NCBI GenBank assembly: GCA_951799425.1
Contig: OX637391.1
Span: 47,153,069 to 47,217,068, forward strand
Length of the DNA stretch: 64,000 nt
Direction of reading: 5' to 3'
DNA from: Ilex aquifolium
Taxonomy: Eukaryota > Streptophyta > Magnoliopsida > Aquifoliales > Aquifoliaceae
A program made the translations under genes and the position numbers. Below are positions 1 through 64,000 of the stretch, piece by piece; position 1 is the first letter of the stretch; every line of letters begins with the position of its first letter. Under the pieces are notes generated by a model. It was not told the origin of the DNA, made no database searches, and worked only from the letters and a program-made list of their open reading frames with translations.

Positions 1-1573
1 TCATATCATTAGTAGTCTAACAAAACACAATTATTTAAGCATAAAGAAAATGTAGGATAGCACATCTACCTCGCGTGGAGTTCTATCTCGTGGACGACCC
101 CCTTTGCCGGAGCTTTTTGTGCGGTGTTCTTAGTGGTGTTCGTTTCCGGACCTGACATATTCAATATTCACAATTTCATCCGAACGGTAATACGTAATAC
201 TGCTTAAGTTCGAGATAATTTATTCGAACCAAGTTTGGTAGTTATATCGTGTTTAATCGAATAAGTCATTTTCATCGAGTAAAATTACCTACTCGAATTG
301 AGTTTGAGCTAATCTTCTCGAATCCATTAAGGCAACATTTGTACAAACCCATTACACCCAAATTAAATCTTTCTTATAAAAATTATAACCTTCACAAAAA
401 TATACTTGAATTTGCATAATTTTCTATAACATCATAAAATTTTCATGTTTTCTTGTTATCACTTATATCCATGGATTCATGCAATTTCAAGAACATTTAG
501 ACTATTATCTCTCTTGATCAAAATTCAACGCACATACAACAATCATATTCTTTTTAATATCCATGCAACAACACTTTATGCTTACACACCCCACAAACAT
601 TATATTAATTTTTCAAGCAATACCCATAGTACTACACATATATAACAACCATCACATTTAAACTCACATGCAATACCCAATATTCATGCTAAAATTAAAT
701 CTATACAATTTAAGAGGAGAAGAAGAAAATGAGTTTCATGTTCTACCTCTTGCACTACTCTTGCACCACCCAACACCACCACAAAACCACCACCCTTACC
801 TTCTTTCTTCTAGCCGATTATGTGGGAGTCTTGGTTGTTTTTTTCTTCCTTTGCTTTCTTTTCCTTAATCGAAATTGGCTAAGTGTGGAGACTCCTCTTG
901 TTGCTTTTTTTTTTTTAATCTTCCCTTTTATATTTTTTTCACATGCATTTAGTGGGCCTCCCACTCCTTCACCCTCCTTAACCGCCACCCACTCCCTCCT
1001 AATACCAACCACAAACTCTCCCTAGTGAAGAGTTCCCATCATGATTGCATGCATATATATATTCTCCTATGTGTATATACACATGTATACATCAAAATTG
1101 ATAGTAACCTCTTAATTTATATTACTAACTTTTACTCCATTTCTTATATACAGTAACATATATATTATAATTATATTTTAATATCACATGATTGTCATCC
1201 CACTTAATCCCATATGTACTAACATACATCAAATAATTAAATTATATTGCTTTAGACTTTTACCATGCAAATGTGACTATTGTTTGAATGCTCTAATTTC
1301 AACAGTGGACCCCAGAATTGTGGACCATGACATTGCTTTCACGTGTGGATGGTTATCCATAGGCTATAGCATATGTTGGCCTTTTGTCTATCTTGTGTTT
1401 ATTGCTAATTAGAAGATATTAGAGCTTCTTAAAACACCTATTTAACTCTTATGCATGTAATTTCCCATCCCTTATGGATCAAATGATTACCTCGATCTTA
1501 GAATTTATTGTTATATGATGTGGGTTGCTTTCCAACTTGTTTATCCATTGGGGTTGTATATGCTTAACTTATG
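1..1573. other. AT-rich intergenic DNA, no gene recognised
   Basis: Low-complexity AT-rich sequence with T-runs and TATA-like strings on both strands. The short open frames here have no recognisable domain, no plant-like codon bias and no splice-site context. I see nothing coding. It could be the distal promoter of a gene lying off the left edge, but nothing in the sequence demonstrates this. Confidence 0.6.
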
Positions 1574-1614
1574 GGGTGTGTGTGTGTGAGAGAGAGGGAG
1601 AGAGATAGAGAGAG
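1574..1614. repeat. (GT)n(GA)n compound microsatellite
   Basis: A GT run passes directly into an imperfect GA run. It is a simple sequence repeat in noncoding DNA. Confidence 0.9.
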
Positions 1615-2889
1615 TTTTTGAGTGTTGTAGTTATTGCCAAAGACTGTGGAAAGTATTATTCATTTTTGGAATTTTCTTGAAATCTGTATGCTCTATTTTG
1701 AAGTTTTTTTTTAGGAGGGGGAGGGGGACTTGAACCCTGTATGCTCTATTTTGAAGTTAGGCTCTTGGTTTCAATACTTCAATTCTTTTGATTACTTTAC
1801 CATATGACCATGACAAATAATAGGAATATTTACTATACAATCAACCTATAGATGCCATCGAGCTCCATTATAATGGAAACTCCCAGTCTCCTGCTATATA
1901 GAGCTACACTATATGCAAAAGCATGATCATTATGACTTTATGATAAACAATAATTGAAACAAAAAATTTCAAAGCACAAGATAAAAAGAAAGATATCCTG
2001 CTATGTCACTGGAATTTCCTTCTATTGCTACCTATAATTTTGTACCATTAATTTTGTATAATGTCCATTCATTCTGGCTTGTTGCACTTTGAATGTTTAT
2101 ATGCTTCATGTTTGATCAAGCCTGATCATTCACTTTAGTGACCTACTATATGATATCTGTTTATAGGAATGACCTATCTGTCTTCTTCTTTAATTTTTGA
2201 ACCTCCATCTCTGATCATATCTACTTCTAGGCTATACACTGATTACTTCATCTTCTCACATGTCTTTTTTGCAGTGGTTTCAGTTTTTATCCCAGGAGCA
2301 TAAGTTTGTTCCCAATTGACCTGCCTATAGAAGTAACTATTTTATGTTCATTTATATGCTCCAAGTATCTTATTTGGTGTCGGTGGTGGGTGCATGTAAG
2401 CCTTTGAGGCCCTTCTTGGATAGGCATGGGTGTGGCTCCAAAAATCAAGTCAAGAGAAGCTGGCTATATTTTTAAGCACTATTGATCACAATGAGTGAAA
2501 CCGAATGATGTAAGAGCGAACATATCACTTCAACAATTCTAAGGAACAATCAAGCATGAATATTTGATTGTATTTCTTATTAGCCTGTACTTTGCGATTT
2601 TGATATGTACTTAATGTCGTGTGGATAGTAGGACTATGCAGTTTTTTCGTATCATACTTTTATTACATTGATTTTTCTTTTATGTATGATATTTTTTTTT
2701 GTGCATCATTGTATGTATAGTGTATGTTTGTATATTTGCACTCAATGATATTAACAATTGTGACACAAATAAGTATTTTTACATCCAAACATACTTTTTA
2801 TAAAATACTTTAATTTAAGCATTTTTAATTTTGAATTTCCAAACAATAATTATTCAATGAAAGTGTTTTTCTTATAAAACACTTTTGAT

Positions 2890-2945
2890 AAACACTTATT
2901 GAAAAAAAGGTGGCACTAAACACTTATTGAAAAAAAGGTGACACT
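2890..2945. repeat. 28-bp direct tandem duplication
   Basis: Two adjacent 28-bp copies (2890-2917 and 2918-2945) differ at a single G/A position. The near identity points to a recent local duplication. Confidence 0.9.
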
Positions 2946-3158
2946 ATTATAATTTCAAGCAATAAAATGCATATTGAATCTCCGAACTAATGAGTACCTT
3001 TTTTTATTTGTTGTAATCAAAGTTTATTTTAAGCGTTTATCTATCAGTTCTTAAGCTCATACCACAAGCTATTGTAATGCACACTACACGCACGACAATT
3101 TCACTCTTTTTTGTATCAAGTTTCAAAAGATAACTTTCATAGTTGCCGTTAAGGCTAT

Positions 3159-3338
3159 AACGAGTCTGTCATTCTAGCGATCTCACAAGTAACAAGTCTG
3201 CCCTTATAACCATCTCACATATAACGAGTCCGCCCTTATGGCCATATCAAAACTAACGAGTCCGTCCTTATGACCATCTCAAGTATGACGAGTCCACCCT
3301 TATGACCATCTCAAATATAACGAGTCAGCCATTGTGGT
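3159..3338. repeat. 32-bp minisatellite, five units plus a partial
   Basis: Units begin at 3159, 3191, 3223, 3255, 3287 and 3319, an exact 32-bp period. Each starts with a variant of AACGAGTC followed by a CCCTTATGACCATCTCA-like core. Units differ by several substitutions, so the array is not brand new. The surrounding 1615-3790 holds no gene that I can recognise. Confidence 0.9.
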
Positions 3339-3789
3339 ATTGGTTGAGAATTGAAGGATTTTGTAGTAGATTTTTTAAATTTTGAAAGCCCATACTTTGG
3401 GGATATAGCAGTTGTCAAATTTAATGGGATTGTTGCATGATTTATGGCAGTTTCCTTACCCAATCTTTGTTCCAAGTAATTGTTACCTTATGGGCATTTA
3501 TGTCATCCAAAAAAAAAGTAATTCTATACAAAATATTTTGTGCTGAGTATTTTTTTATAATTAAGTGCTAAATTAAGTACTGACTCACAAAAGACCCTTG
3601 AAAAAAAAAAAACAAAATATATATATAGGTAATTTTTTTTGAGATAATGGGATGTGGGTACCTTTTTCAAAACTTATTTGGCTTTAAGTACCACCTCCAA
3701 ACTTATCCTCCTTTAAGTCCTCTTTTTAATCAAATAGTTGTCAATAAGTACACATTTTAAAACATATTCAAATTCTTTTTAAAATGTAT

Positions 3790-4010
3790 TCCATAATTAC
3801 CCCTACCATAAATAATGCATACATAATTGACAGCTTTTATATTTCCAACATCTAAATATTAGAATGTGAAACTTTCAAGATTCCTTTTGATATTTGTGTA
3901 TCATTTGAATTTTGAAATTTCACACACACACACACACACATAAATATATATATATATATATAGTAACATCAAATAGTAACACGCTCAACAAAAAAATAAT
4001 AACACGTACG

Positions 4011-4058
<48 letters not shown>

Positions 4059-4418
4059 TAAATATATATAGATATACAGTAACATCAAATAGTAACACGC
4101 TCAACAAAAAAATAATAACATCAAAGATTAAATTTTTAATTAAGTTTTTTTATGGAGTATGTTATTGTTTAATGTTACTATTTTTTTGTTGAGTTTGTTA
4201 CTGTTTGATGTTACTATTTTTTTGTTGAGTGTGTTAGCAGATGTTACTATTTTTTTGCTGAGTGTGTTACTGTTTGATGTTACTATTTTTTATTGAGTGT
4301 GTTACTATTTGATGTTACTATTTTTTTGTTGAGCGTGTTACTGTTTGATGTTACTATTTTTTTTTGAGCGTGTTACTATTTGATATTACTATTTTTTTGT
4401 TGAGCATGTTACTGTTTA

Positions 4419-4468
<50 letters not shown>

Positions 4469-4620
4469 ACACACACGTATATATATTGCAAAATTCAAAT
4501 GATGCACAAATATCAAAAAGAATTTTGAAAGTCTCACATTCTAATATTTAGATATTGGAAATATAAAAGTTGTCAATTAGGTATGCACTATTTATGGTAG
4601 GGGTAAAAAGGCTTTTATGA
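3790..4620. mobile_element. Foldback (long inverted repeat) MITE-like element
   Basis: The left arm (about 3797-3918) is the reverse complement of the right arm (about 4487-4610). Both carry the block ACCCCTACCATAAATA at the outer edge and a TTTGAATTTTG block at the inner edge. Inside the arms are CA/TA microsatellites (3925-3961, 4008-4063, 4418-4480) and tandem GTTACTATTTTTTTGTTGAG units. These units appear in one orientation at 3961-4130 and in the other at 4150-4420, so the whole is nearly palindromic about position 4140. Outside the arms the match fades and no clear target-site duplication is visible. The superfamily is undetermined; a MULE-like foldback is one possibility. Confidence 0.7.
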
Positions 4621-5512
4621 CTTTTTTTTAGGAGATGTACTTCTATCCCAATTATTTTAAAAAATGTACTTTTATCCTATTAAGTTCTTAGGGAGGTATC
4701 GGCCTCCTTAATCCCCATTTTTTTTCAGGGTGGGTCGGCCCCCTAGCTCCTTGCTGCTTCCACCGCGGATGACAATGCATTGATCTTAGTGCATGTTTGG
4801 GTGGTTTTGGATTGGGGGGATTGTTTGTTTTTACCAAACCCTTTGAAATCTAATTCGCATGGGATTCATATATGAATCATATCTATAACTTTACCTAGTA
4901 AGTAACATAAAACATGTGGACCCACGGATTAATCACAATTATAATAAAAAATTTATTATATAATTAACTAAATTATCCATTGGCCAATCCAATACATACC
5001 CATGTTTGGGTAGAAAAAGATATTAAATTAAGGGTACAAAGGTATTTTCACAGTTATATCCAGTTTGGCCTATTGGAAATCCACTCCCTTGAGTTTCATC
5101 ATCTGGTCCAATTATGGCCCGAGAGTGTAATCTGAGGCTTAAAAATTACCGGTGCATTGTATCATTTTCCTTAAACCTATCATACCAAAACCTCCCATAA
5201 CCCAAAACAAAAAGGCCATTAATGTCACAGTTTGCAATACTTTTAAAACAAATTTACCACAATACACTAGTTTTACCAAACTACTATACTTTTTTTAAAA
5301 GTACAATAAAAAACGAAGTAAACAATCCCATTTTTGAAAATGAGACTTTTAAATAAAATTTATTGATTGTTAAAAGCCGGATCATTGACTACGTTTTTTT
5401 CAAGAAAGTACAGTTATTGATCCAGCTTTCTATACATGTGGTCAATGATTGCAGTCAATTGTCCTACGACCTTTTGCGTGAGTAACACCCATTCAACATG
5501 GTTTTATAGATA
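4621..5512. other. AT-rich DNA, nothing recognised
   Basis: No coding frame or repeat structure of note is visible. A short phrase CATGTTTGGGT recurs twice (near 4795 and 5001), which may be debris of an older transposon. Confidence 0.5.
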
Positions 5513-5571
5513 CTAACAATGTAGCACGGGTGTTGTATATGAATAGTTTTACACACAAAAAAAATAAAACA
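5513..5571 (-). mobile_element. Duplicated 3' terminus of a Helitron, cut by element A
   Basis: These 59 bp match 16161-16219, the terminal CTAG end of the Helitron on the right side of element A, with several substitutions. Together with 16138-16160 they form one 82-bp unit that stood in tandem with the Helitron end before element A inserted. The terminal CTAG reads CTAA here, so this outer copy looks decayed. Confidence 0.55.
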
Positions 5572-6340
5572 TAGAGGGATTCAAGGCGGCTCAGCAGAAT
5601 CCAAGGCGACAGGTGTAGCTGTTATGGAGCCGTGGAGCCGATGCCGAGGAATGGAGCCGACTCCAAGTAGTTGTGCCAGCGTCGACAACAAGGAGGAGAG
5701 CCGACGGAGGATGGTTTCGTGGAGCCGAGTACGAACTTCTGACACCAGCAATTAATGCGATGTGACCCAGCATTTATGGAGACGTGAGTGACTTAGACAG
5801 AGCATTTAATGAGCATCTGCACCCTCGAAGACCCAAACTGATAGTCATGAGTGGATGTATTAATGGCTGTGATGCCAAGCACAGAGTTAGGGGCGCCTGC
5901 CTCCTAGACGCCGACTACTCGGGGGTAGGTGTCAGACGCCGTTCATAGGCACTTGAGTACTCGGAGGTAACTGGGGGTTCTCGGCGTGACCCCGAGGGCT
6001 AGTCCCATCATCCAAGCATTAATGACACGGGAATCCAGGGAGGAATTACTCATTGCGCATGGGTAATTGTGAAGGGCATTAAATGCTGAGATGACCTCTG
6101 TGTTAGAGCAATCATTTCGAATCCAGGTATAAATACCCCTCGGAAAAATGAATAAAGGTACGCAAAATTGATTCAGAACACATTTAATTGAGCTTCATCC
6201 TCCCTCTATTACTGACTTAAGCTTCGGAGGGGATAAGTCGGGCGTGTGTCTGACTCCCTTTTCCTAACCTTGTGGTTGTTTCAGGGTTCATCAGCAGCTC
6301 AATCGCTATCTCGAATTGATTGCAGGAATTATCCCGTGCA
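5572..6340 (+). repeat. Element A 5' LTR
   Basis: The start and the CA end are fixed by comparison with the 3' copy and by the AAACA target duplication. A TATA box (TATAAATA, 6128-6135) should drive the element's sense transcript. The U5 part ends in CCCGTGCA, immediately before the primer-binding site. Confidence 0.93.
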
Positions 6341-6343
6341 ATT

Positions 6344-6360
6344 TGGCGCCGTCTGTGGGA
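6344..6360 (+). other. Element A tRNA primer-binding site
   Basis: TGGCGCCGTCTGTGGGA starts 3 nt after the 5' LTR. Its TGG start pairs with the CCA end of a tRNA. Elements B and F carry nearly the same site. An Arg or Asp tRNA is likely from family precedent, but the exact tRNA is not determined here. Confidence 0.85.
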
Positions 6361-6392
6361 ACATACAACCTTTCCCTTGTAGCGGTTGCATC

Positions 6393-7700
6393 ATGGTGAA
6401 CACACAATCCCAAGGTGAGGGGGTAGGGAGTTTACGCATAAGAAACATGGAGGCTACCAGCCTCCCGATGGTTACAAAATTAAACCCAGGGGGTCAATCG
6501 GCTGGGGTTGAGCGTTCTTCACAACGGACATTCCTTATGGATCAAGGTCCAGGAGGCAAGGACTCTCAGCCGTGACATCGTGGAAATGATGGAGAAACGT
6601 ATGGAGGAACGCATTAGGGAACTTGAAAGAGACAACGTCAAGGTGCGGCATAGGCTCAGAGAGTTCGAGCAGTCAGCAAATGCCAGCTAGCGTACCCGAG
6701 AACCAGAGGGTCGAAGTCCTAGCCGGGGGGAGTCCAGGAGGGCGAGGCCTGAGACCCCCGAGAGGAATCGACGCGGACGCTCAGCTGATAGACAAAATCC
6801 ATGAAATTGGGGGAATCATGCACCCGCTGAAGGGTCCAGAGAGGATTGCCGCGGGACTGACCTTTTGTGGTGGGGCCTCCGCTGTGGGATTCCTCGAGAT
6901 ACCGTGTCAACGGGATCTCAAGCAAAGTCTACCGCGAGGGGGCCAAGGGAAGCTAGATACCCCCTGAGAGCACCCTGACGACAGGCGCCGAGAACTACAG
7001 CCCAGGGGAGATGATGAGCAGGTCTCTTCTCCTTTTGTGCGGTCTATTCGGGAAACTGAAATGCCGAAGAAGTTCGCTGTCCCCCGATTCAAGGTGTATG
7101 ATGGGAGAACCGATCCAGAGTGTCACCTTCAGCATTACAAGCAACTAATGTCAATTTATGACACCGACCAGAGGGTGTTATGCCGAGTTTTTCCCATGAG
7201 CCTGGGAGATACCGCTATGAAGTGGTATGAGAGTTTGGCCCCGGAGAGCATCAAGTCTTGGAAGCAAATGGCCGAGCTCTTCAAGGCGTGGTTCATCACC
7301 AACACTAAAAGGCCGAAAGACATTGACGCCTTACTGACACTTAGGCGGAAGAACGGGGAATCCCTCCGACAGTATGTAATACGGTACTAGGAGGAGGTTA
7401 ACGAGGTGGACGCGTGCTCGGAGGCGATGGCCGCAGCGTCTTTTCGGCTGGGGTTATCCCGAGACACCGGCCTCTACAGGTCTCTTACTAAGAAGGTTCC
7501 TGAGGACATGAAGGACCTGATGGAACGCATAGACAAGTATGCACGGGTTGAGGAAGAGACCACTGTTCCCGAGAACAGAGCCTTGGTGCCGAGGAAGAGA
7601 GAGAGAGAGAACAGCCATCTCGGAGGAGTGCACCCACTTTGCCACCGAATCGTTTGTCCTTCCAAGGGGTTAACACGGTTTTTAAAGAACCAATTTACAG
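6393..7700 (+). pseudogene. Element A gag region (fossil)
   Basis: The region opens with MVNTQSQGEG, a usual Tat-type gag start, shortly after the primer-binding site. A Retrotrans_gag-like domain lies at about 7037-7400, recognisable by FKVYDGRTDPECHLQHYKQ and MKWYESLAPESIKSW. The equivalent region in element B reads almost the same. Gag proteins form the particle that packages the element RNA. The region is broken and spread over several frames, so no intact protein is expected. Confidence 0.85.
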
Positions 7701-7729
7701 GATGCTGAGGAAGATAAGGTACCAACCTT

Positions 7730-10700
7730 ATGTTAGGTGACCCGTCCATGAGAGACTCAACAGCCAGATGTTCCTATCATAGAGATTTTGGCCATATGAC
7801 CGAGGACTGCAAAGCGTACAAGGCCTTCCTCAAGCAGTTGGTCCGGGATGGGCACCTCGGAGAATTCATTGATCAGAGGCCCCGCCGGAGGGCGGCCGAG
7901 GAGAGGGCGGAGTCGCCCCGAGAGGTTGTTCCTGTAATTAACGTTATACATGCCTGCACTGTTGAAAGGCCGACATATAACGTCCTCCAGGCTGAACGGA
8001 AGAGGGTTTCGCAAGCGTTGAAGGTTGAAAAAAGTGAGTGGGAAGGGCAATCCTCCAAGAGGCCCTGGCAAGATCACGAGGTCATCAGCTTATCCGACGC
8101 CGACTTAGGGGGAGTGGCCTTGCCACATGATGATGCACTCGTGATCACTCTGCGAATTGACAAATATGATGTGAGGAGGGTCCTAGTAGATTCCGGGAGC
8201 TCGTCCGAGGTAATGTATGATGACCTCTTCCGGAAGTTGGGCCTGACCCGCGGGGACTTGAAGCCTGTCCAGACCCCCCTCATTGGTTTTAACGGTTCGA
8301 GTGCTCTTCCACTCAGCAAGATCACTTTGATGGTTCGGGCGGCAATCGTCTCGATCCTAGTGGAGTTTTTGGTGATAGACTCTGATTCCCCCTACAATGT
8401 CATAATGGGGAGGACGTGGCTGCATGCCATGAGAGCGATCCACTCCAGCTATCATCAGAAAATGAAATTCCCCACCCTGCGCGGCATCATGGAAATCCGA
8501 GGTGACCAGTTGGCAGCAAAAAACTGTTTCTATGCTGCGATGAAGACAGGACTTGGTACCCGGCCGGGAGATCGTGATCCCGAGGAGGTGGTAGCCAAAT
8601 AACAATCACAGTTTGGTCGGCTTGGGATAGATGAGCCCGCAGTGGACCCAGCCGACCATTCCACCGAGCCGCTGATCAAAGTCCTTTTGAGTTCCGATGA
8701 TGAAGGGAGGTACTTCTTGATAGGGTCCTCATTGGATGATGCCGAGAGAGCGAAGATGACTTCTTTTCTGCGCCGAAATGCCAACGTTTTCGCCTGGACT
8801 CATGTCGAAATGACAGGGATCAGCCCCGAGGTCATGACCCATCGGCTTCATGCTAATCCGAATTTCAAGCCGGTAAAGCAAAAGGCGCGCAGGACGGCCC
8901 CACATCACGCAAAAGCCATGGACAAAGAGGTTGATAGATTACTAGAGGCGGGTACCATTCGGGAGGTCCAGTTCCCCGAGTGGTTGTCTAACACGGTGTG
9001 CGCCAAAAAGAAGGAAGGCAAGTGGTGGGTTTGCGTGGATTTCACCGACCTGAATAAGGCGTGTCCCAAGGATGGATATCCGCTTCATAAAGTTGATCAG
9101 CTGGTGGATGCAACCGCGAGTCACAAGCGCATCACCTTCATGGATGCTCGGGCTGGTTATCACCAAATCGCTTTGGAGGAGTCGGATCAAGAGAAAACGG
9201 CCTTCATTACGCCCCGAGGAATCTATTGTTATACGGTGATGTCGTTTGGGTTGAAGAATGCCGGTGCTACCTACCAGCGGCTAATGAACAAGATGTTCAA
9301 GCATCTTCTCGGTGTCACCATGGATGTGTACATTGATGATATGCTGGTAAAGAGTAAGGAGAGCGCCGATCATCTTACTGATCTCGGCACTACATTCTCC
9401 ATACTCCGACGCTACGGCTTAAGGCTTAATGCGTCGAAGTGTGCATTCGGGGTAAGCTCGGGAAAGTTTTTGGGCTACTTGGTAACCCATAGGGGCATTG
9501 AGGCTAACCCCGAGCAGATTCAAGCGGTCCAAAACATCCAGGCGCCCAGGACTATCAAAGACATCCAGAAGTTGACTGGGATGCTTGCCGCCCTTAACCG
9601 GTTTATTTCCAAATCCTCTGATAGGTGCAAGTTATTTTTTGCCAAGTTGAAGGGGGCGGCAAAAGGGGGTCTGGGATGAGGAATGTGGCCGAGCACTTGA
9701 AGGGATTAAAGAATATCTAAAGTGTCCTCCGACCCTGTCCGTCCCAGGGGCAGGGGAAACACTGTACCTCTACTTGTCTGTCTCGGAGGAAGCTGTCAGT
9801 GGTGCTTTGGTAAGGGAGTATGAAGGGGCACATAGGCCCGTCTATTTCGTGAATAAGACCTTGCTTGACGCCAAGACGAGGTACTTGCCGATGGAGAAAT
9901 TAGTCCTTGCCCTGGTCATCTCGGCGAGGAAACTTAGACACTATTTCCAGGCACACACCATAGAGGTATTGACTGATCGTCCTCTCAGGCCCATCCTTCA
10001 GAGAGCCGACATATCAGGTAGAGTCGCCAAGTGGGCCGTGGAGCTCGGAGAATTCGAAATAAGGTATAAACCCCGTACTTCAATTAAGGGGCAGATCCTT
10101 GCTGATTTCATTGCCGAGTTTTCTGCGCCCGAACCCCCGCCGGAGATTGTCGCTTTTAATGTTAACTGGAGCCTTCATGTCGACGGGTCCTCGAACGCAA
10201 GGGGGGCAGGAGTAGGGGTATTACTGGCCAGTTCAGAAGGGTTCACAATAGAAAGAGCTATCAGATTGAGATTTAAAGCATCTAATAACGAAGCCGAGTA
10301 TGAGGCACTGTTGGCAGGGATCGATATTGCCTACTCGATTGGAGTCAGACACCTGCATGCCTTCTGTGACTCCCAGCTAGTGGTGAATCAGATCAATGGT
10401 GACTTTGAGGTCCGGGATACCAGGATGAAAACATGCTGTCAGAAGGCGAAATCCAAGATAGAGAAATTTGAAAAAGTGGAATTTTCCCAGATTTCAAGAG
10501 ATCAGAACACCCACGACGACGCCTTAGCCTACCTAGCCTCGGCGTTGGCCTCAGAGGTAACCCAGCGTATCATTGTTGAAAATCGGAAAAAACCAAGCAT
10601 AGAAGAGACAGGTGCCCAGCAAGTATTGCCGATGCAGGCACAATCAATTTTGGGCTGGATGGAACCCATTGTTGCATATCTGACGGAGGGCGTGCTCCCC

Positions 10701-11741
10701 GAGGATACCAAAGAAGCCAGGAAGATCAGACTCAAGGCTCCTAGGTTCTGGATATCCGCCGATCGGCAGTTGTACATGAAATCTTTCTCCGGACCCCATC
10801 TGCTTTGTGTCCCCGAAGACAAGGTGGAGCCCCTGCTCTACGAGATCCATGAGGGCGTATGTGGAAGCCACACAGGAGGCAGATCCCTTGCGCATCGAGC
10901 AATGACACAAGGGTATTGGTGGCCTTATATGCAGAAAGATGCGAAAAGTTACGTGCGAAAATGCGACAAATGTCAGAAATTTGCTCCTATCATCCGACAG
11001 CCGGCAGGAGATCTGAATTTGCTGACTAGTCCTTGGCCGTTCTCTCAATGGGGAATGGATATTGTGGGTCCTCTCCCGAAGGCCCCCTTAGGCAGAAAAT
11101 TCTTATTGGTAGCTACTGATTACTTCACTAAGTGGATCGAAGCCGAGCCCTTGAGCCGTATCCGAGACGCCGAGACAAAGAAATTAGTGTGGCAGAACAT
11201 AATCACTCGGTTTGGGATTCCTAGAGCTATCATCTTGGATAATGGCACTCAGTTCAACAGTGGCCCTTTTAGAGAGTTTTGCTCGGGGTTTGGGATACGC
11301 AACTATTATTCCACACCAGCCTACCCCCAGAGTAATGGGCAAGCAGAGGTTTCTAACAAGACTGTGTTAGCAGGAATCAAGAAAAGGCTTGAGAAGGCAA
11401 AAGGAAAGTGTACCGAGGAATTACTCAACGTACTGTGGGCCTATAGAACTACGTCGAGGACTTCAACAGGGGAAACACCATTCGCCTTGACATACGGGGT
11501 GGAAGCTGTCATCCCGTTAGAAGTTGGGCTCCCGACCATCCGAAGTCAAGCATTCGATTTGGGGAATAATGACCAGATGCTTGCGAAAGATCTTGACTTG
11601 GCCGAGGAAAGGAGAGAACTGGCGTTCATCAAATTAGCCAAGTACCAAGGGGAACTGTCAAGACAGCATCAGAAGAAGGTCCGAACAAGAGATTTTAAAG
11701 TGGGGGACTTGGTGCTTAGAAAGGTGGTCGGCGCTGCTTGA
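7730..11741 (+). pseudogene. Element A zinc knuckle and pol: PR-RT-RNH-aRNH-INT (fossil)
   Basis: In order: a CSYHRDFGHMTEDC zinc-knuckle variant (about 7765); aspartic protease with the LVDSGSSSEVMYDDLF core (about 8185-8230); reverse transcriptase about 8850-9400 with the YIDDMLVKS catalytic block; the gypsy RNase H about 9780-10100; an extra archaeal-type RNase H about 10170-10540 starting LHVDGSSNARGAG; and integrase about 10840-11740 with its HHCC zinc domain (CDKCQKF) and a DDE core marked by GMDIVG and DNGTQF. The domain order and the second RNase H identify the Tat clade. The region is broken, though long stretches remain open. Reverse-strand frames overlapping it are shadows. Confidence 0.92.
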
Positions 11742-11930
11742 GAACCCGCTGAAGGGAAGCTCGGACCTAATTGGGAAGGCCCCTACAAAGTGGTTGCAGT
11801 AAGGGGCACCGGGGAATACAGGCTACAAAATATGGATGACAATGATGTAATCCGACCCTGGAATGTATCTAACCTGAAAAGATATTTTTGTTAATGAGTT
11901 CAGTATCCTGTTTTCGTTTGAAATATGATA

Positions 11931-12230
11931 ACACGAGACGAGCTCTCGGTCGTTCGGGGCATGGTCCCGAGGGGTATAAGACCTCACCATTGAGGCAACG
12001 CTCTCAAAAGTAAAACACGAGATGAGCTCTCGGTCGTTCGGGGCATGGTCCCGAGGGGTATAAGACCTCACCATTGAGACAACTCTCTCAAAAGTATAAC
12101 ACAAGACGAGCTCTCGGTCATTCGGGGCATGGTCTCGAGGGGTATAAGACCTCACCATTGAGGCAACGCTCTCAAAAGTATAACACGAGACGAGCTCTTG
12201 GTCATCATAGTCCTGGCCCCGAGGAGAGGT
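11931..12230 (+). repeat. Element A 84-bp tandem repeat downstream of pol
   Basis: Units start at 11931, 12015, 12099 and 12183 (exactly 84 bp apart; three full plus a partial). Each contains CTCGGTCGTTCGGGGCATGG followed by CCGAGGGG, so the G+C-rich part can fold on itself. Tandem arrays in the region between pol and the 3' LTR are known from Tat/Ogre elements and have been proposed as seeds of satellites. Element B has an 84-bp array at the same place. The remaining 12231-12974 shows no further feature. Confidence 0.92.
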
Positions 12231-12974
12231 TGGTGACAGCATAATGATCAGTAGTTAAAGGGTTTGCTCGTTTTTCACCTATTGAGAATTTCCCTTTCCT
12301 TATGGTTTCGACGTAAAGCTTTACTGCCTCAATTTTCTCTTTCATGCTACTTCTGGAGGCCATTACTGACCAGTTGTAACTTCACTTCCGCTTCCTAGAG
12401 ATAAGGTGGTATGATCCTTAAGCAGTAATAAGGGAAAAAAGATGAAAGGCAAGAGTATGGCTCTCGGCCCCTAGAGGTATAAGACCGGGGCGGGCTGGTT
12501 CAACACTTGGTTTCAACGTGAAGCCTTGCTGCCTTAGTTTTCACTTCCCAGAGGTCAAGTGACTCAGTCAGTCAATAAGAGAAAAAGCGAAAGAACACAT
12601 GTAAACAAGAAATGACAGCGTAGAGATGGATTGCATCCACAGTTCAAACACAAACGAAATGATGGAAGATTCCATTACAAGTCAAAATGGGGTTTTACGT
12701 CCCCTACGGCCTACATATCAAAAAAGAAAGCAAAACAAAAAGAGGGAGCTCTCCGCCGAGTTCACCTCGCCTCGTGCGTGGTAAGGTCTTCAACAGGCGA
12801 AGGGGGAAGGTTAGAGTCTTGGCCAACAACGATGGGTGAAAGATGATCTGAACCATCGCTTACAGTGATGGCTGCACTGGTTCCCTCGGCCATGTCACCC
12901 ATCTCGGCATCCGGTTGCCCTTCTGGAAGGACTTCGGCACCAGCCCCGGCAAGGGTGTTGTGCCTCTTGAACAG

Positions 12975-15000
12975 TTAATCGGCCGGGTTCACCAAGGCGG
13001 CGTGCAGGGCATCTACCCATCCGCGCCGATAAGAGATAGCCTTAGCTTCTTCAAAGGCTAGGACCATTCGGTCTTGGGTTTCCAGGTACACCCTCTCACA
13101 CTCGCTCAGTAGCCTTTGTTGCTCCCCCTCCTTCTCCGCCGTCAAAGAGTCCACTCGGGCGGTTAAGTCTCTGATGATGCCCTCGGAGTCCAGAGCTTTG
13201 GCCTCGGCGGCCGAGACTTTGAGCTCATACTCCTCCACTTTCTTCATCGTCGCGACCTCACTTGCCCTTAGCTTCTGCAAGTCAGCATCCAGGGCGTCGC
13301 GTTGGCAGATGAGGTTAGTGATGTGGTTTTTCTGGTCGGCGAGGGTCGCCTCAACACCTATGATATGTGCGTCCTTGGATTCGATCATCTTTTTGGCGCT
13401 CCTCGCCGCCTGTTTATGCTTCCAGAAGCGTTCAATGATGACCCCCAGCTGTTGGGAAGCCTGGAAAATGATAGGAGAACAAGTCAGGAGATTGCCGAGA
13501 ATATGGAGTAAAGTTAAAGCAAAGCACTTACCACCAAGTTACTCTAGAGAGCGCTTAAGAGAAGCGCATTGTCGAATTGACTGTGGTGGACCCTCATGTC
13601 AGCCGTGAACTGGAGGGTCGCCGCCACGACAAATGCCACCTCCTTGTCCTGAATGATGGAGTCTGATTCCAGGACGGGTTGACCCTCCCTCCTTTCTGCC
13701 TGAACAACCCACTCGGTGGAAGTGGACGCCCCAGGGGTAGAACTGGTCGCACCCGGGGCGTCGTAGTGGCGTTTCTGCTGGCGCTCATCGGCTTGTCAGC
13801 GTTCTTCAGGTCCCTCGGGATCTCGAACCCTCCTACCCGTTTGCTGGCCGCCGGTAAGGGGGACTTGGCGAATGGGTGTTTGGCGGATTGGTGCCTGGTC
13901 CCTCGGCGGGATGGCAGGGTCCGCTGGTCGTCGAAGGCGCGGGGGAGGTGGAGGCGTGTCCTGTTGAGGTAAGGTTGGAGAGGGGATAGCCGCTGCTGTG
14001 CTTGGGGATTCTGCCTGCCCCGAGGTCCTGGCTCTTCGCCGAGAAGCAGCGGCTTCCATATCAGCAGTTGAGAGTTGTGGAACGTTAAACATTTCTTCGG
14101 TTGGAGAAGAAGGCACGGGAGGAGAAGGGGTTCGCTCGGCGTCTTCTTCTGATGAAGAAAAATCCTCCCAACGTTTAGGATCGAAAGGAGGGGGGATCTG
14201 GGAAAATCGGCCGTAGGATGGATGGTATCCGAGAAGTACGCGCGCCGCTCGGGAGTATTCGTTGGCCGGTTCAGAGGACCACACCTTCAATAAGTCGGCG
14301 AACCTGACTTGGGACCGCTGGGGCTGAGCGGCGTCACGCCGGTATCCTTCTGTAAAAATGAAAGGCAAGGTCAGAAATGAAGACAATGATAAGCCGAGCA
14401 AATGTTAACGTGCAAAACACACCTTCATTCCTCGGCACCTTGGGGCAGTACAATCCGTCATACTCGGGCCCAGTGCCTTTCTCCCAGCTTCCGCCGACCA
14501 TGATCAGATCGTCGAAGTACCCCTTGTCCGAGTCCGGCATGTGGGTGACCAGGTACATTGAGGTGTCCCGGGCCTTGAGGTAATATCTTCCCCATGTGGG
14601 CGACTAGCCTTAGGTCATAGCAGAACAGGATTTCGTCTACTCCTAAGTCTACCCCAAGCCGAGCATTCAGGGCGATTACGCTCATGACTATCCTAAAAAA
14701 GTTCACCCCACATTGGAGTGGAAACAAACGGAGCTGCATCAATAACTTTAGCACGAGGGGAGGCAAAGGGAAGGTTAACCCCCTTTCCATGATGGCCTTA
14801 GTGTAAAAAGGCATCATTTCTACGCTCCCATGTTCACTGCTATGGTGTGTGGGGTGGAATGGGAAGGTCAGAACACTCTCAGGGATCTGGTATTTGGCCC
14901 TAAAGGCACCTATGTTGTCCTCGTTGACTACAGTTTTCTTCAACCTACGGGTTTTTGGTGAAGGAGGATTCCTAGCCTCGCTACCACGGTTTCTAGGCAT
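12975..15000 (-). pseudogene. Element A antisense gene region, gypsy-type Transposase_28-like (fossil)
   Basis: Read on the minus strand from an ATG at 15000 (MPRNRGSEARNPPSPKTRR), the first part resembles the Pfam family 'putative gypsy type transposon' (PF04195), with LTFPLPPLVLKLLMQLRLFP and NFFRIVMSVIALNARLGVDL. Further left come a Pro/Ser-rich stretch (about 13800-14300) and a predicted coiled coil rich in Glu, Ala and Lys (12975-13388). Antisense frames in this position are known from Tat relatives such as Grande. The pieces are separated by what may be introns, as in element B, but I have not resolved splice sites. Its function in the element's life cycle is unknown. Confidence 0.7.
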
Positions 15001-15175
15001 GAATAACGCCTCTGAGGAGAATGGAAGGAGAAGAAGAAAGGGAGATAGAATAGAGAGAGTACTTATAGAGTATTCTTCGCAGAGGAGTTCTCGGTGGGAG
15101 AGGAAGGAGTGATCGGGAGCTAATTGCTTGAAGGAAATTCGGAGTTGCAAAGTTCTCAAATGTCCAAAACTTCCC

Positions 15176-15185
15176 CTATTTATAG
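15176..15185 (-). promoter_or_regulatory. Antisense TATA box in element A
   Basis: CTATTTATAG reads as CTATAAATAG on the minus strand, about 180 bp upstream of the antisense ATG at 15000. A TATA box sits in the equivalent place in element B (38097-38104), and that shared position supports it as a real antisense promoter. Confidence 0.6.
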
Positions 15186-15356
15186 GCAGATGAGAGAGTG
15201 GGAATCGAGAAGACACTGTCATCATTAGAAGATTTGAAAAAGGCGGCTCAAAACGTGCAAGTAACCGCCCCTCTTTAATGGACGTGACCAGCAAGCCACC
15301 ACTCTCCTTGTGCCACCTGTCCCATGCTACAAAAAGAGTGGAGGCTGGGGGGCAGT

Positions 15357-16132
15357 TGGAGGGACTCAAGGCGGCTCAACAAAACCTAAGGCGACAGGTG
15401 TACAGGTGTAGCTGTTATGGAGCCGTGGAGCCGATGCCGAGGAATGGAGCCGACTCCGAGTAGTTGTGCCAGTGCCGACAACAAGGAAGAGAGTCGACGA
15501 AGGATGGTTTCTTGGAGCCGAGTACGAACTTCTGACACCAGCAATTAATGCGATGTGACCCAGCATTTATGGAGACGTGAGTGACTTAGACAGAGCATTT
15601 AATGAGTCTCTGCACCCTCGAAGACCCAAACTGATAGTCATGAGTGGATGCATTAATGGCTGTGACACCGAGCACAGAGTTAGGGGCGCCTGTCCCCTAG
15701 ACGCCGACTACTCGGTGTAGGTGTCAGACGCCGTTCATAGGCACTTGAGTACTCGGAGGTAGCTGGGGGTTCTCGGCGTGGCCCCGAGGGCTAGTCCCAT
15801 CATCCAAGCATTAATGACACGAGAATCCAGGTAGGAATTACTCATTGCGCATGGGTAATTGTGAAGGACATTAAATGCTGAGATGACCTCTGTGTCAGAG
15901 CAATCATTTCGAGTCCAGATATAAATACCCCTCGGAAAAATGAATAAAGGTACGCAAAATCGATTCAGAACACATTTAATTGAGCTTCATCCTCCCTCTA
16001 TTACTGACTTAAGCTTCGGAGGGGATAAGCCGGGCGTGTGCCTGGCTCCCTTTTCCTAACCTTGTGGTTGTTTCAGGGTTCATCAGCAGCTCAATCGCTA
16101 TCTCGAATTGATTGCAAGAATTATCCCGTGCA
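15357..16132 (+). repeat. Element A 3' LTR
   Basis: It begins TGGAGGGACTC and ends CCCGTGCA, preceded by the polypurine tract GGCTGGGGGGCAGT (about 15343-15356). The TATA box is at about 15920-15927. Compared with the 5' LTR it carries an extra 8-bp direct duplication (ACAGGTGT) near its start. Confidence 0.93.
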
Positions 16133-16160
16133 AAACATATTAGGTATGTTTTTATAGATA

Positions 16161-17149
16161 CTAGCAATGTAGCACATGTGTTGCATATGAATAGTTTTAC
16201 ACAAAAAGAAATAAAACATATTAGGTATATATATTTTATTTATATAGAATTAAATATCATTTCAAATTTAGCAAACTTAATTTTTCATTGCTCATATTCT
16301 ATTGTAGGATTATAAAAAATTTGTATGTTCCAAAATTCTTTATTCTAACTATAGGAAAAAAGATTAAAAAAATAGTTAAATTTCTATTTTGTTTAAGAAT
16401 TTTGTGATTGAGATTGTTTTTTTAGTGATTTTTTAGAAATTAATTTTTTTGAAATTTATTTTATTAGGATTCCACTTATAATTTCTAAAATGTATTTATC
16501 AATATACTAATTATATTGGAACTTTACTGTAATTAGGATTTGGTTACGTGAATTGAGATAAGATTTAATATACTACTTTATAATATATATTATCAAGTAT
16601 ATTAAAATTTTTAACAATTCAAGTTTTACTTAAAATACACTACAATATTTATTTTCACATAAAATCTTAGTACAACTTAGAAAATTTATTGCAGCTGAAG
16701 AATTATACTGATGTCAAGTAAATTGATTTAAAAAAATATATATATACGATTATTTTTTATCTTAAAAATGAAAGTATTAAAATTTTTGATGAAAGAGAAA
16801 ATACACATATGTAGACATAATGTTGTCTTTGCATATGAAATGAGTAATATTAGATTGATGGAGTTTTTGAAAGTTTTTCGAACACTTTATTAAAAATATA
16901 ATGATTTATATTTTTTAAGGGTACTATAGTTAATCAAATTTTTTTATAGAAATTTATATTTACACACAGATAAAAAACAGATAATTAAAAGACATGTTAG
17001 GATAATTTAGAGATTTAAATACATAAGAATATGATGATAATTTAGATATTTAATTGTAAAAAGATAGAGTTGTATTTGTAATTCCTTATAAGGGTAAATT
17101 AGATATTGAAATTTTTTTCCTGGTAAGGTACTTTTATTAGTAGTATAGA
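16161..17149 (-). mobile_element. Non-autonomous Helitron
   Basis: On the minus strand the element begins TCTATACTACTAATAAAAG (17149 downward) and ends in CTAG at 16164-16161, preceded by an imperfect hairpin (GTAGCAC/GTGTTGC on the plus strand, about 16170-16186). The flanking bases are A and T on the strand concerned, which matches Helitron insertion between A and T without target duplication. The roughly 1-kb interior is AT-rich and codes for nothing, so it would depend on an autonomous partner. The end near 16161 was tandemly duplicated (see 5513-5571) before element A inserted. Confidence 0.6.
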
Positions 17150-17893
17150 TATACAAATTTGACGTGTCAGGACAATAAGACGTGAATGGACAAAAGTTAA
17201 CCACCAAGCCGACCAGGCAACTTTTGAGAAAAAGGAAAACTAGAATTAAAGTGGTTGGGTTATTTATCAGAGTGTAGTTCTTTTAAAATAAATATACTAA
17301 AATACAATATTTTTAAATTTATTTATCAAATTATGATATTTTTTAAAAACGGATTCAATAACTCCAGAGTCAACATCCCTTCTTTTTTATACATAAAAAA
17401 AAAAAAAAAACAAAGTGGGTAGTGGTAAGGGAAACATATGAAAAGCGTTTTTTGAAAAACATGTTTCACACAAATGATCACACGTGGTTCAAAAACTAAG
17501 ATTGGACAAAATGTGTTTACGTGGAATGCCATAATAAGTGCCAACGTAAAAACCCAAAACTAAAAGAAATTAGATTTTTAGTGATAATATTTATATTGTA
17601 GTTAAAAATGTTGCCACTAAAAATATATAATTAATGGTGAAAAATTATTGTTACAACAAAATATTATAGTGAATCTAGTTAGTGAGAATTTGAATGTTGC
17701 GGCAAAAACTTATCACTAATTTGCCACTAATTCCATCGGGAATTTTTTTTTTTTTTTGTGATACTTATTAGTTGCCGTCACTAATGGCGTCGATGAAAAA
17801 ATATCTAGTGATAACATTAAAATTTAGCCACCAACAATATAAAATTTAGCGATAACATTTTTTCACTTGTAAATTATGTCATTGTATCAGTAT
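17150..17893. other. Noncoding AT-rich DNA with GCCACTAAA-like repeats
   Basis: From about 17570 to 17880 the motif GCCACTAA and relatives (ATCACTAA, GTCACTAA, TTTAGCCACC) recur on both strands. This resembles the subterminal repeats of CACTA elements and is similar in style to 28030-28272. No CACTA terminus could be found at its left edge, so assignment stays open. Confidence 0.35.
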
Positions 17894-18667
17894 TAGGGGT
17901 GTCCATGGGCCAGGTCGGGCCTGAGTAGTGTAGGCCCAAATCCTTACTTAAGTGAGTTATCGGGCGGACTGAGCCGGACTTTGGGTAGGGGTAGGCTACC
18001 TGCAGTCCAACCCGCGAACCTATTGGGCGGACCTGTGGGTGGGCCTTCTAGACGAGCCTGCTCGCGAGTTTTTTTATATATAACTTCATTTAAAAATAAT
18101 GAATATTTTTGTAACTTAATATTTGTGTAAATTATATTTTTGAATCAAAAGTAGAGTCAAAATAGATAAAAATAAAATAATGAATAATTTTATTTTTGAT
18201 TAGGTGATGAACTACATCTAATAGAATGAATACATCCCAACTAGGTTGACACCTATTCACTTATCTATCATTTGCATTACTCTACCCTTTAAAACTTGTA
18301 TGCTTAATACATGGAAAAGAAAATAATACATTATTTATAGTATCTAAATTTTTAAAATTTCAAATTCTGATATTGAGAGATGTATTTCAAAGTTTCAAAT
18401 TTAATTGTCTAAAAATATAACTTTTTTTTCAAAGAAAGGGTGGGCGGGCTGGGCTTGATAGACGAGTTCTTGGGTCGGGTTTTAATGAGTTTTTTCGGGC
18501 AGACTATAGGGTAGGTTAATGAGTTTGAGGGCAAACTCAAGCCTTATTTTTAAGGATATTGGACTCGGGCTGAGGCGAGCCAACTATTAGGTTTATCGGG
18601 TTTCAGACTTATTTTTTTCGGGTCAGGTAACAAGACCTGTGGATACCCCGACCCATGGACATGCCTA
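17894..18667. mobile_element. hAT-type non-autonomous element
   Basis: Terminal inverted repeats TAGGGGTGTCCATGGG (left) and TAGGCATGTCCATGGG (reverse complement of the right end) enclose 774 bp. The flanks give an 8-bp target duplication with one mismatch (ATCAGTAT at 17886-17893, ATCTGTAT at 18668-18675). TIR type and 8-bp duplication fit hAT. Subterminal regions are rich in CGGGC/GGGTCGG strings. There is no coding capacity. Confidence 0.8.
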
Positions 18668-18740
18668 ATCTGTATGTCAACTTTTCTAACAATAAAAGTT
18701 GCCACGGGTAAGTCTTTGAAAAATTAGCCAAAAAAATAAA

Positions 18741-19497
18741 GGGTTAATCTCAACTTGTATTCTGAAAGATCACTTAAATCTCAATTTATACTCTCAAATT
18801 TTAAAAATATTAATTTATACCCTGAAAGATATAAATTCGTATTAATGTGCACCTGAGGCTAACTTTGTCCATTTTTCCGTTAAAAAAGTTTCAGTTAATT
18901 ATAAATCATACCCTCTAAGTTTAAATATTTCATATTTCCAAAAAGAATTTCTTTCATTAATGCTTGTTAAATAGCTTTCAATTGTATCGTATCATAACAT
19001 CTTTGTGTCGTGTTGGAGTCAATAAAAAAAATTATAAAATACCTATTTTTTGCGTACAATACTCGTTAAATAACTATTTTTTTTTACAATTAGACACAAA
19101 TCTTTTAATTGTCCGATCAAATTAAAGTTACATACGAATAACACAACTGTAGATAAAAAATAGTTATTTAACAAGAATTATATACTAAAATTGATATTTT
19201 TTTAATTTTTAAAAAATATAAAGTAGTATTATATGAATTGTCGTAAATGTGAAATACAAGACACAACGCAATTGACTCGACACGAAAATATTTTTTATCA
19301 AAAATATTTTTTTATTGACTCGAACACGACACAAAAATATTATGATACGATACAATTGAGAGCTATTTAACGAGCATCAATGGATGAAATTATTTTTGAA
19401 TCATAAATATGAAATATTTAAAATTTGAGGGTACAATGTATAATTAATTTAATTTTTTTTAACGGTAAAATATTCGAATGATGAAAGAGATTATCCC
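18741..19497. mobile_element. MULE-type MITE with long inverted arms
   Basis: The ends GGGTTAATCTC and GAGATTATCCC are near-inverted, and the arms stay complementary far inwards (the AATTGTATCGTATCATAA block near 18980 recurs inverted near 19350). A 9-bp target duplication with one mismatch (AAAAATAAA at 18732-18740, GAAAATAAA at 19498-19506) fits Mutator-like elements. It is 757 bp long with no coding capacity. Confidence 0.75.
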
Positions 19498-19534
19498 GAA
19501 AATAAAAGATTCACTCTCCAACTCTTGAGTCTCA

Positions 19535-19558
19535 CCTCTCTCTCTCTCTCTCTCTCTC
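19535..19558. repeat. (CT)n microsatellite
   Basis: A perfect CT run of about a dozen units directly follows the MULE-type MITE. Confidence 0.9.
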
Positions 19559-19679
19559 AAATTTCAATGGCACCCCGGACTGCTCAAGCATATTGAGTGT
19601 GGTGTCTTGCGTCATAATCAGTGCCGGCTCAATAGTAGAAGAAAAAAGGAAAATTTAGAGGCCGGTTCTTATTATGAAC

Positions 19680-20900
19680 TTATTTAGCGATAAGTCCATC
19701 AAAAAAACTTATTTGATTTAAGTCTATTTTTTGTCAATTTTACTATTGTAATCCTTCCCTGTAGGAATGTTATAAACGACGTTTGAGGAACGTCTCCTTC
19801 ACATATGGACACAATAACCAGTCATATACATCTCCTTCATAATCGCCTTCAAATTCGGCTACAATATTTCAAGTTACAATGTTTCCTTATTAGAAAAACA
19901 AGAAACCGGCATTTACCAAAAATCGTTTATATTCAAATTTCAAACTCATTACATTCTATAAAATACAATTTTAATTTACTATTCCAGTTTACTTTGGACT
20001 TTATCGACAAAATATTAATATTGAATATTAATATTTAAAAAATAACAATAGTAACATACTCAATAAAGACAGTAACATTGTCACTAAAAAAATAATAACA
20101 TGCTCACAAAAAAATAGTAACATGGTAAAAAAATAATAACAATTAGGGATTTAATTCTGTCAATTAGAGATTTTGATTTGGTGTATGATTTTTGATGAAA
20201 AGTTGTGTGTGCATGTGCATGAAAATTTTTGCGAGAAAATTGATTGATGTGCTACAAGTACAATCATATTTTCACTATAATCTTTCGAAAATGATGTTAC
20301 TGTAAAAACCTATTGCCTTGTATTTTGCAAAAGTCGATGTGTTACTAAGCACAAACATTTGATGTTACTGTGACATTCGTGTCACTATAGTAACATTAGT
20401 GTCAGTATAGTAACACAACTGTACTGGTAACACGACTCTAATTGTAAATTTAATCATATAGTAACATGAATGTTACTATATATTAATATTCGTGTTACTG
20501 AACTCTGTTGGCATTGTTCAGCCTCCCTATATTATGCATTACTGTTGTTAAGGAAATTTTGTGATCTGATTTTAACTTAATAGACCAACAATTTATTCGT
20601 ACATCAAGCTTCTCATATATAACTATCAGAATGTATAACTTCCATATAAAACTTATGTTAATTATTATAATATTTAATAAACAGTTTCTATATATAACTC
20701 AATCAAGAGTTTTCATATATACTTCAATGATCTAACCTATGAGACTTTCTATAACTGGACAAAATTAACACCGTTAGGGGTAATTTTGAGATTTAAAAAA
20801 TAAGTGGAGTTAAGTACCTACATATAAGTTTAAAATGGACTTACCCCCAAATAAATTTCCTTCCAAGACTTAAGTCATTATAAGTCCATCTAGGAAGACT
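19680..20900. repeat. GTTACT/AGTAAC-rich patch related to the 3.8-4.6 kb foldback
   Basis: Strings such as AATAGTAACA, AATAATAACATGCTCA and GATGTTACTGTGACA recur at 20040-20135 and 20340-20510. They match the interior units of the foldback element at 3790-4620. The outer parts share phrases such as AACTTATTTG and TTTAAGTC with 3650-3720. Terminal repeats and target duplication were not resolved, so this may be a decayed relative of the same family. Confidence 0.45.
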
Positions 20901-21400
20901 CATCCTCAATTTTCAATAAAAAAAAAAGCGTCGACTTGAGGCCCTAGATATAAATAAGGCCCAAATTTAAGAGGTCAAAAATTAAAATTCAATATAATTA
21001 TATCCAACAAAAAATTTCCTGAAAGAGAAAATCAACTAAAATAATTTTAAAATTTGGGCCCAAAAGTCTAATCCACTTCACATAATCACATTTGTTGAAG
21101 GATAAAAAGCGGTAACAAGAAAGTCTGATTTTATCAATCTTTTTTTGACTTTTTCCTATCAAAAATAATATAATAAACATCAATCTCTCTCTATTGTACA
21201 AAAACAAAAACAAATCCAACGCATTATCTATTTTTCTCAAACTCGATTTTGTTTCATTTAAGCACAAAACACCAATAAAACTATTCATTCTCATAAAGGA
21301 TCCAAAATAAAATTGATTTAAAATTTTAAAATATTAATAAAAAAAAAAATCTCATTAACACTTATCGCTTTAGGCCTCACATGTTCTTGAACCGCCCCAG
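20901..21400. other. AT-rich DNA, nothing recognised
   Basis: No gene or clear repeat is visible. The reverse-strand open frame at 20998-21294 is low-complexity and shows no domain. Confidence 0.5.
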
Positions 21401-22291
21401 GTCATAATTCTCTAGCTACTGATACCACTGCGTCTGTGTTGAACAACTGCAAGGTAGGGTTTTCTTTTAGTTCTCCGATGACTCAATATATCCTTCTTTA
21501 TGCATGTTTTGGGATTTGATTATGAATTTTGGTGGCAGTTTGTGTTGAATTTGTGGTATTTCACGGTGAATCGATGGAATCTAAAACTTTCTCACTGTAT
21601 TGTTCGATGAAATTTTTGCGAAAATGACGTGTTTTATGTCCTGAGATGTGGTTTCTTACTATGATTGGCATTAATTCTGCAGGAAACTCGGTAGATCTGA
21701 TTTTACATTTGAATCTTGAAGGTACTACTCTTTTTTATATTCGAAATTTTAATGCATTAATTCCATTATCTTGATTGCATTCTACTTTTGATGGAACTTT
21801 ACTTTTCTGCTTAGGAATTGTTGTTTTTGTGTGTCGTTTTGTCGTTCCTCTAGTTTCGTTCGCTGGGAAGTTCTCTTCGTTCAATCAGCCTGTCACAGGC
21901 ACAACTATGTGTTTTAATCAAAACAATGAAAATTTAATTTGTTATGCGAACACGCAATTGAGGTTGAGCTAATTGGAAGCAAAAGGAATGTATACATCTG
22001 GTTGTTTTGATTAATTTTTCTGATTCCTTGGCTCTGGACATTTTTCTGGCAAGTAATTGCATTGTAGTCATTCTCAGATATTTAAATTTTAAATCTTGTG
22101 TATAGTGCTAATGATAATTTGAAAATGGTACTGGCCTATGCATGCCCAGCAACTTGAGGTGTTATTATTATGGATGACTCAACAGTACTACACAGTGTGT
22201 TAGATTCTAAATTCACCATGGCAACTCTGTTAAAGTGAAATTTTATCATTATTTGGAATATATTGAGTTCTTCATACATTGCTAGTTATTG
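21401..22291 (+). other. Leader-like exons with GT-AG boundaries
   Basis: A plausible noncoding exon ends at 21453 (CTGCAAG then GTAGGG). A second small exon spans 21683-21721, bounded by TTCTGCAG and GGTACTACT. The following intron would contain chromovirus element C and end at the acceptor TTTCTTTCAG before 26805. The series could be the 5' leader of the CACTA transposase unit downstream or of a lost host gene. Only splice-site pattern supports it. Confidence 0.3.
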
Positions 22292-22577
22292 TGTCATGTG
22301 TCCCATTCTGCATGACCCATACAGCATCATAAGTGGACCATCACCAGCATCAAATAAGTTCAAGGAGAACAAGTCTCATTCAGTTCTTATTCTTTAGCAT
22401 GTTTTTCCTAGTCTTATGTAAATACCTAGTCTCTAGGAATAAGTTGAGACGTGTTTGAATTTCTGTTGCATGTAAGGCTATTAATATAGCCCAATTTAAT
22501 GGAATAAGGACTCATTAATTGTCCATAACTCCTAACTCTTATCTTCTTTTCCTTATCTCCTAAATTCACTTGTAACA
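22292..22577 (+). repeat. Element C 5' LTR
   Basis: It begins TGTCATGTGTCCC and ends CTTGTAACA, 3 nt before the initiator-Met primer-binding site. It lacks a 10-bp stretch that is present in the 3' copy. Confidence 0.92.
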
Positions 22578-22614
22578 ATTTGGTATCAGAGCCCACAGGT
22601 CCCAGGTTCTAAGC

Positions 22615-25600
22615 ATGGCCACCCGAGGCAAGTCCAATGTCGAGTTTCACAGTGAAGTCAGCGATGCATTAACGACATGAGGCTAGTGTGGAGCAAGTTC
22701 ATGTGGCCTTGCAGGCTGTTTTAACAGAACTACAAGCACTACGTACCACCCAACAAACCAACAACTCACAGACCACCAATACCACCCCCCAACCCGAAGT
22801 TAACCTCTTGGCTGGAGAAGGATCGTTCACTCTACCCCCAATCCAGCCGTGGGAATCTTAGGCCCACCCCCTACTCAACAACCAGGTAACATCTCCAATC
22901 CTCCAACACCATTCCGCCGAATCACCAGTCAGGAAGCACGCAAACGTCGAGAAAAGGGTCTATGCTTCTATTGTGACGAGAAATACTCTATGGGTCATCG
23001 AGCAACCCCAATTGTTTATGATCGAGGACTCACCTAACGTGGGTGAGGAAAATTCAGACGAAAATAGGCAGGGAGCAGAAGTTTTAGAAGCACTACCTGA
23101 GATTTCATTTCACGCTATCGCTGGAGCCGAACATCCACATACCCTTAGAGTGTGGGGAAGACTGAAGACCAAGAACCTAATGGTATTGATTGATGGTGGC
23201 AGCACCCACAACTTCATTGATCAGGCCACTGCCTCATGGTTTGGGTTATACATCACTAGGAACAAGAAACTTCAAGTGGTGGTCGCCAATCGAGAAAAAA
23301 TCGAGTGTGCAGGCCAGTGTTAGGGGCTCACACTCACCATCCAAGGAGTTCCCATTATAGCGGATTATTATGTCTTGCCCGTGGCAACCTGCCAAGTGGT
23401 CCTGGGTGTACAATGGTTGGAAACTCTCGGGCCAATTGAGATGGACTACAAGCGTCTCACCATGACCTTCCAGGCAGGAGAAATTAGTCACACCCTCCAT
23501 GGATTAAAGGGGACTGCTGAAGCCGCCAACATCGAGGCCTTGGACAGCAAGGAATGCTCCGGGAGACAGGGAATGGAATTTTTCTTCCAAATCAGTCCTA
23601 CTGAAACCCCTCACTCGCCAGATGCGTACCCAGAGGAAATTAAAAGTATTTTGAACAGGTATTCTCAGATCTTTGAGGCTCCAACTGGCCTACCACCACG
23701 ACGTCTACATGATCACCGGATTTCGCTGCAATCCAACACCGGACCAGTGAGCGTGAGGCCCTATCAGTACCCTTACTATCAGAAGACAGAAATAAAGCGT
23801 ATGGTGAAGGAACTTCTCCAATCAGGCTTGATCAGGCCAAGCAACAGTCCCTTTTCATCCCTTGTCCTTCTGGTAAAAAAAATCGATGGCACTTGGCGAT
23901 TTTTTGTGTCGATTATAGGGCCCTGAACAATATCACCATCAAGGATAAATATCCCATTCCAGTGATCGAAGAATTGCTAGACGAGCTTCATGGGGCCCAG
24001 ACCTTTTCAAAAGTGGACTTGCGATCTAGATATCGCCAAATTCGAGTACAAGAGGAGGATATATCGAAAATAGCTTTTCGCACACACAAAGGACACTACG
24101 AGTTTGTAGTCATGCCGTTCGGGTTCACCAACGCCCCGACCACTTTCCAAAGCCTCATGAATGATCTCTTCCGACCCTATCTGAGGAAATTTATCCTGGT
24201 ATTCTTTGACGATATTTTGGTATACTCTAAATCTTGGAAAGAACACCTCATACACTTGCAGATTGTTTTTCACATATTAGCAACTAACCAACTATTTGTC
24301 AAAGATTCAAAGTGTCAATTTGGAGTTCCACATGTCAGGTATTTGGGACATATCATCACGGCAAGTGGCGTATCCGTTGACCCCGACAAAGTGCAAGCCG
24401 TAGTGGCTTTGCCCACACCCACTACTGCCAGGGGAGTTCGGGGATTTCTCAGATTGGTTGGCTATTACCAAAAATTCATATGCAACTTCGGAAGTATGGT
24501 TGCCCTTTTAACCAAACTCTTAACCAAGGAGAAGTTCTGTTGGAATATAGAAGCTGCGGTGGCCTTCCATTAATTGAAGAAGGCTCTTACCACACCACCT
24601 ACTCTTTGTCTACCAGATTTTTCTCAACGGTTTGTGATCGAGTGTGATGCTAGTAGAGTCCCAATTGGGGCGATCCTTACCCAACACAATCAGTCTGTGG
24701 CATTCTTCAGTGAGGCACTCAAAGGATTGGCGCTGGCACTATCCACCTATAAAAGGGAGATGTTGGCAGTCATCAAAGCTGTGAGGAAATGGCGCCCCTA
24801 CTTGCTAGGGAAACCATTCACCGTACGAACCGACCATAAAAGCCTCAAGTACCTGCTGGAGCAACGCATAACCACACCCTCTTAGTCTCGTTGGGTACCC
24901 AAACTTCTGGGGTATGATTACATCATTGAGTATAAAAGAGGGTCCAAAAATCAGGCGGCGGATTCCCTATCCCGCCAAGGTAAGCTGCAGTTTCTTTCCA
25001 TATCTGTTCCTCACGCAAACTGGTGGCCCGATCTTCGAAAAGAGGTTCAATAGGATCCTTTCTATGCGAGTTTGATCCACAAGTGGATTTTTCACAAGCT
25101 AATTCAGAAAGATGGAGTCTGGTTCCTCGATGGCAGGGTCTACCTAAGTCCAACGTCCACCTTGACTCCACTGATATTGGCAGAGAGTCACTCCTCCCCA
25201 GTAGGCGGACATTTTGGCTTCTACAAGACTCTTCATCGAATCACCCAAAGCTTCACTTGGCCTAAGATAAGACAACACGTGAAGGAGTTCTTGCAAAATT
25301 GTGAAATTTTTCAACAGTACAAAACGGATTGCATGAAGCCGGCCGATTTTTTACAACCCTTACCAATTCCTACTCGAATGTGGGCCAATATCTCAATGGA
25401 TTTTATTGAAGGGCTACCTGTTTCTAATGGGTACTCCGTCATCTTGGTGGTTGTGGATAGACTGACAAAGTATGGCCACTTTATTCCGCTAAAACATCCA
25501 TTTATGGCAGCCACAGTTGCTAAAACGTTTGTCACTAATGTTGTCAGGCTGCATGGAATTCCTATTTCCATTGTAAGTGATAGAGCCAAGTTTTTCCTCA

Positions 25601-26456
25601 GTTCCTTTTGGCAAACTTTGTTTCAAATGCAAGGAACCCAGTTGTGTATGAGTTCCAGCTACCACCCCCAAACGGACGGCCAGTCTGAGGTGGTGAACCG
25701 CACCCTTGAACAATATCTACGATGCTTTGCAGGGAAGCAACCTCGGAAATGGGTAGAGTGGATTCCTTGGGCTGAATTCAGTTACAACACTTCTAACCAC
25801 TCTTCCACCAAAATGACCCCGTTTGAAACCGTGTACGGCATGCCACCACCGAGTTTACTGACCTACGTTCCTGGCACTGCTCGAGTTCAAGCTGTGGATG
25901 AATACTTACAAGACTGCGATGCAATCTTATGAGAATTACAACACAACCTTCGACTCGCACAGGAACGAATAAGGTGGCAAATCAACATAGGCGAGAGGTA
26001 TCCTTCGAAGTCAGGGATTACGTATACTTGAAGTTGCAGCCCTATCGACAAACTTCAATGGCTTTCCGGGGGTCCCTGAAGCTCTCTCCCCATTTATTTG
26101 GTCCATTTAAGGTGTTGGAGAAGGTAGGCCATGTGGCCTACAGATTGGATCTCCCTGTTGGGTCCCAAATCCACAATATTGTCCATGTCAACCGGTTAAG
26201 GAAGTTCCTGGGGAATATCAAGCCTGTCTCCAACTTGCCACCACCTGTGGCAGATGACTCCACTATTCTTCCCCAACCGAAAACTATTTTGGCCCGACGT
26301 AAAATTCAAAAAGGCAAATATCGCCCTCGAACAGAAATTTTAGTGAAATGGATGGGCACCACGGCTGAGGATGCCACTTGGGAGAATGCGTGGCATTTCT
26401 CCAAGTCCTACCCTAACTTCGTCCTTGAGGACAAGGCCGGTTTAAGTGGGGGGGAT
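22615..26456 (+). pseudogene. Element C gag remnant and pol with chromodomain (fossil)
   Basis: A shortened gag remnant (about 22615-23000) ends in a zinc-knuckle-like stretch, RREKGLCFYCDEKYSMGHR. Then follow protease with LIDGGSTHNFI (about 23185), RT about 23700-24300 with the FFDDILVYSKS catalytic block, RNase H about 24590-24880, integrase about 25180-25900 (SMDFIEGLPV; the SSYHPQTDGQSEVVNRTLEQ region holds the third acidic residue), and a chromodomain about 26280-26430 (ILVKWMG, ATWEN). The chromodomain is thought to steer integration toward marked chromatin. The region is broken. Confidence 0.9.
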
Positions 26457-26751
26457 TGTTATGTGTCCCATTCTGCATGACCCATACATCATCATAAGTG
26501 GACCATCACCAGCATCAAATAAGTTCAAGGAGAACAAGTCTCATTCAGGTTCATTCAAGTCCTATTCTTTAGCATGTTTTTCCTAGTCTTATGTAAATAC
26601 CTAGTCTCTAGGAATAAGTTGAGACGTGTTTGAATTTATGTTGCATGTAAGGCTATTAATATGGCCCAGTTTAATGGAATAGGGACTCATGAATTGTCCA
26701 TAACTCCTAACTCTTATCTTCTCTTCCTTATCTCCTAATTCACTTGTAACA
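26457..26751 (+). repeat. Element C 3' LTR
   Basis: It starts TGTTATGTGTCCC directly after the polypurine tract AAGTGGGGGGGAT and ends CTTGTAACA before the TATTG target duplication. Confidence 0.92.
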
Positions 26752-26756
26752 TATTG

Positions 26757-27092
26757 GTGGAATAACTAATTTAGTTCCTCATGCATCACTCCTTTTTCTT
26801 TCAGCTATAATGGGTCAATTTCTTTGCACTATCGCTACTGTGGCTCTAAATGTTCCTATCCTACTCCTAGTAGTGGCCTTCTGAGCAGCCTAGGTATGAT
26901 ATCTTGCATCAATTTCTTCTTCTTCTTCATAATATATAATCTAATTCGCACCTGATTAAATTCCAATTTTAAAGGAGCTTTACTGCTTTTGTTCACGAAT
27001 TTTTGATTTTGTGTTTGGTTTTCTTGATTCGGGTTCCTTTTTTATAGTGGGTTCTCTTGTGTTACAGTTTTAATTTTGGTAATTTATTGCAG
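26757..27092 (+). other. Intron/exon-like stretch upstream of the CACTA transposase
   Basis: A candidate exon spans 26805-26893, between the acceptor TTTCTTTCAG and the donor CTAGGTATGA. Another acceptor, TTTATTGCAG, ends at 27092, 28 bp before the transposase ATG. The exon contains a 24-codon hydrophobic frame starting MGQFLCTIAT, too short to judge. This is most simply read as the spliced leader of the next unit. Confidence 0.3.
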
Positions 27093-28272
27093 TCATTCAT
27101 CGGGATAGGGTAGGAACACATGGATAAGACTTGGATGCAGACAGATAGACGACGCCCTGAATACCGCGAATGAGTTAAACAGTTCATGGAGTTCGTTTTT
27201 GTCTCCATTGAACCAGGGAAAATGATACGTTGTCCTTGTGTTAAATGCAATAATGTTTATTTCCATACTTGTAATGATGTGGAAACCGATTTGTATTACC
27301 ATGGGATAGTTAAAAATTACACCATGTGGGTATTTCATGGGGAAGAGTTTGAGTTGATGAGCCTAACAAAGAAGATGAAAGTGATCATGATGACATGCAA
27401 GAAATGATTTATGAACATTACACTGCGACAACTGTGAATCTTGGGCAGGAGAGAATTCTAACATTATTGGGAATGCAATGACTGATTGGGAAACAAATAA
27501 ATTTATGAGATTATTGAAGGATGCTAACAAAAAATTGTATCCGGGTTGCAAGAAGTTCACCAAGTTGTTGTTCACTCTGAAGTTATTGCACCTAAAAGTA
27601 CTAAATCGAGTGAGTAATAAAATGTTTACTATGATGCTCGAGCTATTTAAGGAGACACTTCTTGATGGTGAGACACTCCCTAGCTCCTATTATGAGGCTA
27701 AAAAAATTATTCGTGACATGGGGCTTAACTATACAAGGATTCATGCTTGCAAAAATGACTGTATATTATTTTGGAAGGAGCACAAAAATAAACAAGAGTG
27801 TATAGAATGCAAAGAACCTAGATATAAATTTGATGATGGAAAACAAAAGCAAAATATTATTTTTATGTGATTTGAGTTGGGAATTATATTTTTGAAAGTG
27901 AGAGTTTATTATGTTGTTTGTTTCCTCATTAGGTATATATATTGATTCATTAAACTATAACAGGTATGTGAAATTGAAAAATATTATTAAAAAATAAATT
28001 CTTTCAAATATGTGATAGGTTTCTCGGTTCATTTTAATGTATTAATTAGCCGCGAAAATAAATTGTCACTAAAAACATGTTTTAAATTTTAGTGGTGATT
28101 TTAATTATGGGTAAAATTTATACTTTTAACCGCAATTAATTTTTGTCCTAAAATTCAGGTTTTAATCGGACTTTTACTGGTGATATGTTACATTTTAGTG
28201 GCAAAATTATGTAACTTGCTAAAATAATTATTGCGGCTACAAATTTTACATTTAGTGACATTTTTTATAGTG
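27093..28272 (+). mobile_element. Truncated CACTA (En/Spm) DNA transposon, right end
   Basis: The right terminus reads TTTTTTATAGTG, that is CACTATAAAAAA on the minus strand, preceded by subterminal motifs TTTAGTGGC and TTTAGTGACA (28090-28260) typical of CACTA ends. It encloses a transposase remnant. No matching left CACTATAAAA terminus was found upstream, so the left limit given here is simply the first exon-like boundary. The element ends 33 bp before the PPR pseudogene. Confidence 0.65.
27120..27870 (+). pseudogene. CACTA transposase remnant (Transpos_assoc and TNP2 N-terminal part)
   Basis: The ATG at 27120 opens MDKTWMQTDRRRPEY, the classic start of the transposase-associated domain (PF13963). 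It continues with RCPCVKCNN and YTMWVFHGEE, including its Cys pairs. An in-frame TGA lies at 27171-27173. The frame then shifts; from about 27478 a second segment matches the N-terminal TNP2 region (RLLKDANKKLYPGCKKFTKL, SSYYEAKKIIRDMGL, NDCILFWKEH). It stops at 27870 with the whole catalytic part missing (TNP2 proteins usually exceed 600 residues). It cannot encode active transposase. Confidence 0.85.
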
Positions 28273-28305
28273 CGGCTAAAAAAATTACTTTTAGTTCCAA
28301 CAATT

Positions 28306-28485
28306 AAATGTGATGGGTATGAAGCAAATGCAGTTAAGTTGTTTATGGAAATGCAATGGGTGGGTGACAAAGTTCAAACTGATTAGTTTACTCTCACTAC
28401 AATGCTTGACTTGACGGCTAAATTAGGTGTTTCATCTTATGGAAGGCAATGTCATTCATTTATGCTGAAAATTGGTAGAGATTTG
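28306..28485 (+). pseudogene. PPR protein pseudogene, left part
   Basis: Sixty codons read as pentatricopeptide repeats of the PLS type: a repeat containing AVKLFMEMQ and then FTLTTMLDLTAKLGVSSYGR followed by QCHSFMLKIGRDL. Such proteins bind organellar RNA. One in-frame TAG lies at 28384-28386. The frame runs straight into the 5' LTR of element B and resumes in the same phase after its 3' LTR at 39014. Everything N-terminal is missing; the CACTA end lies only 33 bp upstream. The parent may be an At3g18840-like PPR gene, but this is a memory-based guess. Confidence 0.75.
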
Positions 28486-29218
28486 TGGCGGGACTTTAGG
28501 TGGCTCAGTAGCCCCCAGACTGACACGTGTAAAGATGTAGCCGTTATGGAGCTCAAGGGACACCGAGGAGTGGAGCCGAGGATGAATGGCTCAAAGGAGC
28601 CGAGTACGTATATCGACACTAGCATTTAAGGTGATTTGACAGCATATTTATGACGATGTGAGTGACTAAGACAGGGCTATTAATGAGTATCTACATCCTC
28701 GAAGACCCAAAACTGACAGTCATGGGTGCAAGCATTGATGACTATGGCGCCGAGAACAGAACCCAAGGTACCGACTCCCCGAGCACCGAGCACTCGGGAG
28801 TAGGTGTCAGACGCCGATCAGAGACACTTGAGTGCCCGGGGATAGCCTTAGGCTCTCGGCGTGGTCCCGGGAGCTTATCCTATTGCCCGAGCATTGATGA
28901 CACGAGAATCTGAGTAGAAAATACTCATCACGCATGGGTAGGGGTGCAACCCATTAAATGTTGAGATGGAACCCCCTATCCATGCACTCATTGCTGATTC
29001 AGGTATAAATACACCTCAGAAAAATAGGCAAAGGTACGCAATTCACACCGAGAAAAACTGATACACTGTGCTCAAGCCTCCAAACTTATACTGACTTAAG
29101 CTTCGGAGGGGACAAGTCGGGTGTTCGCTCAGCCCCTTTCCTGACCTTTCCATGGTTGTTTCAGGTCGTTCATCACGAGGATCGTTATCTCAAACTACTG
29201 CAGGAAATCTCCCGTGCA
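28486..29218 (+). repeat. Element B 5' LTR
   Basis: It starts TGGCGGGAC and ends CCCGTGCA. The TATA box TATAAATA is at 29004-29011. The U5 block CTTAAGCTTCGGAGGGG is shared with element A, showing that the two families are related. Confidence 0.93.
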
Positions 29219-29221
29219 ATT

Positions 29222-29238
29222 TGGCGCCGTCTGCGGGA
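29222..29238 (+). other. Element B tRNA primer-binding site
   Basis: TGGCGCCGTCTGCGGGA starts 3 nt after the LTR. It differs from the site in A at one base. Confidence 0.85.
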
Positions 29239-29272
29239 AACCTACGAACTTTTCCTTGTAGCGGTCGCGTCA

Positions 29273-30950
29273 TGGTGAACACACGATTCCAAGGTAATGG
29301 GGGAGGGAGTTTGCACCCGGCTCCCAGTAGTCATAGAATCAGGCCTCATGGGCCAGTAAGACGAAGATGAACATTCCCCGCAGCGAACGTTCCCCATAGA
29401 TCAAGGCCTTGGAGGGGCAAGACCTTTTGGCTCGTGAGATCGTTGAGTTGGAGGAGAAGCGGATGGGAAAGTGCATCATGCAACTTGAGAAGGATAACGC
29501 CAAGGTGCGACATCGGCTCGATGGTTTTGAGCAGTCGGGGAATTCTAGTTGGCGAAGCCGTGAGTGTGAGGACCGAAGTCTCAGTCGAGGCGACTCGAAG
29601 GGCGTAAGGCGAGACGCCCTGGGGGGAAGCTTGCGTGGGCGCACGGCCGAGAGGTGCAACCCACGAAGCTGGGAGAGGCCTGCTCCCGAGGAAGGGTCAG
29701 AGTAGGGTCACCACAAGGCGAGCCTGTCCCGGTGGGATCTTCACCGTGGACTACCAGGAGGTACCGTGGCAACCGAGTCCCGAGCGGAATCCACTACGAG
29801 GGATCCTAGAGAAGAGAGATCCTGAGGGGATCTCTAAGCGCGCCTCGATGCGAGGCGCCGAAGACCCAGATCTGGGGGAGACGAAGACGACGAGCAAATC
29901 ATTTCCCCGTTCGTATGGGCGATCCAGGAAACCGAAATGCCCAAAAAGTTCACCGTCCCCCGGTTCAAAGTGTATGATGGGAGGACGGATCCTGAGAGTC
30001 ACCTGCGACAATACAAGCAGTTGATGTCCATATATGACACATATCAAAAGGTATTATGACGGGGTTTCCCCATGAGCTTGGGGGAAACTGCCATGAAATG
30101 GTACGAGAACTTGGCCCCTGAAAGCATCAAATCCTGGAAGTAAATGACCGAGCTCTTCATAGCTCGATTCATCACCAGCAGTAAATGGACGAAAGACATC
30201 GACGCGTTGCTGACGCTCAAACGGAGAGGTGGGGAGTCCCTCCGGCAGTACGCGATCAGGTACTGGGAGGAGGTTAATGAGGTCGAGGCATGCTCGAGGC
30301 AATGGCCGCAGCATCATTTCGGCTGGGATTGTCCCAGGACACCGACCTCTACAGATCTCTTACCAAGAAGGCTCCGGAAGATATGAAGGACCTAATGGTC
30401 CGGATATAATAAATACGCCAGGGTGGAGGAAGAATCGGTCATGCCTGAGAATAGGGTCCCGGTGCCAAGGAAGAGGGAGAAGGAGCCACTTGCAAGGAAA
30501 GAGGCACCCATCCCGCCTCCAAATCGCTTGTCCTTTCAAGGGGTGAATACGGTCTTCAAGGAACCCATCTACAAGATGTTGCATAAGATAAAGGGGATGC
30601 CTTTCTTCAAATGGCCTCCCAAGATGCAAGGAGACCCATCAATGAGGGACTCAACGTCCTGGTGTTCTTATCATAAGGATGTAGGGCATTTGACTGAAGA
30701 CTGTAGGGTGTATAAGTCCTTCCTCGAGCAATTGGTCCGAGAAGGGCATCTAGGGGAGTTCATTGATAGGAGGCCACTCGGGGGCTCGGCAGGGGAAGGA
30801 GCCGATGCACCTCATGAAGCGGCACTTGTGATTGATGTCATACACGCCTGCACCATCAGGAGACCAACATACAACTCCCTCCGAGCCGAACTCCAGAGGG
30901 TCTTGCCAGCGATAAAGGTGGAAGAAAGCAGGTGTGAGGAGCAGTAGTCC
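29273..30950 (+). pseudogene. Element B gag and zinc-knuckle region (fossil)
   Basis: It starts with MVNTRFQGNG, comparable to the gag start in A. The gag core matches A over about 29930-30300 (FKVYDGRTDPE-like and MKWYENLAPESIKSW-like segments). The zinc-knuckle variant CSYHKDVGHLTEDC lies at about 30660. The region is broken. Confidence 0.85.
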
Positions 30951-31007
30951 AAAAAGTCTCGGCACAGTGCCGAGGTCATTCACTTTTCCGACGCCGACCT
31001 GGGCGGG

Positions 31008-34000
31008 TTGGTGCTCCCACATGGAGACGCATTGGTCATCACCCTGCGGGTTGATAAGTACGATGTCAAAAAGATTTTGGTGGACTCGGGCAGCTCGTCC
31101 GAGGTGATGTATGACGACCTCTTTCACAAAATGGGGTTCACACACAAGGACTTGAAACCCGTAAGGACTCCCCTCATAGGTTTCAATGGTTCCAGCGCCC
31201 TTTCCCTCGGAAAGATCACCCTTATGGTTCAAGCTGGGGTCGTGGCTGTCCCAGCGGAATTCGTGGTAATAGATTCCGACTCACCGTGTAATGCCATTGT
31301 GGGTAGGACGTGGTTACATGCAATGAGGGCGATCCACTCATCCTATCATCAGAAGATCAAGTTCCTCACTCCGAGGGGTATTATGGAGATCCGAGGTGAT
31401 CAAGCATCGTCAAAAAGTTGTTTCTATGCCGCGGTAAAAATTGGGGTCAGTAGCCGAGTTCAAGAGCGTGACCCTGAGGCAGTGGTGGCTAAATAACAAT
31501 CACAGTTCGGTCGGCCTGGGGTGGATGAACCCATTATGAAACCGGCCGACTGTTCTATAGAGGCCCTGGTCAAAGTCTTTCTAAGTTCTGACGACGAGGA
31601 GAGGTACTTTTTGGTAGGGGAGTCGCTAGACGATGCCGAGAAGTCTGACATGATTGGATCCCTATGCCAAAACGCCGATGTCTTTGCATGGACTCAAGCT
31701 GAGATGACGAGGATAAATGTCGAAGTAATAACTCATCGGCTCCATATGGACCCAACCTTTAAACCCGTGAAGCAGAAGGCTCGAAGAACGGCACCTTACC
31801 ATGTGAGGGCCGTGGACGAAGAGGTGAACAGGTTGCTGGGGGCAGGTTCCATCAAAGAGGTGCAGTTCCCCAAATGGCTATCCAACACGGTGTGTGCCAA
31901 GAAAAAGGAGGGGAAGTGGCGAGTTTGCGTGGATTTCACAGACTTGAACAAAGCGTGCCCTAAGGACGAGTATCCATTGCCGAAGGTTGATCAGCTGGTG
32001 GATGCAACCGCAGGTCATAAACGTATCACCTTCATGGATGCTCGAGCGAGTTACCACCAGATCCCTTTGCATGAGTCAGATCAGGAGAAAACGGTGTTCA
32101 TTACACCCCGATGGATCTATTGTTACACGGTGATGCCATTTGGGTTGAAAAACGCTGGTGCAACTTATCAACGCTTGATGAACAAAATGTTCAAAAAGCA
32201 ACTCGACATAACTATGCAAGTGTACATTGATGATATGCTGGCGAAAAGCAAGAAGAGCGCCGACCATCTCCGGGACCTCAGGACCACTTTCACCATACTC
32301 CGAAGCTACGGTCTGAAGCTTAATGCCTCAAAATGTGCTTCCGGAGTGAGGTCGGGCAAATTCTTGGGATATTTGGTCACCCACAGTGGCATCGAGGCCA
32401 ATCCTGAGCAGATACAAGCTGTGCAGAATGTCCAAGCACCAAGGACTACCAAAGACGTTCAAAAACTAACTGGGATGCTGGCCCCCCTCAACCGATTCAT
32501 TTCCAAGTCTTCTGATAGGTGCAAGTCGTTCTTCACCATGCTTGAAGGGGCAGCAAAAGGAACCTGGGACGAGGACTGTGGCCGAGTGCTTGAAGGGATT
32601 AAGGAGTACTTGAAATGTCCTCCCACCTTGTCTGTCCCAGCGGTGGGCGAGGTACTCAACCTCTACTTATCAGTCTCGGAAGGAGCTATTAGTGGGGCAC
32701 TTGTTAGAGTGAGCGAGGGGGCACAAAGACCCATTTACTTTGTGAGCAAGACCTTGCTTGACGCCGAAACACGATACTTGCCGATTGAAAAACTAGTCCT
32801 AGCACTGGTAGTCTCGGCAAGGAAACTTAGGCATTACTTCCAGGCGCACGCCATAGAAGTCTTGACTGATCGGCCTCTCAAGCCAATTCTTCATAAAATC
32901 GACATGTCAGGAAGGGTTGCCAAGTGGGCTGTGGAACTCGGGGAGTTCGAAATAAGGTACAAGCCCTGTACTTCAATTAAGGGGCAGGTTCTTGTCGATT
33001 TTATTGTCGAGTTCTCTGCATCTGAACCCCCACAAGGAGTGAAAGCTCATCAGGATGACGTTTGGAGCCTACATGTTGATGGGTCCTCGAACGCAAAGGG
33101 GGCAGGGATAGGTGTAGTACTGACCAGTTCAACAGGATTCATAATAGAGCGAGCTATCAGGTTAGGGTTCAAAGCGTCTAATAATGAGGTCGAGTACGAG
33201 GCGTTGCTAGCAGGACTTGATATTGCGTACTCGGTCAGGATCAGGAACCTCCATGTTTTCTGCGACTCCCAACTGGTAGTGAATCAGATCAATGGTGACT
33301 TCGAAGTCTGGGACAGTAGGATGAAGGCATATCATTAGAAGGCAAAATCCAGAATTGAGAAGTTGGAGAAGGTGGAAGTCTCCCAGATTTCAAGGGATCA
33401 CAATACCCACGCCGACGCGTTAGCCTGTCTAGCCTCGGCATTGGCCTCGGAGGTAACTCGGCGCATCGTCATCAAAAAGCGGGAGAGTCCGAGCATAGAA
33501 GAAACAAGGGTCGAGCAAGTATTGCCAACACAAATACAAGCACCTTCGGGTTGGATGGTCCCAATAATCACATACTTGATAGAAAAAGTGCTTCTCGAGG
33601 ATATCAAAGAAGCTAGAAAGATCAAACTCAAGGCTCCCAGGTTCTGGATATCTGCCGATCATCAGTTATACCAGAGATCCTTCTCAGGACCGCACTTGCT
33701 CTGTGTCCCTGAGGACAAGATAAAGTATTTTCTCTATGAGATCCACGAGGGTGTATGTGGGAGCCATACAGGAGGCAGGTCCCTCTCACACCGAGCAATT
33801 TCCCAAGGGTATTGGTGGCCATATATGCAGAGGGATGCTAAGAGCTATGTTCGTAAATGTGACAAGTGTTAGAAATTCACCCCATCATCCGACAACCGGT
33901 AGGAGATCTGAACTTGTTGACAAGTCCTTGGCCATTCTCTCAGTGGGGGTTGGATATTATGGGACCCCTCCCGAGGGCCCCTTTGGATAAGAAATTTCTC

Positions 34001-34714
34001 TTGGTAGCTACTGATTATTTCACAAAGTGGATTGAAGCCGAGCCCCTGAGCTGTATTCGGGATGTCCAGACAAAGAAGTTTGTATGGCAGAACATTATCA
34101 CTCGATTCGGAATACCTGGGGCCATCATCTCAGATAACGTCACCCAATTCAATAGCGGTCCATTCCGAGAAATCTGTTCAGAGTTCAGAATACGCAACTA
34201 TTATTCCACGCCAGCCTACCCCCAAAGTAATGGGCAAACAGAGATCTCCAACAAGACATTGTTAGCATGAATCAAGAAGAGACTTGAAAAGACAAAGGGA
34301 AGGTGGATCGAGGAGTTACTCAACGTGCTATGGGCCTATAGGACCACGTCGAGGACTCCAATAGGAGAAACATCGTACGCCATGACATATGGCGTCGAGG
34401 CTGTCATCCCGCTGGAAATAGGGCTCCCGACGATACGAAGCCAAGCCTTCGAGTTTGGGAACAATGATCAGACGCTCGCCAAAGATCTTGACTTAGCTGA
34501 AGAAAGAAGAGAACTAACATCCATCAAGCTAGCAAATTACCAAGGGGAGCTGTCAAGACAACACAAGAAGAAAGTTCGGACGAGGAATTTCCCAGTAGGG
34601 TATTTGGTTTTGCGCAAGGTGGTAGGCACTGTTCAAGAACCCATTGATGGGAAGCTCGGCCCTAATTGGGAAGGTCCTTACAAAGTAATCGCTGTGGGGG
34701 GCACAGGTGCATAG
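31008..34714 (+). pseudogene. Element B pol: PR-RT-RNH-aRNH-INT (fossil)
   Basis: Protease core LVDSGSSSEVMYDDLF at about 31075; RT about 31730-32280 with YIDDMLAKS; RNase H about 32660-33000; archaeal-type second RNase H about 33065-33430 starting LHVDGSSNAKGAG; integrase about 33730-34710 with the CDKC zinc residues and ATDYFTKWIEAEPL. Domain order and residues parallel element A closely. The region is broken. Confidence 0.92.
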
Positions 34715-34825
34715 AGGCTACAAGACATGAATGGTAACGATGTAATCCGACCCTAGAATGTATCAAATTTGAGGAAATACTTCCATTAAACTGGATTTTA
34801 AACTTTGCTTCTAGTTGAATGACTA

Positions 34826-35330
34826 ACACGAGCCAAGCGCTCGGTCGTTAGGGGTACGGCTCGGAGGGGTGTAAGACTCCACCCTTGGAGCAATATCCTC
34901 AAATGACTAAACATGAGCCAAGCGCTCGGTCGTTAGGGGTATGGCCCCGAGGGGTGTAAGTCTCCACCCTTGGAGCAACGCCCTCAAATAACTAACACGA
35001 GCCAAGCGCTCGGTCGTTAGGGGTACGACCCCGAGGGGTGTAAGACTCCACCCTTGGAGCAACACCCTCAAATGACTAACATGAGTCAAGCGCTCGGTCA
35101 TTAGGGGTACGGCCCCAAGGGGTGTAAGACTCCACCCTTGGAGCAACGCCCTCAAATGACTAACACGAGCCAAGAGCTTATTCGTTAGGGGTACGGTCCC
35201 GAGGGGTGTAAGAATCCATCCTTGAAGTAACGCCCTCAAATGACTAACACGAGCCAAGCGCTTGGTCATTAGGGGTACGGCCCCGAGGGGTGCGGCCCTG
35301 AGGGGTGCAACGCCCTTAAAAAGATTAAAC
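34826..35330 (+). repeat. Element B 84-bp tandem repeat downstream of pol
   Basis: Six units start at 34826, 34911, 34995, 35079, 35163 and 35247, 84 bp apart (the first is 85). Each carries CGCTCGGTCGTTAGGGGTA and GGGGTGTAAGACTCCACCC. Sequence differs from the array in A, but the period, position and CTCGGTCGTT core are the same. No feature was recognised between 35331 and 35900. Confidence 0.92.
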
Positions 35331-36077
35331 GAGTTGGGCGCTCGGATGTCGGAGGGGTGCGACCCTAAAGATTATAACAGCTGGCCGAGGATCCCCCAAC
35401 ACTTGTGCAATCCACGAAAAATTTTATGGGTGTAGTATGAGGAATAATCCAGTAATAAGGAATTATTGTATGATAGAAAGGAAATTCCATTAAACAAAAA
35501 GGGGCTTTGCGTCCCCTAAAACATACAAAAATAAAGGGGATTACAAAAACAAGGAGTATAAACAGAACAAAGAATCCCTAGGCCCTTCGGCATCTGCAAG
35601 CTCTTCACTGCTGACTTCCTCGCCGCCAGGTCCGCCACGCCTTCTTAATGGCTCCACCCCAACCCCTAGTATCTCGTCAAGCTCGGTATCATGTTCCCCA
35701 ATAAGGATAGGGGGCGAAGGAGGAGGAAGATCATCACTCTGGTCGGCGGGCGGAAGAGAAGGGAGAACAGGAGAAGACGAATCAGAACCATCACTAAGTG
35801 TGATGGGATCATTGGGGCTCTCGGCTGAACCCTCTTGACCGGGGCCGGACTGCGGCTGACCCTAAGGAAGAATCCCTTCATCAGGCTCCCCAAGGACACT
35901 ATTCATGTGGAACAAGTTCGAGCCCGTGTCAACATGGGCGGCGTGCAAAGCGGCATCCCATCTGATCTTGGGTGGGGACCATCTGATCTTGGGTGCCCAG
36001 CCACACCCTTTGACACTCCTGTTGCAGCCTTTCCTGCTCCCCCACCTTCTCCGCGGTCAAGGAGTCAACTTTGGCTG

Positions 36078-37885
36078 TCAACTCATTGATAACGGCCTCG
36101 AAGTCCTGCAGCTTGATCTAGGCGGCGGACACCCGAAACTCGTACTCCTCGACCTTCTTGGTAGTCGCGGCCTCACCTGCCTTCGTCTTCTCCAACTCAG
36201 CAGCAACGACATCGTGCTGGCGAATGAGCTCGGTGATGTGCCGGGCCTGGTCGGCGAGTGTCTTCTCCACCCCGCGGATGTGCTCATCCTTGGCGGTCAG
36301 TGCCCGTTTGGTGTTCTTCGCCACCTGCTTGTACTCCCAAAAAGGTTCAACGATGGCCCCCATCTGCTGGTAGGCTTGAAAATGGAAAGAACTTAAGTCA
36401 GAAATGGCCAAGTATACAAGGCAAAGATAAATTGGGCCAAACGACACACTTACCACCATATTGCTATGGATAACGCTTTGAAGAAGCCTATTGTCCCCAT
36501 AGCCTTGGTAAACGGGCATGTCTGCCTCAAACTGGAAAGTCCCAGTGACTTCAAATGCAACGTCGAGGGACTAAAGGATGGAATCCGCCTCCAGCACAGG
36601 ACGACCCCTTTTGGTCTTTGCTCAGGGAGCCCATTCAACAGATGTGACTGGGCCCGGGGCATCATGTCGACTCTTCTGCCGATGCTCTTCGGTCTCTCGA
36701 CCTCGTCGGCCCCTTTGCCGATCGTCTGAGGGGGGGACTTGGCGACTTTGGGCCGAGTCCCTTGGCGGGATAATAGGGTCCCCGAACGGTTGAGGACGTG
36801 GCAGCGACGGAGGCGGTTCTCTATGCGGTGAAGTTGGCAGCGGGATGATCGGGGCAGTACCCGAAGGCCCAGTAAGCCCCGAGAGCCTGGCTCTTCTCGC
36901 CGTCGCTGCAACCTCCATCGTTGCGGTAGTAATGGGTGGTGGATTGAACATGTCTTCAGGTGAAGGGGTGTGCTCGAATTCTCAGTCCGGGTCTGCTACA
37001 AGGTCCCCTTCTTCTTCATGTTCCTCTTCCTCTTCTCCCTCATAAGAACGATCCTCCCAGCGTGAAGGATCGAATGGCGGAAGGACTTGGGAGAATCGGC
37101 TGTAAGTCGGGTGATAGCCGAGTAAGACGTGTGCGGCTCGGGAGTAGGGGTTGGCCTGATTGAAAGACCAAACCTTCAGCAAGTCCTCAAATCTGACTTC
37201 GGACTTCAGAGGTTGGGCAGCATCACGCCGGTATCTTTTTGCAAAAATAAACAATCAAGGTTAGGAATGATGAAGACAAGAGGGCCAAACAAATTTCAGA
37301 AGACACACCTTCATCCCTCAGCACTGTGGGGCAGTACAATCTGTCATACTCGGGCCCGTCTCCTTTCTCCCAACTCCCGTCGAGCATGATCAGATCGTCC
37401 ATATACCTCTTGTCCGAGTCTGGCATGTGGGTCACCAAGTACATAGAAGTATCCCATGCCTGAAAGTAGTACCTGGCCCCAACGACTTGTCTCAAGTAGT
37501 AGTAGAACAGGATTTCATTTACCCCCAGGCTCACCCCTAGCCGAGCATTTAGGGCAACCACGCCCATGACTATCCTAAAAAAGTTTACACCACATTGGAG
37601 GGGAAACAGCCTTAGCTGCATCAACATCTTCAGTAACAGGGGATGAAGAGGAAAGGTCAACCCCTTTTCCATGATGGCTTTGGTCCAGAAGGGCATCATG
37701 TCTACACTCCCTATGTCCCTTCTATGGTAACGGGGGTTGAAAGGGAAGGTGAAAACAGGCTCGGGGATTTGGTATCTATCCCTAAAAGCTTGGATATTGT
37801 CGTTATTCACCTCGGTCCTCCTTAACTTACGGTTGGCCCTAGCCCTGACTGATGCCCCCTCCATAGTTCTATGGGTTCTTGCCAT
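36078..37885 (-). pseudogene. Element B antisense gene region, gypsy-type Transposase_28-like (fossil)
   Basis: The minus-strand ATG at 37885 opens MARTHRTMEGASVRARANRK, followed by the PF04195-like block (LTFPLHPLLLKMLMQLRLFP, NFFRIVMGVVALNARLGVSL, EILFYYYLRQVVGA). Downstream segments are acidic and Pro/Ser-rich (about 36600-37250) and then a coiled-coil-like stretch (about 36118-36519). The order matches element A. Two independent insertions keeping this reading frame suggests that the family maintained it as a gene, with introns likely between the segments. Confidence 0.7.
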
Positions 37886-38096
37886 TGATGGGTTCTAAGA
37901 GAAATGTAGAAGAAATGCAAAGGAAATTAGAAGCAAATCCGAAGGAAGGGAAGTACTTACAGGTGGAGGATCTTCAAAGAGAGTGCTCGGAGGGTTACAA
38001 AAGAAGTGCTCGGGAGATGGAAGAAGAACGCTCGGGACTTGATTGCTAGAGGAAAGTTCAGGATTGCAAAAGTTCTGAATCAACTGAAACATCTAC

Positions 38097-38104
38097 TATT
38101 TATA
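38097..38104 (-). promoter_or_regulatory. Antisense TATA box in element B
   Basis: TATTTATA reads TATAAATA on the minus strand, about 210 bp upstream of the antisense ATG at 37885. It is the counterpart of 15176-15185 in element A. Confidence 0.6.
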
Positions 38105-38275
38105 GCCTGCTGAGAGGGCGGGAATCGAAGGGGCAAGTCATCATTTGGGAATTTGAAAAAGACGGCGTGAGACGTGCAAGTAACCGCCCCAATTTAATAG
38201 GCGTGTCTGGCAAGCCTCCAATCTCCTTGCGCCACCTGTCCCACGCCGCAAACAGAACGAAGGTTGGGGGGCAGT

Positions 38276-39008
38276 TGGCAGGACTTCAGGCGGCTCAGCA
38301 GCCCCCAGACTGACACGTGTAAAGATGTAGTCGTTATGGAGCTCAAGGGACACCGAGGAGTGGAGCCGAGGATGAATGGCTCAGAGGAGCCGAGTACATA
38401 TATCGACACCAGCATTTAAGGTGATTTGACAGCATATTTATGACGATGTGAGTGACTAAGACATGGCTATTAATGAGCCTCTGAATCCTCGAATACCCAA
38501 AACTGACAGTCATGGGTGCAAGCATTGATGACTATGGCGCCGAGAACAGAATCCAAGGTACCGACTCCTCGAGCACCGAGCACTCGGGAGTAGGTGTTAG
38601 ACGCCGATCAGAGACACTTTAGTGCCCGGGGATAGCCTTAGGCTCTCGGCGTGGTCCCGGGAGCTTATCCTATTGCCCGAGAATTGATGACACGAGAATC
38701 TGAGTAGAAAAAACTCATCACGCATGGGTAGGGGTGCAGCCCATTAAATGTTGAGATGGAACTTCCTGTCCATACACTCATTATTGATTCAGGTATAAAT
38801 ACACCTCAGAAAAATAGGCAAAAGTACGTAATTCACACTAAGAAAAATGGATACACTGTGTTTAAGCCTCAAAACTTATACTAACTTAAGCTTCGGAGGG
38901 GACAAGCTGGGTGCTTACCCGGCCCCTTTTCTGACCTTTCTTTGGTTGTTTCAGGTCGTTCATCGCGAGAATTGTTATCTCAAACTATTGCAGGAAATCT
39001 CCCGTGCA
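38276..39008 (+). repeat. Element B 3' LTR
   Basis: It starts TGGCAGGAC after the polypurine tract GGTTGGGGGGCAGT and ends CCCGTGCA before the target duplication. TATA box at 38794-38801. Confidence 0.93.
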
Positions 39009-39013
39009 ATTTG

Positions 39014-39241
39014 AATGGGTTTGCGGTGAGTGCTCTCATTCGCATGTATTCAAACTGAGGGTGTTTACGAGATGCGTGGACGGCGTTTAATGGATGTGGT
39101 AGTGAGGTGGTTGATTTGGTTTCAAAGAATGTAATGGTTGCTACATGCTGTAGAGAAGGTGAGTTGGAAATGGCTAAAAAGCTTTTCCTGGAGGGAACCA
39201 GAGTTGAACGAAACGGTGTCATGATCTTTTTCAAAAAATAG
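39014..39241 (+). pseudogene. PPR protein pseudogene, right part
   Basis: The PPR frame continues here in the same phase as 28306-28485: NGFAVSALIRMYS, an in-frame TGA at 39056-39058, GCLRDAWTAFNGCG and SKNVMVATCCREGELEMAKK. A terminal TAG lies at 39239-39241. The motif series (ALIRMYSxxGCLRDA, then VSKNVMVA) is typical of adjacent P, L and S repeats. Loss of the C-terminal E/DYW part and two internal stops across the two parts mean no functional product. Confidence 0.75.
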
Positions 39242-39320
39242 CATAAAAAGCGTGTTCACTAAACTAGCTTTTTCATCTGGCCACTTTTTTTTTTTTAATA
39301 AAAAGCGGGTTTGTTGATTT

Positions 39321-40492
39321 TAGGGGTGGCAATTTTCAACTCAACACGATGACACAATTCGAATTCGACACGAATTTTATAACACGAACTCGATTATAAC
39401 TCGAAAATGACCCAACACGCGAACACGAAATATAAATATGTCATGTTCGGGTTCAACCCGCCAACTCCGAAATTGACATGATTAACCTGTTTTTTTAAGA
39501 ATTGACATTTTCTCTATTTTATTGTTTGTATGGTAAAACGAACAATACGAAATTAATATGATTAACATGTTTAATTAATATTATAGAAATAAACTATTAA
39601 TTATTTGTAACTATTTATTAAGCACTGATGTAATTATTGTATAAAAAAAATATTTTTACTCATTATTATTATTTAAGGTTAATTGCACGGGAGGTCCCCA
39701 AAGTTTGAGATTTGTCTCATTTTGGTCCCCAATTTTTAATTGCATCATTTTGGTCCATGAAGTATTGAATATGTTTCTATATGGTCTTTCAAGCAGACAA
39801 CGTTCAGATTGCTAACGATTTTTTATCATAAACTTGTTACCTAATATCTAAATATGGACAAAAAATAATTTTGATAGCTCTTAAACAAAATTTGGGGAGC
39901 TATTAACAAAAAATGTGTAATATGTGTAACTTTTGACCAAAATTTAGATAGCTCATGATCAAAACTATGTAATTTGAGTAGTTATTTAACCAAAATTTGA
40001 ATAAAAATTTGGTCAAGAATTATTTAAATTATTTTTTTGTCCATATTTAAGCATCATGTGATAAGTTTATGATAAACAATCGTTAGCAATTTGGACGTTG
40101 TTTGCTTGAGGGATCATATAGAAACATATTCAATACTTCAGGGACCAAAATGATGTAATTAAAATATTGGGGACTAAAATAAGACAAACCTCATACTTTG
40201 GGAACCTCCAGTGCAATTATCCCTATTATTTATTATTATGTTTATTAAGTTAATTTTTATTTTGTAGAAAAAAGTATAAGTATGGATTCAATTAAACGAA
40301 AATAGAATCTTAGCGTTAAATTTTTTATTCAAAGTTTATGTGGGTTAACATGATCACGACACAAAAATAAACACGTCAACTCGACACGACACGATTAATT
40401 AAATAGGTTGGGTTAGGGTTGACTAATATTCAACACTTATCCGCAATAACCCGACACGAACCTGATACGACACGACTAGATTGCAACCTCTA
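39321..40492. mobile_element. hAT-type non-autonomous element with nested MITE
   Basis: The ends TAGGGGTGGCAAT and TAGAGGTTGCAAT (reverse complement) are flanked by a perfect 8-bp target duplication GTTGATTT (39313-39320 and 40493-40500). Subterminal regions repeat CGACACGA-type strings. The MULE-type MITE at 39676-40223 is nested inside; without it the element is about 0.62 kb. It belongs to the same family as 41536-42266. No coding capacity. Confidence 0.88.
39676..40223. mobile_element. MULE-type MITE nested in a hAT element
   Basis: The ends AGGTTAATTGCAC and GTGCAATTATCCC are near-inverted and the arms are complementary for about 200 bp (for example TCATTTTGGTCC and GGACCAAAATGA). A perfect 9-bp target duplication TATTATTTA (39667-39675, 40224-40232) matches Mutator-like elements. 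Noncoding, 548 bp. Confidence 0.88.
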
Positions 40493-40507
40493 GTTGATTT
40501 TTTTTAA

Positions 40508-41021
40508 TGCTCCGTTTGGTACGATAAAAAAATAGAAGGATGAAAAATTAAAGGGATAACTAAAATATCATATTTGGTAAGGAAGGAAAATAGGAAATAT
40601 GTAAAAGTGGATGAATGAGTTTTTTTTCCAACTCACAAAAATCAATCTTTCCAAAATTGGAAGAAAAGTGGATGGAAAGTTAATTATTTGTGTTAAAATG
40701 TATCTTATTTATCTATATATCTTTTGATATATACATATATTATATTTATCAATTACTTATTATGTATACATTAATTTCATAGATAAATACAATGATAAAA
40801 TATGTATTTATATTTTTTTTAAAAAATTTAAAAAGTAAAAAATAAAAAAATATTTTTTCCATCTTACCAAACACAAAAAAAAAAAAATTTAATCACTTTT
40901 ATTTTCCATTCATCCTACCAAACATAAAAAAAAAAAAAAAATTTATTATTCCTACTTTTTCTTCCTTGGAGGATATAAAGTGTATCCCTCATAGTTTTCA
41001 TCCTTCATACCAAACAGAGCA
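40508..41021. mobile_element. MITE with TGCTCCGTTTGGTA ends, possibly PIF/Harbinger
   Basis: The left end TGCTCCGTTTGGTACG and right end CATACCAAACAGAGCA are inverted, with GAAGGATGAAAA-type matches further in. The flanks give TAA on both sides (40505-40507 and 41022-41024), compatible with a 3-bp PIF/Harbinger duplication, although the TIR start is not the usual GGG or GAG. Noncoding and AT-rich with A-runs. Confidence 0.6.
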
Positions 41022-41024
41022 TAA

Positions 41025-41535
41025 CAAAAATGGAGTTATTGACTCTATTTTTTTTAACAAAAACGGAATTATTAAATCCGTTTTCTAAAAGTGTCATAGT
41101 TTGGTAAAAAAAAATTAAAAATTCTGTATTTTGGTATATTAAGAATATTATTTAAAATTAATTTAAAGACCAAATCAATTAAAATTTTCAAAAGTATACT
41201 TTATTTAATAGTCATATTAAATTAGATCCCTAATTGAGTCTCAAATTACTTCCATAAAACATTGATCTCGATGGGATACATCTGATAAAAATTTGACACA
41301 TAAAAAAAATTTTATTTTATTATTTTAATAATCAATAGTTATATATATAATTCTTGATCAACTTTGCTATAATACTTATCTATATTTTTTTGGTAAAGAC
41401 CATACACCGAACGTTTTTTTATTATTTTAATTATCACCATATCAATCTATAATATAAAATATGACAGATTTTAATAAGTCCATTCGACATTTTTAAATAG
41501 GCTCATTGAATGACCACAAACATCCCTCTTAAAAC
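41025..41535. other. AT-rich DNA, nothing recognised
   Basis: No gene, RNA or resolved repeat seen. Confidence 0.5.
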
Positions 41536-42266
41536 TAGGGGTAGCAATTTTTGACACGACACGATAACCCGACACAAACACGATACGAATAAATGGATTT
41601 GAGTTAGCTATTTTTTGGCATAAACTCGTGTATGACATGACCCGTCAACACGAAATGTTAATGGGTCGTGTTCGGGTTCAACCCGCTCAACCCGAAATTG
41701 ACCCAATTAACCCGTGTATTTAATCGGGTTGACACGAACCCGCTTAACCCGTTTTTCAACTCGAATAACCCGACACTATATAAATGCACTTAGTTGTTAG
41801 ATTCCTAACCCTAAATTCATTTCACATCTCAGACGTCACATTTACTTTGCTTCTCTCTCGTCTCTCCATCCTCCTCATTGTCAGTCACCACCACCTCCGT
41901 CTCCCTTTCGTAGGCCCTCACTGACTACCACCAGACCACCCCTAAATTTATTGCACTTAGTTGTTGGATTCCTAATCCTAATCCTCCTAAATTATATATT
42001 ATTATTATTAAATTAATTTTTAATTTGTAGAAAAAATATGAGCATGAATTCAATTAAGTGATAATATAATATTAGTGTTAAATTTTTTATTCAAAATTTA
42101 TGTTGGTCAATACGAATATGAACACGAATACGATATGAAATTAAATAGGTCAACTCGACACGATACGATTAGTTAAATGAGTTGGGTTAGAGTTGACTAA
42201 TTTTCGACACGAACCCGCAATGACCCGACACGAACTCGACACGACACGACTCGATTGCCACTCCTA
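41536..42266. mobile_element. hAT-type non-autonomous element with TATA and CT-rich leader
   Basis: The ends TAGGGGTAGCAAT and TAGGAGTGGCAAT (reverse complement) are flanked by an 8-bp target duplication with one mismatch (CTTAAAAC at 41528-41535, TTTAAAAC at 42267-42274). Subterminal CGACACGA strings match the element at 39321. The interior has CTATATAAAT followed by a CT-rich leader-like stretch (about 41773-41905), which looks like a captured plant promoter and 5' UTR. No open frame of note. Confidence 0.87.
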
Positions 42267-42274
42267 TTTAAAAC

Positions 42275-43201
42275 CATTCACATTGAATCATCTTCCCCAT
42301 CCCCTTCAAATCCATTACTTCTCATTAGTGTCTTCAGGCAATAGTTACCCCTACTTGATCTATTAGAAAACAAAGTGGTTAAAATGTTATAAGAGAAATG
42401 GATATCATAACGGTAGTGCGAAGGCATCATATCAAAGTTTAATTTAATTATTGGTTTTAATTTAGATTTGTTTGTAACTATTAAGTAAAATAATAAAAAT
42501 TCATAAATGACATTTTTCTGATAATGGGGGAAAATACTGACCTGTCATTGACAAGTAGAGACGTACTTATGTCTCTCAGACTCGTGAATTTTAGTAGAAC
42601 TGATGTCAAACCCCCGGATGCATGAATCGGTGTCGCAACTCATACACCAGTTAAATCAAGATTTACACTTCAGTAGGTATTCGAATATACACCAGAGACT
42701 TAGATATGGTTTATCCAAACAACTGAGATATATTTTATCAATTAATCACATTTTTTGTGAGATAAAAAAAAATGACATATTTTTATGAGATAAAAAAAAT
42801 AAAAGATGAAATCAAAAAATATGATATCGGCACCTGAGATACTCATCTAAATTTCAGCTATTTTTATTTTACATAATTATTTTAACAGCTATTTTTGTCT
42901 GAAAAGTCAGGTCGGTGTTATCTCCTGTCAACGACAGCAATAACGTTTAAGGCATTGCCTACAATAAGTCCAGATGGTAGTACCTCATTGGAAACAAACG
43001 GACCCACCTGGTGTTTATTACCCACCTAACAATCAAAGAGCTGGATTGTTGGGTGAGTTATGTGGCCACCGTTCTTCGACTTTGGAACCACATCAACATT
43101 GGAGTTATGAGGGAGGCCCAGATTTATTACTCAGCACTCTGATATTATTATTGGAGTTGGATACTTACCGATCAAGACCCTACAACCTTGGACTTCCATC
43201 A
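42275..43201. other. Noncoding DNA upstream of the ankyrin gene
   Basis: AT-rich up to about 42900, then more balanced composition near the gene. A frame from 42974 is continuous with the exon below but lacks a recognisable domain before MASSSSSS at 43202, so I treat it as 5' leader. No convincing TATA box was chosen. Confidence 0.4.
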
Positions 43202-44485
43202 ATGGCTTCTTCTTCTTCATCTTCCAAGTATCCATACCCATCAGAGGTTAATGTGAGAGACTTCGTTGCCATCAAGCTCTCTCACACCAACTACTACACT
43301 TGGAAAGCTATAGTGCTTGGTTTTATTCAGACTCAGGGTTTGGTTGGTTTCATCAATGGCAACATATCAGCACCACTTGAAACGATTACAGTCTCTGGTC
43401 ATAGTTGTGCCAGTGGAAATGATCAGGAGATACAGAACATGGATTACCACGATTTTAAAAGGTCAGATGAACTCGTAAGAAGTTGGATCCTAAAAACACT
43501 CAACGATGATTTCTTGCTACAAGTGGAGAGATTGAAAACTGCCCAAGATGTGTGGGCATTGCTAGAAGAAGTGTTTAGTGAACCTGAAACTGAAAACGGT
43601 AAGGAAACTCTCTGAAATTGATTTGAGAACTCCGTATAAAAAAATGGGGTCTGGGGGTCAAGTTCTGGATGAGAGTAAAAGATCAGTGATATTGCAAATT
43701 TAATGTACGGAATCAATCCACAGTTGTGGGTTGATCTTGGGGCGAACCATAAATTCGTTCAACTCTCGCTTGCTACCAGGATAAAATCAAACTTGTGGTT
43801 ACTGGGTGATTATTATTGGTCGATATTTACTGGATAGATCTAATGTTAATCCCAATATTTTATGATCGACCATATGCTTTGAAAATTTTATCTTATACAG
43901 TTACAATTTTCGGTAAGTTACTTTGTCTAGTCTTCCTGTTAAAGATATGGTTGACCAAACTCCTGTTATGTTTTTTGATGACAGTGCAAAACAGCCAAGA
44001 AGAGAAAGATCTAATAGAGTACAAACATATGTTCAAAGCTTCAATCGAGGGTAACTGGGAGAAAGCCAACAAAATATTGGAACAACATCCCGAAGCAGTT
44101 AGCTCAATTCTCACAGGAGCCTACAGGGCACTTATTGTAGCAGTTAGATCAAAAAGGAGATTCCATTTTGTGAGGAAACTGGTGGAAAAACCGCCAATAA
44201 CAGATCTGGGTTTCGTTCACACCCGCGCCGGCAATACAGCGCTTCATTTTGCTGTACTTGCAGACAATCTTGAGGCAGCCAAGTTGCTAGTGAGCAGGAA
44301 CCCCAACCTCCCTAATGTTTGGAACAATTATATGGAGCTACCTCTCCATCTCACTACTATTTACGGCAAACGGGAGTTGTTTCTTTATTTACTCAAAGTT
44401 ACCAAACCAGACATGGAGCCCAAGCCATTCGAGGGTGATTCCGGTGTTCAACTGCTCTGTGGCCTAATAAACAATGAATTTTATG
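43202..44485 (+). CDS. Ankyrin-repeat protein with gag-like N-terminal exon (partial)
   Basis: Exon 1 (43202-43598) encodes MASSSSSSKYPYPSEVNVRD and a UBN2-type, copia-gag-like domain (NYYTWKAIVLGFIQTQGL, VRSWILKTLND, AQDVWALLEEVF). Its donor is AACG then GTAAGG. Exon 2 (43985-44485, acceptor GATGACAG, donor TATG then GTGAGT) encodes the start of an ankyrin protein: FKASIEGNWEKANKILEQHP, GNTALHFAVLADNLEAAKLL and LPLHLTTIYGKRELFLYLL. Both introns are phase 1 and the junction keeps frame. ITN1/ACD6-like ankyrin proteins usually add more repeats and a membrane-spanning PGG domain; these are absent from the window, so the gene is either truncated by retroelements or continues after a very long intron. 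I recall similar gag-like/ankyrin fusions in woody eudicots. Expression and function are unproven. Confidence 0.6.
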
Positions 44486-45139
44486 GTGAGTATTTATTTT
44501 TTCAGAACCCTAAGTGAAGAATTAATTTCGACTGCTCTTTGACCATTTTAAATTCTAGAATAATTTTAGAAAAAAACATTTGATATGCTACAAAGAAAGC
44601 CAAGAACAAACAAAATCCCTTCCATTTTTAAAATTATACTGGGATCCCTTAACATTTTGCACCTTAGATCAATTACGAAGAACAACGAAAAAGAAATAAC
44701 AACTGTAAAAATGATTCAAATATTTCAAAATTAACCATTTGTAATAAAGTTTAAATTTTGAGACAATATTACCTCCAAAATAATATGAAAAAATTGTTTT
44801 ATCTTCTAAACTAACAACGGTCCCGTGCCATGCATGGTTATCCAACCAAATACATGATTAATTTATAAGTTCAATGACACTAATCAAAAGATAAACTCTT
44901 CAGCTTATAAGAGTTTTTCAGCTCAAATCAAAAGATAAGTTTTTCGGTTGATACCTCAGATAAGCTCTACAACTTATGAGGATTCTTCAGCTCTTACAAG
45001 ATTGAGTTTCAAATCTATGAAGCCCAAGGATGAGATAAGCATATGATGCAATTATTAAAGGAAAGAAAGGAGTTGAATCTATTACTTCCAAAATAGTTTA
45101 CAAGCAAAGTATTACAATAATGTTGCCTTAAGGCCTAGC
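44486..45139. other. AT-rich, intron-like DNA after the ankyrin exon
   Basis: It begins with a strong donor (GTGAGTATT) and is AT-rich. Short repeated phrases (AAAAGATAA, TTCAGCT) occur at 44885-44990. No further ankyrin exon was found. Confidence 0.5.
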
Positions 45140-45300
45140 TCATTTCTTAGTCAGCTCTTCCAGCTGCAGCTTAAGCAGAGCATTCTCCCTAGCCAACTTG
45201 TACCTCGCAAGCTTGGAGAGAAAAAGTTGTTTCTTTTTTATAACTACCTCCATTTGTAACTCAAGCTTAGCAACAGTGCATTTCTGTTCTTCAGAACCAG
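45140..45300 (-). pseudogene. Coiled-coil C-terminal fragment of unknown origin
   Basis: On the minus strand a frame ending at 45140 reads a Ser-rich stretch, then KLELQMEVVIKKKQLFLSKL and ARENALLKLQLEELTKK, a strong heptad-like Leu/Lys pattern. An in-frame stop lies a short way upstream. It could be the end of a transposon-associated protein; no family is assigned. Confidence 0.35.
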
Positions 45301-46015
45301 CAGAAGGAACAGATGAGGAAGATGATCCTCACAGTCTTTTCCTAGAAGAAGAAGCAACATTGTCCTCCCCAGCTCTCTTCCTTTCAGGAGCTTCACTACA
45401 ACCTCTAGGATAGGCCTGGCTACCTCAGGAACAGGGGCCAGTCCCAGCCCACACCTGAAAAGGTTTTGAGATGTAACTAACCCTCTAAAGGACACAACGG
45501 GTAATCAGTAGTGCTATGGATCCTAAAGAGTTTAGACGGAGAGTTCTTGGGGGCATACTCTGTAATATTAAAAAAAATAGAGAAGAACTAAAAGTTAACT
45601 CAATACGAAAAAGAAAAGTGTCCTCAAACCCTTACCTACGTTCTAGGGACGCCTCCAGATTCAAGGAACTTGGAGAGCCTCAACAACTTATCCTTCGAAC
45701 TCCCAAGCATTCCCCAAAACGAAAAGAAATGATGCTTCCACCTTCGGGGAAAACTAGAAAGTTCATAATCAACTCAGAAACTCGAGCTCTCTAGAAAAAG
45801 TGGTTGAAATAGGGAGGAAAGGCAAGAGCAAGATAAAAGAAGTGAAGAAATTCGAGGAGAGAAAGGTGATGAGCCCGAATTTGACTAGGCCAAGCCCGAT
45901 AAAAATAAATCGAGAAAGCCCAAGGAAGACCCCAATCAGAGCTGGGTCAACCCGTCGGAACAAAATCCAAGAGGAACTAAAGAGGTCAACACCCAAAGCT
46001 CCAAGGCACCAAGGG

Positions 46016-46140
46016 AACCAAGAGGCATCTCAAGGATCCCAAGGGGGGTGGGCCCCGCCCAAGGGACCCAAGTGGGCGTCGCCCAAGGGTACCCAAGGGG
46101 GCGCCGCCCATGTTGGTCTCCAAGTGGGCGCCGCCCATGG
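46016..46140 (+). repeat. G+C-rich tandem units in the LTR of element F
   Basis: About four imperfect 25-29 bp units of the type CCAAGTGGGCGCCGCCCATG. Each has a self-complementary GGGCGCCGCCC-like core. Confidence 0.75.
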
Positions 46141-46330
46141 CCTCCCTCCTTGGTCTTCTCCTCCCCTCTTTGCTCCTTTTCACCTTGATACTTCAACCCA
46201 AGTCTAAGTCACACCAACTCAAGGCAAGTCCGAGCTCAAGACGAGGATCAAGCACGATCCAGCAGGGAGTCCTCCTCCGAAGGAATAGGAGCACGAGAGA
46301 GAAAACATCGGAACACGGAGATCAATTCCT

Positions 46331-46430
46331 ACCAAAGGTGTGCTTACCAAAGAGGTCTACTCCCACCAAAGATGTGCTTACCAAAGAGGTCTACTCCCAC
46401 CAAAAGTGTACTTACCAAAATAGTGGGAGA
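46331..46430 (+). repeat. 34-bp tandem repeat in the LTR of element F
   Basis: Three units start at 46331, 46365 and 46399 (exact 34-bp period), each beginning ACCAAAG and containing CTTACCAAAGAGGTCTACTC or a variant. Confidence 0.9.
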
Positions 46431-46963
46431 CCCCTTCCTCACGTCACCGCCTTGGTGAACCTATATAATGTAAGCCCCTCTCCACATGGAGGGGCATGTT
46501 CATCACCTCCTTGAGACCTCTACACCAAGTCTCTCTCCCTCTTTCCACCGAGAGCTTTGCACCAGGTCTCTCTCCCTCAATACATTGTAACTCTCCGGAG
46601 TATCATTATTCATCAATAAAGAACACCAGACCACCGCTGCCGTTTCCGAGAGTAGACGTAGGTCAACCGGACTGAACCACTATAAATCTCTGTGTTGATC
46701 TCTTATTTACTGTCATATTGCCATTGATTGTCATTGATTGCTTGTTAATTGCTTATTAATCACACCCGTTCGTATACTTGACTGTTGATCTTGCACGAAG
46801 ACGATTTTGTGCATCATCAGTTTGGCGCCGTCTGTGGGAACGACTAAGTTTCTACTACCTTCTTACTCTTTCAATCCATGGCAATCACTACGAGGTCAAG
46901 GTCTCAATATCCCGAAGACAACAACCCGGCCCCCCGGGAGGAGGTACCACCTCCCCTCGCACC

Positions 46964-48912
46964 TGATGGCTTGATCCAAATGTATATACCCAAGTGCAGG
47001 CGGTCAAGCTGTAGTAATAATCCGGTTTGAGTCCGGAGTCGAATCCATAGGGAACTTTTGTTGATATCTCTAAGGCAAGCAGTGGTAGAGACCTTTTGAT
47101 TGTAACCTTTTTGATTTGCTGCGAGATATGGGTTTTGCTGGACAGAATATAAGATTCTTTCCAGAAAGATTTTCTTAACAAAATAGGAGATGAATGCTAA
47201 TTAAAAAGAGTCACCCTTTAGTGCAAGGATCTGGACATGTAGTTAGTTATCCGGTTTGTCATAATTGTGCTTGATAAATCAATTAACTCCCGTGTCAACA
47301 GCAAGTTAATCGGAAGATAAAGATGGATTGTGAGAATTAAGAACATGATTCCGATGTCTTTCTAGAAGTTTACAAGAATTGCCTGTGCCGAGACTTAACC
47401 CGTCTACAAACAAGCAAGTGTTTCTACAAGACATCCAATCATGATATTAATAGTCCATTCTTTAAATGAAGTACATTAAGGGGGGAGATTGAAGGGTAGT
47501 CATGAAGATCTAGCCGGGGTACTTGCCTTGAACTGATGAGTCTTTCTATGCAGGAGTCATCCATGTCATAGAAAGAGCTCACAATTATACAAAGTACCTT
47601 AGCTTTGCTAGATGCAATCAATCATCCGATAACAAGAAGAAATAAACGTTAAGCATAAAAGAACATTGCACAAATATGATTCCCGGATAACTTGTACATG
47701 CCTTTCTCCTCTCACTAAAGAGTGAATGAGAAACTACTCACTCTTCATGGCTTGGGTAAAGCTAGAAAAGTGAGTGATGATCATCCCTCCAAGTGGAGAA
47801 CTTTAAAAGATAAAGTAACAACAAACGCGGAGCGAATCTTCCACAAAGAATGAGTGAATCACGTTCCACCCTTCACGGCTTTAATCAAACTCTAGAAAAG
47901 TGGAAGAGTTTCACTCTTCTAAGAAAGAAGGAAGCTCAAGCAATGGAAGTGAAATGCATGAACAATAAAAGTAGGAGAAAGCTAGTCACATTTGAAGGGT
48001 GGCTTCCTCAACCAAAGATTGGAGGGTTGCTTCCTCAACCAAGATGGGAGCTATTTCTCTTCTATGCATGAGAAATGAAAGCATAAACATAAACATAGGC
48101 ATAAAACTACTGTTATAACAAGCAAGAGATGTTGGGCTAAAGCCAAACTAATCTCTAAAATAAAGACTTCATAAGGAAAATGAACTAACTACAATGAGAG
48201 TGGGAGTCTAAGCCTCCATCACTATCTACTTCCTACTATGCTCTCCTTTCTTTAGCTCTCCAACAAGGGGAGTATTTATAGGCAAGAGGAGGAGGCAGGG
48301 GGGTGAAAGAATAGTGTTTGCCGCCCAAGTCCAAGTGAACAGTCAACAACTCTGCTGCCAGTCTGTGGATAACGTTCGAACGTGAGTTGGCGTTCGAACG
48401 TTCTTTCTGTTTTTGCACTGAGGGCGTTCGAACGTTGAATGCCGTTCGAACGTTTCTTCTTGTTTTTGCACTAAGGGCGTTCGAACGCCAGATTTGCTCT
48501 GACCCCTTTCACTGTGGTCTTCTGTGAAGTTCAGTTCCAACTCTCTGCAGTGGTCTGGTCTTCTTCCATCAACTCAAGTGCACGTTCGAACGTGAGTTGG
48601 CATTCGAACGTGCACTCAAGTACTTCAGAGCTCCAGTCTTCTTTCCTAACTGCAACACGTCTTCTCTTCAGCAGTTGAGTCTGCTACAGTGTATTGTGGA
48701 CGTTCGAACGTGAGTTGGCGTTCGAACGTTCTGGCTGTGCTCCAAGCTTCTCCAATTTTGGGCTCTAATGTACTGGTGCTGCATCCAAGTGTGGTACTTG
48801 TTGTTCTTGAGTCCTTGTTCAGTTTAGGGCCTGAAATGACATCACTTAAACTCCATTAAAGTACCATAGTCTTAAAATGTCATAATAATATGTCAACTTT
48901 AAGTACTAATCA
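46964..48912 (-). repeat. Element D 3' LTR
   Basis: On the minus strand the LTR starts TGATTAGTACTT at 48912, immediately after the polypurine tract TTAGGTTGGGGAGTG, and ends GATCAAGCCATCA at 46964. A TATA box (TATAAATA on the minus strand) lies at 48273-48280. The right boundary is set by the polypurine tract and the left by the break in the gag frame of element F; the second LTR is not in the window for confirmation. Plus-strand frames inside it are shadows. Confidence 0.75.
48373..48728 (-). repeat. Paired CGTTCGAACG palindromes in the D LTR
   Basis: The 10-bp palindrome occurs at 48373, 48391, 48425, 48443, 48478, 48583, 48601 (one mismatch), 48701 and 48719. Eight of the nine form four pairs whose start-to-start distance is exactly 18 bp. 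The spacer is often GTGAGTTGG. Confidence 0.9.
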
Positions 48913-48996
48913 CACTCCCCAACCTAAATATTGCTAGTCTCTAGTAATATGAAAAAAGAAAATTCTACTCCTAATGCCATTTTCGTAGGTCATCCG

Positions 48997-49065
48997 GTTG
49001 CATTTAGCTTATGCAACAAGCCGTTGAACCACTAGGTTTACCCTAGCGGACGAGTGTTGTCTCGT
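48997..49065 (-). promoter_or_regulatory. Three-hairpin element upstream of the D 3' LTR
   Basis: On the minus strand: ACGAG/CTCGT with a 6-nt loop (49065-49050), CTAGG/CCTAG with a 5-nt loop (49046-49032), and GTTGCAT/ATGCAAC with a 7-nt loop (49017-48997). The same three stems with identical gaps (3 and 14 nt) occur in element E at 58310-58378. This suggests a conserved RNA structure in the element transcript, for example for packaging or processing, but its role is unknown. Confidence 0.6.
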
Positions 49066-50753
49066 GAGGGTTTCCAGAGAAGTTACCCATAAACTTCAGT
49101 CGAATAGATGTGCATAGGAGAATGCTGTCTCAAGTAAATTAGCATCATGGTCGTTGAGACACCAGATTTTCAACTTTGACTTATGTCTCACACGTCCTTA
49201 TTTCACAGGTATTCATTCTATGCAAAAATTATCATTTGTTACATTGGTATTTGAAATTCTCAATGCAGTAGGAATGATCATTCAAGCAATATGAATTGTT
49301 ATGTAACAAATACTCCATTTTATCACCTTCCATGGATAGTTTCGATTTCACAAACCTCACGTAGTATACTCTCAGCAAAGGTTCACTCTGATTATAGTGA
49401 CTTGTTTCTCACAGATCATGTGATCAGAAGATGGCCAATCGAAAAAATCACATGCACTATTTAAGAAAGGAGTGAAATTTTAAATAAGCAACTACTTATG
49501 TTTGGCATGATCTCATGAAAGAATATTAACGCAATTTAAAAGGAACGCTATTTACCATATCCCAATTGCGATTAACAACACATGCATGTAACATATTTGA
49601 GATCAATTAGGGCTTTTCATGGGTTGTAGCGTGGCTAGAGGTCAGTGGCTAATGAAATGACGTCAGGGATTTTCAAAAGCTATCTGCTGTTTGTGTAGCA
49701 CACCTCTTTCTAACTTCTTGATATTTTACCGAGAGATGTCATTTCTCTCTTTCATTTTTCTCATTTTTTTTCACTTTCTTGGCAAGTTCTTGCCTTTTTG
49801 CTTCTGTTTTGTTTCAATTGTTCCAATCAACTCTTCTTGGATGATAATCTCGAATGCTCCTTTTTCTTTTCCCTTTTTCTGTATCATCTTACAAAGAGGA
49901 TGTAAGAAAATTAGATAGCCAAGGTATGTCAAATATGTTTTCCTGTGGATTGGTAATCATGTAGGTTTATCAAAGAAAACTTTATACATTGATGGCTCAA
50001 ACATGGCTAACGAGGGATAAATTTTTTTTTTTTTTTTCCAAAGAAATGTCTAAGGCTCAATATTATATCAAAGATGGCCTAAGATCATTTCTCAAGCATG
50101 TGCACCTGTATGTGTCATATGCGATGATTTCGTGTGGGATATGTCAATAGATCACTTTTAAATGCGTCAATCAAAGCAAGGTTAATGAAATCATTCAAAA
50201 ATGGAGATTTGAAAAGAATTTACTTGAGTAAACATTGATTGTCTCTCAAAAGTATCGTTAGGTTCGAAACTCACCCTGGTGTTCTTTGTTATCTCCACTG
50301 TGTATGTCAGGTATTCCAGGGGGTATCGGTTATATACCAATTCCATTTGCGAGTCAGATCCTCCTGTACTTTTAAAATAACAAATAGCGATGTACATATG
50401 ACAATTTAAGTATAGAAAGAACACCCATATTTTCAAGAAATGTGGTTTGAAGTCTCGGTTGATAAATGGAGGTGTTAAACCGATCATGTGCGTATTTACT
50501 CTAGCAAGCATTCTTGACATCCACATTTGTTCCTTCACCTTTTAATTTCTATGCTAAATCTACAAATGCATTAAAACAATTAAAATTGATAAATAGAACC
50601 ATTCATTTCAAAATATCATCTTTTAACATCAACGGTTCAATTCATTCACAACCACACAAAAACTTACAACTATCAAAGAAGAAATTCATACAAAGAAGCA
50701 CTTTAAACAAACATAAAAACAAGACAAAGAACAGAAATAGAAGTCCCTCTCTC
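49066..50753 (-). other. Element D 3' untranslated region
   Basis: Between ORF3 and the hairpins I see only AT-rich sequence with a long T-run (about 50022-50037) and short frames without domains. The minus-strand frame at 50191-50538 has no recognised family. Confidence 0.5.
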
Positions 50754-51791
50754 TCACTCTCCTCCTTGCCCACTAGCTCCACCATGCCCACCATGTCCAC
50801 CCCTCAAATACCTAAGGATCTTGTCCTGCTTAGCTTCGATGCTAAGCATGACGTCCATCAAAGAGCGTCGGGTGCTGGTGCTGGTGCTAGGTCCCTCACC
50901 TGCTAGCTGATCTCCTTCTCCTCCCATCTCTCTCTCAATCTCATCAAGCTCCTCTTGCACTTCATCTACTCCTTGGGCCGGGGGCTCTTCTTGCCTTGCC
51001 GCCGGGACGCCACTATGACTTTGGCTTCTCCGGAATGAAGCCTTGTTCAATGGCCCCATTGGCTTCTGGATTTCCATCTCAGGCTTTACCCTTACCCCAT
51101 GCTCTATGCACATTTCAGTCACCAAAGTCGCAAAAGGGAGTGCATTCCTTTTTACATCACATCCCTTCTTCATTTCACTCAAGATGAGAGAGGGAAGGTC
51201 AATGCTATGTACCTTGCCAATGGCATACAGAAGTCGGGCCATATCAGGTAGGATCTCATTCTTTCTTCCTAAGGGAGCGAAGTTGGACACCGCAATCAAA
51301 TTCAACATCTTATACTTGTCGGTGAGCTCCCCTTGCTTAAAAAATTTCCTCCCTACCCATGAAAAGTCAGCTATCCCAGTCAACTCCTTTCCTACCACAG
51401 TCATTGCTACATTCTTCTTTGGTGGGTAGGTAGAGTTTTGCACCCGGAGTATTTCTTCCCTTATTTCCCCAATGTATGCTTCGTCCACGTCAATGTGGGT
51501 ACCCCTAACATATGTCCGTATTGCGCCGTTGATGATCTCAGCGTTGGAGTAAAACTCCTGCACCAATTCAACAACGGCGTCTCCACCATTTCTCAAATAC
51601 CATACCCACTCCCTCCTCTCCATTTCTTGCTTTATACCAATCTCGGCAAAATCATCAATCACAACATCCCTCTCACAGACAATAGCATGCTTACGGTAAA
51701 AATTTTCATACCTCTCAGCCTTCAAGGCATTAGGAAATCTGGTTCTATCATACGTCTTGGTCCTTTGCCTTCCTCCCCTTTCTTCAATCAC
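50754..51791 (-). CDS. Element D ORF3, Athila-type 'putative plant transposon protein' (fossil)
   Basis: A continuous 345-codon frame. The body (YENFYRKHAIVCERDVVIDD, EFYSNAEIINGAIRTYVRGT) resembles the plant transposon-associated domain PF20167 found downstream of pol in Athila elements. The C-terminal third is low-complexity, with QEEPPAQGVDEVQEELDEIE, a Ser/Thr run and a Gly/His-rich tail. No signal peptide or membrane segment is obvious, so it does not look like an envelope protein. Its role in Athila biology is unknown. It looks whole as a frame, although the element is broken. Confidence 0.7.
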   Translation of the reverse strand: MIEERGGRQRTKTYDRTRFPNALKAERYENFYRKHAIVCERDVVIDDFAEIGIKQEMERREWVWYLRNGGDAVVELVQEFYSNAEIINGAIRTYVRGTHIDVDEAYIGEIREEILRVQNSTYPPKKNVAMTVVGKELTGIADFSWVGRKFFKQGELTDKYKMLNLIAVSNFAPLGRKNEILPDMARLLYAIGKVHSIDLPSLILSEMKKGCDVKRNALPFATLVTEMCIEHGVRVKPEMEIQKPMGPLNKASFRRSQSHSGVPAARQEEPPAQGVDEVQEELDEIEREMGGEGDQLAGEGPSTSTSTRRSLMDVMLSIEAKQDKILRYLRGGHGGHGGASGQGGE

Positions 51792-51862
51792 TTATTCTAC
51801 CATGTTTGGGTCTTGATTCACTGGTGGAGCACGCCTGGCAGGAAGTTTCATCCTTGGCATGG

Positions 51863-52400
51863 CATTCGAACGTGAGTTTGATCTGGGGGGGGGGGTCCTG
51901 AAAAGTTCTGGAACTTAGGGTTCTAGGTCTGGGATTGATGATTTTGATGTGGAGAGGAGTTAGGGAGGGTCGAATTTGGATATTCTTGTGGAATGAGGGC
52001 AAATTGAGGTCTGTGGGGTGAGAATGGATTCTAGGGTTTTGAAAAATTTGGGGATTTTGGGTGAAAACGACGAACCAGGCTTTTATAGCCTGAGTTGTAA
52101 CGTTCGAACGTTGGTGACGTTCGAACGTTGGTAGAAGGAATTTAAAAAGATCGTTCGAACGTGGTCTGGCGTTCGAACATGATGAGCTCCCAGTACTTTT
52201 GAGTTTCTGTCAGAGGCCAAAGTACTGTAAATACTCTTCGTTCGAACGGTCTATTGGCGTTCGAACGTTAATCTAGTTCGAACGGTCTATTGGCGTTCGA
52301 ACGGACTGAGCTCCCAGTACTTTCAAGTTTCTGCAGAAGCTTCATCAGAGGCTGAGTACTGTAAGCAGTCAACGTTCGAACGTTACCTGGCGTTCGAACG
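51863..52400 (-). repeat. Paired CGTTCGAACG palindromes in the D internal region
   Basis: Copies at 51863 (single, one mismatch), 52101/52118, 52152/52170, 52239/52258, 52275/52294 and 52373/52391. Pairs are 17-19 bp apart; two carry the spacer GTCTATTGG. The same palindromes fill the D LTR (48373-48728). They lie between ORF3 and the vitivirus-like frame. Confidence 0.9.
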
Positions 52401-52668
52401 TTGATCCAAAAATTAAAATTTTCTCTATTGCACTATATACAATCAAAGAAGACAAAACACACAAATATAATTCAAAAACTAAGGCGTCTCAGGATGAACC
52501 CCTACCCACGCTTCAGGTTGGTATTTTGGGGCATTCCTTACTCGGCCCATATTTTCATTTCAGTCAAAAAGAAATTTATACAAAAAGATTTTTACAATTT
52601 TTACAACAAATTCGGACCTTTGACATTCACTCCCCCAACAAAAGTACACATTTCCTACAGAAAATTAT

Positions 52669-53079
52669 CTAATCTGAGTCTCCATCTGTGTCTGTGTAAA
52701 ATGGACAACCAGTAACTCTCCCAACTTCCTCTCTCACAAATCGGTTAAGCACAGTACCGGAATAGCATGGCGTATCAGGGTAATCCTTACTCAGCCCATT
52801 CACTATCCATTCTAATCGATCAAGTGCGCGACCGGAAATTGGTTCAGAACACTGGTTGTACTTTTTTTCGTGAAAGTATCTGCCACACTGTTTACAGGCA
52901 CCAAGCCTTTTTGCACGACGGCGTTTGGCAAAGCTACTTCTGCCACAGAGGGGTTTCGCTTGTTTTTCTTTGATTTCAGCCTTCCTTACTAATCTTGCTT
53001 TTCTCATGATCATGATATGTACATCAGATGGAAAAGTACATAGGACTCCTAGGCTAAACCAAAAAAAATTTACATCCAT
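52669..53079 (-). CDS. Vitivirus-like nucleic-acid-binding protein inside element D (endogenous viral fossil)
   Basis: A 136-codon minus-strand frame. After about 45 residues it reads CGRSSFAKRRRAKRLG, then a zinc knuckle CX2CX4HX6C (CKQCGRYFHEKKYNQC), then ISGRALDRLEWI and PCYSGTVLNRFV, ending in the acidic tail TDTDGDSD. The order basic GRS-FAKRRRA block, zinc knuckle, ISG-x2-LDRL block is that of the small 3'-proximal nucleic-acid-binding proteins of vitiviruses (such as the grapevine virus A p10), with carlavirus NABPs as more distant kin. In those viruses the protein binds RNA and acts in silencing suppression. The frame looks whole. It lies in sense with D, between integrase and ORF3. 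A likely start is one of the Met codons near residue 23-25. Age: no younger than the D insertion and older than E. Confidence 0.72.
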   Translation of the reverse strand: MDVNFFWFSLGVLCTFPSDVHIMIMRKARLVRKAEIKEKQAKPLCGRSSFAKRRRAKRLGACKQCGRYFHEKKYNQCSEPISGRALDRLEWIVNGLSKDYPDTPCYSGTVLNRFVREEVGRVTGCPFYTDTDGDSD

Positions 53080-53280
53080 GATTGCTAAATTTTAAGACTC
53101 ACTATCTGGTTCTTTAACGTCTGCCAGTCACAAAGACGATTGAGGCTGATTCATAAGCATAATCAATTTAATCAATGTTCAAACATGATCAACAACGACA
53201 ATAAAAATTTAAAAAAATTGCGAAAATTATGAACTATGAACGAAAATGAACTAACTGATGAAATGAACTAACTGATGAAC

Positions 53281-53300
53281 TGATCATACCCCCCAACCTA
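53281..53300 (-). other. Internal polypurine-like motif of element D
   Basis: Minus-strand TAGGTTGGGGGGTATGATCA, preceded by GGGGACAATGTTCAGTT. The same GGACAATG...GTTGGGGGG motif occurs in element E at 56721-56748 and before LTRs. It may mark a second plus-strand priming site or the boundary of a downstream transcript. From 53301 to 53590 nothing else is recognised. Confidence 0.5.
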
Positions 53301-53596
53301 AACTGAACATTGTCCCCAATGTTTTGAATTTACCGGTTCATGGAGTGTGGAGACGAGGTTGAATGGTAGAGATCTGTTCACCACTGAGACCTACAAATAA
53401 AAACACCAAAAATTACTCATCTGTGCGCAGATCTGAATTTCGGGTAGGCTGAAAATCCTTATGTGTGAGTGCGAACAAGAGAAGAACACCCGTGAGCAAA
53501 TGTAAGATTAAAATGCTAAACAGGAAGCAAAATATCGTGTTTGTGGAGTGTGTGGTCATGGGTGTTTTCTCGGGTAACAGAGACTCGAAGACTAAC

Positions 53597-53645
53597 AGAA
53601 GAAGAAGAAAAGAAGAAGAAGAAGAAGAAGAAGAAGAAGAAAAGG
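53597..53645. repeat. (GAA)n microsatellite
   Basis: An almost perfect GAA run, lying in the D region just beyond the integrase end. Confidence 0.9.
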
Positions 53646-53685
53646 GGGAGGGCCAACTGCGGCGGCTGGGGAACACGTGGGCGCC

Positions 53686-54390
53686 TTATAAAGGCGCCCC
53701 AGTGGGTCGGGTTAGAGTAGATATTTCCTGACCCGATCCACTGGAGTGTCGGCAGGCGCGAATTTCGGAGGAGTACTCTGGTTCCATTAAAAGAATGGTT
53801 TCCACATTTCTAACAAAATCCTCCAAAAATGGTTTTAACCTCTGACCATTAACAGTAAAATTATTACCGTTTGCTGGGTTTTCCACTTCAACTGCTCCGT
53901 GTTCAAACACCTTTTTCACAATGTAAGGCCCAGCCCATCTTGATTTCAACTTACCAGGGAAGCGGCGGAGTCTTGAATTGAATAGCAAGACTTTTTGAGA
54001 TGGCTCAAAAGATTTCCGCACAATGTGTTTGTCATGAAAGATTTTCATCCTGGTTTTAGCAATCTTAGCATTTTCATATGCTTCATTTCTCAATTCCTCC
54101 AATTCATTTATCTGAAGTTTCCTTGTTAGCCCAGCCTTGTCTAAGTCAAAATTCATTGCTTTAATGGCCCAGTATGCCCTATGTTCCAATTCCACAGGCA
54201 AGTGACATGACTTTCCATAGACTAATCGATAAGGAGACATGCCCAAAATTGTTTTAAAAGCAGTTCGGTATGCCCAGAGTGCATCAGTCAGTTTTAATGA
54301 CCAATCTTTGCGATCTGGGTTCACCGTTTTTTACAAAATTAATTTGATCTCCCGATTAGTTAACTCTGCTTGTCCACTGGTCTGTGGGTG
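53686..54390 (-). pseudogene. Element D integrase, C-terminal portion (fossil)
   Basis: Minus-strand reading gives [40 protein letters not shown] and the C-terminal part with [20 protein letters not shown] and NGQRLKPFL, standard for Athila integrase ends. It is separated from the rest of the integrase by element E, whose target duplication ATAAG begins at 54391. Confidence 0.88.
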
Positions 54391-54395
54391 ATAAG

Positions 54396-55456
54396 TGATG
54401 AGAGAAAAATATTGCATATTTGATGGCCTCATTATATGCATTTTAACTCAACTTTTGCATTTAAGTACTTAGTGTTAGCCAAAGTTGTGAATAATGTTGA
54501 TATTTTGATGTTGCATGTTTTGATAGCTTAAATGATGGATTTTAGGACTTTGCAACTATGTTGGATGTGAGGTGTAGTGGTGGACTCATGAAATGAGGAT
54601 TGAGAGGCTTGGAAGGTAAAGAAATCAAGAAAAATGCATTTCGGATGAATACCTTCCGGAAGGTTTATGAAGACCTTTCGGAAGGTTTAGCCCACTGGAA
54701 TTTCGTAATTTGGACACTGTACCACTGTTTTTCTAAATTTTGACCATGATCTACTTCGTATTTGAAAAAGTGCAAAACATGAAAGTTGTAGATATGGATG
54801 TCCTTTTAGTTGTGTCAAAATTTCAGCTCAATCCAACGGTTGGATCAAAATTTATTATTTTTCTACCAAAACTGGTCCAGAGCTGTCACCAGATTCCAGT
54901 AGGTTAAACCTTCCGGAAGGTTGTCATCGTTCTTCCGGAAGGTCTTGCCCAGAATGCGAAAAACAGCCTGCAACTCAACTTTGCGGCTTGGGGGTCCCAC
55001 CTAATCTTCTCCCACTTGCTCCCCAACATTATCTTACACAAGCACATGCTTCCCTTACACATTTGGAGGACTTTGGAGGCTTTGCATTGAAGAAGGCATG
55101 GGAGGGAAGTGGGCTACCATGGGGGTGTTGTCCTAGCTTGGCCAAGGCAATCAACTCAGCCCCTCTTTGGTGTAAGACCTGCACACACCTAGGGGGACCC
55201 TCCATGGACGAAATTCAAGGCTTTCACTCTCCATTATACATTCAACATTCAACACACAAGAAAAGGAGTGGCTACCTAAGCTTAGTTTTTGCTCCATTGA
55301 GGAAGAAGACACCATTTGTTCGTTGTTGCCTAATCTTTTGCATTACCCCGAGGGAGAGTGACACTCCCCCATCCATATAAGCCACATACAATACACACAT
55401 TGAGGGTGAGGGTGATGTTTAGGGGTTAGGAATACAACACGGTTTTCAATCAATCA
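54396..55456 (+). repeat. Element E 5' LTR (short form)
   Basis: It starts TGATGAGAGAAAAATATTGC and ends CAATCAATCA. It contains two pairs of the palindrome ACCTTCCGGAAGGT (54651/54673 and 54908 with a partner centred near 54936), each pair 22 bp apart centre to centre. Relative to the 3' LTR, an internal stretch of about 0.86 kb is absent near 55300. Confidence 0.92.
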
Positions 55457-55459
55457 TTT

Positions 55460-55482
55460 TGGCGCCGTTGCCGGGGAAGGTT
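55460..55482 (+). other. Element E tRNA primer-binding site
   Basis: TGGCGCCGTTGCCGGGGAAG starts 3 nt after the LTR. It is the Asp-tRNA-complementary form known from Athila elements, distinct from the site in A, B and F. Confidence 0.85.
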
Positions 55483-55576
55483 AAGCGTCGAGTTCGAGGG
55501 TGATTTTGGGACGGCATAAGGTAAGTCTTGTGATTTTCATCACGGGCCAAGGTATGTCGTCTAACTTGTAAATATT

Positions 55577-56419
55577 TTGTTTTATATAATGTCTTATAAT
55601 TATTATGAAAATGTATCAAATGCCCCTTATTATGAAAATGTGTGTGAGATTTGTGATGACCTTGGGCTCATCTCTTGTATGTGCCAAATAAATTATCCGG
55701 TTCAAGACTTTGCATGCGAAAACTTTTACCCCAACCATTATGTTTCACCGAGTTATCCGAGTTATGGTTGGGAGAATGAACCGTATAATTTTCCATCCAA
55801 TCTCACACCACCAAATGAATTTTGCCATTATCCAACGTATGAGGACTTAACCGAACAAGCATTGGAAAATACTTTTTGCGAGTTTATGCAATGCCAATTG
55901 GAATTCAATGCCCAATTAGGCGAGTTTATGCAAAGCCAAATGGAATTCAATGCCCAAATAACTCAACAACTTAATACATTGACTAATGCTATAATTGTTA
56001 TGCATGAAGAACAACACCTTGAGCATAATCAATGTATTGAGAATGATCCCCCCATTGAAATGCATATTGATGTTGAATCTCCCACCACTCTAGATTGTGA
56101 AACATTTAATGAAGTTATTATCTCACATGAGGCTAATGAGCCCAAGGTCATTTTTTCATCTTTGAGTGGTGTTGAGATTCACATTTCTCAACTTGGGGAG
56201 GGCATTGAAATGGAGTCAAGTGTTCTTAATGAGAAATTGCATATTCCATTTGTTGCATTGCATAAACTCGCATACATCTTGGTTCGGTTGAGATTTTTGA
56301 ATTATTATCCCTTGTATGGTTGGATAGATTGGATAGAAAGGGCATTTATACAACACAAAAATTTTAAAATCAAAAAAATTCATGGGCGCAAGGTCATATC
56401 CGAATTGAAGCCGGATTGA
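55577..56419 (+). CDS. Element E gag-like ORF (fossil)
   Basis: A continuous 280-codon frame and the only one in the element. The N-terminal third is Tyr/Asn/Pro-rich with clustered Cys (CEICDDLGLISCMC). The middle has a repeated QCQLEFNAQLGEFMQSQMEF helix-forming stretch similar to the MQSQMNYNN segment of the gag of element D at the window's right edge. The C-terminus ends IHGRKVISELKPD. No protease or RT motif. I infer a reduced Athila gag; exact homology is uncertain. It may help the RNA enter particles made by autonomous relatives. Confidence 0.55.
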   Translation: MFYIMSYNYYENVSNAPYYENVCEICDDLGLISCMCQINYPVQDFACENFYPNHYVSPSYPSYGWENEPYNFPSNLTPPNEFCHYPTYEDLTEQALENTFCEFMQCQLEFNAQLGEFMQSQMEFNAQITQQLNTLTNAIIVMHEEQHLEHNQCIENDPPIEMHIDVESPTTLDCETFNEVIISHEANEPKVIFSSLSGVEIHISQLGEGIEMESSVLNEKLHIPFVALHKLAYILVRLRFLNYYPLYGWIDWIERAFIQHKNFKIKKIHGRKVISELKPD

Positions 56420-58309
56420 TATGAGCCCTTTTTGCTTTGTTTCGATGTATATAGTAGTTAGATTTCTTTTAACTGTTATATTTTTCTTTTCTTGATGTTG
56501 TAGTGTAGAAGTTGTTTACCTCTCCCTAATTTGGACTCATTTCATTTTGAGCATCATCATAGACAAACTCATTCAATATCATGTTTTAGTCTAAGTTGGG
56601 GGGTGTAAACAAGCTTTTTGTGTTTTATTAATGTATATAGAAAAAAAAAAAAAAAAGGGGTATCTCATTTCCCAATTTACTTTCGTTTTTCTCATTTGCA
56701 TGATGTCTTGTGCATTGAGGACAATGCATGGTTTAAGTTGGGGGGTGAGATGCACTATTTACATGTTCTGCCACTTTTTGTATAGAATAAGTTGGAAATG
56801 TGAAAATTTTAAAAAAAATTTGGAACATTTTTGTGAAAAATATTCAATATTGAACTATATTCCTCTATCTTAGTTGTTATGGGATTTGTGAATTGCTTGA
56901 TCTTCATTTTGAACTTTGAATACATGAGCACATTATAGAAGTTTATCCTATTGCCAAGAGTATCACATATGTGTTTTCTTTCAAACTTAACCATAGTGCA
57001 CCATGAACTTGTAATTTTGGTAATTTACGGATTGAGTTCACATTTTAGTGCTTGACATGAATAGTGGAGATGAGTAAGAACCCATGTGAGCTTTAGTGCC
57101 AATTCTTGTTGGAGGGAACTTACATGTACTCAAGGAACAATTTTTCAAATTTCACATTTGTTCAATAATCTCATTATGCTTGTTTTGGTTAGGTGCATTT
57201 GGGTAGTTAATTGACTTTGTCTTGATATGTACAATGCTCTCCCATGCGTATCTAGAGATGATCTTAGGCCATTTTTGAATGCTTTGAGCCTTTGCCTTTT
57301 TCTTGTGAAAAGTTTATCCCTAGTGCCGTGATTGAGCCTAATTGAATTCATTTCTATGCCATACATTTGACCAAGCCAATGAAAATGATAAATATCTACC
57401 TTACCTTGGTTGTTCCTAGAGCGGGATATGATTTGATCGTAAAAGAAAAGGAAGTATGGTGTGGAAACTCAAACAAAAGGGATAAATGATGTTGAAACTC
57501 AAAAGAGTTGAATGGAAAAAGAATGAAAATCCAAGAAAAGGAAAAAAAGGGGTGAAAGAAGAAAAGAAAGAGAAAAAGAAAAGGAAAATGTTAAAGAAAA
57601 AAAGAAAAAAGAAACAAAGAGTGTGGTGATGGTGTTAGCCTAGAAATCCCATAAAAGGGAGATCTTTTTGAAATAAAGGTCATTCACTCGGAACAACCCT
57701 CTTTGTTATCCTATATCCTTCATTTTGCCTACCTCAATATCACCCCAAGGCCTCATTACAACCCATGAAAGTCCTAAATGATCTAGAGAAAGCATGGGGG
57801 AGGCACACTTTTAAAGAAAAAGTAAAATTAATTTTGCTATCTAATGCCCTAGCATTACTTTCATGAGATTATGCCAAGGTTGTTTCATTTGTATACATGT
57901 GCTTCATTTTTTGATTATATGTGAGCACTTTGTTTTGAGCACAAGATTCTATCTCACATATACACATGGAGAACATGCTAGGATAATCATGAGTGATTCA
58001 ATGTTGAGAGAACACCCTTGGTGAGTTTTTGCATCGAAGCTTAATTTGGATAGCCATGTGAATGTGAATTACGTTGAGTAAATGCTTAAATTACATGTTC
58101 ATTCCACACACACACGAGTTTGAAAATGAATGTGTAGGTGAATACTCTAGAATAGCATTTAAAGCTATAATGTGTTTCATTTGTTTTTAGTTCGGGTGTT
58201 TTGAACAAAGCTATTTTTGAAATCCCATTGCTAGTTAAGATAAGGGAATATGCTTTAAATATTGGATATTAGCAAAAGAAGTTTGTAGGTACCTTCACTG
58301 GAAACCTTC
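56420..58309 (+). other. Element E internal untranslated region
   Basis: Holds two internal copies of the polypurine motif TAAGTTGGGGGGTG (56592 and 56735), an A-run at 56640, and a purine-rich stretch of GAAAAAG-type sequence at 57530-57620. No coding frame with a domain was seen. Long untranslated interiors are usual in large non-autonomous derivatives. Confidence 0.6.
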
Positions 58310-58378
58310 ACGAGACAAAACTCGTCCACTAGGGATCACCTAGGGGTTTAAAGACTTATTGCATATGCTAAATGCAAT
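58310..58378 (+). promoter_or_regulatory. Three-hairpin element upstream of the E 3' LTR
   Basis: ACGAG/CTCGT (58310-58325), CTAGG/CCTAG (58329-58343) and ATTGCAT/ATGCAAT (58358-58378) with loops of 6, 5 and 7 nt. It matches 48997-49065 of element D in stems, loop lengths and gaps. The outermost pair of the third stem is A-T here and G-C in D, a compensatory change. Confidence 0.6.
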
Positions 58379-58463
58379 TTCGGAATTAGTATAGGTTTAT
58401 TTTTTGTTTGCTTGCTTTTACATTTTGTTTGCTAGGGACTAGCAAAGCTTAAGTTGGGGGGTG

Positions 58464-60381
58464 TGATGAGAGAAAAATATTGCATATTTGATGGCCTCAT
58501 TATATGCATTTTAACTCAACTTTTGCATTTAAGTACTTAGTGTTAGCCAAAGTTGTGAATAATGTTGATATTTTGATGTTGCATGTTTTGATAGCTTAAA
58601 TGATGGATTTTAGGACTTTGCAACTATGTTGGATGTGAGGTGTAGTGGTGGACTCATGAAATGAGGATTGAGAGGCTTGGAAGGTAAAGAAATCAAGAAA
58701 AATGCATTTTGGATGAATACCTTCCAGAAGGTTTATGAAGACCTTCCGGAAGGTTTAGCCCACTGGAATTTCGTAATTTGGACACTGTACCACTGTTTTT
58801 CTAAATTTTGACCATGATCTACTTCGAATTTGAAAAAGTGCAAAACATGAAAGTTGTAGATATGGATGTCCTTTTTATTGTGTCAAAATTTCAGCTCAAT
58901 CCAACGGTTGGATCAAAATTTATTATTTTTCTACCAAAACTGGTCCAGAGCTGTCACCAGATTCCAGTAGGTTAAACCTTCCGGAAGGTTTTCATCGTTC
59001 TTCCGGAAGGTCTTGCCCAGAATGCGAAAAACAGCCTGCAACTCAACTTTGCGGCTTGGGGGTCCCACCTAATCTTCTCCCACTTGCTCCCCAACATTAT
59101 CTTACACAAGCACATGCTTCCCTTACACATTTGGAGGACTTTGGAGGCTTTGCATTGAAGAAGGCATGGGAGGGAAGTGGGCTACCATGGGGGTGTTGTC
59201 CTAGCTTGTCCAAGGCAATCAACTCAGCCCCTCTTTGGTGTAAGACCTGCACACACCTAGGGGGACCCTCCATGGACGAAATTCAAGGCTTTCACTCTCC
59301 ATTATACATTCAACATTCAACACACAAGAAAAAGAGTTGGCTACCTAAGCTTAGGATTAGTTTTTTAGAGCTCCAAGGAGGAAGATGATGAATAGTGACG
59401 TTTTTGCATTTTCTTCTCCATTCAAGTTGTAGAAATCTTTTTTAATCTCTTGTAAGGATCTTCTAAGTTTAATTTATTGTCTTTAATCCCATTCCTTTCA
59501 AGTACATTGCAACTTTAGTTACATGTTCTAGCTTTCACCATTGTTGTATGAGTCTTTCCACTTCAAGCTTTTCTTAAAATGGGTATTGAATGTTTTTCTT
59601 CATAGTTTTAGATTTATTGCTTCAAGTTAAGTTTCATGCTTTAATCTCCATTTCCTTTATATGTCTATTTACATTATGCTTGTCTTTCATTTATGCATAA
59701 GTAGCTAGCTTTTAAGTTGGTTAGTCCAAGGGTGAATTCCATTTGGGGATTCCATTCCAACTCTCTTTCATTCCTTCTCTCGGTGTATGTTGGCTCGGTT
59801 TGATTGGGTTGAAGGTGGATAAATTGGTGAGTCTTTGATATTCCGTAGGCCTAGTCACGGTTTATGCTTGGATACTCACCATTTTATCCCTAGCTTCCCA
59901 GGAATCAATCGTACTTCTAGGCACCATTGGAGGAAGGCTTTGAGTTGACTTGATATTCCCATTGGAATGAACCTCTTGGATTAGCCAACACTTGCTTTCT
60001 TGCATTTTCATTTTGAACAAAACTCAACAAAACACAAATACAAGATTTTACACTTTCTTTTCTCTTTTTGCAAAATCACTTTCACAAAACTCCCTTTCCT
60101 TCCCTGAGGAGACGACCTTGGAATACTTTTCCAAGTAAAACACCGACAACAAGAGACTCCTTACGATTGGGGAGCACTTTTGTTCACACGCATTCCATTC
60201 CACATTTCATTCCATACATTTTGTTCATTCCACATTTACATCCATTTTGTTGTTGTTTCCTATCTTCTTGCATCATCCGGAGGGAGAGTGACACTCCCTC
60301 ATCACTATAAGCCACATACACACATTGAGGGTGAGGGTGATGTTACGAGGTTAGGAACCACACCGCATTTCCAACCAATCA
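58464..60381 (+). repeat. Element E 3' LTR (long form)
   Basis: It starts TGATGAGAGAAAAATATTGC after the polypurine tract and ends CCAATCAATCA before ATAAG. The CTTCCGGAAG palindrome pairs recur near 58720 and 58975. The extra internal part (about 59370-60240) has no coding domain. Confidence 0.92.
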
Positions 60382-60386
60382 ATAAG

Positions 60387-60990
60387 GGGTTGCAATTTTG
60401 TGAAAAATCAAGTATTTTTTCATTAAATTCCAGAAGGGACGATTGCAAAAATGAGCACCCCCATCGCTTATGATTGACTTCGGAATTCCAAATCGGGACA
60501 AAATATTTTCTTTTAAAAATTTGATCACTGTTTTGTGATCATTGTTTCGGCATGGAATTGCTTCAACCCATTTGGATACATATTCTACAGCCACTAAAAT
60601 GTATAGATAGCCAAAGGAAGGGGGAAATGGTCCCATAAAATCGATGCCCTAACAGTCAAAAATTTCAATTACCAGAATGGGGTTTAAGGGCATCATATTT
60701 CTTTTAGAAATGTTTCCCAACCTTTGACACCTATCACAAGTTAAACAAAAGGCATGAACATCTTTGAAAAGTGTGGGCCAGTAAAATCCACACTGCAATA
60801 TTTTTGCAGCTGTTTTTCTTGATGAAAAGTGGCCACCACATGCTTCAGAATGACAAAAAGTTATTACCTGGCTACTTTCATGAGCAGGGATGCAACGTCT
60901 TATGATTTGATCTTTACAGTATTTGAATACGTAAGGATCCTCCCAAAAGAAGTTACGTACCTCCCTCAGAAATTTCTTTTTGTCCAACAT
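60387..60990 (-). pseudogene. Element D integrase, N-terminal and core portion (fossil)
   Basis: The minus strand shows the HHCC zinc domain (HSSQVITFCHSEACGGHFSS, CLTCDRCQRLGN) and the start of the catalytic core with YVSKWVEAIPCRNND and SDGGAHF. The downstream half lies on the other side of element E. Broken. Confidence 0.88.
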
Positions 60991-61044
60991 GGTAAAAGAT
61001 GGAGGGAGTGTATCAGTAGCAAGAAAGTTAGCAATGTCTGCATA

Positions 61045-62931
61045 CTATGGTGTCTTCTCAATCATGAACAGTTGTTCATCGGGGAATTTCTCATTGATTG
61101 GCAGTCCATCCTCATGAAATTCATAGGTTAGTCTCGATAGATGATCTGCCACCACATTCTCGACGCCTTTCTTGTCCTTAATGACAAGATCAAACTCTTG
61201 GAGCAAAAGTATCCATCTCAAGAGTCTCGGTTTGGCGTCCTTCTTTGTGAGCAAAAATTTTAGAGCTGCATGGTCAGTGAATACAGTAACAGAAGAACCA
61301 ACAAGATAAGAACGAAATTTTTCCAGTGCAAAAACTACAGCAAGCAATTCTTTCTCAGTTGTTGAATAATTCATTTGGGCATCATTCAAAGTTTTGCTTG
61401 CATAGTAAATCACATGGGGTTTCTTATATTTTCTTTGTCCCAATACATCACCTACAGCAAAATCACTTGCATCACACATTAGTTCAAAAGGAAGATTCCA
61501 GTCAGGAGGTTGCATTATTGGTGCAGAAATTAACATGTCTTTTAGCTTGTCAAAGGCTTTTTGGCATGCTTCATTCCAATCAAATATTACATCCTGACTT
61601 AGGAGGTGACACATTGGCTTTGCTATGGTACTGAAATCTTTTATGAATCTCCTGTAGAACCCTGCATGACCTAGGAATGATCGAACATCTTTTACAGTCT
61701 TAGGGGCAGGCAAATTTCCAATCAAATCAATTTTTGCCTTGTCAACTTTCATGCCTTCAGACGACACGATGTGACCAAGAACAATGCCCTGTGTTACCAT
61801 AAAATGACATTTTTCCCAATTGAGCACTAGGTTGGATTCCTTACATCTGATCAGTACTTTCTCCAGATTGGTTAAACACAAGTCGAAGGAATCACCATAG
61901 ACAGAGAAGTCATCCATAAATACTTCCAAAATTTTTTCAACCATATCACTGAACAAGCTTAGCATACATCTTTGGAATGTTGCAGGAGCGTTACAAAGTC
62001 CAAATGACATCCTTTTGAATGCAAAGGTGCCAAAGGGGCATGTGAAGGTTGTTTTCTCCTGATCATCTAAGGCTATCTCAATTTGGTTATACCCTGAATA
62101 TCCATCCAAGAAACAGTAAAATGCATTGCCTGCAATTCTCTCCAGGACTTGGTCAAGAAATGGGAGAGGAAAATGATCTTTTCTAGTGACCAAATTGAGT
62201 TTTCGATAATCAATGCACATTCGCCATCCTGTGAGGACTCGAGTTGGCACTAGTTCATTTGCATCATTTTTTACCACTGTGACCCCAGATTTTTTTGGCA
62301 CAACTTGGGTTGGACTGACCCATTTACTATCTGAGATAGGGAAGATTATCCCTGCATCTAGGAGTTTGAGTACCTCAATTCTCACAACTTCCTTCATGTG
62401 AGGATTCAGTCGTCGCTGCATTTGACGAGAGGGTTTTGAGTCCTCTTCAAGGTATATGGCATGATTGCAGATTAACGGGCTTATACCTTTCAAGTCAGCG
62501 ATGGTCCATCCAATGGTACTTTTATGACTTCGAAGAACTTCAAGCAATTTAGACTCTTGCAAGTCTGTGAGTTTAGATGAAATTACCACTGGGTACGACT
62601 CATTCTCTCCTAAGAATGCATATTTGAGGTCAGATGGGAGAGGTTTCAATTCAGGCTTTGGTGGGCTAACACTTGATGAGACTGGCTTTGTGCCACTTGG
62701 TGAAATTTCTTCGAATTTGAGTGCCCAAGTCTCAACAGTATGAGTAGGGTCACTTGGTGGTTTTGGGTCATCATCTGTTATTTCTGATGAGATGAGTTCT
62801 AACAGAGATGATTCAGCAGGATCCTCACAGAATGTATCATCTAGATGTTCCTGTATCAAAGATTCTATGGAGTGTACTTCCCTTTCTTCCTTTTCCTCTT
62901 CTGGATGTTTAGCAATATTGAAAATGTTCAT
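61045..62931 (-). pseudogene. Element D reverse transcriptase and RNase H (fossil)
   Basis: An open stretch of about 628 codons on the minus strand: linker with protease-RT spacer features, then RT from about residue 155 ([46 protein letters not shown]), catalytic block [13 protein letters not shown], and RNase H with [15 protein letters not shown] and [10 protein letters not shown]. The interrupted-looking [10 protein letters not shown] insert between palm motifs is an Athila hallmark. Although this part is open, the element as a whole is broken. Confidence 0.92.
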
Positions 62932-64000
62932 TTAGAGAGTCATATTCCCAAAAGTTAATTTCATGACTCTATTCCTGCAATTGATTAAAGCATTGGAAGT
63001 TGCTAGGAATGGTCGACCAAGAATGACAGGAATTTGGTTCTCCAAATTTATTGCTGGTTGAGTATCCAGAACAATGAAGTCAACAGGGAAGACAAAACTA
63101 TCTACTTGGACAAGCACATCTTCAACAATCCCTCTGGGGGTTTTGACAGATCTGTCAGCCAACTGGAGTGTGACACAAGTGGGTTTAAGTTCTCCCAAAC
63201 CCAACTGTTGATACACAGAGTAGGGTAGCAGATTAACGCTGGCTCCAAGGTCTAACAAGGCTTGTTCAATTCTGAAATTTCCAATGATACATGAGACAGT
63301 CGGACATCCTGGGTCTTTGTATTTTGGAAGGGTTTTCTGTTGGAGAAGAGCACTAGCTTGTTCCGTTAGGAAAGCTCTTTTTTGGACTTTCTGGCTTCTC
63401 TTGACTGTGCACAAGTCTTTTAGAAACTTGGCATAAGGCGGGACTTGTTTGATTGCATCCAGAAGTGGGATGTTGATATTTACTTGCTTAAAAAGCTCGT
63501 AAATTTCAGGCTGATTTTTCACTTTCTGTTTGGCTCTGAGTCGATGAGGAAATGGAGCTGGAACGGGATACGAAGGTTCCTTTTTCTCAGAAGGTTCTGA
63601 CTCTTGTTCAATCACAGACTCAGGGTCTTTCTCAATTGGTTCAGGTTCAGATGATGGATTGACTGGGCTTGACTCAGGTCTTGGCTTGGGAATGAGTATG
63701 TCTCTGATTGTTTTGTCAATCACTTTGCCACTTCTTAGGGTCGTGATAGCTTGGGCTTGGTCTTGGGTGTTTCCTGTTGTTGAAGGGTTTCCTACATGGA
63801 ATTGGCCTTGTGGTTGTTTTGGTTGAGCAGGAAACTTTCCTTTTTCATGTGTGACCATGGATTGAGTCAACTTTTGGATGTGGCTTTTAAGATCCTCAAA
63901 AGATTGAGTGGTCTGGATTTTGAAATCAGTGAAAGCCTGTGTGGAATTATTGTTATAATTCATTTGGCTTTGCATGAACTGATTTAATGTGTCCTCAAGG
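62932..64000 (-). pseudogene. Element D gag C-terminus and protease (fossil, runs off the window)
   Basis: The minus strand reads the gag tail (FEDLKSHIQKLTQSM, ITTLRSGKVIDK, the usual Athila LRSGK block), a Pro/Glu-rich linker, and an aspartic protease fold (LDLGASVNLLPYSVYQQLGL, VILGRPFLATSNALI). The protease reads DLGAS where most retroelements have D-S/T-G; DLGAS is usual in Athila. The region continues past the right edge. Confidence 0.85.

Follow-up and report, generated by a model that had tools for sequence, protein, structure and literature searches.

Introduction

Vitiviruses, carlaviruses and some trichoviruses have, on the 3' side of their coat protein gene, a gene for a zinc-ribbon RNA-binding protein (PMC4472227). 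The p10 protein of grapevine virus A (GVA) contains an arginine-rich stretch (KRRRARR), a zinc finger and the block HKLDRLRFVKEGRV, which is not conserved in other vitiviruses, and it is described as binding RNA and suppressing silencing (PMC9104223). The p12 protein of chrysanthemum virus B (CVB) is reported as a transcriptional activator and silencing suppressor (PMC7588395), and the cysteine-rich proteins of viti- and carlaviruses carry an arginine-rich nuclear localisation signal (PMC11213338). Plant LTR retrotransposons are already known to contain extra open reading frames (PMC7264820). The domain PF20167 occurs in an ORF of a sunflower Athila element (PMC11728184), and a second RNase H is the mark of Tat elements (PMC6317226).

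Here we analyse a 64,000-nucleotide stretch of the Ilex aquifolium genome (the window), in which a first-pass annotation had reported a vitivirus-type nucleic-acid-binding protein (NABP) inside an Athila LTR retrotransposon. To our knowledge, whether plant LTR retrotransposons carry silencing suppressors of their own is an open question. We posit that the window frame is probably a decayed copy of a resident Athila accessory gene, one that would have been captured from a flexivirus and would encode a protein that lowers silencing.

The window frame encodes a protein of the Viral_NABP family

The frame at 52669..53079 (minus strand) is open over 136 codons plus stop. It scores above the cut-offs of two Pfam families, PF05515 (Viral_NABP; E 4.5e-10, 40.3 bits against a curated cut-off of 23) and PF01623 (Carla_C4; E 9.6e-6, 25.9 bits against 20.9), and recurs in other genomic copies (see below). 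Eleven database proteins are 67-85% identical to its product, and together with the Pfam scores they rule out a chance frame.

The series of motifs announced by the first-pass annotation was recovered in full from the translation. It comprises a basic arginine-rich block, GRSSFAKRRRA (residues 46-56; 52912..52944, minus strand), a zinc-knuckle-like C-x2-C-x4-H-x6-C (residues 62-77, with C62, C65, H70 and C77; 52849..52896, minus strand), the block ISGRALDRL and an acidic tail, TDTDGDSD. The block ISGRALDRLEWIVNGLSKDY (residues 81-100; 52780..52839, minus strand) is kept in close relatives. A tree of the gathered proteins took in 88 of the 121 rows; across 88 aligned relatives, K52, R54 and R55 of the basic block and C65 of the knuckle are invariant, and C62 is nearly so. 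The basic block followed by zinc-finger ligands, which is the trait of the Viral_NABP family, is present in the window protein and kept in its relatives, and this shared signature is that of the family as a whole.

The frame lies within an Athila-type retrotransposon

The NABP gene is carried by an LTR element, D, in the same sense and, as the first-pass annotation had it, between integrase and ORF3. The 3' LTR of D (46964..48912, minus strand) and its 5' LTR (window coordinates 65349-67296, beyond the window, in locus L058) were delimited by aligning the two LTRs with each other (1958 columns, 98.6% identity). The GGTGC that borders each LTR on its outer side represents a 5-bp target-site duplication. 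The polypurine tract TTTAGGTTGGGGAGTG (48913..48928, minus strand) was read from the sequence, and a similar tract precedes the 3' LTR in the six fetched copies whose sequence was inspected. Two LTRs, a polypurine tract and a target-site duplication, as in Athila elements, were seen in D and in five of ten fetched copies.

On the minus strand, D encodes an aspartic protease frame that continues beyond the window end (62935..63999; PF13650 above cut-off), reverse transcriptase (RT) and RNase H (61045..62931; PF00078, PF17917, PF17919), the integrase N-terminal part with the H2C2 zinc domain (60649..61044; PF17921) and the integrase C-terminal part (53686..54330; 69.5% identity over 187 aa to the integrase frame of contig L001, described below). 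In-frame stops interrupt the pol frames at 62934, 61047 and 54333, and the C-terminal integrase frame begins after the last of these. The integrase is further split by a younger LTR element nested in D (54395..59354, plus strand), whose terminal repeats (54395-55285 and 58463-59354) are 98.9% identical. This nested element, of about 5 kb, contains a 284-aa frame that has no Pfam match above cut-off, and an extra piece at 60238-60357 (plus strand) resembles the stretch after its first LTR. Downstream of the integrase on the minus strand, a pattern scan located a landmark, ACATTGGGGACAATG followed by AGGTTGGGGGG (53308..53322), upstream of the NABP gene. ORF3, an Athila-type accessory ORF (50754..51791, minus strand), matches PF20167 (Transposase_32) at E 4.2e-23.

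A Pfam scan of nine neighbouring frames gave matches above cut-off in three (RT/RNase H, integrase zinc domain and Transposase_32) and none in the other six, which bears out the earlier claim that the gene stands apart from any other viral domain. It lies between pol and the 3' LTR, and not 3' of a flexivirus coat protein gene. RT, RNase H and then integrase H2C2 follow each other in gypsy order, and a match to RVT_3, the second RNase H, is absent from D and present in element A of the window. A Transposase_32 ORF was found both in the window and in copy C3. Judged from its domains, D, with such an ORF3 and without a second RNase H, fits an Athila-type element, and the Pfam scores of the frame together with the structure of D support the earlier placement of a flexivirus-type NABP gene inside an Athila-type LTR retrotransposon.

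Further features of the window were recorded. The palindrome CGTTCGAACG occurs eight times in the D LTR (48373-48721) and eight times between NABP and ORF3 (52101-52391), and in copy C3 nine times in one LTR and eight times between NABP and ORF3; these repeats are perhaps regulatory and common to U3 and the inner spacer. On the plus strand, 5574-16133 and 28486-39013 are LTR elements related to each other, for the most part at about 75% similarity. Long antisense frames and a second RNase H domain mark the first of them as Tat/Retand-like.

The NABP gene is resident in a high-copy family

A protein search of the genome to which the window belongs (800 Mb, 103 contigs) returned 4060 first-look candidates, of which the best-scoring 150 were scored. 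All 150 are 91-100% identical to the window protein, end to end nearly or fully, and 137 have no internal stop, a fraction that is biased upwards because the scored copies are the best-scoring ones only. PF05515 was matched in three other genomic copies with 38.9, 46.6 and 32.7 bits (cut-off 23). The gene had been described as an unusual capture; with at least 150 near-identical copies, and a tandem arrangement in one young element, it is instead a resident gene of a high-copy family and no single capture.

Ten copies with both flanks were hand-picked from the 150. The landmark ACATTGGGGACAATG precedes the NABP by 223-252 bp in all ten and lies upstream of it in 20 of 20 further copies, likewise chosen by hand. 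Five of the ten have an LTR pair (LTR identity 97.1-99.94%) and matching 5-bp duplications, namely C3 (GTGGG), C1 (CTTTT), C19 (TCCAC), C9 (CAAGG) and C20 (GGTAT); no duplication was established in the other five, one of which, C17a, also gave no sign of an LTR pair. The element body matched RT and the two integrase parts in C3, C14, C9, C17b and C16, the integrase C-terminal part at 83-97% identity with one piece at 75%. Of these domains, C1 and C17a show RT alone, and C19, C20 and C7 show none. ORF3 was matched in six of the ten copies and as a fragment in one more.

All ten fetched copies have an NABP without stop and four encode an identical protein; overall, a stop lies inside the NABP in 2 of 33 copies. 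The five copies that lack an integrase match (C1, C17a, C19, C20 and C7; loci L012-L015, L018, L019, L024, L025, L028 and L029) have an open NABP after the landmark all the same. Several copies, lacking integrase or RT matches, have thus lost internal parts and could not be autonomous on their own, and as none of the ten NABPs contains a stop, such deleted elements still hold an open gene.

Downstream of C17b (locus L022) we observed another Athila-type integrase and the landmark with one base different, with a 114-aa frame 356 bp further along. In the intervals between them and beyond, to the end of the stretch, NABP matches are at chance level only (E >=0.19). By eye the 114-aa frame looks like the start of an ORF3, yet it gave no match to ORF3 of D. 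If it is an ORF3 start, the NABP is perhaps an addition to the basic Athila plan.

Tandem genes and subfamilies

Copy C9 is the youngest element, with LTRs 99.94% identical over 1758 bp. It contains two intact NABPs (L020, 7001-7408 and 5305-5706, minus strand), both above the PF05515 cut-off. The second lies 1.3 kb after the first, is about 69% identical to that of the window and, by eye, is of the type of the database proteins P0007-P0010 and P0012. A 142-aa frame between the two has no Pfam match, and ORF3 was not matched in C9. The source contigs of P0006 and P0019 are both 2941 long and may have the same tandem arrangement. L050, L052 and L053 hold NABPs of further subfamilies, with 57-59% identity to that of the window, and the NABP of L050 again follows integrase and landmark.

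Between C3 and C9, dS is 0.26 for the NABP, 0.87 for RT and 0.52-0.85 for integrase, and the spacer before the NABP is 62-65% identical, the stretch after it 46%. On these comparisons, the low dS of the NABP looks like exchange of a cassette between families or constraint on synonymous sites.

Selection on the NABP

Comparison of copies by the Nei-Gojobori method gave NABP dN/dS values of 0.12 for C3-C9 (10 nonsynonymous and 20 synonymous changes, binomial P 2.3e-7), 0.19 for C3-C16, 0.16 for C9-C16 and 0.17-0.29 for first against second NABPs. These lie in the range of integrase (0.04-0.30) and RT (0.07-0.17) in four comparisons; the near pair C9-C17b has a dN/dS of 0.57 on three changes. The NABP is under purifying selection between subfamilies (0.12-0.29), and the suggestion of the first-pass annotation that it was kept while the family was active is borne out by this comparison of copies.

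Variants relative to C3 were sorted by whether they are private to one of the 32 other copies or shared. Private variants comprise 32 nonsynonymous, 17 synonymous and 2 stops, and those found in at least two of the 32 copies comprise 17 nonsynonymous and 28 synonymous (Fisher P 0.013; neutral expectation 2.55 to 1). This contrast indicates that the NABP was selected while the elements were active and decayed afterwards. Together with the dN/dS between subfamilies, it rules out a neutral passenger. The window's own copy, with 6 nonsynonymous and 1 synonymous change relative to C3, is decaying. The first-pass annotation had also drawn on the frame being open in a broken element. All 136 codons are indeed open, but this is no evidence of maintenance, as in our judgement the stop rate of the D pol frames could well leave 408 nt open by chance.

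Tests on protein sequences alone, within a small and close family, were weak or mixed. Among P0001-P0010, 66 of 134 columns are invariant against about 54 expected by interpolation (sd about 5.5), with P0013 and the truncated P0011 and P0012 left out. For 11 of the 12 database matches (P0013 out), only 4 of 11 comparisons had a conservative-replacement score that fewer than 15 of 300 simulations could equal.

Relationship to viral proteins

A fold search with the window protein gave 40 matches, 27 of them with flexivirus names. The best of them, and the only one of the 40 to pass E 0.001, is a Glyptostrobus pensilis prunevirus silencing suppressor (32% identity over 130 columns, E 7.6e-5). Cherry mottle leaf virus, Prunevirus armeniacae and grapevine virus D (GVD) follow in this order, all above E 0.001; the first three matches are 28-32% identical over 125-139 columns, and GVD, with an E-value similar to those just above it, is 38% identical over 93. 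We take the flexivirus membership of these viruses from their names, the Prunevirus assignment having been checked. The model of the window protein is weak (pLDDT 72, pTM 0.40), so the fold match leans on sequence. With this proviso, the label 'vitivirus-type' appears too specific, as two pruneviruses and a trichovirus stand above the first vitivirus, at close E-values, and the signature behind the label is shared by the Viral_NABP family at large. A fold search with a protein of the second NABP family (see below), likewise from a weak model, gave 29 of 46 matches with flexivirus names, none at E 0.001 or better.

No named viral protein was found among the matches listed by three protein searches (12 of 12, 120 of 371 and 64 of 64), and scans of viral contigs gave no relatives. 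Plasmids (query P0121) and phages (query P0001) gave no match. Solved structures, with matches accepted up to E 10, returned 12 named ribosomal proteins and 1 uncharacterized one (best E 0.019).

A second NABP family

A profile search, whose query alignment included the second-family fragment P0013 and was helped by it towards this family, found 371 proteins, 120 of them listed, and 105 of the 121 gathered proteins form one cluster, often of 182 aa. Mean column identity in this second family is 63% in 12 rows. Its named members come from Populus, Xanthoceras, Rhamnella, Orobanche, Parasponia and Striga, with clusters of up to 566 sequences, and span rosids and asterids (lineages of Xanthoceras, Orobanche and Parasponia looked up). 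Among 48 proteins of 178-192 aa drawn from P0014-P0121, invariant columns number 34 of 182; neutral simulations at comparable identity gave about 2.

The sole genomic context seen for this family is L001, where an Athila-type integrase frame is followed by an intact member identical to P0061. The contig is filed in a Candidatus Nomurabacteria MAG and looks like a contaminant, its DNA being plant retrotransposon-like. In L001 the NABP comes first and the landmark after it, the opposite of their order in the window's family. D and L001 share 69.5-70.2% identity in their integrases and 34%, over 85 aa, in their NABPs. With P0013 left out, comparing the two family profiles gives a match of probability 97.7 and E 1.9e-12 over 85 columns; including it inflates this comparison to probability 99.5 and E 9.9e-23. 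The second type was not among the best 150 matches of P0061 in the window's genome (29-37% identical), and eight inspected matches are of the window's type, three of them being the ones 57-59% identical to the window's. We read the two element families as two gains, a thin reading from the one second-family context.

In L001, TTTCTTTCTCTGCAG ends at 1661 and the next ATG downstream belongs to the NABP frame; in the window, the stretch from 53391 to the start of the NABP contains six ATGs. A splice acceptor before the NABP is only suggested by these positions.

Discussion

We propose that an ancestral Athila element may have taken the NABP gene from flexivirus RNA, perhaps of a prunevirus- or trichovirus-like virus. 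Template switching during reverse transcription, as put forward by the first-pass annotation, is a plausible route, and virus to element would be the direction of transfer. A second Athila lineage would have acquired an NABP of its own, unlike the first and in a separate position. The small basic zinc-finger protein would be made from element RNA, perhaps spliced, and may bind RNA or small RNAs through its basic block and zinc knuckle. By analogy with what is reported for viral NABPs, it could lower host silencing of the element in its expressed phase; the main alternative is a role as RNA chaperone or in transcription.

A broader possibility, which we hold tentatively and at rather less than an even chance, is that Athila elements and flexiviruses share one pool of NABP suppressors that moved repeatedly, some viral NABPs perhaps being derived from retrotransposons. 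It is suggested by the unlike NABPs on opposite sides of the landmark, the tandem genes, the possible cassette swaps and the deleted elements with an open NABP. If true, retrotransposons would carry dedicated anti-silencing proteins of viral type.

As to function, the protein might chaperone RNA in the manner of a nucleocapsid protein, or activate element transcription in the nucleus, rather than suppress silencing. A basic block with a zinc knuckle is also a feature of nucleocapsid proteins. The nuclear localisation signal of viti- and carlavirus cysteine-rich proteins (PMC11213338) and transcriptional activation by CVB p12 (PMC7588395) point the same way, but silencing suppression is the role most often ascribed to the viral relatives (PMC11213338, PMC9104223, PMC4472227), and we consider this alternative rather unlikely.

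As to the number of gains, one ancient Athila acquisition followed by relocation and fast divergence could have produced both families, which share the element type, the side of the integrase and the orientation, and whose profiles match over 85 columns. The positions on opposite sides of the landmark (in the one second-family context), the low identity of the NABPs beside that of the integrases (about 70%) and the second type not being among the best 150 P0061 matches in the window's genome make a single gain unlikely in our view. Less likely again is the reverse direction, in which flexiviruses took up an NABP that had originated in plant retrotransposons or host genes. The gene is widespread in plants, as the six named genera and the large clusters show, and within Trichovirus and Carlavirus its presence is patchy (PMC4472227); yet two gains from outside account more easily for such unlike NABPs beside well-conserved integrases and on opposite sides of the landmark. 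That viral cDNA inserted just once, by chance, into a dead Athila copy is a reading for which only the single occurrence of the frame within the 64-kb window could speak, and we reject it: all 150 scored copies match, the ten fetched copies have the gene in the same place relative to the landmark, and dN/dS is well under 1 between subfamilies. Neither of the two outcomes that the first-pass annotation had named as refuting its reading was obtained.

Our preferred reading remains a resident Athila gene, probably captured from a flexivirus. A selected, virus-like zinc-finger gene in Athila suggests that these elements borrowed an anti-defence gene from viruses or shared one with them. The NABP is a concrete suppressor candidate, selected and present in high copy number, with well-studied viral relatives and at least one very young copy. 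For gene traffic between RNA viruses and retrotransposons, it offers two element lineages in which the transfer could be timed and oriented.

Comparison with known systems

A literature search (titles and abstract openings, and full text under open licence) found no description of an NABP in a retrotransposon, and searches by the names and numbers of both Pfam families returned only titles on glyoxalase or methylglyoxal genes. Extra ORFs of LTR elements and viral remnants in chromosomes are known, and a selected flexivirus-type NABP of Athila was not found in the literature searched. Being small, the gene may have escaped notice, as one systematic survey predicted extra ORFs of at least 250 codons only (PMC6317226).

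The element D resembles Athila elements with additional 3' ORFs in its domain order, in showing no second RNase H and in its Transposase_32 ORF3, and D and its copies share with Athila elements the LTRs, polypurine tract and 5-bp duplications. The additional ORF described for Athila is the large env-like or Transposase_32 ORF, an NABP not being mentioned in the portions of those descriptions consulted. In a screen of 121 genomes, an AlkB (2-ODD) domain was reported in orchid Ty3/gypsy elements (PMC9289625), likewise an RNA-related domain known from flexiviruses that became fixed in plant gypsy elements, but a different one; the section of that paper on extra domains names 9 of 15 without an NABP, and 'carla' and 'NABP' are absent from its main text. 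Replicase-like, flexivirus-derived sequence in cucumber (PMC3136472) is also virus-derived DNA in a plant chromosome; as described in the available text, however, such endogenous sequences are remnants near transposons and not transposon genes.

The window protein shares with the p10 of the vitiviruses GVA and GVD an arginine-rich block followed by a zinc finger. Its ISGRALDRLEWIVNGLSKDY block resembles one reported for GVA p10, in which HKLDRLRFVKEGRV is similar to ALDRLEWIVNGLSK of the window protein, whereas the spacing of the zinc ligands differs from the vitivirus one printed in the same paper (PMC9104223). A published primer for the prunevirus NABP gene (PMC4472227) decodes, in our reading, to approximately M-L-V-R-K-L-E-I-Q-(E/D), near LVRKAEIKE of the window protein. 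The NABPs of pruneviruses and trichoviruses (Betaflexiviridae, Trivirinae) that head the fold search are of like length, 130, 135 and 139 aa compared with 136 aa in the window, but viral genes of this kind follow the coat protein gene of an RNA genome, whereas that of the window lies in an LTR retrotransposon.
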